Source: Sphingopyxis sp. H115 (lineage in GTDB: Bacteria > Pseudomonadota > Alphaproteobacteria > Sphingomonadales > Sphingomonadaceae). From it: a DNA stretch of 64,000 bases. The notes under the pieces were generated by a model. The model saw nothing but the letters and a program-made list of their open reading frames with translations, had not been told where the DNA came from and ran no database searches. This document shows, piece after piece, positions 1 to 64,000 of this stretch. The stretch spans positions 1 through 64,000 of the forward strand of contig NZ_LNSA01000023.1 in NCBI RefSeq assembly GCF_001468465.1. The letters are read 5' to 3'. Numbering within the stretch: the stretch's first letter is position 1; each line of letters starts with the position of its first letter. A program made the position numbers and the translations under genes.

Positions 1-336
1 GGCGGGGACGGTCAACGCCGCGAAGGCATCGAGATAGTCGCGCGTCCCTCGCTGCCAGACCCCGGCAATGCAGAAGAAGGGGATGTCGGTGACGAGGCTT
101 GCCGCATAGAGCGTCTTGCCGTCGCGCTTGATGCCGAACTCGTTGGCGAGGATGAGGCAGGGGCTTTCGATCCGCGCGGTTTCGGACTTGAGCAGCGGGA
201 TCTGTCCGATCTCGGGGTCGCGCGACCGGAGGCCCCAATGCGCCTCGATCTGGCGTTCTTCCTGGCCATCCCAGATCATGATCCGGTGCCCGCCTTTGCC
301 GACACCCTGCAGGACGTCGTCGAAATCTCTCTCCAT
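1..336 (-). CDS. SRAP-like (SOS response-associated peptidase) protein, 3' end outside window
   Basis: An open frame of 112 codons runs from an ATG at 336 to the left edge with no stop, so the gene is incomplete. Its order of motifs resembles SRAP/YedK/HMCES proteins: a W-G-L segment near residue 34, an S-E-T-A-R-I-E stretch near 52, a C-L-I-L-A-N-E-F-G segment near 62, and a F-C-I-A-G-V-W block near 90. Family members bind or crosslink abasic sites in single-stranded DNA through an N-terminal Cys2. Here the start is M-E-R-D, without that MCGRF motif, so if the assignment is right the protein is a divergent form that lacks the classical catalytic Cys. It is the third gene of the operon behind the SOS box at 880..894, which fits a damage-response role. 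Family call is by eye. Confidence 0.45.
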   Translation of the reverse strand, partial: MERDFDDVLQGVGKGGHRIMIWDGQEERQIEAHWGLRSRDPEIGQIPLLKSETARIESPCLILANEFGIKRDGKTLYAASLVTDIPFFCIAGVWQRGTRDYLDAFAALTVPA

Positions 337-346
337 CGTCTAGCTC

Positions 347-676
347 CTAGCTCCGGTAGCGGCGGATCGCGCGCTTCCATTCGCGTTCGTCGACCCGCTC
401 CTTGATGCAGATCGCGTCCTTGTCCCAATTGACCACTTCGAGGCGGAGCGGTTCGACGCGGCGGCCGGAACTCCAGGCGCATTGCCGGCACCAGAAATGG
501 CGGCACGCCTTGCGAAGATTATCGTCCCAGCCTTTGCGGTGAAAGCGGTACCAAAGCAGTCCCGCATCGAACTTGGCGTGATGACCGCAGCGGCAAACGG
601 GCTGCACCGCATAATGCCAGATGGCCGCCTCGAAAATGTGCGTGGCCCGCGGAATGCCCGATTTCGTATGCTGCAC
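347..676 (-). CDS. small cysteine/histidine-rich protein of SOS-type operon
   Basis: I chose the GTG at 676, which follows the TGA of the upstream gene after one base and gives 109 residues; an ATG at 727 would overlap that gene by 50 bp. The protein has paired Cys/His residues (a C-R-C-G-H-H group and a C-R-H-F-W-C-R-Q-C group) that look like a treble-clef or zinc-ribbon site, followed by a charged C-terminal tail. I do not recognise a named family. Tight spacing with its neighbours (1 bp upstream, 10 bp downstream to the SRAP-like ATG) indicates one transcript. A metal-binding nucleic-acid protein is an inference from the Cys pattern only. Confidence 0.55.
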   Translation of the reverse strand: MQHTKSGIPRATHIFEAAIWHYAVQPVCRCGHHAKFDAGLLWYRFHRKGWDDNLRKACRHFWCRQCAWSSGRRVEPLRLEVVNWDKDAICIKERVDEREWKRAIRRYRS

Positions 677-677
677 G

Positions 678-869
678 TCACAGCGCCAGCACCAGCTGAT
701 CGGCGTCGGCGGCGGCCGTGGTCTCACCGTGGATGCGCGCGATCGTCAGCGCCAGTTCCTGCGCGGCCGCTTCGCGTATGATTTCCGTTGGCGCGGTGAG
801 GCCGACGCGCGCCCATCCTGGGGCGTCCAGGAGTGCGCGTGCGACTCGGTCAGGGTCGATTCTCATCAT
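678..869 (-). CDS. 63-residue protein, first gene of SOS-type operon
   Basis: A short, well-formed ORF starting ATG-ATG at 869. It is alpha-helical in appearance (D-P-D-R-V-A-R-A-L-L-D-A-P-G-W-A motif, then a long A/L-rich helix) and resembles small conserved proteins seen on sphingomonad plasmids, but I cannot name a function. It lies 10 bp downstream of the SOS box and has no visible Shine-Dalgarno sequence, so the transcript may be leaderless. It is followed after one base by the Cys-rich gene. Confidence 0.6.
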   Translation of the reverse strand: MMRIDPDRVARALLDAPGWARVGLTAPTEIIREAAAQELALTIARIHGETTAAADADQLVLAL

Positions 870-879
870 GGATCAATGA

Positions 880-894
880 GAACATAAAAAGAAC
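880..894 (-). promoter_or_regulatory. LexA (SOS) box GTTC-N7-GTTC
   Basis: On the minus strand the sequence reads GTTC TTTTTAT GTTC, an exact match to the alphaproteobacterial LexA direct repeat GTTC-N7-GTTC. It sits 11-25 bp before the ATG at 869 and would overlap the -10 region of the operon promoter. The SRAP-like gene downstream makes SOS control likely. Confidence 0.7.
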
Positions 895-1900
895 AAATGA
901 GCAAGCTGCGGTACGCGCGCGTGGGCCCGTCTTCGCGATGCCGCCGCCACGCAAGCGGCCCCGGCGCAAGCCGAACGGACGGGCTCGGCCGTCCGGGCGT
1001 CCGCCCATTTCGGCATTTTCCAAGAAGCCGCCCAATAGCAATCGGCCCGAAACGCCAAAGCGGGTATCTTTGGAGCCCAGGGATACCCTGTGTTAAGCTT
1101 GGCTGTGCGGGGCGCACGCTGGTCGATCGTGCTTTGCGCCGGGTCAGTGACGCCGAATTATAGAGAGGAAAGATTACTCCAGATTGGCAAACCTTGTACG
1201 GAAAAGACAAACTATCCCGGCTGCAGGAAAGTTTTGTTTTTGAGAATGGCGAGGTTTCCCTAACGGCGGCCGCGTCGGTGGAGGGGCCTCTGGTGCCGAT
1301 AAAGGGACCGGTCTCATCATTCCGATAACAGTCGGCCGGGCACGCGACCCGCCCGGCCGTATCTGGGCGGCGCTCCGCGTCCAGACCCCGGTTTTCCGGG
1401 CGCGGGGTGCCGTCATTTTCAGGGGCTAAGGCCACCCGGGGCTGCGCTCGGAATATTCGCTTCGGCGAGTGCGCGCCTACAAACTACCTGACCGCCATAT
1501 CCAACGGTCAGAAGCCACGCATTAACCCGACGTGGCAGCGCGGAGAGCCCGCGAGCCGCATTGGTCACGCGAGGCGGGTGACGGGGTGAGGGCGCCGCGC
1601 ATCCATGCGGCGTGGTGCACGCAGAGCTGACGTCGCCACTGCTATCTCATGACATTGCTGCCCGTCAGTTCGGGAGGCCACCTCCCCTATATCGCTCCCC
1701 TTCTTTCCGCTGACCCAGCCAGTCCTCTCAGTGACGCAGTGATCGGCTTTCGGCCTCCGCACGCCACGGCGCGGGCGGCGAGGTGAGCGCGCGCATGCGG
1801 GCAGCGGCGTGGGCCGAGGGCGCGGCGCCACAGAGGAGAGAAGGATCGGGAAGAGTGTCGCCGGGAAATGGTTCGCGCGCGACATTCGAAAGTAAGTGTC
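895..1900. other. about 1 kb without a convincing gene
   Basis: Open frames here have poor composition and look like chance frames. Visible structure: an inverted repeat GGGTATC/GATACCC near 1060-1088, a G+C-rich hairpin region near 1330-1360, and CTGACCG/CGGTCAG at 1488-1511. It lies between the leftward SOS-type operon and the rightward DUF736 gene, so it should hold promoters for both. An origin of transfer or replication is possible, but no iteron series is visible. Confidence 0.4.
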
Positions 1901-2368
1901 ATGAATATCGGTGAAATCAGGAATGTGAATGATCGTCTGACTGGCTCGATCGCGACCCGCACGATCGACCTCCCGCGCATCGGTCTGCGCAAGGTCGAGA
2001 GCATGAACCCGCGGGCACCCGTTTACGAGGTGCTGGCGCTCAACGTCGCCCGGCGCTGGGTGCAGGTCGGGGCGCTGTGGGAAGCGGCGTCGAAGAAGAC
2101 CGGCGAGGTTTTCCTCGCGGGCAATATCGACGACCCGAGCCTCCCCGAACCGCTGCCGGTGGCTCTGTTTCCGTCCGAAGACGGCGGCTACACCATCGCG
2201 TGGCGCCGCGAGACCGTCCGTGCCGAGTTCGGCGGCGGTTTCGGCGCGAGCACGCGCAGCTATGACGAGCAGCCGCAGGACCGCGGCTTCGGCGAGAGCA
2301 CGGCGGGCTCGAACGGCGCGCTGATGGGCGCCGGCGCCGACCTCGACGACGAGGTGCCCTTCGGCTGA
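1901..2368 (+). CDS. DUF736 family protein
   Basis: A 155-residue protein starting M-N-I-G-E-I; an in-frame ATG at 1868 would add 11 unconserved residues, so I prefer 1901. The N-terminal 100 residues match the DUF736 pattern (N-I-G-x-I start, A-R-R-W-V-Q-V-G-A-L-W-E-A-A-S core, then L-D-D-P-S-type turn and a Y-T-I-A-W-R-R strand). The tail is low complexity and ends in D-D-E-V-P-F, an acidic tip also seen in single-strand-DNA-binding proteins. DUF736 genes are common on alphaproteobacterial conjugative elements; the biochemical role is unknown. It is followed by the DUF2493 pair. Confidence 0.8.
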   Translation: MNIGEIRNVNDRLTGSIATRTIDLPRIGLRKVESMNPRAPVYEVLALNVARRWVQVGALWEAASKKTGEVFLAGNIDDPSLPEPLPVALFPSEDGGYTIAWRRETVRAEFGGGFGASTRSYDEQPQDRGFGESTAGSNGALMGAGADLDDEVPFG

Positions 2369-2445
2369 CGAAGGCGCCGCAACCGGGCCGGGAGGCGCAG
2401 CTGCGCTTCCCGGCTCTTTTCTTGCCCGATCCAAGGAGACCGAAC

Positions 2446-3498
2446 ATGGTCGCTCATTCTTCCGCGCAAAGTGTTGACAGCTTTGCAGACCTTCGTGCCC
2501 TCTACGCCGAACAGATCGCCACGCCCGAATTCCAGGCATCGTTCGGCGATCCCATCCCGCTTTCGATCATCGAACCCGGTGACGAGCCGGGCGAGCATGA
2601 CATGCCCGAACCCTTCGCGGCGCAGGCCGAATGCGGCGGGATCATCGCGACGATCTTCGACCTTTTCAACGACACGAGGCTCGCGCCGCTTTCCGCCGAG
2701 ATCGCGTGGGGGTTCGTGAACAGCTTCCACTTCGTCGCCGGGAAACTCGAGCGCCGCGAGGATGCTCTCGCGGCCGAGGTTGGCGAGATGGTCCGGCGCA
2801 TGGACATGAGCGAGGTGTTCAACAGCGAGCTCGAGGAAAAGCAGCTCCTGTGCCAATCGACTGCCGAACAGCGCGCGGCGATCGAATGCATGCGTGACTA
2901 TGCCGCCGAAATGTATCGCACCCAGTCGGGCTGGCCCTGGTCGCCCGCGCGCGGATCGCGTGCATCCTCGGCCTCGACTGCGAGCCAGATCGCGGCGCAG
3001 GACTTCCTGCGCGAACGGGCACTCGATGCGCGCGAGCGCTACCTGCCGCAGGGGCCGGTCGTAGTCTTCTCCGGCCCCGCGCAATGGCACGACTGGGAGA
3101 TGCTTTGGCGGCGGCTCGACGAGATCCGCGCCCGCGTGCCCCATATGACGCTGGTGACGACCGGGCAGCGCAAGGGCGCCGACGCGATCGCTGCAGCGTG
3201 GGCGGGGCGATCCGAAACCCGCGTACCCGTCGTGGCCTTCGGCCTCTACGGGACCGGGCGTAAGACCGCCTTCACCCGCAACCGAAAGCTCGCCGAACTT
3301 CGTCCCGTCGAAGCGGTGGTTTGCGAGGGGTCGGGATTGCAGGCCAATCTCTACCAGACGCTGCGACAGGCCAATGTCCCGATCCACGCCTTCCGCAAGA
3401 CGGACCAGGCGCCTGAGAAGGAGAGCGCCGTCCGCCGCCCCACCGCGCATGGCGCGATGAAAGCGGCGCGCGGCGATCCGATGTTCGCCGCCGCCTGA
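2446..3498 (+). CDS. DUF2493 (SLOG/YspA-like) domain protein, copy 1
   Basis: 350 residues from the ATG at 2446, which has AAGGAG 8 bases upstream; an in-frame ATG at 2422 lacks a good site. The N-terminal half is helical and acidic. The C-terminal 140 residues carry the SLOG-like core: V-V-V-F-S-G strand, a D-E-I-R-A-R helix, V-T-T-G-Q-R-K-G-A-D (nucleotide-binding-type G-A-D turn) and a terminal V-C-E-G-S-G-L-Q segment. The SLOG superfamily includes nucleotide and nucleotide-derivative binding proteins; the ligand here is unknown. A closely related copy follows at 3951, separated by its own terminator. Confidence 0.8.
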   Translation: MVAHSSAQSVDSFADLRALYAEQIATPEFQASFGDPIPLSIIEPGDEPGEHDMPEPFAAQAECGGIIATIFDLFNDTRLAPLSAEIAWGFVNSFHFVAGKLERREDALAAEVGEMVRRMDMSEVFNSELEEKQLLCQSTAEQRAAIECMRDYAAEMYRTQSGWPWSPARGSRASSASTASQIAAQDFLRERALDARERYLPQGPVVVFSGPAQWHDWEMLWRRLDEIRARVPHMTLVTTGQRKGADAIAAAWAGRSETRVPVVAFGLYGTGRKTAFTRNRKLAELRPVEAVVCEGSGLQANLYQTLRQANVPIHAFRKTDQAPEKESAVRRPTAHGAMKAARGDPMFAAA

Positions 3499-3541
3499 CA
3501 TCGGCCGGGCCATAGGCCCGACCGTCACTTTGATCTCCCTG

Positions 3542-3576
3542 AGCCGGTGCGCTGAAGCGCGCCGGCTTTTCTTTTT
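3542..3576 (+). terminator. intrinsic terminator after first DUF2493 gene
   Basis: AGCCGGTGCGC pairs with GCGCGCCGGCT (10 of 11 canonical pairs plus one G-T) around a TGAA loop, followed directly by TTTTCTTTTT. It lies 44 bp after the stop codon of the gene ending at 3498. Confidence 0.85.
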
Positions 3577-3950
3577 GCTGCAGGGGATTTGCCGCACGTC
3601 CTGACCGCCCAGGCTGCGCCGAACCAGCCACACCGCCGTGCTCGCATATCGCGCCGTACAAGAACGGGAGCCTTTGCGGATCGGGGGCATCGAGCCCCCG
3701 CTCCGCAAACCTCTTCCTCTCTCTCAAGTCTTCTTATCGTGGCACGGGACCGCATCGGCCTCAAGGACGGCGGGGCCCCACCATTTTCCCTGGCGGGTCG
3801 GGCGCGGGGCTTCTTCCTTCCATGTGCGGTGGCCGCCAGAGAAAATCGTGACCCCCACCGCCGCTTCGCGGTCGGGCTTCGCCCGATCCTTGACCCCGAT
3901 GCTCGGCGCCCGTGCAGGGGGAATGACCTCTCAATCTAGAGGAGGTCAAT

Positions 3951-4937
3951 ATGACGACGTTCAAACGCAGCATAAGGGATTTTTCGGAAATCGCCGCACT
4001 TATTGCCGAGGAGACGGGAGAGGCGAACGACAGCTTCAGCGCCGCCTTCGACACCGATCTCGAACGCAGCAAGCTTGGGAAAAGCGAGGAGGAACTGACG
4101 TGCGATATGCCCGATGCGATGCAGGTGCAGCTTGCCGTCGAACTGATGATCACGACCGTGTTCGACGTGCTGCGCGACACGCGCATCGAAAGCGCGGCCG
4201 AACGGATCGCATGGGGGATCGTCCACAGCTTCCACCGCGTCGCAGGACAGTTCGCCGGACAGTCCGACCGGGCGGCGCAGGAGGTGCGCGAGTTGCTGCG
4301 CTCGGCCGACGGCAGCGAGATCCACGGCGTCGAACTTGAGGAACAGCAGCAACTCCTGGAATCGCTCGATGAAGCGAGCGATGCCATAGCCTGCATGCGC
4401 GATCATGCAGCGGACATCTTCCATGCCGAAACGGGGCGTCCGTGGTCGGCGCCGAAAGCGACGCTGGTATCGTCGAAGCGCACCGCGTCGGTTATCGCGG
4501 GGACCGATTATCTCGCGGCGCGCCGCCAGCGCCGCCTCGCGCAGCATTTTCCGGCGGGGCCGCTGGTGGTCTTCTCCGGGGGCGCTCGCTGGGCCGACCA
4601 TCGCCCGATCTACAAGGCGCTTGAGGAGATGAAAGCGGCGCGCCCCGACATGGTGCTGCTGACCACCGCGCAGGACAGGGGCGCCGATGCCATCGCCGCG
4701 GCGTGGGCAGCAAGAACGAAGACGCCGCTGGTCGCGCTGGGGATCGACAAGGCGCGCTGGGGGAACCGGGCGGGGTTCGTCCGCAACGACCAGATCGCGC
4801 GGTTGCAGCCGGTGGGTGCCGTGGTCGCCGAGGGTACCGGGGTGCAGGCGCAGCTCGTGCGGGTGCTGCGGGCGGCGGGGGTAGACCCGGTGCTGCTCCC
4901 GCATCACGATATGCCGCGCGAACGGGTGCGAGCATAG
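3951..4937 (+). CDS. DUF2493 (SLOG/YspA-like) domain protein, copy 2
   Basis: 328 residues from ATG 3951, preceded by AGAGGAGG. It is paralogous to the gene at 2446: same acidic helical N-terminal half, same W-G-I-V-H-S-F-H-R-V-A-G-type helix, same V-V-F-S-G-G strand and T-T-A-Q-D-R-G-A-D-A-I-A-A-A-W-A core. The two copies have their own ribosome sites and terminators, so they are separately expressed rather than an operon. About 370 bp of apparently non-coding sequence lies between the first copy's terminator and this gene. Function unknown; a nucleotide-derived ligand is inferred from the fold family only. Confidence 0.8.
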   Translation: MTTFKRSIRDFSEIAALIAEETGEANDSFSAAFDTDLERSKLGKSEEELTCDMPDAMQVQLAVELMITTVFDVLRDTRIESAAERIAWGIVHSFHRVAGQFAGQSDRAAQEVRELLRSADGSEIHGVELEEQQQLLESLDEASDAIACMRDHAADIFHAETGRPWSAPKATLVSSKRTASVIAGTDYLAARRQRRLAQHFPAGPLVVFSGGARWADHRPIYKALEEMKAARPDMVLLTTAQDRGADAIAAAWAARTKTPLVALGIDKARWGNRAGFVRNDQIARLQPVGAVVAEGTGVQAQLVRVLRAAGVDPVLLPHHDMPRERVRA

Positions 4938-4945
4938 AAAGGCGA

Positions 4946-4987
4946 GGGGATCGGTTCGGGCGCAAGCTCGGACCGATCCCCTTTTTT
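4946..4987 (+). terminator. intrinsic terminator after second DUF2493 gene
   Basis: GGGGATCGGT pairs with ACCGATCCCC around a loop of about 16 bases and is followed by a run of six T residues. It begins 9 bp after the stop codon at 4937. Confidence 0.9.
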
Positions 4988-5130
4988 ATGTCGAGCGTCC
5001 TGTCGCCACCCTCAGGGAACCGGACGCGGGAGCGCCCGGTCCCGTCGGGCGGCGATGCGGTGCGGCGCACCGGCCTCCTGCGCGCGGCTTCGCCGTGCTC
5101 GTCGCTGGGACCATCCCTTCGGGATGGGCG

Positions 5131-5376
5131 TCATTTGTTCGGGGCCATCCCCGAGAGGGCTTTTAGCGCCGCGACAGATGCAGTCCCTCCAGCACGGATC
5201 GCAAGATCGACGATCTCCCGAAATTCACGCTCGGTGAGCGTCTCGACAGGGAGCTCGGGCACGATCGCGGCATATTTGCCGCGCAGCGCGCGGCGGGCAT
5301 TTTCGACATCGTCTGCGACCTTGCGCTGGCGCGCTTCGAGGTCGGCGAGGCGCTCGCGTTCACTCTTCTTGGGCAT
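5131..5376 (-). CDS. small charged hypothetical protein
   Basis: 81 residues from the ATG at 5376, with AAGGA 8 bases upstream; an ATG at 5436 is less well placed. The start M-P-K-K-S-E-R-E-R-L-A-D-L-E-A-R-Q-R-K is a charged helix, followed by E-R-E-F-R-E-I-V-D-L-A-I and a small hydrophobic C-terminal helix. It resembles small accessory conjugation proteins encoded near mobilisation genes in alphaproteobacteria, but I cannot assign a family. It stands alone, convergent with the second DUF2493 gene. A perfect palindrome (CCCGGCGG-G-CCGCCGGG, 5460..5476) lies upstream. Confidence 0.55.
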   Translation of the reverse strand: MPKKSERERLADLEARQRKVADDVENARRALRGKYAAIVPELPVETLTEREFREIVDLAIRAGGTASVAALKALSGMAPNK

Positions 5377-5629
5377 GTCCATCTTCCTTTCGATGGTCTG
5401 CCCGCCACGCACTTTCCTATCGAATGGATACGCCATGAATCAAGTCTCCCGAGAATATGCCCGGCGGGCCGCCGGGAAGGAAGAAATCCCCCTGGCGGGG
5501 GAGCCCGCGCGCCTTCCGGCACGAGGCTGCGCAGCGACATGGTCGCTGCGGTGGGCGGACGCACGCCGTTGGCGTTTGTAATGCACCCTACGCACGGGTG
5601 CTGCGGATCTGTTCCTCATTCTAATTCAG

Positions 5630-6726
5630 CTAGTTATGTGGATATCCTGGCTCGACCAAGATGGCGTCATCTGGCAGCCGCGGCTGCCGGTTGCGGCCGC
5701 GTTTGGCAGCCATTGGGTGCAAGCTTCTGATTTCATTTGGCATCTTTTGGCTGCCGCAGCTGCCACATGGAAAAACGCCGGTACCGACTCTATTTGGCCG
5801 GTACCGGCCTGCAAAGCCGCTCCAGCGCCCCGACGGCTTCCGGAAATGTGGGAATTTCTGTTCAGTGGCAAAGGCCATTCCGCCTACGAAGCGGGCATAT
5901 TCATCCGCATAGAGCGTGTCTGATTGCAGGTGCTCCACCAGGGCCGCCATGCGTTGCGCAGGGAGCATGCCTTCCAGTGCGCCGCCACCGCGATGCGAAT
6001 CGGCCATAATCGTCTCTTCAGCCAGGGCAGGGAACTGCGCGTTTGCGGAAGCGGTCGCTTCGAGCGCCGCGAGATCGTGAAGATGACGCACGATCGTCGG
6101 GTCATCACCGACCCTCTCGCGGTCGCGGGTGAGCACCCGCCAGCAGAAGGCGCTCAGCTTGTCGGCGGCTGTCTCGACCGGATCGACGCACGCAATCGCG
6201 GTGATCTCGGGTTCCAATCCACGATACTGATGGACGAAAGATGCCAGCGGCCGTTCGCCGGTCGCAAGCGGCGTGGGCTTGGCGGATATCTCGGCCTGGA
6301 TATGGGGGCGGAGCGCGTCATGCCCATCGAGGATCGTTGGATAGTCCATGTCGATCTGGATGAACCCGTTGCCACTTCCGGCTTCGACCCCGGTTATGAC
6401 GAATCCCGCTGCCGCCCAGGCATCGGCGAGTCCGTTCTTGAAGGCGCTCAACGCACTACGTTTTTGCCCCGGAGACTTTTCCAAGAATGCGTCCGAGAGG
6501 ATGAGCTTGAAATCTAACTCCTCTGAAAATCTCTGAATCAGCCCGTGCGCTTTTAGGAGCGACGTTCCCCCTGAAAACACTGGCGTAAGGTCGGGCGTGG
6601 CCAGTTGAGAAGGACCTGAATGGCCTGGACGACATACCAGTCTTTCTCGACGAACGCTTCGTCGACGCGCAGCGCACCTGCGACGCGCCCGAGCGTTCTT
6701 GCGTCAGGCGCGTTCGAGAATGACAT
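5630..6726 (-). pseudogene. AbiEii-type nucleotidyltransferase toxin, frameshifted
   Basis: The reading starts at ATG 6726 inside the last codons of the AbiEi-like antitoxin gene and gives an AbiEii-like N terminus (V-E-K-D-W-Y-V-V-Q-A-I). The frame breaks at a CGCCCG tract around 6590 and resumes one base away with V-F-S-G-G-T-S-L-L-K-A-H-G, the GG(T)SL nucleotidyltransferase motif, then E-E-L-D-F. One missing base would rejoin the halves. The distal part runs 316 codons to 5630; its last 70 residues do not look like the family and probably read through lost sequence. Active members are type IV toxins that transfer nucleotides to target RNAs. Here the toxin is probably dead, unless the indel is a sequencing error. 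Confidence 0.7.
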
Positions 6727-7294
6727 AGGCGCCATCATAGCCGATCCGGCGGCGGACACGGTTCTTGACGGCAATCGTTCGCCCGGTGGGGACTTGGTTC
6801 GTTCGGCCGCTGTTATAATCTCTTGTCTGGCCGGAATCGGAGACCGTTTTCCCCAGCCGCTTGAGGGCCTCGGTCGCGAGCCGCTTGATCCCGACGACGG
6901 GGGCGGGCTTGCCGGTCACCGGCGAGCGTTCGGCGCGCGCATAGAGCCCGTAGCCGATCTGGACGAGGCGGCCCTCCTCGGTGACCCTCCGCAGGGCGCG
7001 CCCAACGGCATCATAGCTGCCAAACGTCTCGAAATCCCGGCGCAGGAAGACATTGCGCTTTGAACGAGCCACGCGTCGCGCAACACGATCGGCGATCGAG
7101 TTCGAGGACATAGTCGAGCCGCGTGCCCGCCTGCGGTAACGGCCGCGACCGACACGCACGAGTTTACCATCGTCGACCAGCTTGCGCAGCACGCGGCCAA
7201 TGGAATCATAATCGGCGTCGAGCGCAATCTGCGCGCGATCGACGACTTTCCCCTCGGGGACATAATCCAGAATCTGTTTCGACAGGCTCGGCAT
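6704..7294 (-). CDS. AbiEi-like / DUF6088 antitoxin
   Basis: 196 residues. The N terminus carries a winged-helix-like domain (Y-D-S-I-G-R-V-L-R-K-L-V-D-D-G-K-L-V-R-V-G-R-G-R-Y), repeated in diverged form near residues 85-115 (Y-D-A-V-G-R-A-L-R-R-V-T-E-E-G-R-L-V-Q-I-G-Y-G-L-Y). This internal duplication of the wing motif is visible directly. Such proteins repress their own operon and counter the AbiEii toxin. Its stop codon overlaps the toxin start by 23 bp. A sigma-70-like promoter lies at 7326..7354. Confidence 0.8.
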   Translation of the reverse strand: MPSLSKQILDYVPEGKVVDRAQIALDADYDSIGRVLRKLVDDGKLVRVGRGRYRRRARGSTMSSNSIADRVARRVARSKRNVFLRRDFETFGSYDAVGRALRRVTEEGRLVQIGYGLYARAERSPVTGKPAPVVGIKRLATEALKRLGKTVSDSGQTRDYNSGRTNQVPTGRTIAVKNRVRRRIGYDGAYVILERA

Positions 7295-7325
7295 GGCTTC
7301 ACCAAAATACGACGCTTACGGCATT

Positions 7326-7354
7326 CAGATAGTTTTGTTTGAACCGTTTTTCAA
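7326..7354 (-). promoter_or_regulatory. candidate promoter of the AbiE operon
   Basis: On the minus strand TTGAAA and TATCTG are separated by 17 bases, 32 bp before the antitoxin ATG at 7294. It is back to back with the promoter at 7418..7446. Confidence 0.5.
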
Positions 7355-7417
7355 GCCGACCGTAGCTGGATCGAGATGATTGCGACAGGCCAGAACCTCG
7401 AAATATCCTTCATCGAT

Positions 7418-7446
7418 TTGCCTGTCAGAGCCGGTTTCGCTATATA
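7418..7446 (+). promoter_or_regulatory. candidate promoter of the DNA-processing tra operon
   Basis: TTGCCT and TATATA are separated by exactly 17 bases, 50 bp before the ATG at 7497. This is the only obvious promoter for the overlapping genes 7497-13382. Confidence 0.6.
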
Positions 7447-7496
7447 AGATGGGCTACGCGTCCTCACTTGCCGAAGCTCCAGACCAGGAGCTTGCC

Positions 7497-7820
7497 ATGG
7501 CAAGACTGACTATTCGTCTTCCCGACGATCTATACGACCGGCTCGCGGCCGATGCGGATGCGGCAGGCGCCTCTACCGCGGCCTTCGTTCGTGACGCCCT
7601 CGAACAGCTGAACGGCGCCGACCCCTTTGGCTTCCATGCCCGCTTCGACGAACTTCATTCGACCGTCATCCAAGTGCTCGCGATCCTCGCGTCCGACGTC
7701 GGCGCGCGCGCGCCCAAATCGCTCGCAAAGGGGATGGAAGATACAAAGCGGCTACTCCTCGACCGGGGACTGATCACCGCTGGCGACCTTCCCGCTCTGG
7801 GGGGAGGCGCGTCGTCATGA
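7497..7820 (+). CDS. ribbon-helix-helix protein, probable relaxosome accessory or regulator
   Basis: 107 residues from ATG 7497 (CAGGAG 7 bases upstream). The N terminus M-A-R-L-T-I-R-L-P-D-D-L-Y-D-R-L is a textbook ribbon-helix-helix strand and first helix, followed by A-F-V-R-D-A-L-E-Q-L. The rest is a helical segment, as in MobC or TraY type accessory proteins. It is first in an operon with traD and traI, overlapping traD by 4 bp. By position it probably binds the nearby transfer origin or the operon promoter. The transfer origin itself was not identified. Confidence 0.7.
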   Translation: MARLTIRLPDDLYDRLAADADAAGASTAAFVRDALEQLNGADPFGFHARFDELHSTVIQVLAILASDVGARAPKSLAKGMEDTKRLLLDRGLITAGDLPALGGGASS

Positions 7821-9880
7821 GCATCTTCCGCAACGACACGCTCGGCAGCTGGACGCGCGGCGGCCAGGCCATCGTCCACAATGTCCGGATGACCACCCAG
7901 GTCTTCTTCCAGACCACCCTCGCCGGGCTCAGCATCTGGGTCATCGGCGCCATCTGGTACGCCTTCGAAAAATCGGATGCCTATCAGCGCTTCGTCCTTA
8001 CCAAGCTCATTGAGGCAAACTTCAAGGCCGACGCCGCGCCGGGGACGAACGACCCGGTCCTGTTCCGCACCCCGGATGGCCGCGAATATTGGACGTCGGC
8101 CGACTGGCTGGTCGATTCTGTGATCGCGAAGCAGGCGCTCGAAAAGCTCGAGAGCGATCTCATCGGCGGGGCGATCCTGTCCGGGGTGTTCGCGCTCGCA
8201 GCACTTGTCTTCGCCTGGTTCTATTTTACCCGGACAGGGAAGGGGCTCGGTTCCAATGAATATCTGCGCGGGGCCCACTTCGGGACAGTCCGTCAGGTAC
8301 GACGCGCGCTTCGCGGCGAAGCGAAGGGCAGCTTCGCGATCGGGGGCATCAACGTCCCGAACGCTTTTGAAACCGAGCATGTTCTGATCTGCGGCGCTCC
8401 CGGCACGGGCAAGACCAACATGATCGTCAAGATGCTCGAGGGCATCCGCGCCAAGGGCAAGCGGGCGATCGTTTACGACACCGCCGGCACCTTCGTCGAG
8501 AAATTCTACCGCGAGGGGAAGGACATCCTGCTCAACCCCCTCGACGAACGGTCGGCCATCTGGTCGCCCTGGGTCGATGTTCCGCACGATTATCATTATG
8601 ACCAGATCGCGGAATCGACGATCCCCGACAAGCATGGCGATCCTTTCTGGCCTAAGGCCGCGCGCGGTACTCTGGTCGCCGTGCTGCGCAAGCTCGCAGC
8701 GCAGGGACGCACCTATATATCGATCCTCCTTCACACCATCGTCCGCTCCTCGCTGAAGGATTTGTCCGCCTTCGCCGCAGGGACCGATGCGGCGGCGTTT
8801 ATCTCGATGGAGGGCGAACGCACGTCGGCGGGCGTCCAGGCTGAGCTCGCGTCGGTGATGCGCAGCTTCGCCTATCTCGATGATACCGACGACGGGCTTT
8901 CGATCCGCGACTGGGTGGCGACCGAGGGGGACGACAGCTGGCTGTTCGTCACCGTGAAGGCCGACCAGCTTCCCTCGCTCCGCCCCCTCATCACGGTCTG
9001 GCTCGATATCGCGATCAGCGCGATCATGAGCCTGAAACCCGATCAGCAGCGCCGCCTCTATTGCGTGATCGACGAGCTACCCTCGCTCCAGAAACTGCCA
9101 TCGCTTTCGGACTTTCTCGCACGCGCCCGCAAATATGGCGGCTGCGGCATCCTCGGGTTCCAGTCTTATCCGCAGCTCGAGGCGACATACGGCATCCAGG
9201 ATGCCGCGGCGATCACCGGCTATTGCTCGACCTGGGTCGCGCTCCGGGCGAACGATACCCCCACCGCCAAGCACGTCAGCGAGAATTTGGGACAGGTCGA
9301 GCAGGTCGAGGCGAACGAGGGGATGAGCTACGGCGTCAACGACATGCGCGACGGGGTCAATCTCTCGCGCATCCAGGTGACGCGACCTCTTGTGATGCAC
9401 ACCGAGGTCACGAACCTCCCGAACCTGTCGGGCTATCTGCGGTTCGGTCGCGACCTGCCCGTCGTTCGCTTTGCGGATCGATACAACGACCTGCCATCCA
9501 TTGGAGAGGCATTTACCGAACGCCGTCGACTTCCGCATCGCATCGCGCCTCTGCCCGCGCCGCCGTCACCATCAGGTTCGGTAGAGGCTGCCCCGTCATC
9601 GGCGAAACCGGCGAAGAACGGTGCGCCAGCGCGCAAACGGTCCGGGAAGCGCGAAGCGAATGCGAATGCGCCCGAGCTGAAGCTCGATCTCCCGATGGGC
9701 GCGTCCGATCCCGCGCCTGAAGACACGAATGGGGAGGCGCCAACCGACCGGGACGCGCCCGCCGATGGTTCGCCCGATAATCCGGCCACGCCCCTCGAAA
9801 TCATCGCCCCGCACTGGGATCGCACCCTACGGCAGCACGGTCGTCCGGGCGGTCGCCGCCGGCCCGCGAAGCCTGCATGA
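7817..9880 (+). CDS. traD: type IV coupling protein TraD
   Basis: 687 residues. Two N-terminal membrane segments (about 31-49 and 116-138) precede the cytoplasmic ATPase with Walker A G-A-P-G-T-G-K-T at residues 193-200 and a Walker B-like segment L-Y-C-V-I-D-E-L-P-S-L near 415. The C-terminal 120 residues are proline- and charge-rich, typical of the region that contacts the relaxosome. As coupling protein it would bring the TraI-bound DNA to the secretion channel and power export. It overlaps the RHH gene and traI by 4 bp each. Confidence 0.93.
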   Translation: MSIFRNDTLGSWTRGGQAIVHNVRMTTQVFFQTTLAGLSIWVIGAIWYAFEKSDAYQRFVLTKLIEANFKADAAPGTNDPVLFRTPDGREYWTSADWLVDSVIAKQALEKLESDLIGGAILSGVFALAALVFAWFYFTRTGKGLGSNEYLRGAHFGTVRQVRRALRGEAKGSFAIGGINVPNAFETEHVLICGAPGTGKTNMIVKMLEGIRAKGKRAIVYDTAGTFVEKFYREGKDILLNPLDERSAIWSPWVDVPHDYHYDQIAESTIPDKHGDPFWPKAARGTLVAVLRKLAAQGRTYISILLHTIVRSSLKDLSAFAAGTDAAAFISMEGERTSAGVQAELASVMRSFAYLDDTDDGLSIRDWVATEGDDSWLFVTVKADQLPSLRPLITVWLDIAISAIMSLKPDQQRRLYCVIDELPSLQKLPSLSDFLARARKYGGCGILGFQSYPQLEATYGIQDAAAITGYCSTWVALRANDTPTAKHVSENLGQVEQVEANEGMSYGVNDMRDGVNLSRIQVTRPLVMHTEVTNLPNLSGYLRFGRDLPVVRFADRYNDLPSIGEAFTERRRLPHRIAPLPAPPSPSGSVEAAPSSAKPAKNGAPARKRSGKREANANAPELKLDLPMGASDPAPEDTNGEAPTDRDAPADGSPDNPATPLEIIAPHWDRTLRQHGRPGGRRRPAKPA

Positions 9881-12822
9881 TCCATCCGCGCCGCCTTGGA
9901 GGCAAACCCGGCAATATCGCCCGCTATTATACGATCGGCGATTATTACACCAAGGGTGGGGATGAGCCCTCGGAGTGGGGCGGGAAGCTTGCGGCCGACC
10001 TCGGTCTTTCGGGGCCGGTCGACCGCAAGGCGTTCGAGGCGCTGCTCGCCGGCAAGGTCGATGGGCAGCAACTCGGGCGTATCCGGAATGGCGAAGTTCA
10101 GCATCATCCGGGGTGGGACTTTGCCGTCAAAGCCCCGAAGTCGGTGTCGATCATGGCACTGGTGACGGGCGATGAAAGGATCATCGCCGCGCATGAGCGC
10201 GCGGTCGGGACGGCCATCGCCTGGATCGAGGAGCATGCCGAACTCCGTCGGCGCATGGACGGCAAGATTACCCACGAGACGACGGGCCAGCTTCTCTATG
10301 CGCGTTTTACCGAACATGCCTCGCGCGAGCTCGATCCGCACCTCCATACCCATGTCGTCATCCTCAACATGACCCGCCATGCCGGTGACGAGCAGATGGT
10401 GAGCCTCGAATCCCGCGCCATGTTCGCCGAGCAGATGGTCGCCGGCCAGATCTATCGCAACGACCTCGCCCATGACCTCAGGGGGATTGGTTACGAGATC
10501 GAGTTCGACCCGCGCCGGGGGTTGTTCGAGATTCGGGGTGTCCCCAAGGAGCTGATCGATGCGACGTCGCGCCGGGCCGAGCAGATCAATGCGCACGCGA
10601 AGGAACATGGTTTCCAGGGCCAGGCCGAGCGATCGATTTCTTTCTTCGCGACCCGGCCCCCCAAGCAGAAAGTCGATCTCGACACGCTCCATGCCCAATG
10701 GGCAGAGCGATCGAAGGCTCACATTCCCGCGCTCGAAGCTGTCCGCGACGCCGCCGATGCGCGAGAGGAGAAGCATCTGGACGCCGATACTGCAACCGTG
10801 CGCCGCGCTGCGCTGTTCGGGCTTCGCCAGTCGGAGACACGCGAAGCGGTCAATAACCTTGGTCGGCTCATCCGCACCGGGCTCGCGTCGCATGTGGGCG
10901 ATGTTCGGTTCCGAGACATTCGCCCCCTCTTCGAGGAGCATGAAGCACGGCTCAAGCTGCTAAAGACGAGAGAGCCCACCGGTGACCAAGTCCTTACGCG
11001 CGGCAGAACCTCGCGCCGCGCCGCGCGGCTCGAGATCGCGCTATCGACGCATATCTCGCTAAGCCTTGGCGATGGGGTTCCGCTTGCGTCGCGGGAACGG
11101 ATCGACACGTCGCTGCGCGGGAGCATTCTCAATGATGACCAGCGACAGGTGCTCGCCGAAATCGCGATATCCAGTGACCGCGTCATGGGTGTTCACGGCG
11201 TCGCCGGCTCGGGCAAATCGACTCTCATCAAGCAGTTGAAGGCCGCGGCCGATCCGGGCTGGACCTTCATCGGATTGGCGCCGACCTCATCGGCGACCGC
11301 GAAACTCGGCCAGGACGCGGGTATCGACTCTCGTACCGTCGCCGCGCTCCTAGGCGGCGGCGGGCATGATATTACCGACCGTCATGTCCTGGTCGTCGAC
11401 GAGGCTGGCCAACTCGGTAGCCGACAAGCGCAGCGGATATTGCAGATCAGCCACGACACCGGTGCGCGCGTTCTTCTTCTCGGCGACAACAAGCAGACCG
11501 GGGCGATCGAGCAGGGCAAACCATTCTGGCTGATGCAGAAGCTGGGCCTGCCGACGGCTGAACTGACGGAGGCGGTCCGACAGCAAACCCAGTCGATGAA
11601 GGCCGCGGTGGCGAGCGCGCGCAGCGGGGATTATGCCGCGTCACTCCAATCGCTCGACAAGATCGTCAGCGGCGAGGGCGCGGACAAACTTGCGGCTAAC
11701 CTCGTCGCGGAATGGACGCGGCTCAAACCCGAGAACCGCGACAAGACCAATATCTTGGTTCTCGACAACGCGACCAGGCTGATCGTCAACACGCAGATCC
11801 GCGAAGTTCTGAAGCGGGAAGGGGCCGTTGCCGCCGAAGACGCGCGCATCGATATTCTTTCGCCCTCCGGTATGACCGACCAGGAGAAGCATTTTGCCCG
11901 GTTTTATTCGGGTGGCCAGGTCGTGACCTTCGCCCGCGACAATGCCGGGCTCGGTATCGCCGCCGGCGCCGAATATCGTGTCGACGGTATCGCACGCGAT
12001 GCTCGCGGACGCCAGCTCGTGCGGCTTGTCGACGAGAAGGGTGGGACGATCCTCTGGAATCCCCGTCTCGGCCGCGCGTCGCAAGTCAATGTGTTCGTCG
12101 AGGACAAACGCGACATCGCCGCGGGCGATCGCATTCAGTGGCGGCTTGCGACCAGGGAGCTCGGCCTCAAAAATGCGGAGCGCGGGACGATCGAGCGTCT
12201 AGACGGGACGATCGCGACTATTCGCTGGGACCGGAGCGTCGAGCCGCAGAAGATCGACCTCTCCGTTCATCGCACCTGGGATTATGGCTACGCCGAAACT
12301 GTCTATTCGGCGCAGTCGAAGACCTATGACCGCGTCTATGTCCTTGCCCCGGTCGGATCGGGCCTCGTCAATGGCCAGAATTACTACACCGCCATCACTC
12401 GTGCTCGTTACGGCGTGAAACTCTGGACCGAGGACCGTGATCGCCTCGTGCAGAAGCTCGAGAAGCATTCTGGCGAAAAGACGTCCTCGCTCGAAGGCTT
12501 GGGACGTCTCTGGCGCGACAGCCACCACATCCGCGGCGCCCGGCTCGCTGAAAGTCTCGACCGGGCGCGCGAGCTGATGCTGAGCACGCGTGCGGATCGC
12601 GCCGAGCGAAGGGCCGAGCGCGAGCGCGAATGGAACGAGGTTCTGCGTCCGCCATCGCTTGCGGAAATGCTCGCGGGCCGCGCGAGAGACGGCATGTCGA
12701 AGCTCGATGCCTATCTGAACGGCATTCTCGCTGGCTCGACGAAGAGCCAGCGCGCGCAAGCACCGACTGATCCCGAGCCCGCAGAGCAACCGCATTCCCG
12801 ACAGCAAGGACATGATCGATGA
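9877..12822 (+). CDS. traI: MobF-family relaxase-helicase TraI
   Basis: 981 residues. The TrwC-type relaxase domain fills the first 300 residues: paired tyrosines in A-R-Y-Y-T-I-G-D-Y-Y (17/18 and 23/24) and the metal-binding L-D-P-H-L-H-T-H triad (His155, 157, 159). A RecD-like helicase follows, with Walker A V-A-G-S-G-K-S near residue 445 and a V-V-D-E-A-G-Q Walker B near 508. It nicks the transfer origin, stays bound to the 5' end and unwinds the strand. It is shorter than F TraI (about 1750 residues) and like TrwC in size. Stop overlaps the next gene by 4 bp. Confidence 0.95.
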   Translation: MIHPRRLGGKPGNIARYYTIGDYYTKGGDEPSEWGGKLAADLGLSGPVDRKAFEALLAGKVDGQQLGRIRNGEVQHHPGWDFAVKAPKSVSIMALVTGDERIIAAHERAVGTAIAWIEEHAELRRRMDGKITHETTGQLLYARFTEHASRELDPHLHTHVVILNMTRHAGDEQMVSLESRAMFAEQMVAGQIYRNDLAHDLRGIGYEIEFDPRRGLFEIRGVPKELIDATSRRAEQINAHAKEHGFQGQAERSISFFATRPPKQKVDLDTLHAQWAERSKAHIPALEAVRDAADAREEKHLDADTATVRRAALFGLRQSETREAVNNLGRLIRTGLASHVGDVRFRDIRPLFEEHEARLKLLKTREPTGDQVLTRGRTSRRAARLEIALSTHISLSLGDGVPLASRERIDTSLRGSILNDDQRQVLAEIAISSDRVMGVHGVAGSGKSTLIKQLKAAADPGWTFIGLAPTSSATAKLGQDAGIDSRTVAALLGGGGHDITDRHVLVVDEAGQLGSRQAQRILQISHDTGARVLLLGDNKQTGAIEQGKPFWLMQKLGLPTAELTEAVRQQTQSMKAAVASARSGDYAASLQSLDKIVSGEGADKLAANLVAEWTRLKPENRDKTNILVLDNATRLIVNTQIREVLKREGAVAAEDARIDILSPSGMTDQEKHFARFYSGGQVVTFARDNAGLGIAAGAEYRVDGIARDARGRQLVRLVDEKGGTILWNPRLGRASQVNVFVEDKRDIAAGDRIQWRLATRELGLKNAERGTIERLDGTIATIRWDRSVEPQKIDLSVHRTWDYGYAETVYSAQSKTYDRVYVLAPVGSGLVNGQNYYTAITRARYGVKLWTEDRDRLVQKLEKHSGEKTSSLEGLGRLWRDSHHIRGARLAESLDRARELMLSTRADRAERRAEREREWNEVLRPPSLAEMLAGRARDGMSKLDAYLNGILAGSTKSQRAQAPTDPEPAEQPHSRQQGHDR

Positions 12823-13382
12823 ACATATTCCCGTTTCCACGGACAGCCGAACTCGCCAGCGCGCCTATCGGGGTCCGCGCTTCGCAAGGTTTGCGGTTTG
12901 GGGTGACGGCGGCCATCTTCACCTTGGCATTCGGCATCTCACTGCCGGCAATGGCTCGCGCGCCAGTCGCGACGGGCGATGCTGAGATCGCTCGCTGCAT
13001 CCGCAGCGCCGCCCATGGCAAGCCGTGGCTCGAACGCACGCTTTGGGGTCTGCGCGATCAGGAAGGCGGCTGGATCGGCGCCGCTGTCGTCAACAGCAAT
13101 GGCACTCATGATCTGGGGCCGTTGCAAATCAACAGCTGGTGGGTGCCCAAAATTGCGACGCTCGTGGGGCGGCCCGAAACCCATGTTCGGCATTGGCTCC
13201 AGAACGATGCCTGTTTCAATGCGGAGGCGGCGCGCTGGATATTCCTGTCGGGGCTCGCGGCGGCCGGCGATTATTGGAAGGCGATCGGCGTCTATCATAG
13301 CCCGACGGGTTGGAGGCAACTGCGCTACGCGGCGAGCGTCTCGCAGCATCTACGCAGAAGATTCGGCAGCCAAATATGGTGA
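12819..13382 (+). CDS. lytic transglycosylase (VirB1-like)
   Basis: 187 residues. A hydrophobic stretch (about 30-47, ending P-A-M-A-R-A) looks like a signal peptide, though the N terminus before it is long; a later start is possible. The catalytic fold shows in R-D-Q-E-G-G-W (catalytic Glu) and H-D-L-G-P-L-Q-I-N-S-W-W, the goose-type/SLT motif G-x-x-Q-I. It would open peptidoglycan for channel assembly. It ends the rightward tra operon, overlapping traI by 4 bp. Confidence 0.85.
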   Translation: MNIFPFPRTAELASAPIGVRASQGLRFGVTAAIFTLAFGISLPAMARAPVATGDAEIARCIRSAAHGKPWLERTLWGLRDQEGGWIGAAVVNSNGTHDLGPLQINSWWVPKIATLVGRPETHVRHWLQNDACFNAEAARWIFLSGLAAAGDYWKAIGVYHSPTGWRQLRYAASVSQHLRRRFGSQIW

Positions 13383-13451
13383 GCGCGCAAGATAGCGATG
13401 ACATGTGTGCAGCCCGCAAATTGCCCCCAGGCACCGGCTATTTGCGACAAA

Positions 13452-14282
13452 TTATTGGAACCATGGCCCTCCCAGCGGATCGGAAAGACGACTTCGGGCT
13501 GTCCGAACCAGCCGTTGCACCCTCAGGCGATGAGACGAATTTTCTCGGCGCCAGCGCTTGGGCGCGATTGCATCTGGGAACAATTCCCTCGCGATCTCTT
13601 GTTCGCTGGCGCCGGCAAGTATTGCATCGCCGATACGAAGTTCCATTATCCACCTTGCAGCCCGCTGTTCGCGGGGAATCATTGACCTTGGTAAGCGGCC
13701 ATTTTCAAACAGGGCGAGCAACTGTCGTAGTGCTTCCAGTTTTGGTTTTGCCGATCGTACGCCACTCAATTGATATTCAAGTCTTGCCGGGCCGCCGAGT
13801 AGCGAACCGCCATGCACGTCCAGCCTGACGATCCAGTGCCCGTCACTGAATAGCCAATGTTCCGTCTGGCTCGCATCAATTTCAACCGAGACGAATGACG
13901 CGAAGTCCCGAATATCGAACAGGTCACTCGAAGCCGCTCGCCGGCCGGTCAAGTGACTCCTCACAACCTTCGGGTCCAGTTTTGTGCTCCAGATCGGTCG
14001 CGCCACGGGAGATGCGAGAGCCGGATCGACCCATGCGACGAGGCCAACACATTTGGGCGCGTCTGACGGCAGTGTATCACGCGCGCTCCAAAGGCTGCGA
14101 TAGAATCCGTTCCGCCGTAGCCATTCCCACGCGAACGCGCGGCGATCGCACCGCAACAACGCATCATATTCGCGAGGATCGCACCAGTCAGATGCTGGGG
14201 GATCGTGACGGCGCGGGCATAAGGTGCTGGGTCGGCTGGCGAAAATGGCATCGCGGCGCTGGGTTTTTCCTCCCGACGCCAT
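13452..14282 (-). CDS. DUF6499/DUF2285 domain protein
   Basis: 276 residues. Residues about 30-60 carry W-C-D-P-R-E-Y-D-A-L-L-R-C-D-R-R-A-F-A-W-E-W-L-R-R-N, split by no gap, the DUF6499 signature. Residues about 150-250 match DUF2285, ending W-I-M-E-L-R-I-G-D-A-I-L-A-G-A-S, then a C-terminal helix-turn-helix-like stretch. Such fusions are frequent on sphingomonad and rhizobial mobile elements next to conjugation genes and are often annotated as transcriptional regulators, without a proven role. It is transcribed towards the tra operon end; the start has a GAGCTGAG site just upstream. Confidence 0.75.
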   Translation of the reverse strand: MASGGKTQRRDAIFASRPSTLCPRRHDPPASDWCDPREYDALLRCDRRAFAWEWLRRNGFYRSLWSARDTLPSDAPKCVGLVAWVDPALASPVARPIWSTKLDPKVVRSHLTGRRAASSDLFDIRDFASFVSVEIDASQTEHWLFSDGHWIVRLDVHGGSLLGGPARLEYQLSGVRSAKPKLEALRQLLALFENGRLPRSMIPREQRAARWIMELRIGDAILAGASEQEIARELFPDAIAPKRWRRENSSHRLRVQRLVRTARSRLSDPLGGPWFQ

Positions 14283-14284
14283 CT

Positions 14285-14723
14285 CAGCTCATTCACCGCG
14301 GACAAACTGATCGCGAGAGAAGTGCGACGGCAAATGCGCGGCAGCTAGCTGCCGCGCATAGATCGATGGCTGGCGCACGCATGCAGCGTCGAACCGAAGA
14401 TTTGGATTGTGTGAATTCAAGATCGACCCCGATAGGCGGCGCGCTCGGCGCGTCTGCGCAGTTCATCGGTCATCGTGATTGCTGATCACTACCCCCGGAC
14501 TTTCCAGTGAGAATTTCCGGGGGGCGAACTTACTTTGCCCGACACTATCGCAAGGTTCGATGGTGCGCGGCATCCTGCCCGCTCGTCGGCACTCAATGGC
14601 TGATCGATGCATCCCACGACTGCGCGATCGGTGTCGGACAGGAAGGGGAGTGGGAAGGATGGAAGCGAGGACAGCGGGTTGCGTACCCGCTGGAGTCCTC
14701 GGCTGCCATCAAGGATATATTCC
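14285..14723. other. gap between divergent genes, no gene seen
   Basis: About 440 bp between the DUF2285 gene and the rightward sigma-region-4-like gene. No open frame with good composition. It should contain both promoters, and marks the left edge of the cargo region. Confidence 0.4.
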
Positions 14724-15248
14724 ATGGACACCGTTCATCTTTGCGCGCTCCTCCGGGAACTGCGCGACCAACTCGCCGACGAAAGCAGGTTCTTGGGCGT
14801 CGTCAGCCGTCGCAGACGTCGACGTGAACTTCTCGCACGCGTGCAGGCCGTGCTTGCGGTCGATGCCGACGACACCGCTCCGTCAGGTCTCATTGAGGCG
14901 ACCAGGCAGGCCTGGGCGGCCGAAGACCGCGTGCTCATCGCCGATCGGGCACCTTGTCGCGTCGATCGCGCGGGCGTGTGGATCGGCGCCTGGATCCGCG
15001 CCGCAACCGGCCCCGGCAGCCGTGAAAGCATCGATCCCGAGCGCTTGGCGGCCGCCATCGCCGCGCTGCCGCCTCTTGCCCGAGACGTGTTCACATTGTC
15101 CTCCCGCGGCAGCCTCGACTATCCGGCGATCGCCGCGGCCCTTGGCATTTCGGAGGATTTGGTTCGTCGCGAACTTGCCGCGGCGCTTGTCGCGATCGAT
15201 CAGACTCTGACGATCCAGCAGCGCGATAACCCGTCGCCCATTGCCTGA
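14724..15248 (+). CDS. sigma-factor region-4-like HTH protein
   Basis: 174 residues from ATG 14724 (AAGGA 8 bases upstream). The C-terminal 60 residues resemble the sigma-70 region 4 helix-turn-helix: L-P-P-L-A-R-D-V-F-T-L, then L-D-Y-P-A-I-A-A-A-L-G-I-S-E-D-L-V-R. The N-terminal half lacks a region 2, so it is not a full sigma factor. DNA binding is likely; the partner is unknown. The next gene begins 29 bp downstream on the same strand, so the two may form one operon. Confidence 0.6.
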   Translation: MDTVHLCALLRELRDQLADESRFLGVVSRRRRRRELLARVQAVLAVDADDTAPSGLIEATRQAWAAEDRVLIADRAPCRVDRAGVWIGAWIRAATGPGSRESIDPERLAAAIAALPPLARDVFTLSSRGSLDYPAIAAALGISEDLVRRELAAALVAIDQTLTIQQRDNPSPIA

Positions 15249-15277
15249 TGGCCCCCAGTCATGCAGGAAGAATTGTC

Positions 15278-16210
15278 ATGCGCACGGACATTACGCACCT
15301 TCCCGCCCGCGGCCAGCGCGAACTCGAGGCCATCGTGCAGGCGATTTTCGAAGAATTCGAAGATGCCCACAAGCTCGCGAACGGCGAACGCAAGGCTGGC
15401 CGGATCCTGAAAGTCATTCTCTATGGCTCGATGGCGCGCGGCGAGGGGATATACGAGCCGCACACCGAGAAGGGCTATGTCTCGGACTATGACATCCTCG
15501 TCATCGTCAATCAGGTCGAACTTACCGATCACGAATATTGGTATCATCTCGAGAACCGGCTGGCGCGCGATTATATGGTTCTTCACCGGCTGCGTCATCC
15601 GGTGAGCCTGATCGTCCACACGCTCCAAGAGGTGAATAATAATCTCGCCGATGGACGCTTCTTTTTCTTGGACGTCGTCAAGGATGCGGTTGCGCTGTAT
15701 CAATCGGACGACAGCGAGCTCGCGACGCCACGACCCAAGCGCCCTGCGGATGCGCTCGCGCTGGCACGCGAATATTTTGACGAATGGTACCCGAGCGCCG
15801 GCGAGTTCTTTGCCATGTTCGAAGCTGCTCAAAATCAAGGGTTTCGAAAGAATGCCGCGTTTCAGCTGCATCAGGCTACTGAGCGTCTCTATCACACGTT
15901 GCTGCTGACCTGCACGCTGTACACGCCGCACAGCCATAATCTGGAAAATCTCCGCAACCAGGCGAGGAAGGTCGACCGGCGCCTCGTCCATGTCTGGCCC
16001 GACGACGACAGGCAGTCGCGCCGCCGCTTCAGCCTCTTGAAGGACGCCTATGTCAAAGCCCGCTATTCGAAACATTATCGGATCAGCGCGGAAGATCTCG
16101 CATGGCTGGGCGAGCGCGTGCAGGAGCTGAGCGCGATCGTCCGGGAAATCTGCACCGAGAAACTGGCTGAGCTCGAACGCGCTGCCGCGTCAGAGTCGGG
16201 CAATATCTGA
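15278..16210 (+). CDS. MNT nucleotidyltransferase-HEPN fusion protein
   Basis: 310 residues. Residues 46-75 hold the minimal nucleotidyltransferase motif G-S-M-A-R-G (50-55) and S-D-Y-D-I-L-V (69-75). Residues about 170-300 are a HEPN domain (A-F-Q-L-H-Q-A-T-E-R-L-Y-H, then P-H-S-H-N-L-E-N-L, then A-Y-V-K-A-R-Y). In two-gene systems the HEPN protein is an RNase toxin and the MNT enzyme nucleotidylates it; here both are one chain, as in some solo proteins of alphaproteobacteria. The classic R-x4-6-H RNase motif is not obvious, so toxicity is uncertain. AGGAAG precedes the chosen ATG. Confidence 0.8.
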   Translation: MRTDITHLPARGQRELEAIVQAIFEEFEDAHKLANGERKAGRILKVILYGSMARGEGIYEPHTEKGYVSDYDILVIVNQVELTDHEYWYHLENRLARDYMVLHRLRHPVSLIVHTLQEVNNNLADGRFFFLDVVKDAVALYQSDDSELATPRPKRPADALALAREYFDEWYPSAGEFFAMFEAAQNQGFRKNAAFQLHQATERLYHTLLLTCTLYTPHSHNLENLRNQARKVDRRLVHVWPDDDRQSRRRFSLLKDAYVKARYSKHYRISAEDLAWLGERVQELSAIVREICTEKLAELERAAASESGNI

Positions 16211-16499
16211 TCCTGTGCCGGACGGTTGCCACGCTCAGGACCGGTGCTGAGCGGGCGCGGCGTAAATTCTGCTGTTGCAACGACAAGCTACCCTCGTCAT
16301 GATGCGCGAAGGGGATGGGTGAACCCGTCTCCTGATCTACAAACGCCCGACTATGCGGGTCGGCCGTCACATCGTTACGCAATTGGCCTGCACACGGGCA
16401 ATGCTGCGTCATGCTTTGCTGATCGGCTTTCAATTCCATGCCACCAAATCTTCAGACCTCGTCTCGGCGCACGCGGCGTTCTGCAGCGGGTATTGCGGC

Positions 16500-17048
16500 A
16501 TGAACCGATCCGATAATGATCGCGCCCCTGTGCCGGAAACCGGCGAAAATGATCGGTTGATCGACCGGTTGTTCCGGTCGGAGGCGCCGCGCCTCGCACG
16601 CCTCTTCCGCCGATCGATCCGGAACCAAGATGAGGTGCACGACCTTGTTCAGGACACATTTGTCAATTTCGTCGAGGCGCGCCCTAGGTCTAAGGTGCGC
16701 ACCCCCGCTGCCTATCTCCGCACGATTGCCCGAAGTCTGTTGTGGGAGCGCACGCGGCGTCCCCGCGCCCATGATCGAGCAAACCATGTCCCGGTGGACG
16801 AGGCCCACGAGTTGTGGGTCGATCCGGAACAGGAATGGATGATGGAGGCGTCGGATTTCATGCGCCGCTACGAGGAGGCGCTTTCAGAACTTCCATCGCG
16901 AACGCGGGAAGTATTCCGGCTCCATCGGCAGGAAGAACTGACCTATCAGGAGATCGCCGAGAAGCTCGGTATCACCGTTGACGGTGTCAAATACCATATG
17001 AAGAAGGCACTGCTCTATCTCGATCACAGGGTGAACGCCAATGGCTGA
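16500..17048 (+). CDS. FecI-type ECF sigma factor (lasso locus)
   Basis: 182 residues from ATG 16500; an in-frame ATG at 16353 adds 49 residues of non-sigma composition. Region 2 includes L-A-R-L-F-R-R-S-I-R-N-Q-D-E-V-H-D-L-V-Q-D-T-F, separated here into helix 2.1-2.2; region 4 is L-P-S-R-T-R-E-V-F-R-L, then T-Y-Q-E-I-A-E-K-L-G-I-T. It would transcribe the receptor/peptidase genes on a signal relayed by FecR. It overlaps the anti-sigma gene by 8 bp. About 290 bp upstream is without a gene. Confidence 0.88.
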   Translation: MNRSDNDRAPVPETGENDRLIDRLFRSEAPRLARLFRRSIRNQDEVHDLVQDTFVNFVEARPRSKVRTPAAYLRTIARSLLWERTRRPRAHDRANHVPVDEAHELWVDPEQEWMMEASDFMRRYEEALSELPSRTREVFRLHRQEELTYQEIAEKLGITVDGVKYHMKKALLYLDHRVNANG

Positions 17049-18051
17049 AACACATCGCTATGAGCAAGATCAGCTCCGCCGCGAGGCCGGCGAATGGTTC
17101 GTTATCATGAACGATGAGAATGTGAGTGAGGAAGACGAGCGGGAATTTAAGCGATGGCTCGCGCGTGGTGCGCTGCATCGCGCGACCTATAATCGCATCG
17201 CTGGCCTTCATTCCGCCGGCAAGCGCGTCGATTGGGAAAACCTGCCGCCGCCCAAGCCGGTGCGCGGGACGGCCAAACGCGTCTGGATCACCGTAATCGG
17301 ATGCATGGCGCTCATAGGCTTCGTCGCATGGCGCGCGAGCGGAGCACCAGCCTTCTGGCCGGAAGCGGATACGACACAAATGGCGCAGGGCCACGCGGAC
17401 GCATCGCTCCAATATTCGACCGAAGCTGGCGAGGTGCGCGAGTTTTCACTTCCGGATGGGTCTCGCCTGACCTTGGACGGTGACACCACGATCCGAGCAT
17501 GGTTTCGATCTGGCGAGCGCCGTCTACGACTAGGCCGCGGCCGAGCGCGCTTCGATGTCGCGCACGAAGAACGTCCGTTTGTCGTTGACGCGGGCGACAG
17601 CGAGATCGTTGCCGTGGGAACTGTCTTTGACGTAGCTTTTCGCGACAAGCGCACGGTGGAGATTCATCTCCTGCGGGGCGCCATTGACGTTCGCCGAGCG
17701 CAGTCGGCAGGGAAGGCTGAACCGATCCGGCTCGAGCCAGGTGACGAGCTCCGCTATGCGATCGAAGGTTCGGGCAACTCGGCAAGTGTTCAAAAACGAG
17801 GAACGGAAGCCGACTGGACGGAGGGCGTGTCCGAAGCGCAGGAAGCGCGCGTTGCAGATCTCATAGCCAGAGTGAACAATCGATCAGCGACTAAAATCTA
17901 CCTTGAAGACCCCGCCATCGCGCCGCGCATCGTGTCTGGGCTAAACGGGATCGATGACCCGGAATTGCTCGCTGAGAATCTGTCGAATCTTTACGATCTG
18001 CAGATAACGCGGAGCGGGAACCGCATTATTTTAGGCGATCCGCAGAAATAA
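17041..18051 (+). CDS. FecR-type anti-sigma factor
   Basis: 336 residues. Cytoplasmic N terminus with the FecR_N-like E-A-G-E-W-F-V and E-F-K-R-W-L motifs, one membrane segment about 81-97, and a periplasmic FecR domain (S-L-P-D-G-S-R-L-T-L-D, then R-R-L-R-L-G-R-G-R-A-R-F-D-V). The periplasmic part would contact the STN domain of the receptor at 18144 and the cytoplasmic part the sigma factor at 16500. A D-L-Q-I-T-R-S-G-N C-terminal segment resembles a second secretin/STN-like fold. Gap to the receptor gene is 92 bp. Confidence 0.88.
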   Translation: MAETHRYEQDQLRREAGEWFVIMNDENVSEEDEREFKRWLARGALHRATYNRIAGLHSAGKRVDWENLPPPKPVRGTAKRVWITVIGCMALIGFVAWRASGAPAFWPEADTTQMAQGHADASLQYSTEAGEVREFSLPDGSRLTLDGDTTIRAWFRSGERRLRLGRGRARFDVAHEERPFVVDAGDSEIVAVGTVFDVAFRDKRTVEIHLLRGAIDVRRAQSAGKAEPIRLEPGDELRYAIEGSGNSASVQKRGTEADWTEGVSEAQEARVADLIARVNNRSATKIYLEDPAIAPRIVSGLNGIDDPELLAENLSNLYDLQITRSGNRIILGDPQK

Positions 18052-18143
18052 CGCTTCCTTCGACTACCCTGCGCAGCGTGCGCAACGCTCATACCCTGTA
18101 GGCACGGGCAAGAACTCGCCTGGCTGTACTGAGGGGAGAGTCC

Positions 18144-20714
18144 ATGCAATTTCGTTACAGCGTGGCGGGCTTCGTGCTCGCCGCGACCACCAGCTTTGTG
18201 CCGGTTGCTTCAGCGATCGCTGCTGAGTCCGCCATCACCGCCAGCTATGATCTTCCTGCCCAGGATCTGTCTTCCGCGCTGAATACAGTGCGCCGAATTT
18301 CCGGCACAAACATCGTCTTCGACAATGAAGACGTCCGACAGCGAAAGGCGCCGCGGTTGGCGGGAAACTTCACTCCTGAGGAAGCCGTCAGGCGTCTGAT
18401 CGAGGGATCCGGTCTGGTCGTCCGAAATACGAAAAGTGCGATTATAATCGGCCGGGCCGGTACACCGCGTTCTCCGGACCAAGTCGAGACAGCCGAGCAG
18501 GAGATCACCGTTACGGGATCGCGCATCAAAGGCGCGCGACTTGCATCGCCCGAGATCAGAATTGATCGCGGCGATATTCAGCGAGCCGGGTTTGGTGATC
18601 TTGGCGAAGCCGTGAGATCGATCCCGCAAAATTTCGGCGGGGGCCAAAACCCGGGGGTCGGGAAGGGCGCTCGCTCTGGTGCAAATACTAACGATAATGT
18701 GACCGGAGGTTCCGCCGTCAACTTGCGCGGCCTCGGAGCCGATGCAACGCTCACCCTTCTGAACGGTCACAGATTGTCTTTTGGGGGTTCGGCGCAGGGC
18801 ATCGATATTTCCGGTATCCCGACTGAAGCCATCGAGCGCGTCGAAATCATTCCTGACGGCTCATCGGCGCTTTATGGTTCCGATGCGGTGGCTGGCGTCG
18901 TGAACGTCATTTTGCGGCGTTCCTTTGACGGCGTTACCGCTAACGCGCGCGTCGGCACGGCAACCGATGGAGGCGGCACTTCGCAGCTTTATCAGATCGT
19001 GGCTGGCAAGCAGTGGCAGAGCGGTAACCTGCTCGTCGCATATGGTTTTCGCCGAAATGAGGAGGTGGATGCAGAGGATCGGGACTATACCAACTATCTC
19101 CCGGAACCTTATCCGCTGATCAAAGGGCAGCGCGTGCACTCCGCGCTCGTAAGCGGGTCACAAAGCCTGTTCGATGATGTGCGCTTCAGTCTCGACGCTA
19201 CCTTCGTGGATCGGGCCATGGACGGGAGCTACAACACGAATAACATCCTTAGCGTCTCCCATACGACCGATCGCTCGCTTTCGATCAGCCCGTCTCTGAC
19301 CATCCCCGTCGATGACAACTGGTCGCTTTCGGTCGCGAGCACCTATGCGAGAAGTCGGAATCGGCGCCAAACCGCGTCGTCATCGAACGGCACCGTATTC
19401 CTCCGCGAAGACTTTTGTTACTGCCATTCGCTCCACGCCGTTGAAGCCTATCTGGAAGGCTCAGCGCTGTCGTTGCCCGCAGGGGATGTGCGGGCGGTGC
19501 TGGGCGCCGGCTACCGGAAAAATCGCTATCGCGTTCACGGGAGATCGTCGGCGAACGGAGATCAATTCGTCACAACTGGAGGGGATCAGAGCGATACCTA
19601 CGCATTCGGCGAAATCCAGATCCCGGTCATTTCAGGGCTGAACGAAACGGCATTCGCAAAGGCACTGACGATCTCGGTAGCCGGCCGCTACGACCGGTAC
19701 AATTATAGCGGTAGCGTCACAACGCCGAAGATCGGCCTGATTTACAGCCCAAATAATGCCGTCGACCTGAAATTCTCCTGGGGGCGTTCGTTCAAAGCTC
19801 CCACCCTCGCGTCCATTTATCAGACGCAATATGCGTACCTCCTTCCGCTGACATATTTTGGGAGGAGCGACGCTGCACCAGATGAATCAGCCCTCTATCT
19901 TGATGGCGGTTCCACATCATTGCGGCCGGAGCGAGCCACAACCTGGACTGCGACGGTCGCCTTTCACCCCAAGTCGTTGCCGGGGCTTAACGCGGACCTG
20001 TCCTACTTCCGGGTGAAATATATCGACCGTGTTCGCACTCCAATCGGGTTTTACCCCGAAGCACTCAGTCCGAATTATGCGAACTATGTCACACTGAATC
20101 CCAGCGAAGTGGCGCTCCAGGCAGCCATCAATGGCGCGTCCGGCGGCTTCCTCAATTATACCGCCGGGGCCTACGACCCGGCGTCGGTCCTGTACCTCAT
20201 CGACAACAGAAATATGAATGTCGCGGCGCAAAAAATCGAGGGCGTGGATGTCAATTTGTCCTATCGCCTGGATCTGCACGACGGCGCGCTGGTCACAGCG
20301 TTGAATGGCAGTTGGCTTCGCAGCCGCCAGAAGAACGGATCAGCTTTCCCCTATTTTGACCTTGCCGGAACGATCTGGAACCCACCCCATTTTCGATCGC
20401 GCGCCAGTGTCGGTTGGGAAGGGAATTCCGCCGAAGCATTCGTCTATTTCAACTATATTGGAGGCGTCGAAGATCGTCGTGCGGCGCTCCCGATTGACGG
20501 GCGATCAATGTTCACCGTCGATCTTTCGCTCAGCTATCGAACGTCCACTTCCGGCGGCTTTCCGAACGGTTTCCGTATCGGTCTCAGCGTCGAGAATCTG
20601 TTCGACAAGCGGCCCCCCTATTTGGCGCCGGCACCCTTCACGGAACCCTATGACTCGACCAATTATTCCCCAATGGGGCGCTTTGTCGCGTTGTCGCTAT
20701 CGCAGTCTTTCTAA
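18144..20714 (+). CDS. TonB-dependent receptor with STN signalling domain (lasso locus)
   Basis: 856 residues from ATG 18144 (GAGGGGAGAG upstream). Signal peptide of about 28 residues (A-I-A-A-E-S cleavage area), an STN domain at about 33-105 (Y-D-L-P-A-Q-D-L-S-S-A-L), a plug (I-T-V-T-G-S-R-I, then N-L-R-G-L-G-A-D-A-T-L), and a 22-strand-type barrel ending in aromatic F. The STN domain marks a transducing receptor acting through FecR. In known lasso loci such receptors bind or import the peptide. The stop shares its last base with the start of the peptidase gene, so translation is coupled. Confidence 0.9.
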   Translation: MQFRYSVAGFVLAATTSFVPVASAIAAESAITASYDLPAQDLSSALNTVRRISGTNIVFDNEDVRQRKAPRLAGNFTPEEAVRRLIEGSGLVVRNTKSAIIIGRAGTPRSPDQVETAEQEITVTGSRIKGARLASPEIRIDRGDIQRAGFGDLGEAVRSIPQNFGGGQNPGVGKGARSGANTNDNVTGGSAVNLRGLGADATLTLLNGHRLSFGGSAQGIDISGIPTEAIERVEIIPDGSSALYGSDAVAGVVNVILRRSFDGVTANARVGTATDGGGTSQLYQIVAGKQWQSGNLLVAYGFRRNEEVDAEDRDYTNYLPEPYPLIKGQRVHSALVSGSQSLFDDVRFSLDATFVDRAMDGSYNTNNILSVSHTTDRSLSISPSLTIPVDDNWSLSVASTYARSRNRRQTASSSNGTVFLREDFCYCHSLHAVEAYLEGSALSLPAGDVRAVLGAGYRKNRYRVHGRSSANGDQFVTTGGDQSDTYAFGEIQIPVISGLNETAFAKALTISVAGRYDRYNYSGSVTTPKIGLIYSPNNAVDLKFSWGRSFKAPTLASIYQTQYAYLLPLTYFGRSDAAPDESALYLDGGSTSLRPERATTWTATVAFHPKSLPGLNADLSYFRVKYIDRVRTPIGFYPEALSPNYANYVTLNPSEVALQAAINGASGGFLNYTAGAYDPASVLYLIDNRNMNVAAQKIEGVDVNLSYRLDLHDGALVTALNGSWLRSRQKNGSAFPYFDLAGTIWNPPHFRSRASVGWEGNSAEAFVYFNYIGGVEDRRAALPIDGRSMFTVDLSLSYRTSTSGGFPNGFRIGLSVENLFDKRPPYLAPAPFTEPYDSTNYSPMGRFVALSLSQSF

Positions 20715-22840
20715 TGGCCCTCGTCATGGAATGCATCGCGCGGCGATCGGCGAACCGCGCGTTCACGTTAATTTTCCTTACTACCGCAGCGCTGCCGGGT
20801 GCGGCTTTCTCACAAGCTGCGCCGCTGCCACCGACGGCGCCCGCTCTGCAAGTTGTGGCTACGAATGCGACCGGCGTCGACTTGCAATCAGCGAGGGACA
20901 CAAGCCCGTCATGTCCGACGATAGTTCCTCCGGTCGCATCGCAATCGATAGCACGAAGTGTGGAGGCGGATGATATCATTCGCCTCCGCGATTTCGGAAA
21001 GATGGATGCGTCTGAGGCAGACCCGGGCGGCTTTGCTGTGTCGCCCGACGGAAGATATCTGGCAATCCAGCTTCGACAGGCGGACCCCGTCTCCAACAGC
21101 TACTGCCAAGCCCTGCTGATTTATGATCTCGGCAATGTTCGAACTGCGCCGCGCATTGTCGACATGGGCGGCGACTACGTGCGCCGGACGATTACGCTCT
21201 ACGGTCTCGAGGGCTTCCCCACCGGCACTCCGGAACCTTTGACGCCGAAATGGTCAAAAGATGGCAAGTGGCTGGCCTTCCTGAAACGAGAAGAAGGAAT
21301 CACGCGACTTTTCGTGACCGCGCTGTCCGAAGGTGGCACGAGAAGTATCTCTGACGGGCGTTTCGACGTCGCCGACTTCGCCTGGTCAGATGACGCATCG
21401 CAGTTGCGCTATCGACAACGGGAAAATCACGCCGCTGCCATAGAACGACTGCAAACCGAGGGGCGAAGCGGTTTCCAATTCGACGAGCGATTTTGGCCGC
21501 TTGCCGAGCTCACGCCATATCCACGCGAGACACCTGCGGAAGTCGAACGTTTTGTCATGATCGGAGAGGCCGATACGTTCGGTGGGTCCGGCAGTGCATC
21601 ACAGCAGGATAGAATGGCGGAGGAGGCAGGCCGCGCTCCGACGCGCAAAGGCGCCGCTGTTGCGATCATCGACCATCGACAACTCGCGGCGAGGGTCGGC
21701 GACAAAAATATAGTTTGCCAATTTAAGGAATGCGCCCGCGTCGCAGCGGCATGGACGGTTCCGGGAGCCGACGAAATTGTCTTCATGCGCCGAGAAGGGT
21801 TCGCCGCAGCGCGAACCGGCATTTATCGATGGGCTCTGGGTGAGAACAAGCTGACGAATATCCTCACAACAGACGACGCGATCCGCGGATGTGATTTTCA
21901 ACTCCTTTTGGTTTGCGCCCGAGAAGCTTCTCTTCAACCCCGCGACATCGTTGAAATCGATCTGAGGTCGGGAAAAATCCATCAACTTATCGAGCTCAAC
22001 CCCGAATGGATCGCGCGCAGGCTCGGAACAGTGACCCGCCTGCGTTGGACCAACAAATATGGAATCGAAACGTTTGGCGATCTCGTGCTTCCACCGGACG
22101 CTCGGCACGATGAGCGTTTGCCACTTGTTGTCGTGCAGTACAGCAGTCGCGGCTTTCTCAGAGGCGGAACTGGCGACGAATATCCGATTCAGGCTATCGC
22201 GGCGAAAGGCTTTGCCGTCCTGAGTTTTGACCGTCCGCTCGACTACCGGACCGCGATGTCTCGCGCCGACCGATCGGTATCCCGACGGCACATCGCGAAC
22301 GCGTGGACCGATCGTGCGAGCGTTCACGATTCTCTTATGCGCGGAATCAAGCTGGCGGCTGACACGCACCCGATCGATGCCGACCATATCGCGATCACGG
22401 GACTCAGCGATGGCGCGTCCACCGCGACATATGCGCTAATCCATGCCGATATATTCTCGCTGGCGCTCATTAGCTCATGCTGTGAAGACCCGAGCATTTT
22501 GGAGACCGGTGTTGGGGAAGCCTATGCGAGCATTTTGCGCACGAATGAATATCCACTGCCTTGGGAACAGCACAAATCGAGTTGGAAGCGCGTCAGTCTC
22601 GCGATGAACGCAAGCCGCGTGTGCGCGAAGATTATAATTCAGAGCGCGGATCGGGAAGCGCGCCTGGCCACTGCCTCCCTTCGGGCGCTGCGGCAATTCG
22701 GCCGTGATGTGACAATGTTCATTTTCCCCGATGAGTATCATGTGAAATGGCAGCCGGTTCATCGTCAGGCCGTTTTCAGACGAACGCTCATGGAACTCGA
22801 CGACTGGCGGCGATTGCCTAAGGCGCGGTGTTCAAGGTGA
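20714..22840 (+). CDS. S9-family lasso-peptide isopeptidase candidate
   Basis: 708 residues. An N-terminal signal peptide (about 15-34, A-A-F-S-Q-A) predicts periplasmic location. The C-terminal prolyl-oligopeptidase-type hydrolase has Ser565 in G-L-S-D-G, Asp646 in Q-S-A-D-R and His676 in D-E-Y-H; the middle is a predicted beta-propeller (repeated W-S-x-D segments). Proteobacterial lasso loci of the astexin type encode such enzymes, which hydrolyse the isopeptide bond of the cognate lasso peptide. Coupled to the receptor gene by a 1-bp overlap (TAATG), it probably acts on imported peptide. Its 3' end overlaps the convergent cyclase gene by 23 bp. Confidence 0.88.
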   Translation: MALVMECIARRSANRAFTLIFLTTAALPGAAFSQAAPLPPTAPALQVVATNATGVDLQSARDTSPSCPTIVPPVASQSIARSVEADDIIRLRDFGKMDASEADPGGFAVSPDGRYLAIQLRQADPVSNSYCQALLIYDLGNVRTAPRIVDMGGDYVRRTITLYGLEGFPTGTPEPLTPKWSKDGKWLAFLKREEGITRLFVTALSEGGTRSISDGRFDVADFAWSDDASQLRYRQRENHAAAIERLQTEGRSGFQFDERFWPLAELTPYPRETPAEVERFVMIGEADTFGGSGSASQQDRMAEEAGRAPTRKGAAVAIIDHRQLAARVGDKNIVCQFKECARVAAAWTVPGADEIVFMRREGFAAARTGIYRWALGENKLTNILTTDDAIRGCDFQLLLVCAREASLQPRDIVEIDLRSGKIHQLIELNPEWIARRLGTVTRLRWTNKYGIETFGDLVLPPDARHDERLPLVVVQYSSRGFLRGGTGDEYPIQAIAAKGFAVLSFDRPLDYRTAMSRADRSVSRRHIANAWTDRASVHDSLMRGIKLAADTHPIDADHIAITGLSDGASTATYALIHADIFSLALISSCCEDPSILETGVGEAYASILRTNEYPLPWEQHKSSWKRVSLAMNASRVCAKIIIQSADREARLATASLRALRQFGRDVTMFIFPDEYHVKWQPVHRQAVFRRTLMELDDWRRLPKARCSR

Positions 22841-24596
22841 CTTGCGGCGATGCTCTGCACCAAGCCTCGACGTCGCACAGGCGGAGAATTCGTCCCATAT
22901 CATTCACGCCAAATGTCAGGTCGTCCTTCAGCTGCTGTTCGATCATGCTGCGATCAAGAATACCCGCGCCGCTGAGTAGTCCGTCCATCAGCATTTCGCG
23001 AATGAGAACTCGTCGCTCGCGCAGCATCTGCAATTGAAACTGGCCGAGGCCTCCTTTTGAGATCCGCCATGCGACTTTGGCGGGAAGATCCCGCTCCATG
23101 GCTCGGCGGGCTATGTAACGACTTCGCCCCCGGCCGACCCAAAGCCAAGTCGGTATGCGTAGGCAAGTCTCGACAAGGGGCTGCGACAATAGGGGAAATA
23201 TCCCCTTCATCAAATCGGAGCGCCGATAACCATTCATGTTATAGCAGCTGTTGTATAGTCCATGAACATGTTCAACCTTTCCGGGAAGCGGTCGGTTTTT
23301 TGGCGGAGGCCACGGCAGCCCAGGTGGCGATTCATTGGATGGAAGATCTTTGGAAAGAAATGCATCATTCGCGCGCCAGTTGGCGTGGTGCTTGCCTTTC
23401 CATCCCTTCCTGATCGCCTTCCAGCCGAGATCCCACGCGTTGCACTGATTTGCACGCGCCACCTCAAAGACGGTTCGTGCAAAATTTGGACTCGGACCTT
23501 TCGCTCGAAGGGTGTCCGCCGCGGGTCCGGAACTCTGCAGATGGCAGAATACGGCGTCGCCGCCCTGACCGTTGACAAATGTGTCGATCGACCGGTCCGT
23601 TGCCATTTCGAGGGAGATGCGATCGGTTTCTTGAACAAAGGACCGCGAGTGGGGTCGGGGCAAGTGCGGCCGCGCCGAATGAAGAAGATCTGGTCTTCGA
23701 TGATCAGGCGCACCCTCGTCCAGGGAGATATGTAAGTGGCTGGCTACGCTTCTTGCAAAATTCCTCTCGTCCCCATCGTTTCCTTCGCTGAACATCGTGA
23801 TCGCGTGAATTTCACGCCCAGCAGTGGCGGACCCCGCCGCGATTATCGACGAATCCAAGCCCCCTGAAAGATCGAGGGCGTAAAACCGTCCGCGCGGCAT
23901 CTGCGCTCCGATGCAGCGAAGAATTTCCCGGCGAACAAGTTCCATGGCTTCATCTGGATCGGTGATCAGGACGTCGGGATTGGTGAACTTCCAAGGGTCC
24001 CAGTGAAAACTGGCCTCAAGCGCCGGTGGGGCTTCAAACTTGATCGATTCTCCACACCTGATCTCGGAAACTCCGGAGAGGCATGTGGATGACATGCTGA
24101 GATTATCCCAAATCAGATGTCTGGCGACTGATTCCCAGTTTATCGACGGCGGGCGCCTTGCCATTTCCAGCAATAGCCTTGTGTCCGAGGCAACAACGAG
24201 GACTCCGCCCTCGACTATGTAATAGGCATTGATGCTACAGAATGGGGATCGTTCGCAGGTGATCACGCCGTTGGACAAACTGGCCAGGACGATATAGGAA
24301 CCCCAATATTCATTGTTCAAATGGCCGCCTCGATACGCCGCCGTGACACGCGCCCCTTCGTCGATGTTCTTTCCAAATGCGCGCGACGGGACATGCCGGC
24401 AGAAGACGTCGCCAACGACGACGCCAGTGCCATCGGTGAGGTGGTTGATTTCCAACCCGCTGTCGGAATAGACGACAAGGCGTTCGTCACGATGGGTCAC
24501 GCTCAGCCCCGACTGATGAGCTATTTCATCCAAATGTAGGTCGAGGGCGCATGGGACCTGGGTCGGCGAGCTGACGGCTAAGAATCTGCCGATCAT
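22818..24596 (-). CDS. lasso peptide cyclase (asparagine-synthetase-like, C protein)
   Basis: 592 residues. The N-terminal half resembles a degenerate glutamine-amidotransferase domain (F-C-S-I-N-A-Y-Y segment at 119-126) without the N-terminal catalytic Cys, as usual for lasso C proteins. The synthetase domain carries the ATP-pyrophosphatase motif S-G-G-L-D-S-S at residues 244-250. The enzyme adenylates the acceptor Asp or Glu side chain and closes the macrolactam with the N-terminal Gly. It starts inside the B stop codon (ATGA overlap), so B and C are translationally coupled. Confidence 0.92.
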   Translation of the reverse strand: MIGRFLAVSSPTQVPCALDLHLDEIAHQSGLSVTHRDERLVVYSDSGLEINHLTDGTGVVVGDVFCRHVPSRAFGKNIDEGARVTAAYRGGHLNNEYWGSYIVLASLSNGVITCERSPFCSINAYYIVEGGVLVVASDTRLLLEMARRPPSINWESVARHLIWDNLSMSSTCLSGVSEIRCGESIKFEAPPALEASFHWDPWKFTNPDVLITDPDEAMELVRREILRCIGAQMPRGRFYALDLSGGLDSSIIAAGSATAGREIHAITMFSEGNDGDERNFARSVASHLHISLDEGAPDHRRPDLLHSARPHLPRPHSRSFVQETDRISLEMATDRSIDTFVNGQGGDAVFCHLQSSGPAADTLRAKGPSPNFARTVFEVARANQCNAWDLGWKAIRKGWKGKHHANWRANDAFLSKDLPSNESPPGLPWPPPKNRPLPGKVEHVHGLYNSCYNMNGYRRSDLMKGIFPLLSQPLVETCLRIPTWLWVGRGRSRYIARRAMERDLPAKVAWRISKGGLGQFQLQMLRERRVLIREMLMDGLLSGAGILDRSMIEQQLKDDLTFGVNDMGRILRLCDVEAWCRASPQVTLNTAP

Positions 24597-25240
24597 CGCA
24601 CTGCTCTGATAGGTTCGAAGGGGCCGACCATTTCGATCGTATCGTTGAGGATGAGGTCATCATCCTGAAGCCAGCAATGGGCTTCGAATGGATGAAGCCG
24701 AACACCGAAAACCAGTGTGCTCTCATACCCGTTTTGGGCCAAAAGATGCTGAAGGCCGATTGAACGGAGCAGGCAGCGATCCCTCCTGATCGCAAACCGT
24801 TCTACATATTCGAATGCTGATATCAGACCGCTGCGGTTTGACGCCGGAGGGCCTTCTGTCTGGGCGATCATGTTCTTGCGTTGCACCCACCACAGCAATT
24901 CATCGAATCCGCGCAGTGCAATGGTGAATCGTGCGCTGGCGAGAGATCTGAATGCCGATGCAATTTGCCGGCCGGATGGCGAACGCATATCGAATTCCGC
25001 GGAATGTTCACGAGCTGGGCGAGTAATTGCGCAGCAGGAACTACGGGCTCCTTCCGCATTGGAGTTCAACCAGTGGCGATCCTCAATCAGGCGCCGAAGG
25101 CTCGGTTGCAGTGAATCAACGTCTCCTCTTCCGAGGGCAGACGCAGCCTCCTTTTCCAAGCGTGAATATCGATTTGCGAGGACATCCAGAAAGACGACCT
25201 GACCATCGATTTCGCAGCTCGAAACCCACGAAGGAAGCAT
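24593..25240 (-). CDS. lasso leader peptidase with fused recognition domain (B protein)
   Basis: 215 residues from ATG 25240; an upstream in-frame ATG at 25297 lies in the hairpin and would add residues encoded by it, so it is unlikely. Residues 1-65 are a PqqD-like leader-recognition element (E-I-D-G-Q-V-V-F-L-D, then Y-S-R-L). Residues 140-210 are the transglutaminase-like protease with Cys156 (R-D-R-C-L-L-R-S), His188 (F-E-A-H-C-W) and Asp200 (I-L-N-D). The fused B1-B2 form is typical of proteobacterial lasso loci. It removes the leader before cyclisation by C. Confidence 0.9.
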   Translation of the reverse strand: MLPSWVSSCEIDGQVVFLDVLANRYSRLEKEAASALGRGDVDSLQPSLRRLIEDRHWLNSNAEGARSSCCAITRPAREHSAEFDMRSPSGRQIASAFRSLASARFTIALRGFDELLWWVQRKNMIAQTEGPPASNRSGLISAFEYVERFAIRRDRCLLRSIGLQHLLAQNGYESTLVFGVRLHPFEAHCWLQDDDLILNDTIEMVGPFEPIRAVR

Positions 25241-25262
25241 GAGTGACGCCTTGGCGGAAAAA

Positions 25263-25294
25263 GCCGGCCGGGAATTTATCCATTCCCGGCCGGC
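25263..25294 (-). terminator. strong hairpin between lasso precursor and B genes
   Basis: GCCGGCCGGGAAT pairs perfectly over 13 bp with ATTCCCGGCCGGC around a six-base loop. On the minus strand it is followed by TTTTT. It starts 6 bp after the precursor stop codon and ends 22 bp before the B start, so it should act as an attenuator and 3' stabiliser of the precursor mRNA. Confidence 0.85.
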
Positions 25295-25300
25295 CATTGA

Positions 25301-25438
25301 TCAGTCGACGACGATGCCGAGCGGCTGGCGCGGCTGCACACCGTCCGGCGCGATGTTTTCGTTCGACCCGTGGGTCTCTTCGGTGACGGTGCCGAGGTCG
25401 ATCAGTTCAGCGTCGCGATAGTTCGGTTCCTTGTCCAT
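25301..25438 (-). CDS. lasso peptide precursor (A protein)
   Basis: 45 codons from ATG 25438, with AAGGAG 6 bases upstream. Too short for ordinary gene calling. The leader (residues 1-23) starts M-D-K-E-P-N-Y and ends T-E-E-T-H, with the conserved Thr at the penultimate position (Thr22). The core begins at Gly24 with G-S-N-E-N-I-A-P-D and ends P-L-G-I-V-V-D (residue 45), 22 residues in all. Gly24 and Asp32 would form a nine-residue macrolactam; Glu27 is too close to be the acceptor. The Asp-ending tail recalls astexin-2/-3, but the sequence is otherwise unfamiliar to me. Arg37 or the paired Gln/Pro region could serve as plug. Ring size and processing site are predictions. Confidence 0.88.
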   Translation of the reverse strand: MDKEPNYRDAELIDLGTVTEETHGSNENIAPDGVQPRQPLGIVVD

Positions 25439-25492
25439 GATAGTCTCCTTTCCCGCCGCACAAATGCGACACCGAAAGAATCCCAGTTTCAG

Positions 25493-25521
25493 AGGATATA
25501 TCCAAACATATATGTTCTGAA
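25493..25521 (-). promoter_or_regulatory. candidate precursor promoter overlapped by two palindromes
   Basis: Two adjacent perfect palindromes, GGATATATCC (25494..25503) and AACATATATGTT (25505..25516), lie 55-80 bp before the precursor start. A weak TTCAGA-N17-TATCCT promoter on the minus strand overlaps both. They are plausible operators for the GntR-type regulator encoded just upstream. Confidence 0.45.
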
Positions 25522-25576
25522 TCTGAAGCTATATATGGAAGGGGCGAACCCCGGTATCGGCATTCTTGAGGCCGCC

Positions 25577-26179
25577 CTAGGTAAGTCCACTCATGATTTC
25601 AGGAAGATTACGGATACGGCGTCGATGATATGCGACTACCGATCGCCTGATTGACTGCCTGTTTCCGCGTTCAATCTTCCCGAGCAAAGCATCGAATTCG
25701 CGGCGCAAACCGCTCAATTTACGCTCTTCGGCGCGCCGGATCCGACGCATTCGATCGTTGAGATTCCGGACCAAATGCATGAAAAAGACGTTCTGGGTCA
25801 CCTGGGAGATCGAGTCGAAGAGTAGTTCAATCGGCGGCGGCGCGCCGAGCTCGTCCTGTTGATTAAAGTCATGGGAAACAAGGAGACTGCTCCGGCACGA
25901 GGCGGCTGTGAGCATTACATATTGGCTCAGAATATAGAGGTGGCGAGCCGCATTCTCGTCGAGCGACGGTATTTCAAATCCGCCAGTTACCGGCATGTCG
26001 AGTAAAGCTTCGCCGACGAGCCGCAACATCGCCTCGCGGACCGGAGTCGCGCTCATTCCATATCGATCAGCTAGTTGTCCGATATTGATTCGCCCAGACG
26101 CGATACGACCTTCAATGAGATCGAGTTTAAGGCTGGTGTAGGCTCTTTGGCTAAGCCCGTGATCTGCGCTCATCTTCAT
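25577..26179 (-). CDS. GntR-family regulator of the lasso locus
   Basis: 200 residues. The N terminus is a GntR winged helix (A-Y-T-S-L-K-L-D-L-I-E-G-R-I, then L-A-D-R-Y-G-M-S-A-T-P-V-R-E-A-M-L-R-L). The C-terminal 120 residues are helical, FadR/VanR-like in length, without obvious metal-binding His pattern. Start may be M1 or M3. It is on the same strand as the precursor, 138 bp upstream, and its gene end adjoins the AT-rich palindromes. GntR-type genes next to lasso loci are known in alphaproteobacteria; the effector here is unknown. Confidence 0.82.
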   Translation of the reverse strand: MKMSADHGLSQRAYTSLKLDLIEGRIASGRINIGQLADRYGMSATPVREAMLRLVGEALLDMPVTGGFEIPSLDENAARHLYILSQYVMLTAASCRSSLLVSHDFNQQDELGAPPPIELLFDSISQVTQNVFFMHLVRNLNDRMRRIRRAEERKLSGLRREFDALLGKIERGNRQSIRRSVVAYHRRRIRNLPEIMSGLT

Positions 26180-26330
26180 ACACTCCGAGTTCGAGCGCCA
26201 GTGCGCCAGTCGCGGACATGACCGATGCTTAGTGGAGTCTCGGACTGAGCATTGTGGTCAATCCCGGCGTGGAATGGTCGCCACAGAGCCCCTCCACGGT
26301 TCGCGCGTCGGCGACGATGCGACGAATCAG

Positions 26331-26825
26331 TCAGGAACGCGGGGCGGGTGTGATCGTCTTCGCGCGCGAAGATGCGGCGCGATGTCGCTGATGAGTCCAA
26401 GCATATTCCTGGAGCCCGTCACGTGTCCTGCGGTGATGTCGCCGTGTCCCAATGGCGAGGATTGCGACCATTGGATAGGCGATCTTACCTACGATCCACC
26501 AATAGGCGACGGGCAAGATCTCGGGATTGTATGCCGTGACGCCGTGTGCCGCGACCGCAACCAACTGAAAGGCTGCCAGCCAGATCGGCCAGAATCTGTC
26601 TGCCGCCCCGGCGATTGCCGAAAGCGCCAGCAGGAGCCCGAAATCGATAAGTAACATTTCCCATTCGACGTCGCGATAGGATGGATTGCTTAGTCCGGCC
26701 CAAAAAGTTCCCATCGTGGCGATGACCATGCAGATCGACGCAGTCCTTTCCGGGGCTCCGCCTCGCCACTGCGCATAGGCAGAGACGAGGAAGAGCAGGA
26801 TCATGAATGCCACAATGACGATCAC
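26331..26825 (-). CDS. small multi-span membrane protein
   Basis: 164 residues with about four hydrophobic segments (roughly 1-18, 28-46, 58-76, 80-122) and a basic, Arg/His-rich cytoplasmic tail after residue 125. No recognised family. It follows two genes on the same strand (27687-26844), the first a LuxR-type HTH protein with a C-terminal membrane anchor, so the three may form one membrane-linked regulatory unit. The gap to the upstream gene is 18 bp. Confidence 0.6.
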   Translation of the reverse strand: MIVIVAFMILLFLVSAYAQWRGGAPERTASICMVIATMGTFWAGLSNPSYRDVEWEMLLIDFGLLLALSAIAGAADRFWPIWLAAFQLVAVAAHGVTAYNPEILPVAYWWIVGKIAYPMVAILAIGTRRHHRRTRDGLQEYAWTHQRHRAASSRAKTITPAPRS

Positions 26826-26843
26826 GAGCAGCGGCCCCCTTGG

Positions 26844-27169
26844 TCAGGCGGCCAATTCAAGGGGCGTCGCGCCGCGCGCGCTTGGGCGCTTGACGACATC
26901 CCCGAAAGCTTCAGGATCAATGCCCAGCTTTTGTGCCAGCACTTCAAGCTGTCGATGACCTTCGGCCATGTAACCGAGCGCTCCGGTAACCGAGAGCTGC
27001 GCGTTGGTCAGGGCCGACAATATCTGATGTCCGACCAGCGGCGAAAGATTTTGGTGCGTCTGCGCGTCGATTGCCGCAGTGGCGAGCCGCCCGCCTTCCG
27101 CGAAAATCTGCTGCAGCAGTTTTTCGTAGCCGAACAGCGATTCGGTCAGATGCTTGATGCGCTCTTCAT
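26844..27169 (-). CDS. hypothetical helical protein, start disturbed by a probable 1-base indel
   Basis: The conserved-looking frame E-E-R-I-K-H-L-T-E-S-L-F-G-Y-E to the stop at 26844 has no in-frame start codon nearby. An ATG at 27169 with AGAAGG 7 bases upstream lies one base out of frame; inserting one base just after it would give M-x-E-R-I-K-H-L. The protein (about 108 residues) is alpha-helical, with T-H-Q-N-L-S-P-L-V-G-H-Q near the middle and L-G-I-D-P-E-A-F-G-D near the end. It lies 11 bp after the LuxR-type gene. Either an inactivating indel, a sequencing error or non-canonical initiation. Confidence 0.5.
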
Positions 27170-27180
27170 CGTCGGACCTT

Positions 27181-27687
27181 CTATCCGAGAAGCCGGGAGA
27201 GGACGTCGAGTCCGACGGCGAGCATGCCGAAGCCGACTGCAAGCGCGATCGCAAGGAAGACGAGCCAGAAGTAACGGAGGTACGGGTCGAGGTCATTTGC
27301 AGATACTCCCATGGTTCGTAGAGGAAGCAACCTGACCCAGGAGGTGGGCGGTGGTTCCGCCTTCTCCGGTGGCTCATCGGCCTGGCCGGTGCCTACCCCC
27401 GTATTCTCCAACTGCATTTTGCGGGGGGTCATCGCGGCGTCTTCGAAGGCGTGGAAAAGTTCCGCTGCGTGCCGGCGATTGCGGGCGCGCAAAATGGCGA
27501 CAGCCTCGCTGATGTAAGTGTCGACGGTGCCGACGCCCAGACCCAATTCGAGGGCGATTTCCTTGGAGGTCTTGAGCCGATAGACATGGCGGAGGCACTC
27601 GCGTTGGCGCGGGGCCAAGCGTTCGCAGAGAGCGATGCTCGGCTCTTTTACATCACTAGCAGACAAGTGCGCGCTGCTTGCCATCAA
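27181..27687 (-). CDS. LuxR-type HTH protein with C-terminal membrane anchor
   Basis: 168 residues. Residues about 22-85 are a LuxR/GerE helix-turn-helix (L-A-P-R-Q-R-E-C-L-R-H-V-Y, then T-S-K-E-I-A-L-E-L-G-L-G-V-G-T-V-D-T-Y-I). A proline-rich linker leads to one hydrophobic segment at about 140-160 (W-L-V-F-L-A-I-A-L-A-V-G-F-G-M-L). There is no receiver or autoinducer domain. The domain order means a DNA-binding domain tethered to the inner membrane by its C terminus. It heads a three-gene leftward group with unknown helical and four-span proteins. Confidence 0.78.
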   Translation of the reverse strand: MMASSAHLSASDVKEPSIALCERLAPRQRECLRHVYRLKTSKEIALELGLGVGTVDTYISEAVAILRARNRRHAAELFHAFEDAAMTPRKMQLENTGVGTGQADEPPEKAEPPPTSWVRLLPLRTMGVSANDLDPYLRYFWLVFLAIALAVGFGMLAVGLDVLSRLLG

Positions 27688-28271
27688 TGGACGGCAAGTC
27701 CCTTACGCTATCTAAAACAGCACCTCTTTTTCTCGACCCGAGCATTGCTTTCCGACGGATTCTGCAAGCGGCTCCCCGTGCATTCCGTCAACAGAGCCGG
27801 TTCCCGACTCTCTCTGAATTTCAACTTAACACGGGAGTAGGCGGACCGGAATTTTCAGGCAACCCTTGGCAACGATTTGCTTTTCTTCACCGAGTATCTC
27901 GTATGGGTGCTCTGCGATAAGGTCCGGTTAGTGAAAATCATGGCTGCGGATACGGAGGATTTCATCTTGTTCGGGGGTCGTCCGAACGGCCGTGACGCCG
28001 ATGTGCGCCCGCGCGGCGCCCATGTCGGATCGCGCGGATCGGGGCCGCCGCCATTCTTCGCCCCGTCACCGCGGCCCGGCGCGACCGTGAAATCCATCCG
28101 TGCGATCGACCGCAGCATTTCGTCGTGATCATTGATGCGGTCGCAGATGATATGCATCGCCGGCGGCAGGCGGTCGGCGGATTGCCGCTCGTGCTGCCGC
28201 GCAGGGACAGTCCGCGCCGATGAGGCAGCCCTCCGATGCGGTTACCTCGCATCCGAATCCTGCGCCGGAAA
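27688..28271. other. gap with one doubtful short ORF
   Basis: About 580 bp with no secure gene. A leftward ORF at 27855..28157 (100 residues, M-H-I-I-C-D-R-I-N-D-H-D-E-M-L-R start) has reasonable codon use for its first half only and could be the decayed end of a gene. The region should also hold the promoter of the LuxR-type gene. Confidence 0.3.
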
Positions 28272-28550
28272 CTAGAACGGATAATTGATCCCGCGACCAT
28301 AGTCGTGATCAAAGGTCGGCTTGCTATCGGCGCCATAGCGCGGCGCCTGTTCGAGAACCTTCTTGTCGAGATCGACGACATAGCCGCCCTGTTCGGTGTC
28401 GTAAGTCAGGACGTCCCAGGGCAGCGGATAATAGTCGCTGCCAAGACCGAATAGACCGCCGAACTGGAGGACCGCATATTCGACGCGACCTTAGCGCTTG
28501 GTGACCATGAAATTGTAGATCGGTCCGAGCTTCTCGCGGTCGCGGTCGCG
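28272..28550 (-). pseudogene. PRC-barrel protein remnant with in-frame stop
   Basis: Reading leftwards, R-E-K-L-G-P-I-Y-N-F-M-V-T-K-R is followed by TAA (28493..28491) and then in the same frame by G-R-V-E-Y-A-V-L-Q-F-G-G-L-F-G-L-G-S, D-Y-Y-P-L-P-W and E-Q-G-G-Y-V-V-D-L-D. This is the PRC-barrel pattern of sphingomonad stress-type proteins, where Ser normally stands at the stop position. The true 72-residue tail after the stop is intact to TAG at 28272. Upstream in-frame sequence to about 28740 is unlike the family and may be a fused remnant of another gene. Confidence 0.65.
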
Positions 28551-28770
28551 GTCGAGTCCCGCCTGGCGCTTCGCAATCGCCCAGCGCCTCTGCTTGCGCC
28601 GAGTTTCCTTAGGCTCCCCAGTCGACCACGCGAGCGATAGCGAACTCGGCATCGTCACGGGCTCTGCGTCGATGAAGTCAAAGCGGCCCTTTGCCGTGCT
28701 CTCACAGTTTCGGCCGATGAGATGGAGTCGTCTCGGCTGAAGGGACGCCGGCTCTGGCGCCGACGAGGCG

Positions 28771-29199
28771 CTAGATATCAGGCTCGGTTCCTGTGATCAG
28801 CCTCAGGCATTCCCGAACCGTGATAATCCGCGCCCCGCCGTGGCGCCCGAGACTCAACAAGTCGGCCTTATCGCCGGTGATCAAAAGTTCGGCCATCCCG
28901 GCCTCAATCGTCGCCAGAAGATAGTTGTCCCAGGGATCCGGGCTGACGGACACGTCGGGCAGATTCTTTATAACAATGGCGCTGCCCTTGAGTTCATTGA
29001 CGAGTCTGCCGACAACGGCTGGATTCAAGCGAGCCCGCAGTTTGGGATAGCGCGTACCGCGCCGAATTTCCTCTAGCTGTTCAGCAGAGGTGATTAAGGT
29101 GATCTTGCCTTGGCACCACAAGGCAATCAGGTGAAAGGGAAGCGACCGCCCGTGCAAAAGGGCGCTGACAAGCACATTGGTGTCGATGACAACGCGCAT
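28771..29199 (-). CDS. PIN-domain toxin (COG1569 type)
   Basis: 142 residues. M-R-V-V-I-D-T-N-V-L-V-S-A-L-L opens a PIN fold with Asp6; further acidic residues are in E-E-I-R-R-G, D-P-W-D-N-Y-L-L-A and I-T-G-D-K-A-D-L-L. PIN toxins are Mg-dependent ribonucleases. It starts 3 bp after the RHH gene at 29203 and is the usual toxin in such a pair. No truncation is visible. Confidence 0.85.
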   Translation of the reverse strand: MRVVIDTNVLVSALLHGRSLPFHLIALWCQGKITLITSAEQLEEIRRGTRYPKLRARLNPAVVGRLVNELKGSAIVIKNLPDVSVSPDPWDNYLLATIEAGMAELLITGDKADLLSLGRHGGARIITVRECLRLITGTEPDI

Positions 29200-29202
29200 T
29201 GA

Positions 29203-29448
29203 TCAGTTCCGACGCGCATCCGCAATCGCTTCATCGATCAACTGGCTCATCTCTTCCGGCGAGACGTCATCGAAACCGGCGCGGGCCTCGGCGAGCGTAA
29301 GATCGAGCAGGCGCCATTTCACGGACTCTTCAATGAAGCGCGATAGGTCGCCCTTTTTCATTCCGCGCTGAGCTAGGTATGTGCGGACATCAATGTCGGT
29401 TTCGGGCGCGACATTGACGGTCCAGCGCGTCGCACCACCCATAATCAA
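29203..29448 (-). CDS. antitoxin of the PIN pair (RHH-like)
   Basis: 81 residues. T-R-W-T-V-N-V-A-P-E-T-D-I-D-V-R-T-Y-L-A forms a ribbon and helix, then G-D-L-S-R-F-I-E-E-S-V, then an acidic helical C-terminal half that would wrap the toxin. Initiation could be at the M1 or M3 codon. Immediately upstream of the PIN toxin, same strand. Together an ordinary type II pair. Confidence 0.75.
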   Translation of the reverse strand: MIMGGATRWTVNVAPETDIDVRTYLAQRGMKKGDLSRFIEESVKWRLLDLTLAEARAGFDDVSPEEMSQLIDEAIADARRN

Positions 29449-29667
29449 AAACTCCTCATGGACGCCTATGCGGATAAGCGCTGACCATCTTTTTCGCCAA
29501 GATTCGATTCCGACATATGCGCTGGATCGACTTTACCACAGGGGGGCTCGATTTTAGCCTACCCGATTTTCGAGCCTCTGCACGGAACACAATAGATCGC
29601 AGCATCCACCTCGGCGCCGGACGTTCCGGCTCTCCACGTCAAACTGACGCGAGGCGCAAACGGACGC

Positions 29668-30066
29668 ATGGCGACGCGGATCGAACAAGATGATCCACCG
29701 TTCGATGTCGAAGCTCGACGACTTGGCCTTTGCCGTGAACTACTTGTCGAACGGCAGATCATTGCGCGGTACCTCAAGAAGCAAGACTGGAGCCATGCGG
29801 GCTGGATCATGCTACTGGAACTCTATGTCGCGGATACGGTCGGTAAAGGGCTGCCGGTTTCAAGCCTAGGATATGCGAGTGGCGTTTCGGTTCCGACGGC
29901 GACGCGGCAGACAACTGAGATGGAATCGCGGAAACTTGTGGCTCGCGAGCGCGATCCTCACGACGGGCGCCGAACGAACATCGCCCTGACCGCTCGCGGT
30001 CGAGCGACCCTGCGGTGCATTCTAGACGACTATGCGAAGTCCCGGGCGAATGTGCCGCTCCGATAG
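29668..30066 (+). CDS. MarR-like winged-helix regulator
   Basis: 132 residues. A winged-helix domain is evident: W-I-M-L-L-E-L-Y, then S-S-L-G-Y-A-S-G-V-S-V-P-T-A-T-R-Q, then the wing A-R-E-R-D-P-H-D-G-R-R-T-N-I-A-L-T. The D-x-R-R wing is the MarR signature. It stands alone; regulated genes are not obvious. An ATG at 29668 is used; the 219 bp before it contain no gene. Confidence 0.75.
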   Translation: MATRIEQDDPPFDVEARRLGLCRELLVERQIIARYLKKQDWSHAGWIMLLELYVADTVGKGLPVSSLGYASGVSVPTATRQTTEMESRKLVARERDPHDGRRTNIALTARGRATLRCILDDYAKSRANVPLR

Positions 30067-30239
30067 AATCTGATTGGCCGCCGCGTTCTCGATCGTCCAG
30101 AACACAATCTATCATACCTAAGCGAGGGACGGGGAATCCGGCCTCAAGTCCAAGGGAGGAGGAGGGAAGCTGACGTTGGTGTGAAGTTGCAAATGGGAAC
30201 AGGAGATGGCTGGATGCTCACCGGATCAGGGAAGGCAAT

Positions 30240-30761
30240 ATGTCCATTTCCGGAAACTCTTTCGATTCCTTCAATCGGCATCTTCTGATAGGCTGCCGAC
30301 CGAGAAAACCCATGCAGGCGAGCCAACCTTCCAACGTATCAACAGCCGAGACCGCGCGGCCGCCCGTTGCGCGCAATTGGCTCTGGAAGCCTTGGTACGC
30401 GAAGCTCTGGTGGGCGGCGATCCCGGTCTACTGGACAGGCGCGGTGGCCTCGCTGAAGGTCCCGGCACTGGCGGAGTTCTACACCAGCGCTCTCGCAGGC
30501 TATCTCAACATGCTGTTCTTTCCGCCGACGGCACTACTGGTGCTTGGTTTCGGGTTCGTCAAAGCTTGGCTCGACAGGCCGCTATCTGGCGAGCCTCTCT
30601 CGGACGAGGAAATCGGCGAACTCGAGCAGATGAGGATGGAGGACGAGCACTGGGAGCGTCTTGGGCGACCTCATTGGTCGGTCGACATCTATGATCCGCG
30701 CTCCGGCGGACTATATATCGGCAACCCACTCAGCCTTCAGCACCCTGGACGTCGAGATTAG
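30240..30761 (+). CDS. membrane protein convergent with traG
   Basis: 173 residues from ATG 30240, which has GGGAAGG 5 bases upstream; an ATG at 30312 is the alternative. Two hydrophobic segments (about 58-78 and 91-115) flank a short loop, and the C-terminal 50 residues are acidic (L-S-D-E-E-I-G-E-L-E) then end in a G-L-Y-I-G-N-P segment. No family recognised. The last 4 bp overlap the traG stop on the other strand. Its location at the end of the mating-pair genes suggests a conjugation accessory role; this is inference. Confidence 0.6.
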   Translation: MSISGNSFDSFNRHLLIGCRPRKPMQASQPSNVSTAETARPPVARNWLWKPWYAKLWWAAIPVYWTGAVASLKVPALAEFYTSALAGYLNMLFFPPTALLVLGFGFVKAWLDRPLSGEPLSDEEIGELEQMRMEDEHWERLGRPHWSVDIYDPRSGGLYIGNPLSLQHPGRRD

Positions 30762-33700
30762 CGCTTCTTGTAGCTGCTATCTCCGTCGAATGGACCATTT
30801 GCTAGGTCGGTCGAAAATCGGCCACTGCTCAAGATCGAGGATTGTTCGAGCGACGTCATCGGTCCAGTAATATCGGCGGTTCCACGTGCGGAATCGGCTT
30901 GCCCAAGGTAGCGATTTCGCAGCCCCTCGGGGCCAAGCACCTGACGGTTCAGCTCGCTCGTAAATGTCATTTCAGGGTTTGCAGAGCGCGCAGCCGCCCG
31001 CTCTGCGGCGGATATCGCCTCGCGTACATCATAGTTTACGATATCGAGCGAGGCCCGAGCTGTCTCGTTACTCGTGCCCATGTCGCTGCTGCTATATCCC
31101 AAGCTCCCGCCGACGCTCCCTGACGTTGCTGTCTGTGATCGTTCCTTACCCTTGGCCGGACCACCACGCGACGCATAGTCACTGCTTTGGGCACTTGCGC
31201 CGACATTGCCGCCAACCGCAGTTCCCATTGAGATTTGGTCTTGCGCCGAGCGAGATATAGCCCGCTGCCATCCCGTCTGGGCCATGATCGCCGACACGTC
31301 GCGTTGAAGCGTATCCGCAACCTGCGGATTGAGCCGCCACTCGCCGTTGCGGTCCATTTCGAAGCCACCGCGCAGCCAGTTCGCCATCATCGCCTGACCC
31401 TCGGGTCCGCTGCTTAGCATGTTTTCGATGGTATCGGGTGCGGCTTGCTTGCCGGCCTCATATTTGGTGCTGGTGTCGCTGCGTGCGGACTGCGTGAACC
31501 CGGTGCTGCTCGACACGAGCAGGTCGTTGTCCGCGAAGCTGAACCGGGCGCGGCCTCCCTCGGCGATCGTGCCATATTGGCTGTCGTTGATGAGGCCTGC
31601 GGCGCGGAGCTGCCGCGCGACGTCGGGCGAGACATTGAGATTGAGATCGCCATTCTGCGCCATGGCGAGCTCGCGCTTGGTCATGTTGATGCCCTCGCTG
31701 CGCAGCAGCCCCTGCATGCGTGTCAACCGCTCATTGTCCACGATCCGCGTCAGCCGCTCGTTGCGCGCACGATCGGCAATTCCGGCCGCGCCACCCTCGG
31801 CCATGTCGACCTGGTTGCCCGCCGTGCGGCTCAGTGCCTGGATGAAGGCGTCGAGCCGGGCCGCCTCGCGCGTCGATACGCCGGCAGCCGCCGCACCTTC
31901 CGCAAACCCGAAATTATCGCTCTGCCGTCGCTGCTCGCCGATGCGCGCGGCGCCGCGCACGCCATCGTGGCCGACTTCGCGCTGGGCATCGAGCTTGCCC
32001 GAGCGCTCGGCAAAATCGTAACCAGCGGCCTCGCGCGTGCGGCCATAGACGCTCGTGCCTTCGCGTGCCGCCTCGGCGGTCGCGCCGTCGGCGGTGCCGA
32101 GCTGGACCGAGGCGTTATAGGTTTCCAGCGCACGCATGACCTGCGCCTCATTGCGGCCCGTCGCGCGGGAGAGGGAGGTAATCGCCGACGAGCGCGCCTC
32201 GCCCGAGAGGGTGTTGATGAAGCCGATGCGGCGCGAGGTTTCGTCGATGGAGAGGCCGAGCATCGACGCGGAATTGCGCTGCCCCTCGTTGTTCCCGGTG
32301 CGCCACGCCTGCTCGGTCGCGACGTTGCGGCGTTCGATCCCCGCGACATTGTCGCCCGCATAGTCGCGTCGGCCTTCCATAGCGCCGACGTTGACCTGCG
32401 CAGCCGTGAGATCGTTCCGCAGCATTGCCTCCTGGTCGTACGTGTTGGCGATCAACTTCGCGAAGGTCGGGTCGGCCGATGCCTGCGCGATCACGGTCGA
32501 GGCCTTCAGCGCAGCGTCTTTCTGATCATAGCCATTGCGCTCGAAATGCCGCTGCGCGCCCTGCATCATCATGTCGTAGGCGCGCGTATCGCCGAAGGCT
32601 TTCCACTGCACCATGTTCTGCGCGAAGCCGGCGAAGGCGCGTTCGCCCGCCTGGCCCGGCCCAAAATAGCTCGTGCCGAGACTACGTAGCGCGTCCTTCT
32701 CGGCGAAATTGTGGATCGCCGACGTCGTCGCATTGGCGCGCACCGCTGCGGCCGTCGCGGGATGAGTGAGGTCGCGGCCGACGAGGGCAGGGGCGAGCCC
32801 CCCGAGCTCGCGTGCGGCGTCCGTGACGCCGAGCCCGAAGCCGGTCGCTCCCGGCGCGCCAGGCGTGCGATCGCTGAGATAGCCACCTGCGGCGCCGAAG
32901 GCGCGATTGGTACCGAAGGTAGACCGCTCTCCGAAGTGCCCGAAGCTCGACGCCGCACTGCGCCGTGCGGTCGTGCCGGTCGCCGAGGCCTGCGCCTCGA
33001 GCGCCTGCGCGCGGCCTTCATGCGTCATGATCGGGGTGGCGGCCGCGGTGCCCTGGCCCTGCACGCCGAGCGCGCCGCTGGTGAAGGAGGTGAACACATT
33101 GCCCGAGAAGCGGAACACGGTGAAGACAAAGGCGCCGGCCAGCCCGGCGGCCGCGGTGCGAAAGCTTCCGAAGATTGCGAGCGCCTTCATCGCCGAACCT
33201 GGCGCCAGCATCCAGGCGTTCGCCGCGACATGGTTCGAGCGCATCTCGGCAAGCACGTCCATCGCGCGGCCGAGCGTGAGCTGGTAGATTCCGGCATCGA
33301 TCACGCCCCACATGGCGACGAAGACGAAGAGGCCAAGCGCGAAGCTCGCGACGCGCAGGTTGATCGGGGTCAGGATGAAGAGCAGCGCGATCGGCATCAT
33401 GAACAGCATGATGCCGAAGACAGTGGCGCGGATCGTCGGCATCCATTCGTTCGCCGTCGACATGGTGGCGAGACCGCTCGAGACGACGGCACGGTTCGCC
33501 ATGACGCGCGCGGCGGTCGCAGGGCTATCTTCGAACAGCACGTCGCCGACGGCGTTGCCGAGGTTGATGTTCGTCATCAGCTGCTGGAGCGTCAGCGGCG
33601 TCGCGAGCATCTTGTCACCGAGCGCTCCGAGGTTCGACCGGCAGCGCTGGAGCTGAGCCGCGTTCGAGACGTCATAGCCGGTGCGCTCGCAGACCTGTTG

Positions 33701-34498
33701 ACTGTAACCGTGGAACAGCGACGGATCGGAAAGCCGGTCCGAGATATGCGTCCAAGTCTCGGTGCAGCTCACCGTTGTTCCGCCCTTGTCGGTGGCAGTG
33801 AAGACGGTGCTGAAGGTCGCCGGCCCAGACATCGCGGCAAAAGCCGCGGGAAGATCGTTCGTGGTACGAAAGAGTTGATCGTCGTCGATGCCATAGGCGG
33901 GAGAGACGCGCGCGACGGGATAGCATTGCCGGACATAATCCTTGATCGTTGCATCGAGGAAGGTGTCGGTCATCGGCCCTCGCGGGCTAACAGCGTTCAG
34001 GAACAAGTCAAAGCTGTGACCACCCGCACCGAACTCGAGCTTGGCATTGGGGTCGATCGTATTATCGTCGATCGTCTCGGCGATCGCCCGCTCCATCATA
34101 TTGGTGACGCCCGCGACGAGAACGATCAGGTTCGGGACGTCGCCAACGGGCTGATAGGCGTTGCGGACCCGGTCGTAGACATGGACGGTGCCCGTGGTCG
34201 CAACCATGCCGACGAAAAGCCCGATGCCGACGAGCGTCTGAAAGCCGAAAGCGACGATCCCCATGCCGTTGCCGCGCACGCTCGCGAGTAGCGCGCCGAG
34301 CGCGATCCCGGCGACCGCGACGATGAGCACCAGCGTTTCGTAGCGCGGATCGGCAAAGATCATCGAGACGAGCCGGAACGCGTCGACGGTCTCGTTGAAC
34401 CCGTCATAGGTGTGGAAGCTGGTTTCGAGCGCTAGCGCAGCGGTCGGCACGGTGGCGGCGAGGGCGGCGATCAGCGCGGAAAGGAATCGGGAGCACAT
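30758..34498 (-). CDS. traG: mating-pair stabilisation protein TraG
   Basis: 1246 residues. An N-terminal signal-like segment, then about five inner-membrane segments in the first 470 residues, match the F-type TraG N-terminal domain. The long soluble remainder is Ala/Arg/Glu-rich and helical, as expected for the periplasmic part involved in mating-pair stabilisation and, in F, entry exclusion. It is the last gene of the leftward operon, 5 bp after traH. Size is somewhat above F TraG (about 940), the excess lying in the helical part. Confidence 0.9.
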   Translation of the reverse strand: MCSRFLSALIAALAATVPTAALALETSFHTYDGFNETVDAFRLVSMIFADPRYETLVLIVAVAGIALGALLASVRGNGMGIVAFGFQTLVGIGLFVGMVATTGTVHVYDRVRNAYQPVGDVPNLIVLVAGVTNMMERAIAETIDDNTIDPNAKLEFGAGGHSFDLFLNAVSPRGPMTDTFLDATIKDYVRQCYPVARVSPAYGIDDDQLFRTTNDLPAAFAAMSGPATFSTVFTATDKGGTTVSCTETWTHISDRLSDPSLFHGYSQQVCERTGYDVSNAAQLQRCRSNLGALGDKMLATPLTLQQLMTNINLGNAVGDVLFEDSPATAARVMANRAVVSSGLATMSTANEWMPTIRATVFGIMLFMMPIALLFILTPINLRVASFALGLFVFVAMWGVIDAGIYQLTLGRAMDVLAEMRSNHVAANAWMLAPGSAMKALAIFGSFRTAAAGLAGAFVFTVFRFSGNVFTSFTSGALGVQGQGTAAATPIMTHEGRAQALEAQASATGTTARRSAASSFGHFGERSTFGTNRAFGAAGGYLSDRTPGAPGATGFGLGVTDAARELGGLAPALVGRDLTHPATAAAVRANATTSAIHNFAEKDALRSLGTSYFGPGQAGERAFAGFAQNMVQWKAFGDTRAYDMMMQGAQRHFERNGYDQKDAALKASTVIAQASADPTFAKLIANTYDQEAMLRNDLTAAQVNVGAMEGRRDYAGDNVAGIERRNVATEQAWRTGNNEGQRNSASMLGLSIDETSRRIGFINTLSGEARSSAITSLSRATGRNEAQVMRALETYNASVQLGTADGATAEAAREGTSVYGRTREAAGYDFAERSGKLDAQREVGHDGVRGAARIGEQRRQSDNFGFAEGAAAAGVSTREAARLDAFIQALSRTAGNQVDMAEGGAAGIADRARNERLTRIVDNERLTRMQGLLRSEGINMTKRELAMAQNGDLNLNVSPDVARQLRAAGLINDSQYGTIAEGGRARFSFADNDLLVSSSTGFTQSARSDTSTKYEAGKQAAPDTIENMLSSGPEGQAMMANWLRGGFEMDRNGEWRLNPQVADTLQRDVSAIMAQTGWQRAISRSAQDQISMGTAVGGNVGASAQSSDYASRGGPAKGKERSQTATSGSVGGSLGYSSSDMGTSNETARASLDIVNYDVREAISAAERAAARSANPEMTFTSELNRQVLGPEGLRNRYLGQADSARGTADITGPMTSLEQSSILSSGRFSTDLANGPFDGDSSYKKR

Positions 34499-34503
34499 CG
34501 CGA

Positions 34504-35931
34504 TCAGCGATTGCGGTTAGCGGCGGCACCGGCGGCGTCGCGCGCGTCGCGGTCGCGCTGGCGGACGAGCCCGGCATAGTTCGCCGAGAGGTTGGCCTGG
34601 TTCAGCGCCGCCATATAGGACTGGCGCATCTGCGCGCGCTGGCGCAGCACTTCCTCGCGAAGATCGCGCAGCTGCTCTATCCCCTTGGTGAGGATGCGCG
34701 TCTGGCAGATATTGGCATTGCCTGCGTCGGCGGCACCGGCGGCCGACGTGCCGCGCTCGGCATTCGACAGCGCGAAATCGATGCTGCGAGTGAGATCATT
34801 GAGCATCTGGTAGGCGAGGGTCAGGGCGACCAGTTCGTCGGTATCGCCGATCACGGCATCCTCGACGCCTTCGCGCACGCCCCATTCGAGCATCCGGTAG
34901 ATGGGGAGCGTCTTCACATTGGCGACGAACTGGCGCTCTTCGGCAGTCAGCGCGGCGCGGGTGCGGATCTTGGTCGCGATCGTCTGCATCCGTTCACGCG
35001 CGAGGACGAGCGCGCCGCGGCCCGGCCCGTCAGTCGCGCAGTCAGCGCTGGTCGGCGGGACGTTGAGCGACCGGGCCTGGACACGTCCGGTCAGGAAATC
35101 CTCGACGCCTTCGGTGTCCTGACGCGGGCAGGCAGGGATGGCCGAAAAGAGCGGCACCTTGTCGGTCGCGTCCCAACGCATGTAAACATCGCCGACCCGC
35201 GCACGCATCACGCTGGTCCATTCGCTGGCGCCGACGCGCGCGGCGGCGTGCGCGAGCAGCGAGCCGGTGCGGAAGATGTCGGTGACCTCGCGCGGGCAGT
35301 TGGCGAGCGCTTCCTTCAGATCCTCGGTCGGATTATTATTGTTCGCCTCAATCTTCTCGCGGCTTTGCTGATAACTTTTCGCATAACCCTGCTTGATCGA
35401 GCGATAGCCGGTCATCTCCTCGATGATCCCCGACATATTGTCGTCTCCTCGAGCGATCTGAACCATGCGGTTCGCAAGGCGGCAGTCGTTGACCTGGATC
35501 GAGTTCAGGAAGTTGGTCGCCGCCTCCATCTTCGAGATGATGTTGCCCATCTTCTCGTCGAGGGTTTCGAGGAGATACTGGAAGGCGACGGCGGGCGCGG
35601 CCTGCAGGATGCTCTCGAGCTTCTGGACGAGATAGTCGGGATCGAGAAACGACATGCCGCCGAGGAACATGTCGATGCCACCGCAGCCCGCGCGCACCTT
35701 GGGCAGCGTCACGCTCATCAGATAGTCGTTGTGGACGTCGACGCGGCCCGAGAAGCCGCCCGCGGTCACATAACCGCGCGCCTGGTCCTCGAAACTGCCG
35801 GGCGACGTGTAGGTCACATTGTCGAACCAATGCTCGGCCCAGCTTTGGGCATAGGCTCCCGGCGCGCCGGCTCCGCAGGTTGACAGGATGAGGGCGATCA
35901 TAATGGCGCGGCGGCCGCCAAGCGAGGACAT
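34504..35931 (-). CDS. traH: conjugative pilus assembly protein TraH
   Basis: 475 residues with a signal peptide to about residue 29 (G-A-Y-A-Q-S). TraH-like sequence follows: N-V-T-Y-T-S-P-G-S-F-E-D-Q, G-Y-V-T-A-G-G-F-S-G-R-V, G-C-G-G-I-D-M-F-L-G-G-M-S-F. A helical C terminus completes it. TraH is a periplasmic/outer-membrane pilus assembly factor acting with TraF, TraU, TraW and TrbC. Upstream the operon is interrupted by toxin-antitoxin genes, so expression must cross about 2.3 kb of foreign sequence or start from an unseen promoter. Confidence 0.92.
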   Translation of the reverse strand: MSSLGGRRAIMIALILSTCGAGAPGAYAQSWAEHWFDNVTYTSPGSFEDQARGYVTAGGFSGRVDVHNDYLMSVTLPKVRAGCGGIDMFLGGMSFLDPDYLVQKLESILQAAPAVAFQYLLETLDEKMGNIISKMEAATNFLNSIQVNDCRLANRMVQIARGDDNMSGIIEEMTGYRSIKQGYAKSYQQSREKIEANNNNPTEDLKEALANCPREVTDIFRTGSLLAHAAARVGASEWTSVMRARVGDVYMRWDATDKVPLFSAIPACPRQDTEGVEDFLTGRVQARSLNVPPTSADCATDGPGRGALVLARERMQTIATKIRTRAALTAEERQFVANVKTLPIYRMLEWGVREGVEDAVIGDTDELVALTLAYQMLNDLTRSIDFALSNAERGTSAAGAADAGNANICQTRILTKGIEQLRDLREEVLRQRAQMRQSYMAALNQANLSANYAGLVRQRDRDARDAAGAAANRNR

Positions 35932-36159
35932 CAGCGTTCTTTCTCAGGGGCGGGATGTGGCAGGCTGAACCCGCTCAGGGTCGCTTGTGTTGACCTCTCG
36001 CGACAAGGGCAGAGGCACGTACGCGCCTCTCAGAGGCAAGGTCCTTCCGCCAATATGTCCCACGCGAAATGGGCCACTGCCATGTCGATCATCGCCTCGT
36101 CCCATGTTTCAGGGTCGGCAAGATGCCGTGATGGATTGCAAACGCTTTCAAAGGTTCGT

Positions 36160-36189
36160 ATGTGTATGATCTAAGAAAAGGATACACAT
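36160..36189 (+). promoter_or_regulatory. candidate VapB operator
   Basis: ATGTGTAT (36160..36167) and ATACACAT (36182..36189) form a perfect 8-bp inverted repeat with a 14-base spacer ending one base before the vapB ATG. Type II antitoxins commonly autorepress from such sites. AAAAGGA within the spacer is the ribosome site. Confidence 0.6.
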
Positions 36190-36190
36190 C

Positions 36191-36385
36191 ATGCGGACCA
36201 ACATCGTCATCGACGATAATCTTATGAGCGAAGCTCTCCGGGCAACGGGCCTCAAGACAAAGCGTGAGGCCGTTGAGCTCGGCTTGCGGACGTTGCTTCG
36301 GCTTCGCAAACAGGACGAGATTCGGAAGTTTCGGGGTAAGCTCGCTTGGACGGGCGATCTTGATGCCATGAGAACCGACGGGTGA
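36191..36385 (+). CDS. vapB: VapB-family antitoxin
   Basis: 64 residues. M-R-T-N-I-V-I-D-D-N-L-M-S-E-A-L, then K-T-K-R-E-A-V-E-L-G-L-R-T-L-L is the VapB ribbon-helix-helix form, with an acidic/aromatic C terminus (W-T-G-D-L-D) that would bind the toxin. Its TGA overlaps the GTG start of vapC. The pair is on the strand opposite to the tra operon it sits in. Confidence 0.88.
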   Translation: MRTNIVIDDNLMSEALRATGLKTKREAVELGLRTLLRLRKQDEIRKFRGKLAWTGDLDAMRTDG

Positions 36386-36789
36386 TCCTCGTCGATTCCA
36401 GCGTCTGGATCGATTATTTCCGGGGCGATGCCACACCGCAGACGGAACGATTAGACGCATTGCTAGGCGCCGAGCCACTGCTGACCGGCGACATCATTCT
36501 GGCTGAAGTCCTGCAGGGTTTCACCAGCGACCGCGACTTCAACGTCGGGCTGAGATTGATGGGGTCTCTCGACCAGATCGATATCGGAGGTCGCGATATC
36601 GCGATCCAGGCGGCCCGAAACTTTCGGGCACTACGCGGCAAAGGGGCCACTATTCGCAAGACCATCGATACGCTTATCGCCACCCGTTGCATAGAAGACG
36701 GGTTAGCACTGCTCTACAGCGACCGCGATTTTGATCCTTTCGTGGAACATCTCGGACTCTCGTCGGCCATGTCGGACGCACGCCGATGA
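36382..36789 (+). CDS. vapC: VapC-family PIN toxin
   Basis: 135 residues, start GTG at 36382 within the GTGA overlap. I-L-V-D-S-S-V-W-I-D-Y-F gives Asp5 and the W-I-D-Y-F VapC signature; G-D-I-I-L-A-E-V-L-Q-G supplies the acidic residue of the second motif; T-I-D-T-L-I-A-T and L-Y-S-D-R-D-F-D-P-F the third and fourth. An RNase toxin, complete by length. The 17-bp hairpin at 36794 follows its stop codon. Confidence 0.9.
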   Translation: MILVDSSVWIDYFRGDATPQTERLDALLGAEPLLTGDIILAEVLQGFTSDRDFNVGLRLMGSLDQIDIGGRDIAIQAARNFRALRGKGATIRKTIDTLIATRCIEDGLALLYSDRDFDPFVEHLGLSSAMSDARR

Positions 36790-36793
36790 TGTG

Positions 36794-36834
36794 ATCCCTG
36801 CAAATCTGGATCGTAGCTCCAGATTTGCAGGGAT
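36794..36834. repeat. perfect 17-bp inverted repeat after vapC
   Basis: ATCCCTGCAAATCTGGA and its exact complement flank a 7-base loop. There is no following T run, so a classical terminator is unlikely in either direction, although it directly follows the vapC stop. It lies between vapC and the degenerate repeat at 36941. Confidence 0.8.
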
Positions 36835-36940
36835 AAGTCGTTGCTCGATTTCGCTTCTTCGCCCTGAACGGATATCCAACCGGAATAAGCTCGAAGTTAT
36901 GGCTTTGCTCGGCGTTGCGGTGAGATGTCCGGCCCTTGAG

Positions 36941-37130
36941 CAACAATTCCCGTGAATTTCGAAAACGCCCGGACCCCGGCTTGCAGGGCGCATGCCGGTC
37001 AGTATCTTTACGGCGAGATATAAATTGCGCGCGATATTGGGCGCATGATTCGGTGCCAACGGCAATCGGAATGATCCGGTTCGTATCGTTCACCGGTCGG
37101 ACTCATGCGGCCGGGTATCCGGATTCAGGA
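36941..37130 (-). repeat. diverged copy of the 3' end of the thioredoxin-like gene
   Basis: About 190 bp align, by eye at roughly three quarters identity with small gaps, to 38296..38480, the last 60 codons of the gene at 38279..38839. Shared blocks include TTGGGCGCATGAT and GGAATGATCCGGTTCGTATCG. In translation both give M-N-D-T-N-R-I-I-P-I-A-V-G-T. This copy is frame-broken. The two copies are direct repeats flanking the AbiEii-like module. Confidence 0.8.
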
Positions 37131-37806
37131 TAGGCTGTTTCGCTGAAGCTCGTCCGATCAGGTCTCGACTGATTTCTCGGGAGTGGGCAACGAGATTGCG
37201 CGTCTTTTCGCGAAGCATGAGCTGGCCAATAATCCCTTCAACATAGGCGGGATTCGTTTTGTTGATGACTGCCAGAGCCGTTTCGCACCTCGCGCGGCCG
37301 CAATGCTCAATAGCCCCGACTACATAGTCGGGTCCAAAATGCTCGGCGACCGCTGCAAGGTCGAACATATCGCGCGGCTGGAAACTCCAACCGCGATAGA
37401 AGACCTTTTTAGCGATGATTTCCGCTGGCGTTTCAAGCGCGATGGCGTGACCTTGAACGTCGTGCGCTCGTGTTGGATCTGGAATGATGCTGTCGCAGCA
37501 GATGAAATCAATTTCGCCCAGATCGTGATAAGCAAGCTTCAGCATATCGGTGCCTGCCTGATAGCTGTCAGGAGCGTGATCGAGTTTGATGCCTTGCGTT
37601 TCCGGATTGAGAAATGGGAGGATTTGTGGATCGTCCAGAAACAGGTCGATGTCGTGACTTTCACGATGATCGATCTGCAGCATCAGTGCGGTTCCGCCGC
37701 CGAAGCTCCACTGAGGCGCGAAGCCGTTCGCCTTCCTGAAATGGTCAAGAATATCTACGGCGAGATTGAAAAGGACCGGCCATTCGCTCGGCCGCTTTGC
37801 AGACAC
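37090..37806 (-). CDS. AbiEii/AbiGii-like nucleotidyltransferase
   Basis: 238 residues. F-G-G-G-T-A-L-M-L (35-43) and H-D-I-D-L-F (51-56) are the nucleotidyltransferase motif pair; A-E-I-I-A-K-K-V-F-Y-R-G (about 135-146) and D-M-F-D-L-A-A-V complete the family pattern. It starts 4 bp after the 91-residue gene at 37811 and no AbiEi-type antitoxin is present. Its last codons run into the duplicated thioredoxin-gene fragment (37090-37130), so the native C terminus may have been replaced. Either a toxin with an unusual partner or a related modifying enzyme. Confidence 0.8.
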   Translation of the reverse strand: MSAKRPSEWPVLFNLAVDILDHFRKANGFAPQWSFGGGTALMLQIDHRESHDIDLFLDDPQILPFLNPETQGIKLDHAPDSYQAGTDMLKLAYHDLGEIDFICCDSIIPDPTRAHDVQGHAIALETPAEIIAKKVFYRGWSFQPRDMFDLAAVAEHFGPDYVVGAIEHCGRARCETALAVINKTNPAYVEGIIGQLMLREKTRNLVAHSREISRDLIGRASAKQPILNPDTRPHESDR

Positions 37807-37810
37807 GGCG

Positions 37811-38086
37811 TCAGGCCGCCAGCGGTAGCGTGTAGCCCGAAAGTTCGGAGATTTTATCGGCGACTTGGCTCGCTTGACTTGCGTCTACGCCCATCGCTGC
37901 CATGAACTGTTCCTGGACGTTCAGCGGCACTTCGGAGAAGAAAGCGAAAACCGGCGCGTTGCAGTCAATCGCGCTCTTCAAGTCGACGATCATGGCAGCA
38001 AGCTGATGTGCGGAAACGGCCGCCCCATAAGGGGCGTTCACCGTCGTCAGCACTTGAGTTACAGCGTTTGCCATCATTCCACTCAT
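37811..38086 (-). CDS. 91-residue protein paired with the AbiEii-like enzyme
   Basis: The sequence is hydrophobic and helical: M-S-G-M-M-A-N-A-V-T-Q-V-L-T-T-V, then A-A-M-I-V-D-L-K-S-A-I-D, then F-F-S-E-V-P-L-N-V-Q-E-Q-F-M, ending Y-T-L-P-L-A-A. No helix-turn-helix or AbiEi-like domain is visible and I recognise no family. The 4-bp gap to the enzyme gene shows co-translation. An antitoxin or sensor role is inferred from gene order only. Confidence 0.6.
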   Translation of the reverse strand: MSGMMANAVTQVLTTVNAPYGAAVSAHQLAAMIVDLKSAIDCNAPVFAFFSEVPLNVQEQFMAAMGVDASQASQVADKISELSGYTLPLAA

Positions 38087-38278
38087 AACACGATCCTGTT
38101 TGGATCGTTGTTTTCATATAGTCGCGAGCGGTTATCAAAACAAGAATCTCGCTCAGGTCGCGTCCTACGCCCGACGCGAGGCAATAATGACAAGACCAGA
38201 TTCAGCTTATGAAGCATGCATCATGGCTTTGATGTTTCAAGCAGATTCCGCGCCAGAGCTAAGAAAGTTCCGTCCGGC

Positions 38279-38839
38279 TTATCGCGACGGGCCCCCAACG
38301 ATTCCAGTGAATTTCGAGAGTGCGCGGACGCCTACCGCTGGGCGAACGCCCGTCAGCATCTTCGCGGCGAGATAGAGGTTGCGCGCTAAATTGGGCGCAT
38401 GATCGGTCCCGACGGCGATTGGAATGATCCGGTTCGTATCGTTCATCGGACGCACCCATGCGACCGGATGCCCGATCCAGGGCAAGCCGAGCCGGCCCGA
38501 TCGCAGCATCGCTTCCTGCGCGGAAATGGCGCGGACCTGCCAGCCATATCGCCTTCCCAGACTTCCGAGCTTGGTCCAGAGATCGGCGCAGGGAACGCAG
38601 CCGGGCGCGGTGCTCATCTCGACGACGAAGGCCGAACTGCGTCCGCGCAGTTCCTCGGTAAAGTCCGGCGGGAAAGCGCGCGTCACCGGAACGCGCGAGA
38701 GCCAGTGGTTCATCGCCGCAGTTGTTCCGACCGGATGGATCGCGGCGCGCGCTGCATCCTCGCGGCTGACAGTCTGCGCCATGCCGGGCGAAATGACTAG
38801 GATGCTCATGCTCAGCGCGCTTGCACATCGCGCCAACAT
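38279..38839 (-). CDS. thioredoxin-fold conjugation-cluster protein
   Basis: 186 residues from ATG 38839, with a signal peptide ending near P-G-M-A-Q-T (residue 22). A C-V-P-C redox motif at residues 81-84 follows a beta strand (F-V-V-E-M-S-T-A-P-G). It should be a periplasmic oxidase or isomerase for Cys-rich transfer proteins. By position it originally lay between traF and traH; it is now bracketed by toxin-antitoxin modules on both sides. Its 3' third is duplicated at 36941..37130. Confidence 0.7.
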   Translation of the reverse strand: MLARCASALSMSILVISPGMAQTVSREDAARAAIHPVGTTAAMNHWLSRVPVTRAFPPDFTEELRGRSSAFVVEMSTAPGCVPCADLWTKLGSLGRRYGWQVRAISAQEAMLRSGRLGLPWIGHPVAWVRPMNDTNRIIPIAVGTDHAPNLARNLYLAAKMLTGVRPAVGVRALSKFTGIVGGPSR

Positions 38840-38903
38840 ACTGAACTCGCCTTGCAGGTAAGGGGATTTGCTCTTACCTTGTGCTATTGAAAGGACTCGC
38901 CAC

Positions 38904-39155
38904 ATGAACGCTGTTACCATTACCGCGAAAGGGCAGGTCACGCTGCGGAAGGAATTGCTCAGGCATCTCGGCGTCCATCCAGGCGACAAGATCAGCTTTG
39001 ACAAACTCCCCGGCGGTGAAATCAAGATTCGGGCCATCAGGCCTTCCGGAAAGATTGAGGATTTCTTCGGGTCACTCAAGCGGGAAGGCCAGCGGCCCAT
39101 CTCGATCGAGGAGATGAATGAGGCCATTGAAAAGGGCTGGGCCGGACAGCTGTGA
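38904..39155 (+). CDS. AbrB/MazE-like antitoxin
   Basis: 83 residues from ATG 38904 (GAAAGGA upstream); an ATG at 38868 is less likely. The swapped-hairpin AbrB fold is clear: M-N-A-V-T-I-T-A-K-G-Q-V-T-L-R-K-E-L-L, then H-P-G-D-K-I-S-F-D. The C-terminal acidic helix E-E-M-N-E-A-I-E-K-G-W would bind the toxin. Overlaps the PIN gene by 4 bp; both run against the tra operon. Confidence 0.88.
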   Translation: MNAVTITAKGQVTLRKELLRHLGVHPGDKISFDKLPGGEIKIRAIRPSGKIEDFFGSLKREGQRPISIEEMNEAIEKGWAGQL

Positions 39156-39562
39156 AAATTACTGCCGACACCAATATCCTCGTCCGATCCGCAACGCTGG
39201 ACGATCCCGTTCAAAGCCCCTTGGCAAAAAAGCTCCTGAAGGAAGCAGAACTTGTTGCTGTGACGCTTCCGGCCTTGTGCGAGTTCTGCTGGGTGCTCAG
39301 AAAAGTGTATCGCTATGAGGCGGCAAGGGTCGCTGCATCGGTCAGATTGCTTATCGACGCCGGCAATGTCGCAGCGGACCGACAGGCTGTTGAAGCGGGG
39401 CTTGCAATACTGGAGCAAGGTGGAGACTTCGCTGATGGGGTCATCGCCCACGATGGCCAATGGCTGGGAGGCGAGACCTTCGTGAGCTTCGATCGAGGCG
39501 CTGTTGGCCTTCTGGCAAAGCATGGGCAATCTGCGATGAACCCCGATCAATCGAAAGCTTGA
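39152..39562 (+). CDS. vapC: VapC-like PIN toxin
   Basis: 136 residues. M-K-I-T-A-D-T-N-I-L-V-R (Asp6), L-P-A-L-C-E-F-C-W-V-L (acidic residue 2), G-G-D-F-A-D-G-V-I-A and T-F-V-S-F-D-R-G-A make a full set of PIN motifs. Together with the AbrB-type antitoxin it is a VapBC-type pair inserted between the thioredoxin-like gene and traF. The stop lies 36 bp before the convergent traF stop. Confidence 0.88.
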   Translation: MKITADTNILVRSATLDDPVQSPLAKKLLKEAELVAVTLPALCEFCWVLRKVYRYEAARVAASVRLLIDAGNVAADRQAVEAGLAILEQGGDFADGVIAHDGQWLGGETFVSFDRGAVGLLAKHGQSAMNPDQSKA

Positions 39563-39597
39563 TCCAACTGCGCTGCGCTGCTCGGCAATAGACGCTG

Positions 39598-40476
39598 TCA
39601 TCGACGCGGCTCCAAGCCCGCACCGACGAGGTCGCCGCCCAACACACGGGGATCGGTCGCGGAAACCGGCCCATTGCCGAGTGCGTCGAAGAAACCATCT
39701 TCCTCGCCCGCGCCGGTCAGGAACTGTTCGGGCCGAATGTCGCCGAGCATCAGCCGCACGGCCTGGTATGTGGTCTGCGCGAGATTGGGATAGGATTCGA
39801 CACCCGACGCGATCACCATCCTTGCCGAGCTGTCGCGGCGGATCACCATCGTCGTCGGTGTCACCTCGACGCCGAAGCGCTGTCCGAGCTCCGGTCGGCG
39901 CTCGAGATCCATCTGTGTGACCTGCCAGCCCGTCTCCTCGCGGAACCGTTCGAGGATCGGCCATTGCACCCGGCAATAGCCACAGGAATTCCGCGAGAAC
40001 ATGACGAGCGCGAACTGGCTTGCGTGGGCGCGGAGATACCGGCGGCGAACCGCTTCCTTCTCGGCACCCATCGCCGCGCGCGCGTCGCCGACGATCGGGT
40101 TGGCGGACTTGGCATTGAGTTCGGGGTTCTGAAGCAAGGCGATCTGAGTCACGCCTGCGAACGCACGTGCCTTGCGCCGCGCGAAGTCCTGCAGCCGCCA
40201 GAAGTCCGCGACCGCGTCGACGGTGAGCACGGTCGCTGCATAGTCGCGTTGCTGCTCGATCAGCTTGCGGATTTTGGGCGGCGTCCATGTCGCCAGTTCC
40301 GCCATCGGCGGTATCGCCGGCTTCATCAGCGCGTCGGGCTCGGCATCCGCATCTTCGACCGGCGGCGGTGCCTGATACCACCAATAGCCCTGCTTCGGTT
40401 CGCGGGTGGGTGAGGTCGGCTGCGCGGCGGCGGGGAAGGCCGTGATGAGCGCCGCGAGGAGGGCAGGGCGGATCAC
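39598..40476 (-). CDS. traF: conjugal transfer protein TraF
   Basis: 292 residues from GTG 40476, overlapping the peptidase stop by 4 bp; longer in-frame starts lie inside that gene. Signal peptide to A-A-A-Q-P (about 20), then G-Y-W-W-Y-Q, a helical middle, and a thioredoxin domain with C-G-Y-C at 165-168 and a V-T-P-T-T-M-V cis-proline segment. F TraF lacks the CxxC pair, so this is a redox-competent TraF, as in several non-F systems. It acts in pilus assembly with TraH and TraW. Confidence 0.9.
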   Translation of the reverse strand: MIRPALLAALITAFPAAAQPTSPTREPKQGYWWYQAPPPVEDADAEPDALMKPAIPPMAELATWTPPKIRKLIEQQRDYAATVLTVDAVADFWRLQDFARRKARAFAGVTQIALLQNPELNAKSANPIVGDARAAMGAEKEAVRRRYLRAHASQFALVMFSRNSCGYCRVQWPILERFREETGWQVTQMDLERRPELGQRFGVEVTPTTMVIRRDSSARMVIASGVESYPNLAQTTYQAVRLMLGDIRPEQFLTGAGEEDGFFDALGNGPVSATDPRVLGGDLVGAGLEPRR

Positions 40477-41072
40477 AGCAGCTTCTCCATGCGGGTGAGG
40501 CGCGCGATCGGCACCGGTCCGTAATAGCGGCTGTCGAACCCGCTCGGGTGCAGCGAGCCGACATAGATCAATCCCGGCGGGATCAGCCCGTGATCGGGCC
40601 GCCAATAGTCGAGCCGCTGGCCATTTCGCCCGTAGGGCTTGGTCACGCCGAGCAGGACGCCGTCGCAATAATACCACCCGTCCATGGCGTGGGGCTCCAT
40701 CGTCGACGGTTTCTCGATCAGCGATATGCGCTCGCCGGGCATGCAAAGCGCGCGCTTGGTCACCTTGACCGGTTCGGGGCCGGCCAGCGGATGGGAGAGC
40801 ATGAACAGGACGAAATCGCCCTTCTCGATCGGCCCCGGCGCCGCGCGCACCGCCCAGGCGTCGATCGACGGCGACATCACGAGAATGGCTTGCTGCATCG
40901 CCCAGCACGTCAGAAGCCCGAGTGGCACAACGATCGCCGTCGCCTTCCAGAGCCGGTCGGGGCGCGCGGGCTCGCCGAGCCCCGGACTGCCGAGCGCAAC
41001 GGCTGCGCGCCGCGGCAGTCCCTTCAAACCGATCGCCAGATGCTTACCGGCCTTCCAGGCGAGACTGAGCAT
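40473..41072 (-). CDS. S26-family signal peptidase (TraF-RP4/TrhF type)
   Basis: 199 residues from ATG 41072, with GAGGAGG upstream. One membrane segment (about 48-65, T-A-I-V-V-P-L-G-L-L-T). The Ser is expected in the M-S-P-S segment, and the general-base Lys in V-T-K-R-A-L-C-M-P-G-E. In such systems this protease processes a transfer protein or pilin. Overlaps trbC and traF by 29 and 4 bp. Confidence 0.85.
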   Translation of the reverse strand: MLSLAWKAGKHLAIGLKGLPRRAAVALGSPGLGEPARPDRLWKATAIVVPLGLLTCWAMQQAILVMSPSIDAWAVRAAPGPIEKGDFVLFMLSHPLAGPEPVKVTKRALCMPGERISLIEKPSTMEPHAMDGWYYCDGVLLGVTKPYGRNGQRLDYWRPDHGLIPPGLIYVGSLHPSGFDSRYYGPVPIARLTRMEKLL

Positions 41073-41937
41073 CGCGCACCTCCTCTTTTCCGCCGAGGCG
41101 GGCAATTTCTTCGAGCAAACCGGAAAGGGCGGCATCGCCGTAAGCGATATGGCTCCCGCGCGGACTTTCCTCCTCGCGCTCGCAATAGGGGAGCACCGGA
41201 TCGCCCGGGATCATGGCGAGCGCGGGCACGCGGGTGACGCCGTGCTGGCGAAAGACCAGCGGGTCGACGATCACCTGCACGTCGCGCATCACGCATGCCG
41301 GTCCCTCGCAGCCGGGATCGAGGCGGAGAATCTCGGCGGTGAGCTTCGCCATCGGCGCGACCTTGGCCATCCCGCCCGGCATGCCGCGAAACGCGAGGAC
41401 ACCGCGTGCCTTCTCGAGCTGCGCTGCATAGGTGCGCAGCGTTGACGACGGCATCGACGAGGAGACGAACAGCACAGGCACCCAGCCTTTCGCCGCCGGC
41501 GCCGGACCGGCATCGGCGACGGCCTTGATCTCGGGCGCTTCGAGCCCGAGTGCCTGGCCGAGCCGCTTCGCCATCGCCTCGCGCTCTGCGGCGAAGCGGT
41601 CTTTGCCGGTCTCAAGCGCATCGCGGGCGCGGGCTTCCATCGCTGGCGACTTGGCACGGTCGCGCATCGCCTCGAAGGCGCGCCGGCGTTCGACCTCGCT
41701 CGGCTTCGGCAGGTCAGATGGGCCGTTTTGCTGTTGGGCTTTGCGGCGCGACACCGCGCCCTTCAGCCGGTCCATCGCCGCTTCGCCCTCGCGTTCTACC
41801 TTCTCGCGCGCCGACGGGTTGTCGTCGATGCCCGGCGATATTTGCGCTGCGGCAAGGCCGGCGATGCCGGCTACGTCGGCGAGCGCCACCGCGAGTACGG
41901 CGCGGCGCCTAGCGGCCGATGGCCTGCATATAGGCAT
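41044..41937 (-). CDS. trbC: type-F pilin assembly protein TrbC
   Basis: 297 residues. A signal-like segment (about 12-30) precedes a coiled, charged stretch to about 140. The C-terminal domain has the TrbC_Ftype pattern: V-L-F-V-S-S-S-M-P, then L-A-F-R-G-M-P-G-G, then V-I-V-D-P-L-V-F and V-T-R-V-P-A-L. It is a periplasmic assembly factor of a thioredoxin-related fold. The gene overlaps the traN-like gene by 29 bp. Confidence 0.9.
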   Translation of the reverse strand: MPICRPSAARRRAVLAVALADVAGIAGLAAAQISPGIDDNPSAREKVEREGEAAMDRLKGAVSRRKAQQQNGPSDLPKPSEVERRRAFEAMRDRAKSPAMEARARDALETGKDRFAAEREAMAKRLGQALGLEAPEIKAVADAGPAPAAKGWVPVLFVSSSMPSSTLRTYAAQLEKARGVLAFRGMPGGMAKVAPMAKLTAEILRLDPGCEGPACVMRDVQVIVDPLVFRQHGVTRVPALAMIPGDPVLPYCEREEESPRGSHIAYGDAALSGLLEEIARLGGKEEVRDAQSRLEGR

Positions 41938-43018
41938 CGATACGATCCTTCATGTCTGACTGGATGTCGGCCTGCGCGCGGGCCTGAACTTCCGAATAAT
42001 ATTCGGAGAGGTCCATTCGGCTGAAGTCGAGCGCTTGGAACTCTTCGGGCGTGAACCCGCGGCAGTTCGGCGTCTTCACCGGTCCCCAGCCATCCGCGAA
42101 CGACTTCAGCTGCGGGCGGCCCTGTTCCTGGATGATGCGGCCGAGCTTGGTATTGAAGCAGCAATGGCTGCGCGACTTCTGGACGCAGATGCCGAGGATC
42201 TTCGACGAGCAATAGGAGCCGACCTCGACGCACATGCCCGAGCCGCGTAGCATGCCCGTCTCCATGTCCTGCTGGTCGCAGGAGGAGAGGAGGAACTCGA
42301 TCATGACGTTGACCGCGAGGCTGATCGCGATCGAGGTCGGATCGATGCCGACAATGATCGCATTGGCGCCCGCGCTCGCCGCCTGGCTTGCCGTCGCGCC
42401 CGCCTGGAAGGCGGCATAGGCGGCTTGGGCTCCGGTGAACACGCCCTTGGCGATCGCGATCTTCGTCTGCGTCGACGCGATCGACGAGCCCATTCCGTCC
42501 TTGACGATCTTACCCTTGTCCTTGCAGCAGTTGGAAAAGGTTGTCTTGAGGCCCGCTGGGCGGCAGCGCAGCGCGCGGCCGCCGAATATCTCGATGTTCC
42601 CGAGACAATTGCCGTCGGTGTCGACTTCGCCGTCGGCGGGCGCGCCCGGATCGTCGACGACGGGTTCATCCTCGATCGGGTTTGCCGCGGTATCGATGCA
42701 GGCGTTCGGCGAGCAACTCGGCACGCCGCCGCTCGCCAGCGTCTCGCACGCATATTGCGAACCAAGCGGGCAGGACGACGCGCCGCCGGGCTCGGGCGCG
42801 CACGATGCCCGTTCGATCGGGCACTGCCAGCTACCACCTTGCATCCCGACGCAGCTAGCGGTCTCGCCCGCGTCGTCGGCGTCACCATTGCCATTGAGGT
42901 CGACCGCGCAAATCTGCTGCGCCTGCGCTGCCGACGCGTAAACGGCGAGCGCGAAGGCGACGATGCCGAACAGGATCAGCGCGAGGCGCGACGGCCAGAA
43001 GAGAAAGCGGCCCATCAT
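41909..43018 (-). CDS. traN: TraN-like protein, second part
   Basis: 369 residues with its own signal peptide (to about 33, A-Q-A-Q-Q). It is Cys-rich (over 20 Cys), with a C-C-F-N-T-K-L-G-R-I-I-Q-E-Q-G-R-P-Q-L block and N-C-R-G-F-T-P-E-E-F-Q, both known from the C-terminal third of TraN. The upstream gene at 43015 also resembles TraN, so the usual single TraN seems divided. Overlap with it is ATGA (4 bp). Acts at the outer membrane in mating-pair stabilisation. Confidence 0.8.
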   Translation of the reverse strand: MMGRFLFWPSRLALILFGIVAFALAVYASAAQAQQICAVDLNGNGDADDAGETASCVGMQGGSWQCPIERASCAPEPGGASSCPLGSQYACETLASGGVPSCSPNACIDTAANPIEDEPVVDDPGAPADGEVDTDGNCLGNIEIFGGRALRCRPAGLKTTFSNCCKDKGKIVKDGMGSSIASTQTKIAIAKGVFTGAQAAYAAFQAGATASQAASAGANAIIVGIDPTSIAISLAVNVMIEFLLSSCDQQDMETGMLRGSGMCVEVGSYCSSKILGICVQKSRSHCCFNTKLGRIIQEQGRPQLKSFADGWGPVKTPNCRGFTPEEFQALDFSRMDLSEYYSEVQARAQADIQSDMKDRIDAYMQAIGR

Positions 43019-44961
43019 CGCGCTGTCGCCGTGCAGGCGAGATCGGCGCCAGCGAGCCTGACCGTTTGCATCATGACCACCGCCTCGGGAAAGGTATCAA
43101 GGCAGCCGCAGGGCGTGACGATGGTCTCGCCGGGACCGGCGGGACAGACATTGCCCGGTGAGCAGGCGTGATAGAAGGTGTCGAAGCCGGTCGGGCTGGT
43201 CTGCTGCGCGCCGACGACGCCCGCAGGCGCCGCGTCGGTATTGGCTTTCGCAGAGCGCGTCTTGCAGACCGCCTCGCAAGCTGGAACCGAGCCGCGATCG
43301 GGAAGCGCGAAGGCGCGCGTAGACGCGGCGCTGCCGCCGTCGGCCGTCCGAACGCGGTCGGCGAGCAGCGTCTCGGTCGAACGATCGATGATATAGGCGC
43401 CGCGCGACAGGTCGGGTTCGGGCATCGCGCCGGTGTCGATCGCGCATTTATAGGTCCGCTGGCGCAGGAAAAAGTCGCGGGTAAGGGTAGCGGTGCAACT
43501 GCCCGTGCCGAACTGGCGCGACCGCGGGAGGGGGCGAAGGCCGGTGCCGACGCCGTTCAGAAACGTCTGGACGCCATCGACGCTCTCGCTGTCGAGGCGG
43601 CACTTTTGATTGGCGCCAATATCTTCGCACTGGTCGACGAGCCGGTCGCTCGGTTCGCATGCGTCCGAAACGCGAATCTCGACGTCGACCAGTCCCCATT
43701 CGGTCGTGAGAGGCGCACCGCCGCCGCCGCCGCGCACGCGTGCCGACACCGTCGTCGGCCCCGCCCGCAGGTCGGTGGTAAAATCATAGGAGGTGTAATT
43801 GCGCGCCGCGCCGCCATCGGTGCGGCAGTCGCCTGAAGGCAATCCTGTCGTCAGCCACGGACGCGGCCCCGCGGAGCCGACGACGCGGCCGTTGATGCGG
43901 CCCTGGACCCAGTCGTCGGCGCCCATCTCGACGATCCGCGCCGACAGGAGCTTCGCGGGGTCGCTGACTTCGAAGCGCGCGGTGAAGATCGGCGGCGCGC
44001 TACTGCAATTGCCATCTCCGATGATGCGAAAGCGTCGGCAGCCTTCGCCGCAGCCCTGAACCGAATAGATGACGCCCGTCGCGGAGACGATATCCTCATA
44101 CGCGAGCGGCCGCAGTGTGACGTCGCGTTCGATCGTGCAGGCGCGGACCTGTTCGGCCTTGCCGATGCCGGCGGGCGATCCCTTGAGGCTCTGGAACAGC
44201 GAGCTTCCGGCTGCGGTCGCCGCGGCGTCGCCGAGGATCGAAGTCGGACGGCCGCGATAGGCTGTTTGCGGAAGGTCCGGCAAAGCCGTGCAGGCGGTTG
44301 ATTGCGCTCCGACATACTGGATCAGCGGGCCGTTGATGCGCGCCTCGGCCACGCCGACGCGGGGATCGTGGCTCGTGAGTGCGCCGATCGCGCCGCCGCC
44401 GAGATCCTTGAGCACCGACGGCAGATTGTCCATCACGAGATTCGCGCCGCAGCTGTTGTTGACGCAGTAACAGCCCGCGAGTTCGGCCATTTCGGCGGCG
44501 GCGAGCCCCAGGTCGCCCGAGACATCGACGTTCCAACGATGATAGTTGCACGCGTTCCAGCTTCCGGGCTGGCAAGCGATGACGCCGTTGGCGCAGATGC
44601 CCGAGACGGGCACGGGCAAGGTGGACACGCGGTCGAAGCTGCCGTCGAGATCGGTGTCGCGGGCGATGCGGACGGTGTTGATGTCGCCCGTGCCGTCAGG
44701 CTGGATCAGGATTTCGAGGAGGCTCGATGTTTTCTGGCAGGCGAGACTCGGCGTAAAGCTCTGGCTGCGATCGACCGTCGCGATCGGCTGTCCGCTGAGG
44801 CCGGGGGTGAGGTAATTCTCCTGGATCGCCTTGCTGGTCGAGGACTTCGCGCGAGAAGCTTCCGCGGCTGCGCGCGCGCGGTCCTCGACTGACTGCGCCA
44901 GTGTGCTGGCGGAAGCCATTGCCGCCATCGGCAGCAACAGGAGAGAAACCGAGCGCTTCAC
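43015..44961 (-). CDS. traN: TraN-like mating-pair stabilisation protein, first part
   Basis: 648 residues with a signal peptide (about 1-23). Cys-rich, with G-C-Y-C-V-N-N-S-C-G and W-N-A-C-N-Y-H-R-W blocks typical of the TraN middle domain, and R-D-T-D-L-D-G-S-F-D-R near 110. F TraN is about 600 residues, so this chain alone equals a full TraN in length and the following gene adds extra C-terminal sequence. Likely an outer-membrane adhesin recognising the recipient. Confidence 0.8.
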   Translation of the reverse strand: MKRSVSLLLLPMAAMASASTLAQSVEDRARAAAEASRAKSSTSKAIQENYLTPGLSGQPIATVDRSQSFTPSLACQKTSSLLEILIQPDGTGDINTVRIARDTDLDGSFDRVSTLPVPVSGICANGVIACQPGSWNACNYHRWNVDVSGDLGLAAAEMAELAGCYCVNNSCGANLVMDNLPSVLKDLGGGAIGALTSHDPRVGVAEARINGPLIQYVGAQSTACTALPDLPQTAYRGRPTSILGDAAATAAGSSLFQSLKGSPAGIGKAEQVRACTIERDVTLRPLAYEDIVSATGVIYSVQGCGEGCRRFRIIGDGNCSSAPPIFTARFEVSDPAKLLSARIVEMGADDWVQGRINGRVVGSAGPRPWLTTGLPSGDCRTDGGAARNYTSYDFTTDLRAGPTTVSARVRGGGGGAPLTTEWGLVDVEIRVSDACEPSDRLVDQCEDIGANQKCRLDSESVDGVQTFLNGVGTGLRPLPRSRQFGTGSCTATLTRDFFLRQRTYKCAIDTGAMPEPDLSRGAYIIDRSTETLLADRVRTADGGSAASTRAFALPDRGSVPACEAVCKTRSAKANTDAAPAGVVGAQQTSPTGFDTFYHACSPGNVCPAGPGETIVTPCGCLDTFPEAVVMMQTVRLAGADLACTATAR

Positions 44962-45311
44962 GAACGATCACCGTCCACAGTGCGCGATCCATGCGCGAGC
45001 CGAAACAGGTCTCCCGCCCGGAAGTCATCGGATCCGGGCGAGAGGTGCCGATAGACGGCCTGGCCGTCGAACACCGTGAGCACCGCTTTTACCCGAGGAC
45101 ACGGCGGGATCAGGGCCGGTCTCGCTTGTGGCGATGGCAATTTACCCGTATCGTCTGCAGGTGGAGCGGCGCCCGAGAGGGGGCAGGGCGCCGCTCCCGC
45201 CTCGCGCGCCTGCCGGCAGCCACCGGGGCTGTGGCGGGCAGACCGGGCCGATTCCGGGCTGCGCACGAGACGATCGGGAAGTGCCGGGTCAGGGCGTCGA
45301 AATGCCGGCAC
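44958..45311 (-). CDS. small protein between traU and traN
   Basis: 117 codons from ATG 45311 inside the traU end, stop overlapping traN start by 4 bp. The first half is Pro/Arg-rich; the second half has better protein character (V-L-T-V-F-D-G-Q-A-V-Y-R-H-L). It fills the only gap between traU and traN. I recognise no family, and the true start may be internal (GTG in the R-L-V-R-S region). Confidence 0.4.
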   Translation of the reverse strand: MPAFRRPDPALPDRLVRSPESARSARHSPGGCRQAREAGAAPCPLSGAAPPADDTGKLPSPQARPALIPPCPRVKAVLTVFDGQAVYRHLSPGSDDFRAGDLFRLAHGSRTVDGDRS

Positions 45312-46377
45312 AGCAGATCGCTTTCTCGAAGAGCATGAACTGGGCGTTGTCCTTGCCCGGCGCGTGTTTGCCGGAGGTCCAGAGCGCGCCGGGACGGCCG
45401 ATGTTGACGCACTTGCCGCCCTTCACCGGCTCCATGAGCTGGAGTTTGTATCGGCTCTTGGTCCAGATCGGCTGCGGCTTGAACGAGCAGCCGTCCGCCG
45501 AATGGATGGTCAGCGCGCCGAGCCGGCCCATCATGAACGTGCCGCGCGCTGCCAGCCCCGCCCAGGCTTCGACGCGGTCGCCCATGTGAATGTCGCCGGC
45601 GACAGGATAGGTGCTTCCCCAACTGCCCATGCACCAGAAGAGCGGGTCGATGACCTTGCCCGCTGCCGCCGCGGCGCTGTCGGACATGCAGGCAAGGCCG
45701 GCCGCGGGATTGCCGAACAGGATGCCTTCGGGCTGGATGATCGCTCCCAGCGTCCCCGACTGCCAGGTCGGCATCACCTCGGTCATCAGCGCGACGTCGA
45801 AACCGTCATCCTCGAGGCACGGAAGATCGCTGAACATGTCGAGCATCTTCCAGACCGGCGCGACATAATAGTGCATCTGCGCGAACAACTTCGTCGTGTT
45901 CGTGCCGTCCGAAATCGACGACTGGCTGCCCTGGAGCTTGCCGCCGGTCGCCATGATGTCCGTGCCGAGCGCCATCATGCAGCCGGGTTCGGTCACCACG
46001 TCGATCATCCGGTTCGGAGTCCAGAAACTGACCTTGACACCGAACCAGAAGGTTGCACCTTTGCGGCACGCACACAGCGGTTTCGACGCCGATTGTGCGT
46101 CGAGCGCCTTGTCGAGCTTGTCGTAGCTGCCGGCGCGCACGCCGCCGATGGTGATGGGGAAGATGCAGTTCCAACGCACCTTGGTGATCGGGTTGAAGAT
46201 CGTGTCGCTCGGACATTTGGATGCTTGCGCTGGAGCGGGGATGAAAGCGAGAACTGCGCCGAGCCCGACGGGTACCGCCCAGCGAAAGGACCGGCGCGTC
46301 TTCTTCGGCTCGACTTGGCGCCTGGCGCCGCTGCTCCCCGATGCGGAAGTCGCGCGCAAGTGTCGGCAAGCTGGCAT
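45289..46377 (-). CDS. traU: conjugative pilus assembly protein TraU
   Basis: 362 residues from ATG 46377 (GGAG 7 bases upstream); the longer frame to 46527 is not used. A basic N terminus and signal segment end in A-P-A-Q-A-S. TraU hallmarks follow: C-P-S-D, R-W-N-C-I-F-P-I-T-I-G-G-V, C-A-C-R-K-G, and a paired Cys-rich C terminus (K-A-I-C-C-A-G). Around a dozen conserved Cys imply disulphide bonds. A 526-bp gap with a terminator-like hairpin precedes it, unlike the rest of the operon. Confidence 0.93.
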   Translation of the reverse strand: MPACRHLRATSASGSSGARRQVEPKKTRRSFRWAVPVGLGAVLAFIPAPAQASKCPSDTIFNPITKVRWNCIFPITIGGVRAGSYDKLDKALDAQSASKPLCACRKGATFWFGVKVSFWTPNRMIDVVTEPGCMMALGTDIMATGGKLQGSQSSISDGTNTTKLFAQMHYYVAPVWKMLDMFSDLPCLEDDGFDVALMTEVMPTWQSGTLGAIIQPEGILFGNPAAGLACMSDSAAAAAGKVIDPLFWCMGSWGSTYPVAGDIHMGDRVEAWAGLAARGTFMMGRLGALTIHSADGCSFKPQPIWTKSRYKLQLMEPVKGGKCVNIGRPGALWTSGKHAPGKDNAQFMLFEKAICCAGISTP

Positions 46378-46902
46378 GACTTCTCCGTTCCGCCAGGTAG
46401 GGCGCTGAAAAGGTTGGATGAGGCTTCGGCGCTCTGTATGGGCGATTGGCCTGCCCGAAGCGGAGATGGACCCGCCGACATGCTCGTCGCAACCAGATGG
46501 GAAAGGATATGCCGCGGATGGGCACATCGTTGCCGCTATCAGCGGTGCGGGGCCGGCTTCCGTGACGCTGAGGTTGGATTTGCCGATCAGATGTCTGCTC
46601 GCGGTCCCGTCGCGTCCTTGCGGACCAGACCATGGCGAAGGGAAGGCACCAAAGCTCGCTTCTTGCGAAGCGAGTTCCTCCAGGCATCAACGAAGTCGAC
46701 GATCGGGCCAAATGGGACCCTGCGGAATCTTGCGAACTTCATCGAAGTAAAAAAAGACGCCCGTCCAGCCGAAGCCAGGCGGGCGTCAAGATGAAGAACT
46801 CTGTCTTCGTTTCCGATTAGAGCTCCCCTGGGTCGCGGCGTCCGAATAGGCGGATGACCGGATTTGCGATTGGATGAAGGCGCCAAAAAAGAGCTGGCGA
46901 AA
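46378..46902. other. gap between traW and traU with possible small ORF
   Basis: About 525 bp in an otherwise overlapping operon. A leftward ORF at 46587..46742 (51 codons, M-K-F-A-R-F-R-R-V-P-F start) begins right after the terminator-like hairpin but has no ribosome site. A separate promoter for traU onwards would have to lie here. Confidence 0.35.
46749..46787 (-). terminator. intrinsic terminator between traW and traU
   Basis: GACGCCCG and CGGGCGTC form an 8-bp stem with a 16-base loop. On the minus strand it is followed by seven T residues. It begins 116 bp after the traW stop. Confidence 0.75.
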
Positions 46903-47586
46903 TTACGGCGTGCTCGCCGAGCGTAGGATTTGGCTCGCGGGAGCCGGGCCTTTTCGTTCAAGCGCGAACTCGCTGACCTCGAGCTTTTGTCCGACCTGCG
47001 CGACTATGACCGGCGCAACGCGAAGATCGAGCCGCTCCTTCACGCGCTCTTCGAGAATGAACAGCGGGCGCGCAACCTTCTCTCCGAGTGCGATCGGGTC
47101 GGTCACCTCCGGGCCGCCTCCGGCGAGCAATATCCAGTCGCTCGCCCGCGCGTGGCCAAGCGCCCAGTTCAGGTCGCGCGAATGAACCACGATCAGGCGC
47201 TGCGGCATCGACACATAGGTGAGGGGGTTGAAGGTGTAGCCTTTGGGATAGAGCAGTTTGCCGTCGTCCAACCGGACCTCAAAATCGAGCGTGTGGAACG
47301 GCACGACGCTTCGTTTCCTGTTCGCGCGCGCAACGCCGAGGGCGGCTGACTGCATTGCGCTCCACTTCTCACGCGGACCGAAACGACCCGCGATGCTTTT
47401 CGGCTGCTGCGCAACGCGCGCCTCGATTTCAGAAAGGGCATCGGGTTCAGCGATCGCCCAGGTGCGCCCGATCGCCGCGGTCTGTCCACGCGCCGTGGCG
47501 GCGATGACGAATGCCCCAAACACGAGCATCAACGAGGTGCCAAACTGCCAGGCGGCCACTCGAATGCTACCGCGATCATGTTCCAC
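46903..47586 (-). CDS. traW: conjugative transfer protein TraW
   Basis: 227 residues from GTG 47586 (GGAG 10 bases upstream), overlapping the upstream small gene. An N-terminal signal-like stretch (about 15-33) then A-I-A-E-P-D-A-L-S-E-I-E, F-E-V-R-L-D-D-G-K-L-L-Y-P-K-G-Y-T-F-N-P-L, and G-P-E-V-T-D-P-I: the TraW family order. Periplasmic, needed for pilus assembly with TraU and TrbC. Last gene before the gap and terminator. Confidence 0.9.
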   Translation of the reverse strand: MEHDRGSIRVAAWQFGTSLMLVFGAFVIAATARGQTAAIGRTWAIAEPDALSEIEARVAQQPKSIAGRFGPREKWSAMQSAALGVARANRKRSVVPFHTLDFEVRLDDGKLLYPKGYTFNPLTYVSMPQRLIVVHSRDLNWALGHARASDWILLAGGGPEVTDPIALGEKVARPLFILEERVKERLDLRVAPVIVAQVGQKLEVSEFALERKGPAPASQILRSASTP

Positions 47587-47818
47587 GACGATATCTCCTC
47601 CATCTTTCTCGCGGATCGGAGCTGCCAACACCGATGATCGCACCGACAAGTGAAACCAACGAGAGAAGGCTCAGCACGACGATGAGCGATCGCGGCGAGT
47701 TCGCGATTGGGCCGGGCGCGGCGAAGAGGATGAGGGCTTGCGCCTGGCCGAGCATCAGGCCACCGACGGCCAACCTGACCGCGATGGGCGAAGGAGCGTG
47801 GGAGAGGAGGCCGTTCAT
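47576..47818 (-). CDS. small membrane protein, possible TrbI analogue
   Basis: 80 residues from ATG 47818. Two hydrophobic segments (about 15-33 and 43-63) and a short basic tail. In F the genes between traC and traW include trbI and traW accessory genes, but sequence here is not recognisably TrbI. Overlaps both neighbours (4 bp and 11 bp), so it is translated with the tra operon. Confidence 0.6.
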   Translation of the reverse strand: MNGLLSHAPSPIAVRLAVGGLMLGQAQALILFAAPGPIANSPRSLIVVLSLLSLVSLVGAIIGVGSSDPRERWRRYRRGT

Positions 47819-48147
47819 CGTGTCCGCCGATGACCGCGCCACCGGAGCATCAGACCGCTCGTCACGGACGAGAGCCAGATCAGGACCAGCCCGCTTGCGA
47901 AGCAAGCGATTCCGACCGTCACCGACGCCTGCGTAAACAGCGACGTCGGCTGGTCAACCAGCAGTCCGGCGATGAGAACGAGGCCAGCCATCATGACGGA
48001 TTCGATCATGACGAGCCGGAACCGCCAACCCAGTGCCTGCCGCTCGGCCACTGCCGCAACGGCCGCGTCGAACAGCGCCCGATCGGCGGGCAACATGGCG
48101 TCGAGCTGCATCGCTAGCTCGTCGGGATGGAGCGAAGGCCGCTTCAT
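47815..48147 (-). CDS. small membrane protein of the tra operon
   Basis: 110 residues. A helical N-terminal region (A-M-Q-L-D-A-M-L-P-A-D-R-A-L-F-D-A-A) precedes two membrane segments (about 43-62 and 72-92). No family recognised. The start overlaps the traC stop (4 bp) and the stop overlaps the next small gene. Likely an inner-membrane accessory of the transfer channel, inferred from position. Confidence 0.65.
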   Translation of the reverse strand: MKRPSLHPDELAMQLDAMLPADRALFDAAVAAVAERQALGWRFRLVMIESVMMAGLVLIAGLLVDQPTSLFTQASVTVGIACFASGLVLIWLSSVTSGLMLRWRGHRRTR

Positions 48148-50672
48148 GCCGCTGGCTCCGATGCTCGCGGCAAGTCGCGGCTATCGCCCAATATCTCGCG
48201 GGGATCGACGTCGGCGAGCTCGCACACAGCCTCGAGCGGCGATCGCCCGGCCCGGATCAGTGCTTCGAACGCCGCGACTTCGCCGGGCGCGCTGGTGTTG
48301 ATCCAGTAGCTGAAGGGATCGACGACAAGCCGCGCGACCCCGAGCCCGAGCGGAGAGTCGATGAAGACCTCGCTATAGTTCGGCTTGTTGTTGCGGACCG
48401 ATTTCAGGAGGTCGAGGACGAACCCGGAATAGTCAAGAATTTTGCTCTCGACAGCACGATCATAGGTGGAGCCTTGCAGGAGGAACCGCGTCGCCGCATT
48501 CTCGAGGATGACTTGGCCTGTGCCGCCGAACAGCGTGAGGTCGTTCATAGACTGGAGGACGATGCCGAAGCTGCCCTGATATTTGCGGGCACGGCGGTAG
48601 CCTTGTGCGAAGGCTTCAGCCAGCCGCGACAGATCCTGACCATCGCTTTTCGTCATGAACTGCGCTGCTTCGTCACAAAGCACGAAGCGGGGCCGGTCGC
48701 GCGCCGAGAGGTAGAGCTCCTGCGTCACCGCATTTACCACCACCATGACGATGACGTTGAACAGGTCAGGCATGGCTTTCAGCCGCTCGAGCTCGAGGAC
48801 GACGAACTCGTCGGCGGAGATGTCGAAGGTCGACGGCCCGTTGAAGAAGTGCCCGTAAGCGCCATCCGAGCCGAAATCCCTGAGATTGAACGCGAGCTCG
48901 CGCGCGACCGGCTTCAGATGCTCGACACGGTCGAGATCGGCTGCGGCAAATTGCGGATAGGCACCGAGCCAGGCGCGGACCGAGTCGATGCCTTCATCGG
49001 CATAGCCCCCATCGATCGTCCACTGGACGGCCGACTTGATGAGATTCCATTCTGAGGTCGAAACGCCTTTGCGCGTCGCCGCGTTCCCCATCTCGGCAAC
49101 GATCGCGACCGCCATCGCGATCGCCGAATGCTTGTCCTCGCCGTCTAGCGCGAGCCCGAGGTCGAACGGGTTCAGAACCAGCCGTTCCTCGCCGACGTCG
49201 ATATAACGACCCGAGCAGAGGGTGCAGAGCTTGCGGTAGGATCCGCCAATGTCGATGATGCGGATGAGGGCGTTCTGGGCATAATATTGCCGGCAGAGAT
49301 CGTTGAGGAGGAAACTCTTGCCCGCGCCGCTTTCGGCCGCGACCACAAAATTATAATTGTTGATGCGCGGATCGAAGAGGTCGAGTGTGACGAGCTGACC
49401 CTTGCGGCCCACATAGAGCAGGGCAGGGCGGCCGCCTCCGCGAAAGTCGGTCTGGATCGGCGCCATCAGCGCTGCCGCCTTCACCGGCATCCGGAAATCG
49501 CGCTCGAGCATCTTGATCGTTCGGCGCTCGGGATAAAGGCCGAACGGCAGGCTCGCGGTCAGCAAGATCGGATTGAGGTAGGATTCTTCCTGCACCATCC
49601 AGGGCAGCGGTTCACTTTCCCAGAGGCGCTTGGCGCGCGCGGCCATCTCGCGGGCGTGATGGGAATCGCGGCCGAACACCCAGACGGTCGGCATGACCGA
49701 GACGAAACGGCTGTTGCCGGCCTCGTCGAGCACCCAGCCGATTTCCTCGATCTGTTTGCCGACCTCGACCGCAAAGCTGCCCGCCGCTTTCTGCGCCGAC
49801 AATATCTGGGCGCGCTTGTGAATTTCGAACTGCGAATGGTCGAAGAGGATGTTGAGGCAATAGAGGAAGGGGCCGCCAATCTGGTCGCTGTCCTCGGCGC
49901 TCCCGCGCATCCCGCCCATCAGCCGGTTCATGTGTTCCGCGGTAACCCGCCTCGCCGGCGCTTTCGGCGTCAGGCAGCGTGCGACCTGGCCCCCGAGGAA
50001 CACTTCGGGTCCGTCGAAAGCGAGATCGGGGCCGGCATCGACGATCTGCTTGCGGATCGGCGGGGCGGGGTGCCCGGCTGCACCGCTGGCGAATACGCCA
50101 GGAGCGTCCTCGAAGACGCCGTTGAAGATACGGCGATAGAAGGAGATCATTTCGTGCGGCTCGACGCGGCGAATGCCGAGCTTGGCAAGCTGCTCTTCGA
50201 TCTGGCGGCGCAGGTCGCTGTGCATGGGGGCGCGCGTTTTGACAGCGAGGAAGGTCCGGAAATCACGCACCGGAATGCCGTGGAGCGCGCCAAGCCCGTT
50301 CCGGCCTTCGTTTAGATAAGCGTGCGTCCGGCGCGCCGATGCCTGGATCAGCGGATCTGGCCGGGTCTTGAGGTCGAGATAGGCGTCGAGCGCTGGCGCA
50401 ATCAGCGGGTCGGCGAAGCTGATAAGCTGGACGACGCTGTTCTCGGGAAACTGGACGTTGAACAGGCCGAGCAGCGCCTGGTGAACATGCGCGAACATAT
50501 AGGCGGTAGGGGTCAACTCCCAAGCATAGCCCCAGCCATCATCGATGCAGAGAAAGGCTTCCTCTTCCTCGACCCAGGCGACGAGCGGGAGGAAATCCGA
50601 ATAGCGGTCGCGCGCAACGGCGCGGTGCAGGTCGGAGAAGGTAAGACCACCGCCGGTTCCGGGCGCCTTCAT
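48144..50672 (-). CDS. traC: type IV secretion ATPase TraC
   Basis: 842 residues. The N-terminal TraC_F_IV domain (F-L-P-L-V-A-W-V-E-E-E-E-A-F) and a VirB4-like ATPase with Walker A A-E-S-G-A-G-K-S near residue 450 and Walker B F-V-L-C-D-E-A-A-Q-F near 655. It powers pilus assembly at the inner membrane. It overlaps traV and the small membrane gene by 4 bp each. Confidence 0.95.
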   Translation of the reverse strand: MKAPGTGGGLTFSDLHRAVARDRYSDFLPLVAWVEEEEAFLCIDDGWGYAWELTPTAYMFAHVHQALLGLFNVQFPENSVVQLISFADPLIAPALDAYLDLKTRPDPLIQASARRTHAYLNEGRNGLGALHGIPVRDFRTFLAVKTRAPMHSDLRRQIEEQLAKLGIRRVEPHEMISFYRRIFNGVFEDAPGVFASGAAGHPAPPIRKQIVDAGPDLAFDGPEVFLGGQVARCLTPKAPARRVTAEHMNRLMGGMRGSAEDSDQIGGPFLYCLNILFDHSQFEIHKRAQILSAQKAAGSFAVEVGKQIEEIGWVLDEAGNSRFVSVMPTVWVFGRDSHHAREMAARAKRLWESEPLPWMVQEESYLNPILLTASLPFGLYPERRTIKMLERDFRMPVKAAALMAPIQTDFRGGGRPALLYVGRKGQLVTLDLFDPRINNYNFVVAAESGAGKSFLLNDLCRQYYAQNALIRIIDIGGSYRKLCTLCSGRYIDVGEERLVLNPFDLGLALDGEDKHSAIAMAVAIVAEMGNAATRKGVSTSEWNLIKSAVQWTIDGGYADEGIDSVRAWLGAYPQFAAADLDRVEHLKPVARELAFNLRDFGSDGAYGHFFNGPSTFDISADEFVVLELERLKAMPDLFNVIVMVVVNAVTQELYLSARDRPRFVLCDEAAQFMTKSDGQDLSRLAEAFAQGYRRARKYQGSFGIVLQSMNDLTLFGGTGQVILENAATRFLLQGSTYDRAVESKILDYSGFVLDLLKSVRNNKPNYSEVFIDSPLGLGVARLVVDPFSYWINTSAPGEVAAFEALIRAGRSPLEAVCELADVDPREILGDSRDLPRASEPAA

Positions 50673-51277
50673 GGCCGCGGCTCCGCGCGCGCGGGCACAA
50701 CCGGCGGCGTCAGTTCGCTTCCGGGCACCTCGCGGATCTGCTCGAGCACCGGCACGCGCGCCGCGGCTGAGACCGGCGGCACGAGATAGCCGCCGACGAC
50801 CCAGGAGGGGGGCTCAAGCACCGAATAGACGAAACGCGGCATATAGAGCCGGTCGGGCCGGTTCCGATCGGCATAGGGCAGGATCAGTGTTCGCACCGCC
50901 TGCGCCGGCCGCAGCATCGGCGCCTCGGGCGCCTCGATCAGCCCCTGAAGCTTCCGGTAGACGCTGTCGCGGTAATCACCATAGGCATCAGCATCGCTGC
51001 GTCCTCGGCGCGCGGTGCCGCGCTGGTTCGCCTTGAGCAATATCTTGTCGCGTGTCACCGCCGGGTCCGAACGCGAAGCCCGGCCCTCCGCCGCATCCTC
51101 ATAGGCTTTCTCGGGATGGATGCACTGGCCGTGATCGTCGTTCTTGCAGCTGAACTTTTCGCTGTACGGCGACATCGCTGAGCCGAGCGTTGCGCACCCT
51201 GAGAGTGGCAAGACGCCGGCAAGCAAGAGTGCGGCTGAGCAGAGGCGCGCGCGGCGCCGGTTTGACATATCGGTCAT
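50669..51277 (-). CDS. traV: outer-membrane lipoprotein TraV
   Basis: 202 residues from ATG 51277 (GAGGAA upstream). Signal peptide with lipobox L-S-G-C, Cys28 being the lipidated residue. A Cys pair (F-S-C-K-N-D-D-H-G-Q-C) soon follows, as in TraV of F. The rest is proline-rich. TraV anchors the TraK ring of the channel core complex. 29 bp after traB. Confidence 0.88.
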   Translation of the reverse strand: MTDMSNRRRARLCSAALLLAGVLPLSGCATLGSAMSPYSEKFSCKNDDHGQCIHPEKAYEDAAEGRASRSDPAVTRDKILLKANQRGTARRGRSDADAYGDYRDSVYRKLQGLIEAPEAPMLRPAQAVRTLILPYADRNRPDRLYMPRFVYSVLEPPSWVVGGYLVPPVSAAARVPVLEQIREVPGSELTPPVVPARAEPRP

Positions 51278-51306
51278 CGATATTCCTCCGAGGATGGGCG
51301 GGGGCA

Positions 51307-52599
51307 TCAGAACTTGCTCCCGGCGGTCGGCTTGATCTCGAGCGTGACGCCTTCCTGGATGACGACGACGACGTCCTTGGCGGCGCCCACTTCGACGATA
51401 GGTCCCGCCTGCCGCGCGAGATCGAGATAGAAGTCGGTGAGCTTGTCGGACGACTTCGAGAGGCCGCCTGCGATCCCCACCTTGGCGGCGTCGCCGACAT
51501 CGAGCGTCCGCACCGAACCCAAGGCCGATGTCGACACGTCACCGACCGTGTTCTCGACCGTCTGGCTGATCCCGCTGATCGTGCCGGCGATGAAGGCGCG
51601 CGCGAGACTCGCGCCGGCGCGCGTTACCACCTTGCCCGACAGCCCCTTCTTGCCGTCGGTGTCGACGAAGAAACCCTTGATCGGCTGGTCGACCACCGAG
51701 CGTTCGTCGAAATCGACGCAGGACAGCGATACGAGCTGGACCTCGACCCGCTCCTTGGCGAGGCTGCCCGTCGCGTTGCCGATGACGAAGCAGCCCGAGA
51801 GATTGGCCTTGACGTCATTCGGCAGCACGGCGGGCGCCTGGACGCGCGCAATCAGCGGCTCGGGGTTCGAGGTAGCATCGCGGCTCGCGAGCGCGTCGAT
51901 CCCGGTCAGCAGCCGCGCCTTCATGAAACCAGGTGGCAAATAGATCGTCCGGGTCTTTTTTTTAGCGCCAGACGGCGCGCCCTTGCCATCGGCCGCGGCA
52001 ATCGTGCCGGGGGCGGTCACCGCGGCGCCGATCGCGCCGACGGCCTTTTCAACCGGGGGCGCAGGAGGAGCAGGGGGCGCCGCGGGTGGTGAAGGAGGTG
52101 GCGGGATCTCGCCCGTCGCGATTTCGGCATCGCCGGGCGCGGGTGGATAATCCGGTATCGCGCCCGGCAGAGCCGGGGGAAGCCCGGGGTCGCCGTCGGG
52201 AGGTGCGCCTGGCTTGCTGCCGGGCACGACCTTGCCCTCCTCGATCGCGGTGACGCGGTCGCCGAGCAAGGTCTGGCCATCGAGAATCTTCTGGAGGTCG
52301 CCCCGCAGCTTGGTCTCGAGGCTGTCGCCGCGCAGGCCGGCGCCCATGTCGAGCTTGGTCACCGCTGGCGCCTCGGGCGCCTTCTCATCTCCGCCTGTAC
52401 TCGCCGCGTAGAGACCGGTACCGAGCATCGCGACGACGCCCGCGACACTCAACTGCTTGGCGCGCAGCTTCTGTTTCGAGCCCAGCGTCGCCCAGCGCTC
52501 CTTGAATGCGAGAAGAGCGGGGCCGCGAGTGGCCTCGGGCGGAAGCGGTTTGCCGACCTCGCCGAGATCGAGCGGCTCTTGTTCGGGCGTGTCGTTCAT
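51307..52599 (-). CDS. traB: channel core protein TraB
   Basis: 430 residues. A cytoplasmic N terminus, one membrane segment about 48-66 (L-S-V-A-G-V-V-A-M-L-G-T-G-L), a short coiled coil, a long proline-rich stretch (about 130-200) and a VirB10-like C-terminal beta domain (Y-L-P-P-G-F, R-V-Q-A-P, C-F-V-I-G-N). It spans the periplasm between both membranes. Overlaps traK by 4 bp. Confidence 0.93.
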   Translation of the reverse strand: MNDTPEQEPLDLGEVGKPLPPEATRGPALLAFKERWATLGSKQKLRAKQLSVAGVVAMLGTGLYAASTGGDEKAPEAPAVTKLDMGAGLRGDSLETKLRGDLQKILDGQTLLGDRVTAIEEGKVVPGSKPGAPPDGDPGLPPALPGAIPDYPPAPGDAEIATGEIPPPPSPPAAPPAPPAPPVEKAVGAIGAAVTAPGTIAAADGKGAPSGAKKKTRTIYLPPGFMKARLLTGIDALASRDATSNPEPLIARVQAPAVLPNDVKANLSGCFVIGNATGSLAKERVEVQLVSLSCVDFDERSVVDQPIKGFFVDTDGKKGLSGKVVTRAGASLARAFIAGTISGISQTVENTVGDVSTSALGSVRTLDVGDAAKVGIAGGLSKSSDKLTDFYLDLARQAGPIVEVGAAKDVVVVIQEGVTLEIKPTAGSKF

Positions 52600-53360
52600 T
52601 CGCCGTCTCCCCGGCGGATAACGATCAGCCGCGCGCTTTCGCCCGCCTTGAGGCTCAGTCGGTCGAGCGTGACTGCGAAGATGTCGATGCCAAGCGCGCG
52701 GTCGAGGAACTGCTGTTCCTCGAGCACGACATCGCTGTCGCTACCGAGGCGATACTCGGAGACGGAAAGGCCGGAGCCTTCGATCGCGAGACGCCGGCGC
52801 TCGACGAGCTGCGCCGAGGGGAGGCCGGCAATCGTGATCGTTCCCGACCGCGGCGCGACCTCGGTGAAGCTTGCCGGCACGCGGTCCTGAAGCATCGCGA
52901 GCGTGATCGACACTGCCCTCTCTTCCTCGACTAGCGGCCCGAGCAGCTCCTCATTGGCCCGTGCGCGCTGCGGCCGTCCGGGAGCAAGCGTGACCGTTTG
53001 CGCGGGAATTTCCGTAGGCTCGGCATAGAGCGGATAGATGGCCCCGTTGCAGCTGATGAAGAACTCAGAGGGTGTCGTCACATAGCTGCGCGTCACCATA
53101 CCCATATCGTCGACTTCCTTGACGAGAAACTTGATCCAGGCGTCGGAGCCCGCGCGCTCGACCGCGATCGCCTTCTCGGCCGAGAATTTTACATCCTCGA
53201 TCTCGCCGCCGACGCAGACGATATGATTGACGTCGCGGTTTGAGAGGCGGATCGTGCTCATCTGGTCGGGAAGGACGGTGATGGCTTGCGCTGATGCGGG
53301 CGCGGGCAACAGCAGCGCGGCAACGGGCAGCGCCGCCGCGAGCCTAGCGAGGCTGGACAT
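52596..53360 (-). CDS. traK: secretin-like channel protein TraK
   Basis: 254 residues from ATG 53360, overlapping traE by 17 bp. Signal peptide to about 25 (A-P-A-S-A-Q-A). The VirB9-like fold is suggested by I-R-L-S-N-R-D-V-N-H-I and a C-V-G-G-E-I-E-D-V segment. It forms the outer ring with TraV and TraB. Confidence 0.88.
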   Translation of the reverse strand: MSSLARLAAALPVAALLLPAPASAQAITVLPDQMSTIRLSNRDVNHIVCVGGEIEDVKFSAEKAIAVERAGSDAWIKFLVKEVDDMGMVTRSYVTTPSEFFISCNGAIYPLYAEPTEIPAQTVTLAPGRPQRARANEELLGPLVEEERAVSITLAMLQDRVPASFTEVAPRSGTITIAGLPSAQLVERRRLAIEGSGLSVSEYRLGSDSDVVLEEQQFLDRALGIDIFAVTLDRLSLKAGESARLIVIRRGDGE

Positions 53361-53985
53361 CGAATTTCTCCTCGGTGAGCGAAATGACCCAGAAGCGTCC
53401 GTTCTCGACGGCGTAGCGGACGCGAAGTTCGCCGCGGAACTTGCGGATGACACCGCCGATCACGCGGACCTTCTCGATCGGGACCAGGATGTCACGCTCG
53501 GTCCACTGGACCGGCTGATCGGGGCGGATGTAGGTCGCGATCGACAGCGTCGGATTGCCCGCGAGCTCGTCCAATATGCCGTTCAGGCTGTCGCGCATGC
53601 TGTCGTACGCCGATGGATGGACGATCGAGAGCAGTTCCTGGAACTGCCGGTCGGCCGAGTAGGCCGAATAGGTCCCGGCGAGCGCGACGATATTGCGCGT
53701 CATCGTGCGGATATAGGCGGCCGATGGCTTCGAGCCGGTCACATAGAGATCGCCGCCCGAACCGAACGGCACGACCACCGTGCGCTCTTTCTGGTCCGAG
53801 CTGTAAATGACCGTGCCAAGCACCGCGGTAATGCCGAACAGCCCGACGATCGCGAACTTGAGCAGCCGGTTCTCTTCGAAGAGGTTCGATGAGCCCTGAA
53901 TGTACCGATGGATCCCGAAGCTGGCGGGTTTACCGAGCAGCGGGTCGACCGGCGCGCTTCGGGGTTTGCGATGACGCGAGAACAT
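53344..53985 (-). CDS. traE: pilus assembly protein TraE
   Basis: 213 residues from ATG 53985, 8 bp after traL. One membrane segment at about 45-65 (A-I-V-G-L-F-G-I-T-A-V-L-G-T), then a VirB8-like periplasmic domain (Y-I-R-T-M-T-R-N-I-V-A-L, F-R-G-E-L-R-V-R-Y). Inner-membrane assembly factor. Confidence 0.9.
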   Translation of the reverse strand: MFSRHRKPRSAPVDPLLGKPASFGIHRYIQGSSNLFEENRLLKFAIVGLFGITAVLGTVIYSSDQKERTVVVPFGSGGDLYVTGSKPSAAYIRTMTRNIVALAGTYSAYSADRQFQELLSIVHPSAYDSMRDSLNGILDELAGNPTLSIATYIRPDQPVQWTERDILVPIEKVRVIGGVIRKFRGELRVRYAVENGRFWVISLTEEKFDVQPR

Positions 53986-53993
53986 CTGCGGCC

Positions 53994-54260
53994 TCACTCG
54001 TAAAATCGGGTTTGGGTCGGACCCGGATAATGGCGAAAGCGAAGCATCCCCCAGCGCCATGCGAGATGGGCGAGGAAACCGCGCGGCTGCGCGCGCTTCC
54101 ATGGCAGGAAAAGGAGAAGGGCCGCGATGAACGCCCAACCGACCAGTCCGCCGACGATGACGGCGACGAAGATGGTGGTGACCACCAACACGAACTCGTC
54201 CGATCCGAACCACAGGATCTGAACCGGCTTGTGCAGATATTGGGGCAAGCGTTCGTCCAT
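53994..54260 (-). CDS. traL: pilus assembly protein TraL
   Basis: 88 residues from ATG 54260 (GGAGAAGG upstream). The start M-D-E-R-L-P-Q-Y-L-H-K-P-V-Q-I is the TraL signature, followed by one long hydrophobic hairpin (about 20-52). VirB3-like inner-membrane protein. Usual length for the family. Confidence 0.92.
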   Translation of the reverse strand: MDERLPQYLHKPVQILWFGSDEFVLVVTTIFVAVIVGGLVGWAFIAALLLFLPWKRAQPRGFLAHLAWRWGMLRFRHYPGPTQTRFYE

Positions 54261-54397
54261 CGACCCTTCTCCTCCTGCTACGGTCCTCACCAGCGAAGCA
54301 AATCGAAAGCGAAGACGAGGGTCCGGGAGCACTTCCTCCCGGTGACCGGAACGTGGGCGAGCGTGGAACCCGAATGCTTGCCCACGTTCCGATGCCG

Positions 54398-54712
54398 TCA
54401 GATCACCATGCCGAAGGTTTGAAGGATGCTGTCCGCCTTAATGAGGCAGACGGCAGCGACGATCGTCGGGATGCCGATCATGATATTGCTGAACAGTCGC
54501 GACACGCCGAACAGGAAGGCGGCGACGCCCCCGACGAAGCCGAGCGGGCCTTTGACACCCTGGTTCACGACAATGTCGTAGATGTCGTAGCCGAGATCCC
54601 CCGCCACGGGCGCGGTAAAGGCGTGGGCGCTTGCCGCGAGGAGCGACAGAAGCAGGACCGGTACGCCGACATCGGCGGCCGAAAGTACGGTTCTGGTAAG
54701 TTTTTTGACCAT
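54398..54712 (-). CDS. traA: TraA-type conjugative pilin
   Basis: 104 residues from ATG 54712. A leader of about 31 residues ends A-S-A-H-A, leaving a mature part of about 73 residues with two hydrophobic helices (G-P-L-G-F-V-G-G-V-A-A-F-L-F-G-V and I-M-I-G-I-P-T-I-V-A-A-V-C-L-I), the F pilin design. It is 184 bp after dsbC and 137 bp before traL; these larger gaps suit a highly expressed pilin with its own mRNA structure. Confidence 0.85.
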   Translation of the reverse strand: MVKKLTRTVLSAADVGVPVLLLSLLAASAHAFTAPVAGDLGYDIYDIVVNQGVKGPLGFVGGVAAFLFGVSRLFSNIMIGIPTIVAAVCLIKADSILQTFGMVI

Positions 54713-54896
54713 GAATGATTGCTTTCTTGGGCATTGGGCCGCCCTGAACTCTGCCTGCCGGCATCGATGGTGATCGTTGTCGGCCGACGGCGGTGCTGGA
54801 CGGCCCGAAGGGGCGTCGCCGCCGGCATTCCGGTGCGTTGGGACCGAGAGCGATGATGCTCTCTGCGTCCGAGCAGCCGCCATGAAGAGATGGAAT

Positions 54897-55733
54897 TCAG
54901 CGAGAGACACGGTTGGTCTTCGCCGAGGATAGAAAGGCCTCGATCTCGGCCTGCTGAAATCCGGAGATGAGCTTGCCGCCCGCGATCAAGGTCGGCGTCC
55001 CGCTGACACCAGCGGCGCTGACCACTTTGGCGTGAGCTTCGACCTTTCCGCGGCCTTCAGCGCAGGTTCGCAGCGCTGTCGGCGCGGCACCCGAATAGAT
55101 GGCTTTAAAGGCTACCGCCTTATCGACTGAGCACAGGATGTGCTCGGACTTTGCCGCGGCTTCCGGATGAATGCCGCTCACGAAGAATATGAGACGCCGG
55201 ACCGGTTTTCCCTCGGCGGCCTTCGCTGCCCAATATCGATTAAGCGCGCGACAATAGGGGCAGTCGGGATCGGTAAATTCGATCACCGTCGGCGCATCCT
55301 TGGGGCCGATTTCAAGCGCCTGTGAGGAGTCTATCGATTTCAGACGGTTGGAGATGCCGGCTTCCTGCGCGAGGGCTGTCAGATTGACGCCGTTCTTGTC
55401 GAAGATCGACGCGAACAAGAGATGCTCGCTCTCGGGCGCATAATAGACGATCCGGCCGCCAGCACTCGCTTGATAGATCGCGCCTTTCACCGGCGCCGGT
55501 TCGAAATCATCGAACTGGAGATTTGTGAAGGTTTGCTTGAGTTGCTGCTCCGCCTCCGCTGCGGCTTTTGCCAGCAACACCTTCTCCGTCTTCTCTTGTG
55601 CACAAACGACCGGCGAGGCGAGAAGTGCGGCCGCCGCCAGTAAGACGGCAGGTTTCTTGAAGGGGCCGTTCGCCGATAATGACGATAACCGGAATCGAGG
55701 CGCAGCACGATCGTTCGCGGAATCGCATGACAT
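54897..55733 (-). CDS. dsbC: DsbC-family thiol-disulphide protein
   Basis: 278 residues from ATG 55733 (GGAGG 4 bases upstream). A signal peptide after a longer basic N terminus (about 28-45, V-V-C-A-Q), an N-terminal dimerisation domain, and a thioredoxin fold with C-P-Y-C at 158-161 and a G-T-P-T cis-proline motif. It heads the leftward operon. Its likely clients are the Cys-rich TraN, TraU and TraH proteins. The operator-like repeat at 55914 lies upstream. Confidence 0.9.
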   Translation of the reverse strand: MSCDSANDRAAPRFRLSSLSANGPFKKPAVLLAAAALLASPVVCAQEKTEKVLLAKAAAEAEQQLKQTFTNLQFDDFEPAPVKGAIYQASAGGRIVYYAPESEHLLFASIFDKNGVNLTALAQEAGISNRLKSIDSSQALEIGPKDAPTVIEFTDPDCPYCRALNRYWAAKAAEGKPVRRLIFFVSGIHPEAAAKSEHILCSVDKAVAFKAIYSGAAPTALRTCAEGRGKVEAHAKVVSAAGVSGTPTLIAGGKLISGFQQAEIEAFLSSAKTNRVSR

Positions 55734-55913
55734 GAGTCCTCCCTGGCGCGACGGCGCCCGTTCGATGTGGGTTGCGTGAACGTCCGATGAGGCAGCCAGT
55801 GATAAGTCAGCCGGTCGGAACGGAGGGATAGATGGACGCGCTGTGAGCCAGCGGCAATCGTGAGGGCAGGCGCGTTCCCCAAGGCGGCACGATTGTGCCG
55901 CAGCCGAGCATCG

Positions 55914-55939
55914 TGATTCCAACTTTCATATTGGAATCA
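55914..55939. promoter_or_regulatory. inverted repeat between dsbC/tra operon and HTH gene
   Basis: TGATTCCAA and TTGGAATCA form a perfect 9-bp inverted repeat with an 8-base spacer in the 364-bp divergent region. It is a strong candidate operator for the HTH protein encoded at 56098 or another regulator of the tra operon. Confidence 0.6.
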
Positions 55940-56097
55940 ATGAATTGAAGGGAATTGCGTCAGGCGCGACACAGACTGAAATCCTTGAAGATGAACGAAG
56001 CTAATAGACTGAAAGCATCTCTACTTGCTGTGTCGCTCAGCGATAGCCAGCCTCGCATGGAGCGCTAGCGCACCACATACTATTCGGACGGAAGCTC

Positions 56098-56574
56098 ATG
56101 TCGGACACCAGGACATGCGAGAAGGGCGGCGTCGCTTCGCTGGATCAGCTCAAGGAGTTCTCTGGGCGGCGCATCGAAAGCGAGCGTCTTCGCCGTCGCT
56201 TGAGTCAGGAGCATCTTGCCCGCAGAGTTGGATTGAGCGTTCGTTGGCTACGAGAGATCGAGAGCGGTAACCCGGCCGTGGCGCTCGATGACCATTTACG
56301 TTGCGCAGCGGCGCTCCGTCTCGCGCCCGCGTTCGTCCTTCTTCCCTTGTTGGACCCTGACTACAGCCAAGCTTCGTCGATCGATCCAGCGCCATTCGAA
56401 TGGGCCGACATCGAATATCTGATCTGGACTCATATCGGCAGACGAGCAGGATGGGCTGCACACCGCGGCGAATTTGAACGCGCCCAGGAACCTCTGCGCG
56501 CCGAGGTTCGAGTCCCTGCTGAAAATCAGTCAAGAACAGCACAATCTTTACCTGCTACTCAGGATAGGAGCTAA
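56098..56574 (+). CDS. XRE-type HTH regulator, possibly altered C terminus
   Basis: 158 residues. Residues about 23-75 are an XRE helix-turn-helix (R-I-E-S-E-R-L-R-R-R-L-S-Q-E-H-L-A-R-R-V-G-L, then W-L-R-E-I-E-S-G-N-P). Related sphingomonad regulators lie near tra operons. The last 30 residues look unstructured, and IS remnants begin about 200 bp further, so the native end may be lost. It is divergent from dsbC and could control the transfer operon through 55914..55939. Confidence 0.72.
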   Translation: MSDTRTCEKGGVASLDQLKEFSGRRIESERLRRRLSQEHLARRVGLSVRWLREIESGNPAVALDDHLRCAAALRLAPAFVLLPLLDPDYSQASSIDPAPFEWADIEYLIWTHIGRRAGWAAHRGEFERAQEPLRAEVRVPAENQSRTAQSLPATQDRS

Positions 56575-56771
56575 AATTGCTACTTCTGAAAATTTGTCAA
56601 GTGAACCAGGGACAAGGATTTGCGTACCCGAGTTGCATTGCGATCAGAACGACGAAGTTCGGGGCAAACCGACATCCCAGGATCGTCCAGAACTTGCCAA
56701 GATACTCGATGGCTTCTGAGCTGCTACCCGTTTCTGGACCGCCCTGCTGGCAGCCTTCCAGCGTGCTGACA

Positions 56772-57130
56772 TCAGGGCGGGCCATGTGCCGCTGATGCCA
56801 ACATGAGCGATATCGGTGATTTGTTCTCGATCGCGCTGTGCGGTCGTACCTCGTTGTAGTCCCTACGCCAAGCCTCGCATTTTCGCACCGCGTCATCCAG
56901 GCTCATGAACCAGTGGGCGTTAAGGCATTCCTTGCCGTTGAAGCTCTCGATGAACGCGTTGTCGGTGGGCTTGCCAGGCCGCGAGAAGTCGAGCGTCACG
57001 CCCTTCATGTAGGCCCACAGATCGAGCTCGCGGGAGATAAAATTCGCTGCCATTGTCAGCCCTGATCGAGGCGGGATAACCCACTTGCGCGCAGCCCCGT
57101 TCCAGCACCTCGAACACATCCGGTGTCCGG
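56772..57130 (-). pseudogene. IS3-family (IS407-like) transposase remnant
   Basis: The end of an OrfB: L-E-R-G-C-A-Q-V-G-Y-P-A-S-I-R-A-D-N-G-S-E-F in one frame continues one frame over as I-S-R-E-L-D-L-W-A-Y-M-K-G-V, then F-S-R-P-G-K-P-T-D-N-A-F-I-E-S-F-N-G. An extra base in the A-run at 57039..57042 causes the shift, and a few codons are missing after F-N-G-K. It abuts the IS481-family gene, whose 5' part is absent. Confidence 0.8.
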
Positions 57131-57144
57131 TGCAGGCGCGATTG

Positions 57145-57466
57145 CCGCTCGACGACGTGTTCATCGCGCTGAAGGACGTGATCCCACACCTGACACGCTC
57201 GTCGCTGCACCGTTGCCTGCAACGCCACGGGATCAGTCGGTTGCCCAAAGCCGATCGGGAGAAGCCGAAGAAGTTCAAGAAATATGAGATTGGCTACTTC
57301 CACGTCGATATCGCGGAACTGCGCTATGAAGGCGGAAGAGGCTTCCTCTATGTCGAAGTGGACCGCACCTCGAAGCTGGTGTTCGCCCGCATCTATCGCC
57401 GGGCGACCAAGCTTGCCGCGGCAGCCTTCCTGCGCGTGCTTATCAAGACGGTGCCATACAGGATCC
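57145..57466 (+). pseudogene. IS481-family transposase, middle part before insertions
   Basis: The frame reads L-P-L-D-D-V-F-I-A-L-K-D-V-I-P-H-L-T-R-S-S, Q-R-H-G-I-S-R-L-P, G-Y-F-H-V-D-I-A-E-L-R (catalytic Asp) and V-D-R-T-S-K-L-V-F, ending T-V-P-Y-R-I at the 8-bp sequence CAGGATCC. The first 70 or so residues are missing, cut off by the IS407-like remnant. The frame continues at 61316. Confidence 0.85.
57459..57466. repeat. target-site duplication of the IS66 element, left copy
   Basis: CAGGATCC here and at 61308..61315 is the 8-bp duplication expected for IS66-family insertion. Removing one copy and the elements between restores the IS481-family reading frame (V-P-Y-R-I-H-T-I-L-T-D-N-G). 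Confidence 0.9.
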
Positions 57467-57528
57467 GTGGCCTGCTGCCGGTTTGGTGGACACCGAGATA
57501 GGGTGTTTCCACCTATCGGAGGTCCACA

Positions 57529-57819
57529 ATGCAAAGAAGGAAGTTCAGCCGCGAGTTCAAGCTTGAGGCGGTGAGGATGGTCCGCGAACGCGGGGTGACG
57601 ATCGCGCAGGCGTCGCGCGATCTGGATGTGCATGCGAACGTGCTGCGTAAATGGGTCCGGGAGCTTGCCGCCGATCCGGGTCATGCCTTTCCCGGTCACG
57701 GTCAGATGAAGCCGGAGCAGATGGAGATCGATCGCCTGCGGCGCGAGCTGGCCAAGTTGAAGGCGGAGCGCGACATCCTAAAAAAAGCCGCCGCCTACTT
57801 CGCGAGGGACTCGATATGA
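57529..57819 (+). CDS. IS3-family OrfA
   Basis: 96 residues. Helix-turn-helix (R-R-K-F-S-R-E-F-K-L-E-A-V-R-M-V, then I-A-Q-A-S-R-D-L-D-V-H) and a leucine-zipper tail. The run of seven A then G at 57780..57787 (A-AAA-AAG) near its end permits -1 frameshifting into OrfB to make the transposase OrfAB. Its stop overlaps the OrfB start (ATGA). Confidence 0.95.
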   Translation: MQRRKFSREFKLEAVRMVRERGVTIAQASRDLDVHANVLRKWVRELAADPGHAFPGHGQMKPEQMEIDRLRRELAKLKAERDILKKAAAYFARDSI

Positions 57820-58676
57820 AGTTCCAGTTCATCGCGAAGCACCGAGGGATCTGGCCGGTGGCATGGATGTGCGGGGCGCTCGGTGTCTCGCGAAGCGGCT
57901 TCCATGCCTGGCTGATCCGCCCGCCGTCGCAGCGTGCCCGCGACGACGAGGTGATCGGTGCGAAGGTCCGTGCCAGCCATGTAGGAAGTTATCGCACTTA
58001 TGGCGCGCGCCGTGTCTGGCACGACCTGCTGGCCGATGGGGTGTCCTGCGGCCTGCACCGGATCGAACGGCTCATGCGGGCGCAGGGTCTGCGAGCGAGG
58101 CCGCGGCGACGCGGGCTTCCCAAGGATCACGGCGATCGTTCGGTCATCGCCGGCAACGTGCTCGATCGCCAGTTCACGGCAGACAGGCCGAACCAGAAGT
58201 GGGTGGCCGACTTCACCTATATCTGGACGGCCGAGGGATGGCTCTATGTTGCTGCGGTGATCGACCTGTTCTCGCGCCGGGTGGTCGGATGGTCGATGAC
58301 TCCCAACATGACAGCCCAGCTCGTCACCGATGCGCTGATCATGGCGATCTGGCGGCGCGGCAAGCCCGATGCTCTCCTGCATCACTCGGATCAGGGCAGC
58401 CAGTATACCAGCGAGCAGTTCCAGCGGCTCATGGCCGACAATGGGGTCACCTGCTCAATGAGCCGGTCCGGCAATGTATGGGATAATGCCGCCATGGAGA
58501 GCTTCTTCTCCTCGCTCAAGACCGAGCGGATCGGGAAGAAGATCTACCGCACGAGGGCGCAGGCGAAGGCCGACGTGTTCGATTATATCGAATGCTTCTA
58601 CAACCCGACCCGGCGTCACTCGACCTTGGGTTACCTCAGTCCTATCGACTTCGAACGTGAAGCTGGGGTAGCCTGA
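57816..58676 (+). CDS. IS3-family OrfB (DDE catalytic domain)
   Basis: 286 residues. Catalytic triad: Asp in V-A-D-F-T-Y-I-W, Asp in H-H-S-D-Q-G-S-Q-Y-T-S, and Glu in D-N-A-A-M-E-S-F-F-S-S-L-K-T-E. Zinc-finger-free HTH_21 region at the N terminus (R-T-Y-G-A-R-R-V-W). Full length and uninterrupted, so the element could be active. It lies in the -1 frame relative to OrfA. Confidence 0.95.
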   Translation: MKFQFIAKHRGIWPVAWMCGALGVSRSGFHAWLIRPPSQRARDDEVIGAKVRASHVGSYRTYGARRVWHDLLADGVSCGLHRIERLMRAQGLRARPRRRGLPKDHGDRSVIAGNVLDRQFTADRPNQKWVADFTYIWTAEGWLYVAAVIDLFSRRVVGWSMTPNMTAQLVTDALIMAIWRRGKPDALLHHSDQGSQYTSEQFQRLMADNGVTCSMSRSGNVWDNAAMESFFSSLKTERIGKKIYRTRAQAKADVFDYIECFYNPTRRHSTLGYLSPIDFEREAGVA

Positions 58677-58801
58677 ATGAACTTATCTCGGTGTCCACCA
58701 AACCGGCAGCAGGCCACCGTAAGCGCTAATTTACCCCCACATTTTCGAATGTTCTGAGATCGTTATGTTGCGCGCCTTCTGTATCGGGAGCGTAACTAGC
58801 G

Positions 58802-59206
58802 ATGGGCGATGTAACGACGTTCGAAAGTAGCTTCGAAAGCAACGGGAACGGTCGTGCTCGCCCGATGGAGGTGATCCCGGCGGGTCGCGAGCGTCGGCAG
58901 TGGACGCCGGAAGCGAAGGCCCGGATCATCGCCGAGAGTATGGCGCCGCGGGCGAACGTCGCGGATATCGCGCGCCGGAACGATATCCTGCCGCAGCAGC
59001 TCTACGCCTGGCGCCGGGAAGCGCGCGAACGGATGGAATCGGACGACGCGCCGGCCTTCGTTCCGGCAATGGTCGAGGAGCCGAAGGCGCAGGGCAGCGG
59101 CGCCGAGATCCGCATCAACATCAAGGGCATGACGATCCGCATTCCCGACGGCGTGACTACCGACCATATCGAGCGGGTGCTGCTCGCGGTGCAGGTGTCG
59201 ACATGA
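58802..59206 (+). CDS. tnpA: IS66 accessory protein TnpA
   Basis: 134 residues. A homeodomain-like HTH (W-T-P-E-A-K-A-R-I-I-A-E-S, then V-A-D-I-A-R-R-N-D-I-L-P-Q-Q-L-Y-A-W) and a small C-terminal domain. Stop overlaps the tnpB start by 4 bp. Confidence 0.92.
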   Translation: MGDVTTFESSFESNGNGRARPMEVIPAGRERRQWTPEAKARIIAESMAPRANVADIARRNDILPQQLYAWRREARERMESDDAPAFVPAMVEEPKAQGSGAEIRINIKGMTIRIPDGVTTDHIERVLLAVQVST

Positions 59207-59556
59207 TCATCCCGCCGGGACCACTCAAAGTGCTGGTGGCGGTGAAGCCGGTCGACTTCCGCAAGGGAATGGTGGGCCTGGCGTCGCTCGTGCAGCACGA
59301 GCTGAACCGCGACCCCTTCTCCGGAATCATGTTCGTGTTCCGCCGCAAGCGCGCCGATCGGATCAAGCTGCTGCTATGGGACGGGACCGGCCTGGTGCTG
59401 GTGACGAAGCGGCTCGAGACGGGCACGTTCCGCTGGCCGCGCTTCGGCGACGGGGTGATGAGCCTTACCGCGGCGCAGGCTTCGGCGCTGATCGAAGGGC
59501 TCGACTGGGCGCGTGTTCATGCCCCGCGTGTGGCGCGTCCGGTGATGGCGTTATAG
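59203..59556 (+). CDS. tnpB: IS66 accessory protein TnpB
   Basis: 117 residues. V-K-P-V-D-F-R-K-G-M-V-G-L and F-V-F-R-R-K-R-A-D-R-I-K-L-L-L-W-D are the TnpB (IS66 Orf2) hallmarks. Full length. It is 70 bp before tnpC. Confidence 0.95.
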   Translation: MIIPPGPLKVLVAVKPVDFRKGMVGLASLVQHELNRDPFSGIMFVFRRKRADRIKLLLWDGTGLVLVTKRLETGTFRWPRFGDGVMSLTAAQASALIEGLDWARVHAPRVARPVMAL

Positions 59557-59626
59557 GCCGTGAAAATGACTCGTCTTGCCGCACAAAACGGGCAGAAAAC
59601 CGCGAAATAATGTATCCATCCGCACC

Positions 59627-61209
59627 ATGAGCGAGGGGGTGGAAGAGCTGCCCGACGACGTCGAGGCACTAAAGGCGATGATCATCGCCGAACGGCTCCG
59701 CTCCGCCCGGCTCCAGCACCTTCTTGATGTCCTCAATCGCATGCACTTCGGCAAGCGGTCGGAGAAGATCGACAGCGGCCAGCTCGCGCTGGCGCTCGAA
59801 GATCGCGACGTATCGATGGCCGAAGCCGAACTGCTGGTCGAACAGGGCGAGGAAGCCACCGGCATCGCGCCGCCGCGGCGCAAGCGTGCGGCGGACGAAC
59901 CCGCGCCTCGCTGCCGGCGCATCTTCCGCGTCACGAGATCGAGATCGCGCCGGAGGCCGGCTGCTGCGCGGGCTGCGGCGGTGCGCTGCACCGGATCGGC
60001 GAGGATCGGTCCGAACGACTCGACATCATCCCCGCCCAATATCGCGTCATCGTGACGGTGCGGCCGAGGATGGTGTGCCGATCGTGCGGCGATAGCGTCG
60101 CGCAGGCGAAGGCTCCCGCGCATGTGGTGCCGGGCGGCCTGCCGAGGGAAGCGCTGCTCGCCGATATCCTCGTCAAGAAATACGCTGATCACCTTCCGCT
60201 CTACCGGCAGGCGCAGATGTTGGCGCGCCAGGGCGTGACGATCGATCGCGCGACGCTCGCGGGCTGGGTCGGCCGCGCGGCGGGCTATCTGAAGCCGATC
60301 GTCGACCGGCAGAAGGCGGAGCTTCTGAAGAGCGATCGCCTGTTCGTCGACGAGACCACCGCGATGGTGCTGGCGCCGAGCAGCGGCAAGACGAAGACGG
60401 GCTACCTGTGGGCGATGGTCCGCGACGACCGCCCGCATGGCGGGGTCGATCCACCCGCGATCGTTTACAGCTACATGCCGGGCCGGGGCGGCATGTGGGC
60501 GGCGAAGCTCCTCGGCGAGTATCACGGCATCCTGCAGGTCGATGGCTATGAAGCCTATGGCCAGTTCGGCAAGGCGGGACGTCCCGGCGGACCCTCGGTG
60601 CTGGCCTATTGCTGGGCGCATGTTCGCCGCGGCTTCTTCGACGCCGGCGGCAAGGGCGATGGCGCGCCGATCGCCACCGAAGCGCTGCACCGGATCGGGC
60701 TGCTCTACAACATCGAGCGCGAGATCCACGGTCGCACGCCCGAGGAGCGCCTTGCCGTCCGCTAGGCGCGGTCCAGCCCGATCGTCGACGAGCTGCATGA
60801 CTGGCTCGACGCCAAGCGCCGGCGCATGTTCAGCGGCTCGCCGACCCTCAAGGCGATCAACTATGCACTGAGCCACTGGGCCGGGCTCGTCCGGTTCCTC
60901 GACGATGGCCGGATCGACATCGACAACAACCCGGTGGAGCGGTCGATGCGGCCGATCGCACTCCAACGGAAAAATGCGTTGTTCGCGGGCCACGAACTGG
61001 GCGCCGAGAACTGGGCGGCGATCGCGTCGCTGATCGAGACCTGCAAGCTGGGTGCGATCAACCCCGCCGCCTACCTGGCCGACGTCCTTGCCCGCATCGT
61101 CACCCGCGGCGACGGCGAGCCCATCGATGACCTGCTACCTGGGAACTGGGTCGATACAAAGGCCGCCGAAATGACGTTCGAAACGAGTGCCACCGCCAAC
61201 GCCGCCTGA
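59627..61209 (+). pseudogene. tnpC: IS66 transposase TnpC with a frameshift and a stop codon
   Basis: Family sequence runs E-A-L-K-A-M-I-I-A-E-R, H-F-G-K-R-S-E-K, but the frame changes near 59905, where one missing base in the E-P-A-P-R region separates it from L-P-A-H-L-P-R-H-E-I in the next frame. Further on, C-R-S-C-G zinc finger, V-D-E-T and D-G-Y-E-A-Y are intact until an in-frame TAG at 60763..60765 (probably from CAG). The catalytic C-terminal part (N-P-V-E-R-S-M-R) continues to 61209. Two lesions make it inactive. Confidence 0.9.
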
Positions 61210-61307
61210 GCAAAGCACGATCGAAATTAGATACAACGAAATTAGGCGCCAGCTTCTAATCGAAGCCCGCGCCCGTCCGCCCCGCGTGGGGGAAAATTAT
61301 CACTTAC

Positions 61308-61315
61308 CAGGATCC
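61308..61315. repeat. target-site duplication of the IS66 element, right copy
   Basis: CAGGATCC directly follows the IS66 right tip and matches 57459..57466. Confidence 0.9.
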
Positions 61316-61701
61316 ACACCATCCTGACAGATAACGGCGTACAGTTCGTGCAGCGGGACCAAGGCGGCCCACTGGGATGGATCGGCCATATCTTCGGCCG
61401 TGTCTGCGAGCAGAACGGCATCGAGCATCGCCTCACCAAGCCCTATCACCCATGGACCAACGGCCAGGCCGAACGGATGGTGCGCACCATCAAGGAGGCC
61501 ACCGTCAAATCCTTCCATTACACGTCGATCAATGAACTGCGCCGCCATGTCCGCGACTGGCTCGTCGCTTACAACTTCGCCAAGCAGTTGAAGGCTCTGC
61601 GCTTCAAGACAACCTACGAGGCCATCGAAGAGCTCCGGAAATCCAAGCCAGATATCTTCAATATGAAACCACTCCATCACATGCTGGGACTAAACACCTA
61701 A
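61316..61701 (+). pseudogene. IS481-family transposase, 3' part after insertions
   Basis: The frame left at 57466 resumes: T-I-L-T-D-N-G-V-Q-F (second catalytic Asp), N-G-I-E-H-R-L-T-K-P-Y-H-P-W-T-N-G-Q-A-E-R-M (catalytic Glu), to a stop at 61701. All DDE residues are kept across both parts, so the gene was lost only by the insertions and the missing 5' end. Confidence 0.9.
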
Positions 61702-61861
61702 CAGTCCACGCGGACCACTCGGTGGGGGCCGGTCAGATTCGAGGGGCAGGAGCCAATGTGCCTCCCATATCGCTCGCGCGAGACGCAAGTTTCCGCAGTG
61801 CGCACGCCGGACGTATCTCACACCCATTCCTCGCCCAAGACTGCAATTGGCGCATGAAATC

Positions 61862-61896
61862 GGCGTCGGAGGGCCTGCTACTGGCCCTCCGACGCC
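61862..61896 (-). terminator. hairpin downstream of TonB-dependent receptor gene
   Basis: GGCGTCGGAGGGCC and its perfect complement flank a 7-base loop, 14-bp stem, about 50 bp after the receptor stop codon. The T run is weak (GATTTC) on the minus strand and slightly better (GCGATTTTC) on the plus strand, so it may serve both sides. Confidence 0.7.
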
Positions 61897-61947
61897 GCGA
61901 TTTTCATGCGGTATAATTTTTCCCGATCGATTGGGACAGCTAAAGCA

Positions 61948-64000
61948 TTAGAATTTTGCGCCGATCGCGACACCATAACGCCGCGGATCAAGCGTGTAGA
62001 TATTTGTAAAATTACCGGAAGATGCATCGGTGACATAAAGTCCGGTAACTGAGTTGCTATCGAAGATATTCTGAACGAACCCCCGGACAAACCAGCGCTC
62101 GTCGGCACCATTCAACTGCAAAACTGCATTAGCCTGTACGAAAGGTTGGATGCGATTAATTCTGCCGTTGAAGATATTGCCATATTGCTTTCCGGTCATG
62201 GAAATGTCGACGCGGGGGACGAGTGTCATACCATTCCCGACCTCTGCCGTGTACTGCACGCCCATCGAGACCTTGACATTCGGCGCTTGCGGCAATGTGT
62301 TGCCCTTGATGTTAACCTCGACGCCAGGACTCAATACCTGGATCCCGCTGTTCGCAGGGATAGCGCTCGCGAGGACACCGCAAATGCCGAACGCGCCGCT
62401 GGAGGCGATATTGCCGTCCGAAGGAAATTCCTGCGGTGCGCGAAGGCCGAGAGCCGCATTTACGCCCGCAACGAACGCATCAGCAACGCCAGGCGCAGGT
62501 CCCGTGACAGCGCAGTGCGCACCATTGCTGATGTCCTTGATAATCACGGCATCAGGATCCCCGCCGCCCGGATCACGCGGATTGGAGAAGAATTGATCGC
62601 CGGCGACCTTGGCATTGAGATAGCTGAAGGACAGATTGATAAGCCAGTTCGGGTCCGGCCTGATGACAGACTCCAGTTCGACACCCCAGATATTGGCGTC
62701 AACCGTGTCATTCACGGACGTTCTTGCCACGATGCGGCTGAGCTGCAGTCCACTATATTTGTAGTAAAATGCGGTGGCATTGAGTTGTAACGCGCCGTTT
62801 GCGAAGACGTTCTTGGAGCCGATCTCGAAGGCATCGATCGTTTCAGAGCCGAAACTCTCGCTGACGGCGAAAATCGGAGAAAGCGGAGGATTGATCCCGC
62901 CGGATTTGTAACCCCTAGAATAAGATGCATAGAGTGAATTGTCCGGCGTAACCTCGAAGGCCAGAACTGCTCGTCCGGTAATTTCGTCGAAGCTTACTTC
63001 GCGAAACTGGGCGAGCTGTTGGCCCGGCGTCCCCGGGTCGGCATCGAAAAGCCCAGACGGCCCGGTGAGGGGCGTTATCGGGGTATCGAACGGATCTCCA
63101 TCATTGGCATAAGGGTTCAGGAAACTGATCAGCGTCGTACGCGCCGTCACATCCTTCTTGTCATTATTGTAACGCAGCCCCCCGGTCAACGTCAGCCGGT
63201 CGCTTAGATCGAAATAGACCTCGCCGAAAATGCCATAGCTCTCTAGATTCGATTCCAGCGAGTTGTTCCGATACATCGACGTCGCGAAATAGGATGGCGG
63301 AAGGCCGCCCGACAAGGAGCCGAATGAACCCAATACGGCACTGGCGTAATCGAGCGCAAACGAGTTCACATAATAGCTATTGTCGGTGGTTTTCGATTTC
63401 GCGTAAATTCCGCCCAACAGGAAATTGAACGGCCCGTCGAAGTCACTCGTGAGGATGAGCTCTCCGCTCCACGATTCGCGTTGTTCCGAAGATCGATCGA
63501 AAGAAAGCGGCGTTTCGGAACACAGCGAGTTCCCTTCGAAAGCGCCTCTGCTTCCATCATCATTATCCGACGTGCACAGCACGCCCTGCGGACCGTCCGG
63601 GATTAGAGCGCCGGCAATCGGCGAAAAATAGGCCGAAGAGCCGGGAATGAAGGCTGGCGCCGGCGGAGCAAGACCTGTCGGTAATCCGTTAGCCGCAAAA
63701 AAGTCCAACGTATTGAGCGCCGGGGCGAAACCGGCACGGCTTTGAATTCCAAGAAAATAGTCCTGCCTGGAATCGACTTCAGTATCCTGATAAATGCCGG
63801 TGGCCGTCAGGGTCATCGCGCCGAATTTTTGCTCAAGGCGCGCCTGCACCTGTAGCTCTTCGGCAAAATAGAAAGGGGTATAGGCCGTGTTGACGACACG
63901 CACATCGCCAGGCTCCTGAAACCCGGAAAACCCATCAGGGCCATAAAGGCTGCCGAGGCCGAGCACGGCGGGAATGCCCTGAATGGCGAAGAACTCGGAT
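61948..64000 (-). CDS. TonB-dependent receptor, N-terminal part outside window
   Basis: At least 683 residues in frame to the right edge; the apparent GTG start at 63966 is internal, since coding continues upstream (F-F-A-I-Q-G-I-P-A-V). The sequence is an outer-membrane barrel with strand motifs (G-E-L-I-L-T-S-D-F-D, L-T-G-G-L-R-Y-N-N-D-K-K, Y-A-S-Y-S-R-G-Y-K-S-G-G-I-N) and a C-terminal Phe. This is the sphingomonad TonB receptor type with unknown substrate, unlike the STN receptor at 18144. Plug and TonB box are not in the window. Confidence 0.9.
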   Translation of the reverse strand, partial: SEFFAIQGIPAVLGLGSLYGPDGFSGFQEPGDVRVVNTAYTPFYFAEELQVQARLEQKFGAMTLTATGIYQDTEVDSRQDYFLGIQSRAGFAPALNTLDFFAANGLPTGLAPPAPAFIPGSSAYFSPIAGALIPDGPQGVLCTSDNDDGSRGAFEGNSLCSETPLSFDRSSEQRESWSGELILTSDFDGPFNFLLGGIYAKSKTTDNSYYVNSFALDYASAVLGSFGSLSGGLPPSYFATSMYRNNSLESNLESYGIFGEVYFDLSDRLTLTGGLRYNNDKKDVTARTTLISFLNPYANDGDPFDTPITPLTGPSGLFDADPGTPGQQLAQFREVSFDEITGRAVLAFEVTPDNSLYASYSRGYKSGGINPPLSPIFAVSESFGSETIDAFEIGSKNVFANGALQLNATAFYYKYSGLQLSRIVARTSVNDTVDANIWGVELESVIRPDPNWLINLSFSYLNAKVAGDQFFSNPRDPGGGDPDAVIIKDISNGAHCAVTGPAPGVADAFVAGVNAALGLRAPQEFPSDGNIASSGAFGICGVLASAIPANSGIQVLSPGVEVNIKGNTLPQAPNVKVSMGVQYTAEVGNGMTLVPRVDISMTGKQYGNIFNGRINRIQPFVQANAVLQLNGADERWFVRGFVQNIFDSNSVTGLYVTDASSGNFTNIYTLDPRRYGVAIGAKF

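Follow-up and report, generated by a model that had tools for sequence, protein, structure and literature searches.

Lasso peptide gene clusters that encode an isopeptidase have an "almost constant" gene layout, and the role of their products is considered enigmatic, as stated in the accessible part of PMC9266682. Several described systems resemble the locus reported here, which occupies positions 16500-26179 of a 64,000-nucleotide stretch of Sphingopyxis sp. H115 DNA (hereafter called the window). For example, the astexin-2/-3 locus of Asticcacaulis excentricus encodes an isopeptidase of the same type (AtxE2) and, according to the same portion of PMC9266682, has the same layout. However, the astexin-2/-3 cluster carries more than one precursor gene (accessible text of PMC7549694) whereas the window locus has one, the core sequences differ, and the window locus sits between transfer genes. 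Precursors of subterisin and benenodin share their leader pattern, Gly start, and final Asp with the precursor in the window, which scores above the gathering cut-off of the Pfam Subterisin family (PF24178) but below that of the NCBIfam benenodin model (NF033522; 28.1 bits, cut-off 33). The sphingocin locus of Sphingomonas sp. BPH, as far as it is presented in the available text of PMC11006600, likewise includes a 45-amino-acid precursor, the A-B-C gene series, an isopeptidase, and a TonB receptor, although its core differs from that of the window and is a prediction only. In that strain, a transposon in the lasso B gene gave a phenanthrene-utilisation mutant, according to the same available text.

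The most similar architecture is that of locus L039 on a Sphingopyxis macrogoltabida plasmid (NZ_CP009430), where the eight genes are ordered as in the window. The L039 precursor is 62% identical to that of the window, with a nine-residue ring, Arg14, and a similar tail, and is preceded by a similar upstream block. In contrast, its isopeptidase is 48% identical, its ring residues differ, and the plasmid is typed as non-mobilizable. The features of the window locus are as follows.

16500-17048, plus strand: FecI-type ECF sigma factor (Pfam Sigma70_r2, Sigma70_r4_2); start set at Met 16500, longest frame from 16353
17041-18051, plus strand: FecR anti-sigma regulator (Pfam FecR 63.6 bits)
18144-20714, plus strand: TonB-dependent receptor with STN signalling domain (Pfam STN 34.3, Plug 56.5, barrel 99.5 bits)
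20714-22840, plus strand: AtxE2-family lasso isopeptidase, S9 (NF033523 674.5 bits, cut-off 400; PDB 5txc)
22818-24596, minus strand: C, asparagine-synthetase-like macrolactam cyclase (Asn_synthase 83.5 bits; SGGLDSS in the translation)
24593-25297, minus strand: B, RRE-like leader-binding domain plus transglutaminase-like cysteine peptidase (lasso_biosyn_B2 79.3 bits, cut-off 33)
25301-25438, minus strand: A, lasso precursor, 45 amino acids (Pfam Subterisin 31.2 bits, cut-off 27)
25496-25514, minus strand: block resembling an operator or promoter, about 80 bp before A, single copy in the window
25577-26179, minus strand: GntR-family regulator, upstream of the precursor (Pfam GntR 35.9 bits, cut-off 27)

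The FecI, FecR, receptor, and isopeptidase genes converge with the C-B-A-GntR series, and the isopeptidase and C genes overlap tail to tail by 23 bases at their 3′ ends. All eight frames are open, and none of these eight genes encodes a dedicated exporter. The GC content of the locus is 57.5%, compared to 63.3% and 62.5% for its left and right flanks in the window. A first-pass annotation had listed the same gene set and had recognized it as one known from proteobacterial astexin-type loci. Both statements hold, as every named gene is present as an open frame and the arrangement matches that described in the accessible part of PMC9266682. Given that this source already calls the layout almost constant, the gene set itself is not new. 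The locus combines a precursor with Thr at position -2, Gly1, and an Asp/Glu acceptor, the B and C genes, an AtxE2-type isopeptidase, a TonB receptor with a sigma/anti-sigma pair, and a GntR gene before the precursor. Judged by these sequence features, it is a further member of the isopeptidase-type lasso clusters. The best explanation for the region as a whole, to which we assign a probability of roughly 0.87, is that such a locus is carried as cargo by a conjugative element.

The Asn_synthase, FecR, and STN matches, too, score above their curated cut-offs. The enzyme assignments differ in their strength. The isopeptidase aligns with AtxE2 (PDB 5txc) over 615 residues (query 79-693; E 4.3e-105), and its catalytic Ser (Ala in 5txe) as well as its Asp and His regions match those of AtxE2, for which residue roles are given in the accessible part of PMC9266682. 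Its N-terminus, read by eye, resembles a signal peptide. Neither B nor C has a significant sequence match in the PDB. The C protein falls below the cut-off of every NCBIfam lasso cyclase model and was assigned by its Asn_synthase domain and synteny. Among nine aligned B sequences, Cys175 and His207 are invariant, and the Pfam match covers the peptidase half alone. A structural model of B built from this alignment (mean pLDDT 79.8) places an N-terminal strand/helix unit ahead of the peptidase. When this model was compared to the PDB using Foldseek, the top three matches were all to TbiB1, a lasso leader-binding protein, with probabilities of 0.96-0.98 and E-values of 0.027-0.05; none of the 293 matches reached E 0.001. 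Thus, the earlier proposal that B fuses leader recognition to a peptidase is supported by the RRE-like N-terminal unit in the model and by the identity of the top matches, but not strongly by E-value.

The precursor is divided into a leader (residues 1-23) and a predicted 22-residue core (Gly24-Asp45) with a predicted nine-residue ring (Gly24-Asp32). These boundaries, which had been proposed from the window alone, are upheld by an alignment of 16 distinct precursors comprising that of the window, two from the same genome (L028 and L029), and 13 from other loci. The set already includes the sequences duplicated in L020 and L046, leaves out L017, L021, L024, and L025, and uses an inner Met as the start for L014, L022, and L028. 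Residues L15, G16, T22, G24, and D45 are invariant, and D32 and G41 occur in 15 of the 16 sequences, with Glu as the remaining acceptor at position 32.

The first-pass annotation had also remarked that the core lacks Trp and Phe and that the usual steric plug is therefore not obvious. The composition is as described, but it is not unusual: by manual reading of the alignment, the tail following the ring acceptor has no Phe, Trp, or Tyr in 11 of the 16 precursors, so an aromatic-free tail is ordinary in this group. Four relatives (L039, L014, L016, and L040, grouped after the alignment had been inspected) have cores that are likewise 22 residues long and carry Asp9. Each of the four retains Arg14, which corresponds to Arg37 in the window, as well as Gly18 and the final Asp. 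L045 is 46% identical overall, has an eight-residue ring, and does not carry Arg14. Because Arg37 has its counterpart in all four of these relatives, which match the window core in length and in ring size, this residue is the natural candidate for the steric plug. The core had been called unfamiliar. The exact strings of the window core, three relatives' cores, and one tail were absent from the main text of the non-subscription papers searched.

From these components, we infer a working scheme for the reactions and the sensing. B would hold the leader and cut after His23, and C would close the ring between the amine of Gly24 and the side chain of Asp32, with the tail threaded through it. The predicted product is a 22-residue lasso with a calculated monoisotopic mass of 2256.15. 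Outside the cell, the lasso would bind to the TonB receptor. The STN domain of this receptor would signal through FecR to FecI and thereby raise expression of the receptor-isopeptidase operon, and the imported lasso would then be linearised by the isopeptidase. As for its purpose, a retrievable siderophore-like or self-sensing molecule, rather than an antibiotic, is our tentative proposal, whose chances we place slightly below even.

The GntR protein probably governs the A-B-C promoter through the 19-base block at 25496-25514, which has one match in the whole window. The block was found by direct comparison with the window itself as the reference, and is common to L039 (20 of 21 bases), L014 (17 bases), and L016 (15 bases) at -79 to -84 from the precursor, with a 15-base version at -92 in L023. 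In the other 11 of 15 relatives, it is not distinct from shuffles at 1%. We consider the block a putative GntR operator or A promoter. In L040, on the Novosphingobium P6W plasmid, neither an annotated GntR gene beside the precursor nor a distinct block is present, a single case that is consistent with a GntR operator. L043, on plasmid Lpl of strain PP1Y, also has no distinct block and no GntR gene beside the precursor, and its GntR gene is located elsewhere. Perfect palindromes occur in the window but are absent from L039, L014, and L016, and were rejected as a shared operator.

The surroundings of the locus carry genes for conjugation, as listed below.

7817-9880, plus strand: coupling protein, TraD/TrwB type (TrwB_AAD_bind 417 bits)
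9877-12822, plus strand: TrwC-type relaxase/helicase (TrwC 287 bits)
30758-35931, minus strand: TraG and TraH (TraG_N 156 bits, TraH 283 bits)
41044-55922, minus strand: F-type transfer genes including TrbC, TraU, TraC, TrbI/TraB, TraE, and DsbC (Pfam)

The locus thus lies between two transfer blocks, as had been noted before, with the coupling protein and relaxase on its left (7817-12822) and F-type mating genes on its right (30758-55922). Judging by its title, one paper (PMC8600333) deals with biosynthetic clusters carried by cyanobacterial conjugative plasmids. The window belongs to contig C23, which is 67,291 bases long, in a genome of 63 contigs; the ends of this contig do not overlap, and it has no match to two integrases used as queries.

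A search for related loci yielded 16, three of which are near-identical to that of the window. These are found in Sphingomonadaceae 3R27E2-A (G001), an uncultured Sphingopyxis MAG (G002), and Sphingopyxis 2PD (G003). The shared stretches of the element are 99.4-99.9% identical across these three other species: G002 has C23 1532-67197 at 99.4%, G001 has 5038-24068 at 99.4%, and G003 has 21967-51921 and 55558-65499 at 99.9%. Differences gather at the left, where identity left of 16300 is 95% in G001 (from 3673) and 97% in G002 (from 1515), while 10837-24068 is 99.99% identical in G001 and 10837-32837 is 99.94% identical in G002. The G002 contig carries an integrase beside tRNA-Leu at one end, and no attachment repeat matching its tRNA-Leu was found on that contig. 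Of the features of an integrative and conjugative element, the window has the relaxase and mating genes, and the carrier may be either a plasmid or an integrated element.

Among the four hosts, identity across the rpoB regions is only 91.8-93.6% (over 2.1 kb for G002), and the genome collection holds one genome per species. Such near-identical DNA in species whose rpoB differs by 6-8% indicates that the element moved between species recently, and supports the view that the locus can move between them. Spread by conjugation had been suggested earlier from the flanking genes. Finding this DNA in three further species supports mobility of the locus, with conjugation as a candidate route. Near-identical copies in four host species also indicate that loci of this kind travel with conjugative DNA in sphingomonads.

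Two of the three copies appear to be incomplete in opposite ways. The G001 contig joins the element within C (window 24068) and the G003 contig within the isopeptidase gene (window 21967). In both, some 113 bases come first that have no full-length counterpart in C23. The G001 end sequence has seven full-length occurrences in that assembly, in five cases at the beginning of a contig, and the G003 end sequence occurs three times in its own assembly. These repeated ends may behave as insertion sequences do. In G001, FecI, FecR, the receptor, and the isopeptidase are full-length with identical protein sequences, and A, B, GntR, and the first part of C were not found; for 24069-27700, only short distant matches were seen among 40 candidates scored in this draft assembly. 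In G003, A, B, C, and GntR are full-length, and FecI, FecR, the receptor, and the first part of the isopeptidase were not found, with only short distant matches to 1-21967 among 40 candidates scored, again in a draft. Thus, in these draft assemblies, the two copies are apparently reduced to complementary halves. One speculative and unlikely extension is that lasso, receptor, and isopeptidase constitute a mobile public-good or signalling module that repeats have split into a natural receiver-only form (G001) and a natural producer-only form (G003). Matched strains with the apparent halves would allow separate tests of production, uptake, and hydrolysis.

The G003 copy also bears on whether the peptide might be an antibacterial lasso against which the isopeptidase and receptor provide self-protection. 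A degrading enzyme adjoins the biosynthetic genes and a dedicated exporter is absent from the eight genes, and astexin-1 has narrow activity according to the accessible part of PMC9266682. However, the same portion of that source describes the other known lassos from isopeptidase clusters as having no antimicrobial activity. Moreover, the G003 assembly retains full-length A, B, and C but not the receptor, and only the smaller part of the isopeptidase, which disfavors self-poisoning if the genes are expressed there. We therefore regard an antibacterial role as unlikely. It is a little less likely still that the locus is decaying passenger cargo of no present function. Two of the three other copies do break within lasso genes at repeated sequence ends, but the window has open frames for all eight genes, each with a full-length match in G002 at 99.6-100% protein identity.

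Carriage of an isopeptidase-type lasso locus by mobile DNA, our preferred reading, extends to more distant relatives. No plasmid in PLSDB has near-identical DNA, and a protein search of this collection found isopeptidase relatives on 22 plasmid records, each below 60% identity, of which 16 cover at least 80% of the query and 10 are typed as conjugative. All eight plasmid loci inspected (seven from sphingomonads and one from Asticcacaulis) have FecI-FecR-receptor-isopeptidase facing C-B-A. A GntR gene adjoins the precursor in six of them, the exceptions being the P6W and Lpl loci described above. On pCHQ1, the isopeptidase is unannotated and was found by translated search.

On two of these plasmids, lasso genes are close to transfer genes: tra genes begin about 3 kb past GntR on pCHQ1, and trb genes adjoin the precursor on Lpl. 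This proximity, and the position of the window locus between transfer blocks, would fit a signal by which the peptide announces the element to neighboring cells and adjusts conjugation. A cluster encoding AHL synthase and PhyH points the same way, as it occurs at 11 of 32 lasso loci and at none of 21 loci with only a HEPN-nucleotidyltransferase gene, although each set was centred on a different gene and the lasso loci include near-duplicates. Eight proteins of this cluster were scanned, and an AHL synthase domain was present in two and PhyH in seven, with both in one. A luxI-phyH pair is known in sphingomonads from the available texts of PMC3704786 and PMC4288048, in which the term "lasso peptide" does not appear, and among the papers listed in a text search none appears to concern a link between the two. 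However, neither LuxI nor PhyH was found on the window's contig, F-type as well as Trb-type systems occur among the carriers, no regulatory connection between FecI or GntR and the tra genes came to light, and islands gather unrelated cargo. A carrier-status signal is therefore improbable.

One neighbor of the locus recurs often enough to be weighed as a functional partner of the lasso system.

15248-16210, plus strand: fused nucleotidyltransferase-HEPN gene (HEPN 28.9 bits; PDB 4nqf E 1.6e-32)

We surveyed 199 Sphingomonadaceae genomes, with five candidates per genome scored in one of the searches. Isopeptidase matches at E 1e-80 or better number 31 and fall in 23 genomes, 22 of which exceed the family cut-off, and the HEPN-nucleotidyltransferase gene is present in 42 genomes (86 matches, some partial). 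This gene occurs in 21 of the 23 lasso genomes compared to 21 of the 176 others. Uniform placement would put it within 50 kb of 1.7 of the 31 isopeptidase loci, and the observed number is 20; this null is weak, since cargo gathers in islands. Spacing, however, varies from 3 to 67 kb among the 22 of 31 loci with a HEPN gene within 100 kb, is 106 and 729 kb at two more, and for seven of the 31 the gene is absent from the contig. Furthermore, the gene is found on 361 plasmid records, mostly from Rhizobium, Sinorhizobium, and Agrobacterium among the best 60 of the 361, and 13 of the 22 isopeptidase plasmids are also among these 60.

Given that the HEPN gene is thus a widespread plasmid gene, its strong co-location is better explained by shared mobile carriers, and we reject a functional partnership as very improbable. 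Other neighbors of the HEPN gene also speak for carriage by mobile DNA, since at least nine copies are 11.6-12.4 kb from TrbI and a tyrosine integrase is near 10 of the 21 HEPN-only loci. For isopeptidase loci, NF033537 (B2) was used as a control, since it matches many loci of other kinds in the 199 genomes: 83 of its 110 matches have no isopeptidase match within 15 kb. Among the 150 TrbI matches listed, a set that does not include the F-type TrbI of the window, TrbI is within 75 kb of at least 11 of the 31 isopeptidase matches compared to at least 7 of these 83 B2 matches.

Across Sphingomonadaceae, lasso loci of the isopeptidase type are strongly co-located with a gene encoding a fused nucleotidyltransferase-HEPN protein, which in the window is found at the following position:

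15248-16210, fused nucleotidyltransferase-HEPN gene

This gene is probably an island gene common to the carriers. An AbiEii/AbiEi-type toxin-antitoxin pair (5630-7294) is also present on the conjugative element that holds the lasso locus.

One host's copy of this same element is broken within the cyclase gene and another's within the isopeptidase gene, such that complementary halves of the lasso locus remain in the assemblies of the two hosts. The breaks occur at repeated ends that resemble insertion sequences:

13232-13345 of locus L012, repeated end
1-113 of locus L015, repeated end

In the near-identical copy carried by Sphingopyxis 2PD (contig C18, loci L057/L058), a deletion equivalent to window positions 51921-55558 removes TraE and truncates the genes for TrbI and DsbC.

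A small protein encoded at 26331-26825 of the window has no match in Pfam or NCBIfam, and its relatives are present in 6 of the 32 lasso loci, including the window's own. In addition, translated searches located AHL synthase and PhyH genes close to lasso loci L019, L020, L043, L044, L077, L083, L084, L089, L091, and L094. In L084, the two domains occur together in a single open frame.

The genome from which the window derives carries two further lasso loci, L028 and L029, on contigs C4 and C1. For the C1 locus there is a partial isopeptidase match, which at 160.9 bits falls below the family cut-off of 400. A second TonB-dependent receptor barrel (61948-63966) resides on the window's contig, beyond the lasso locus.
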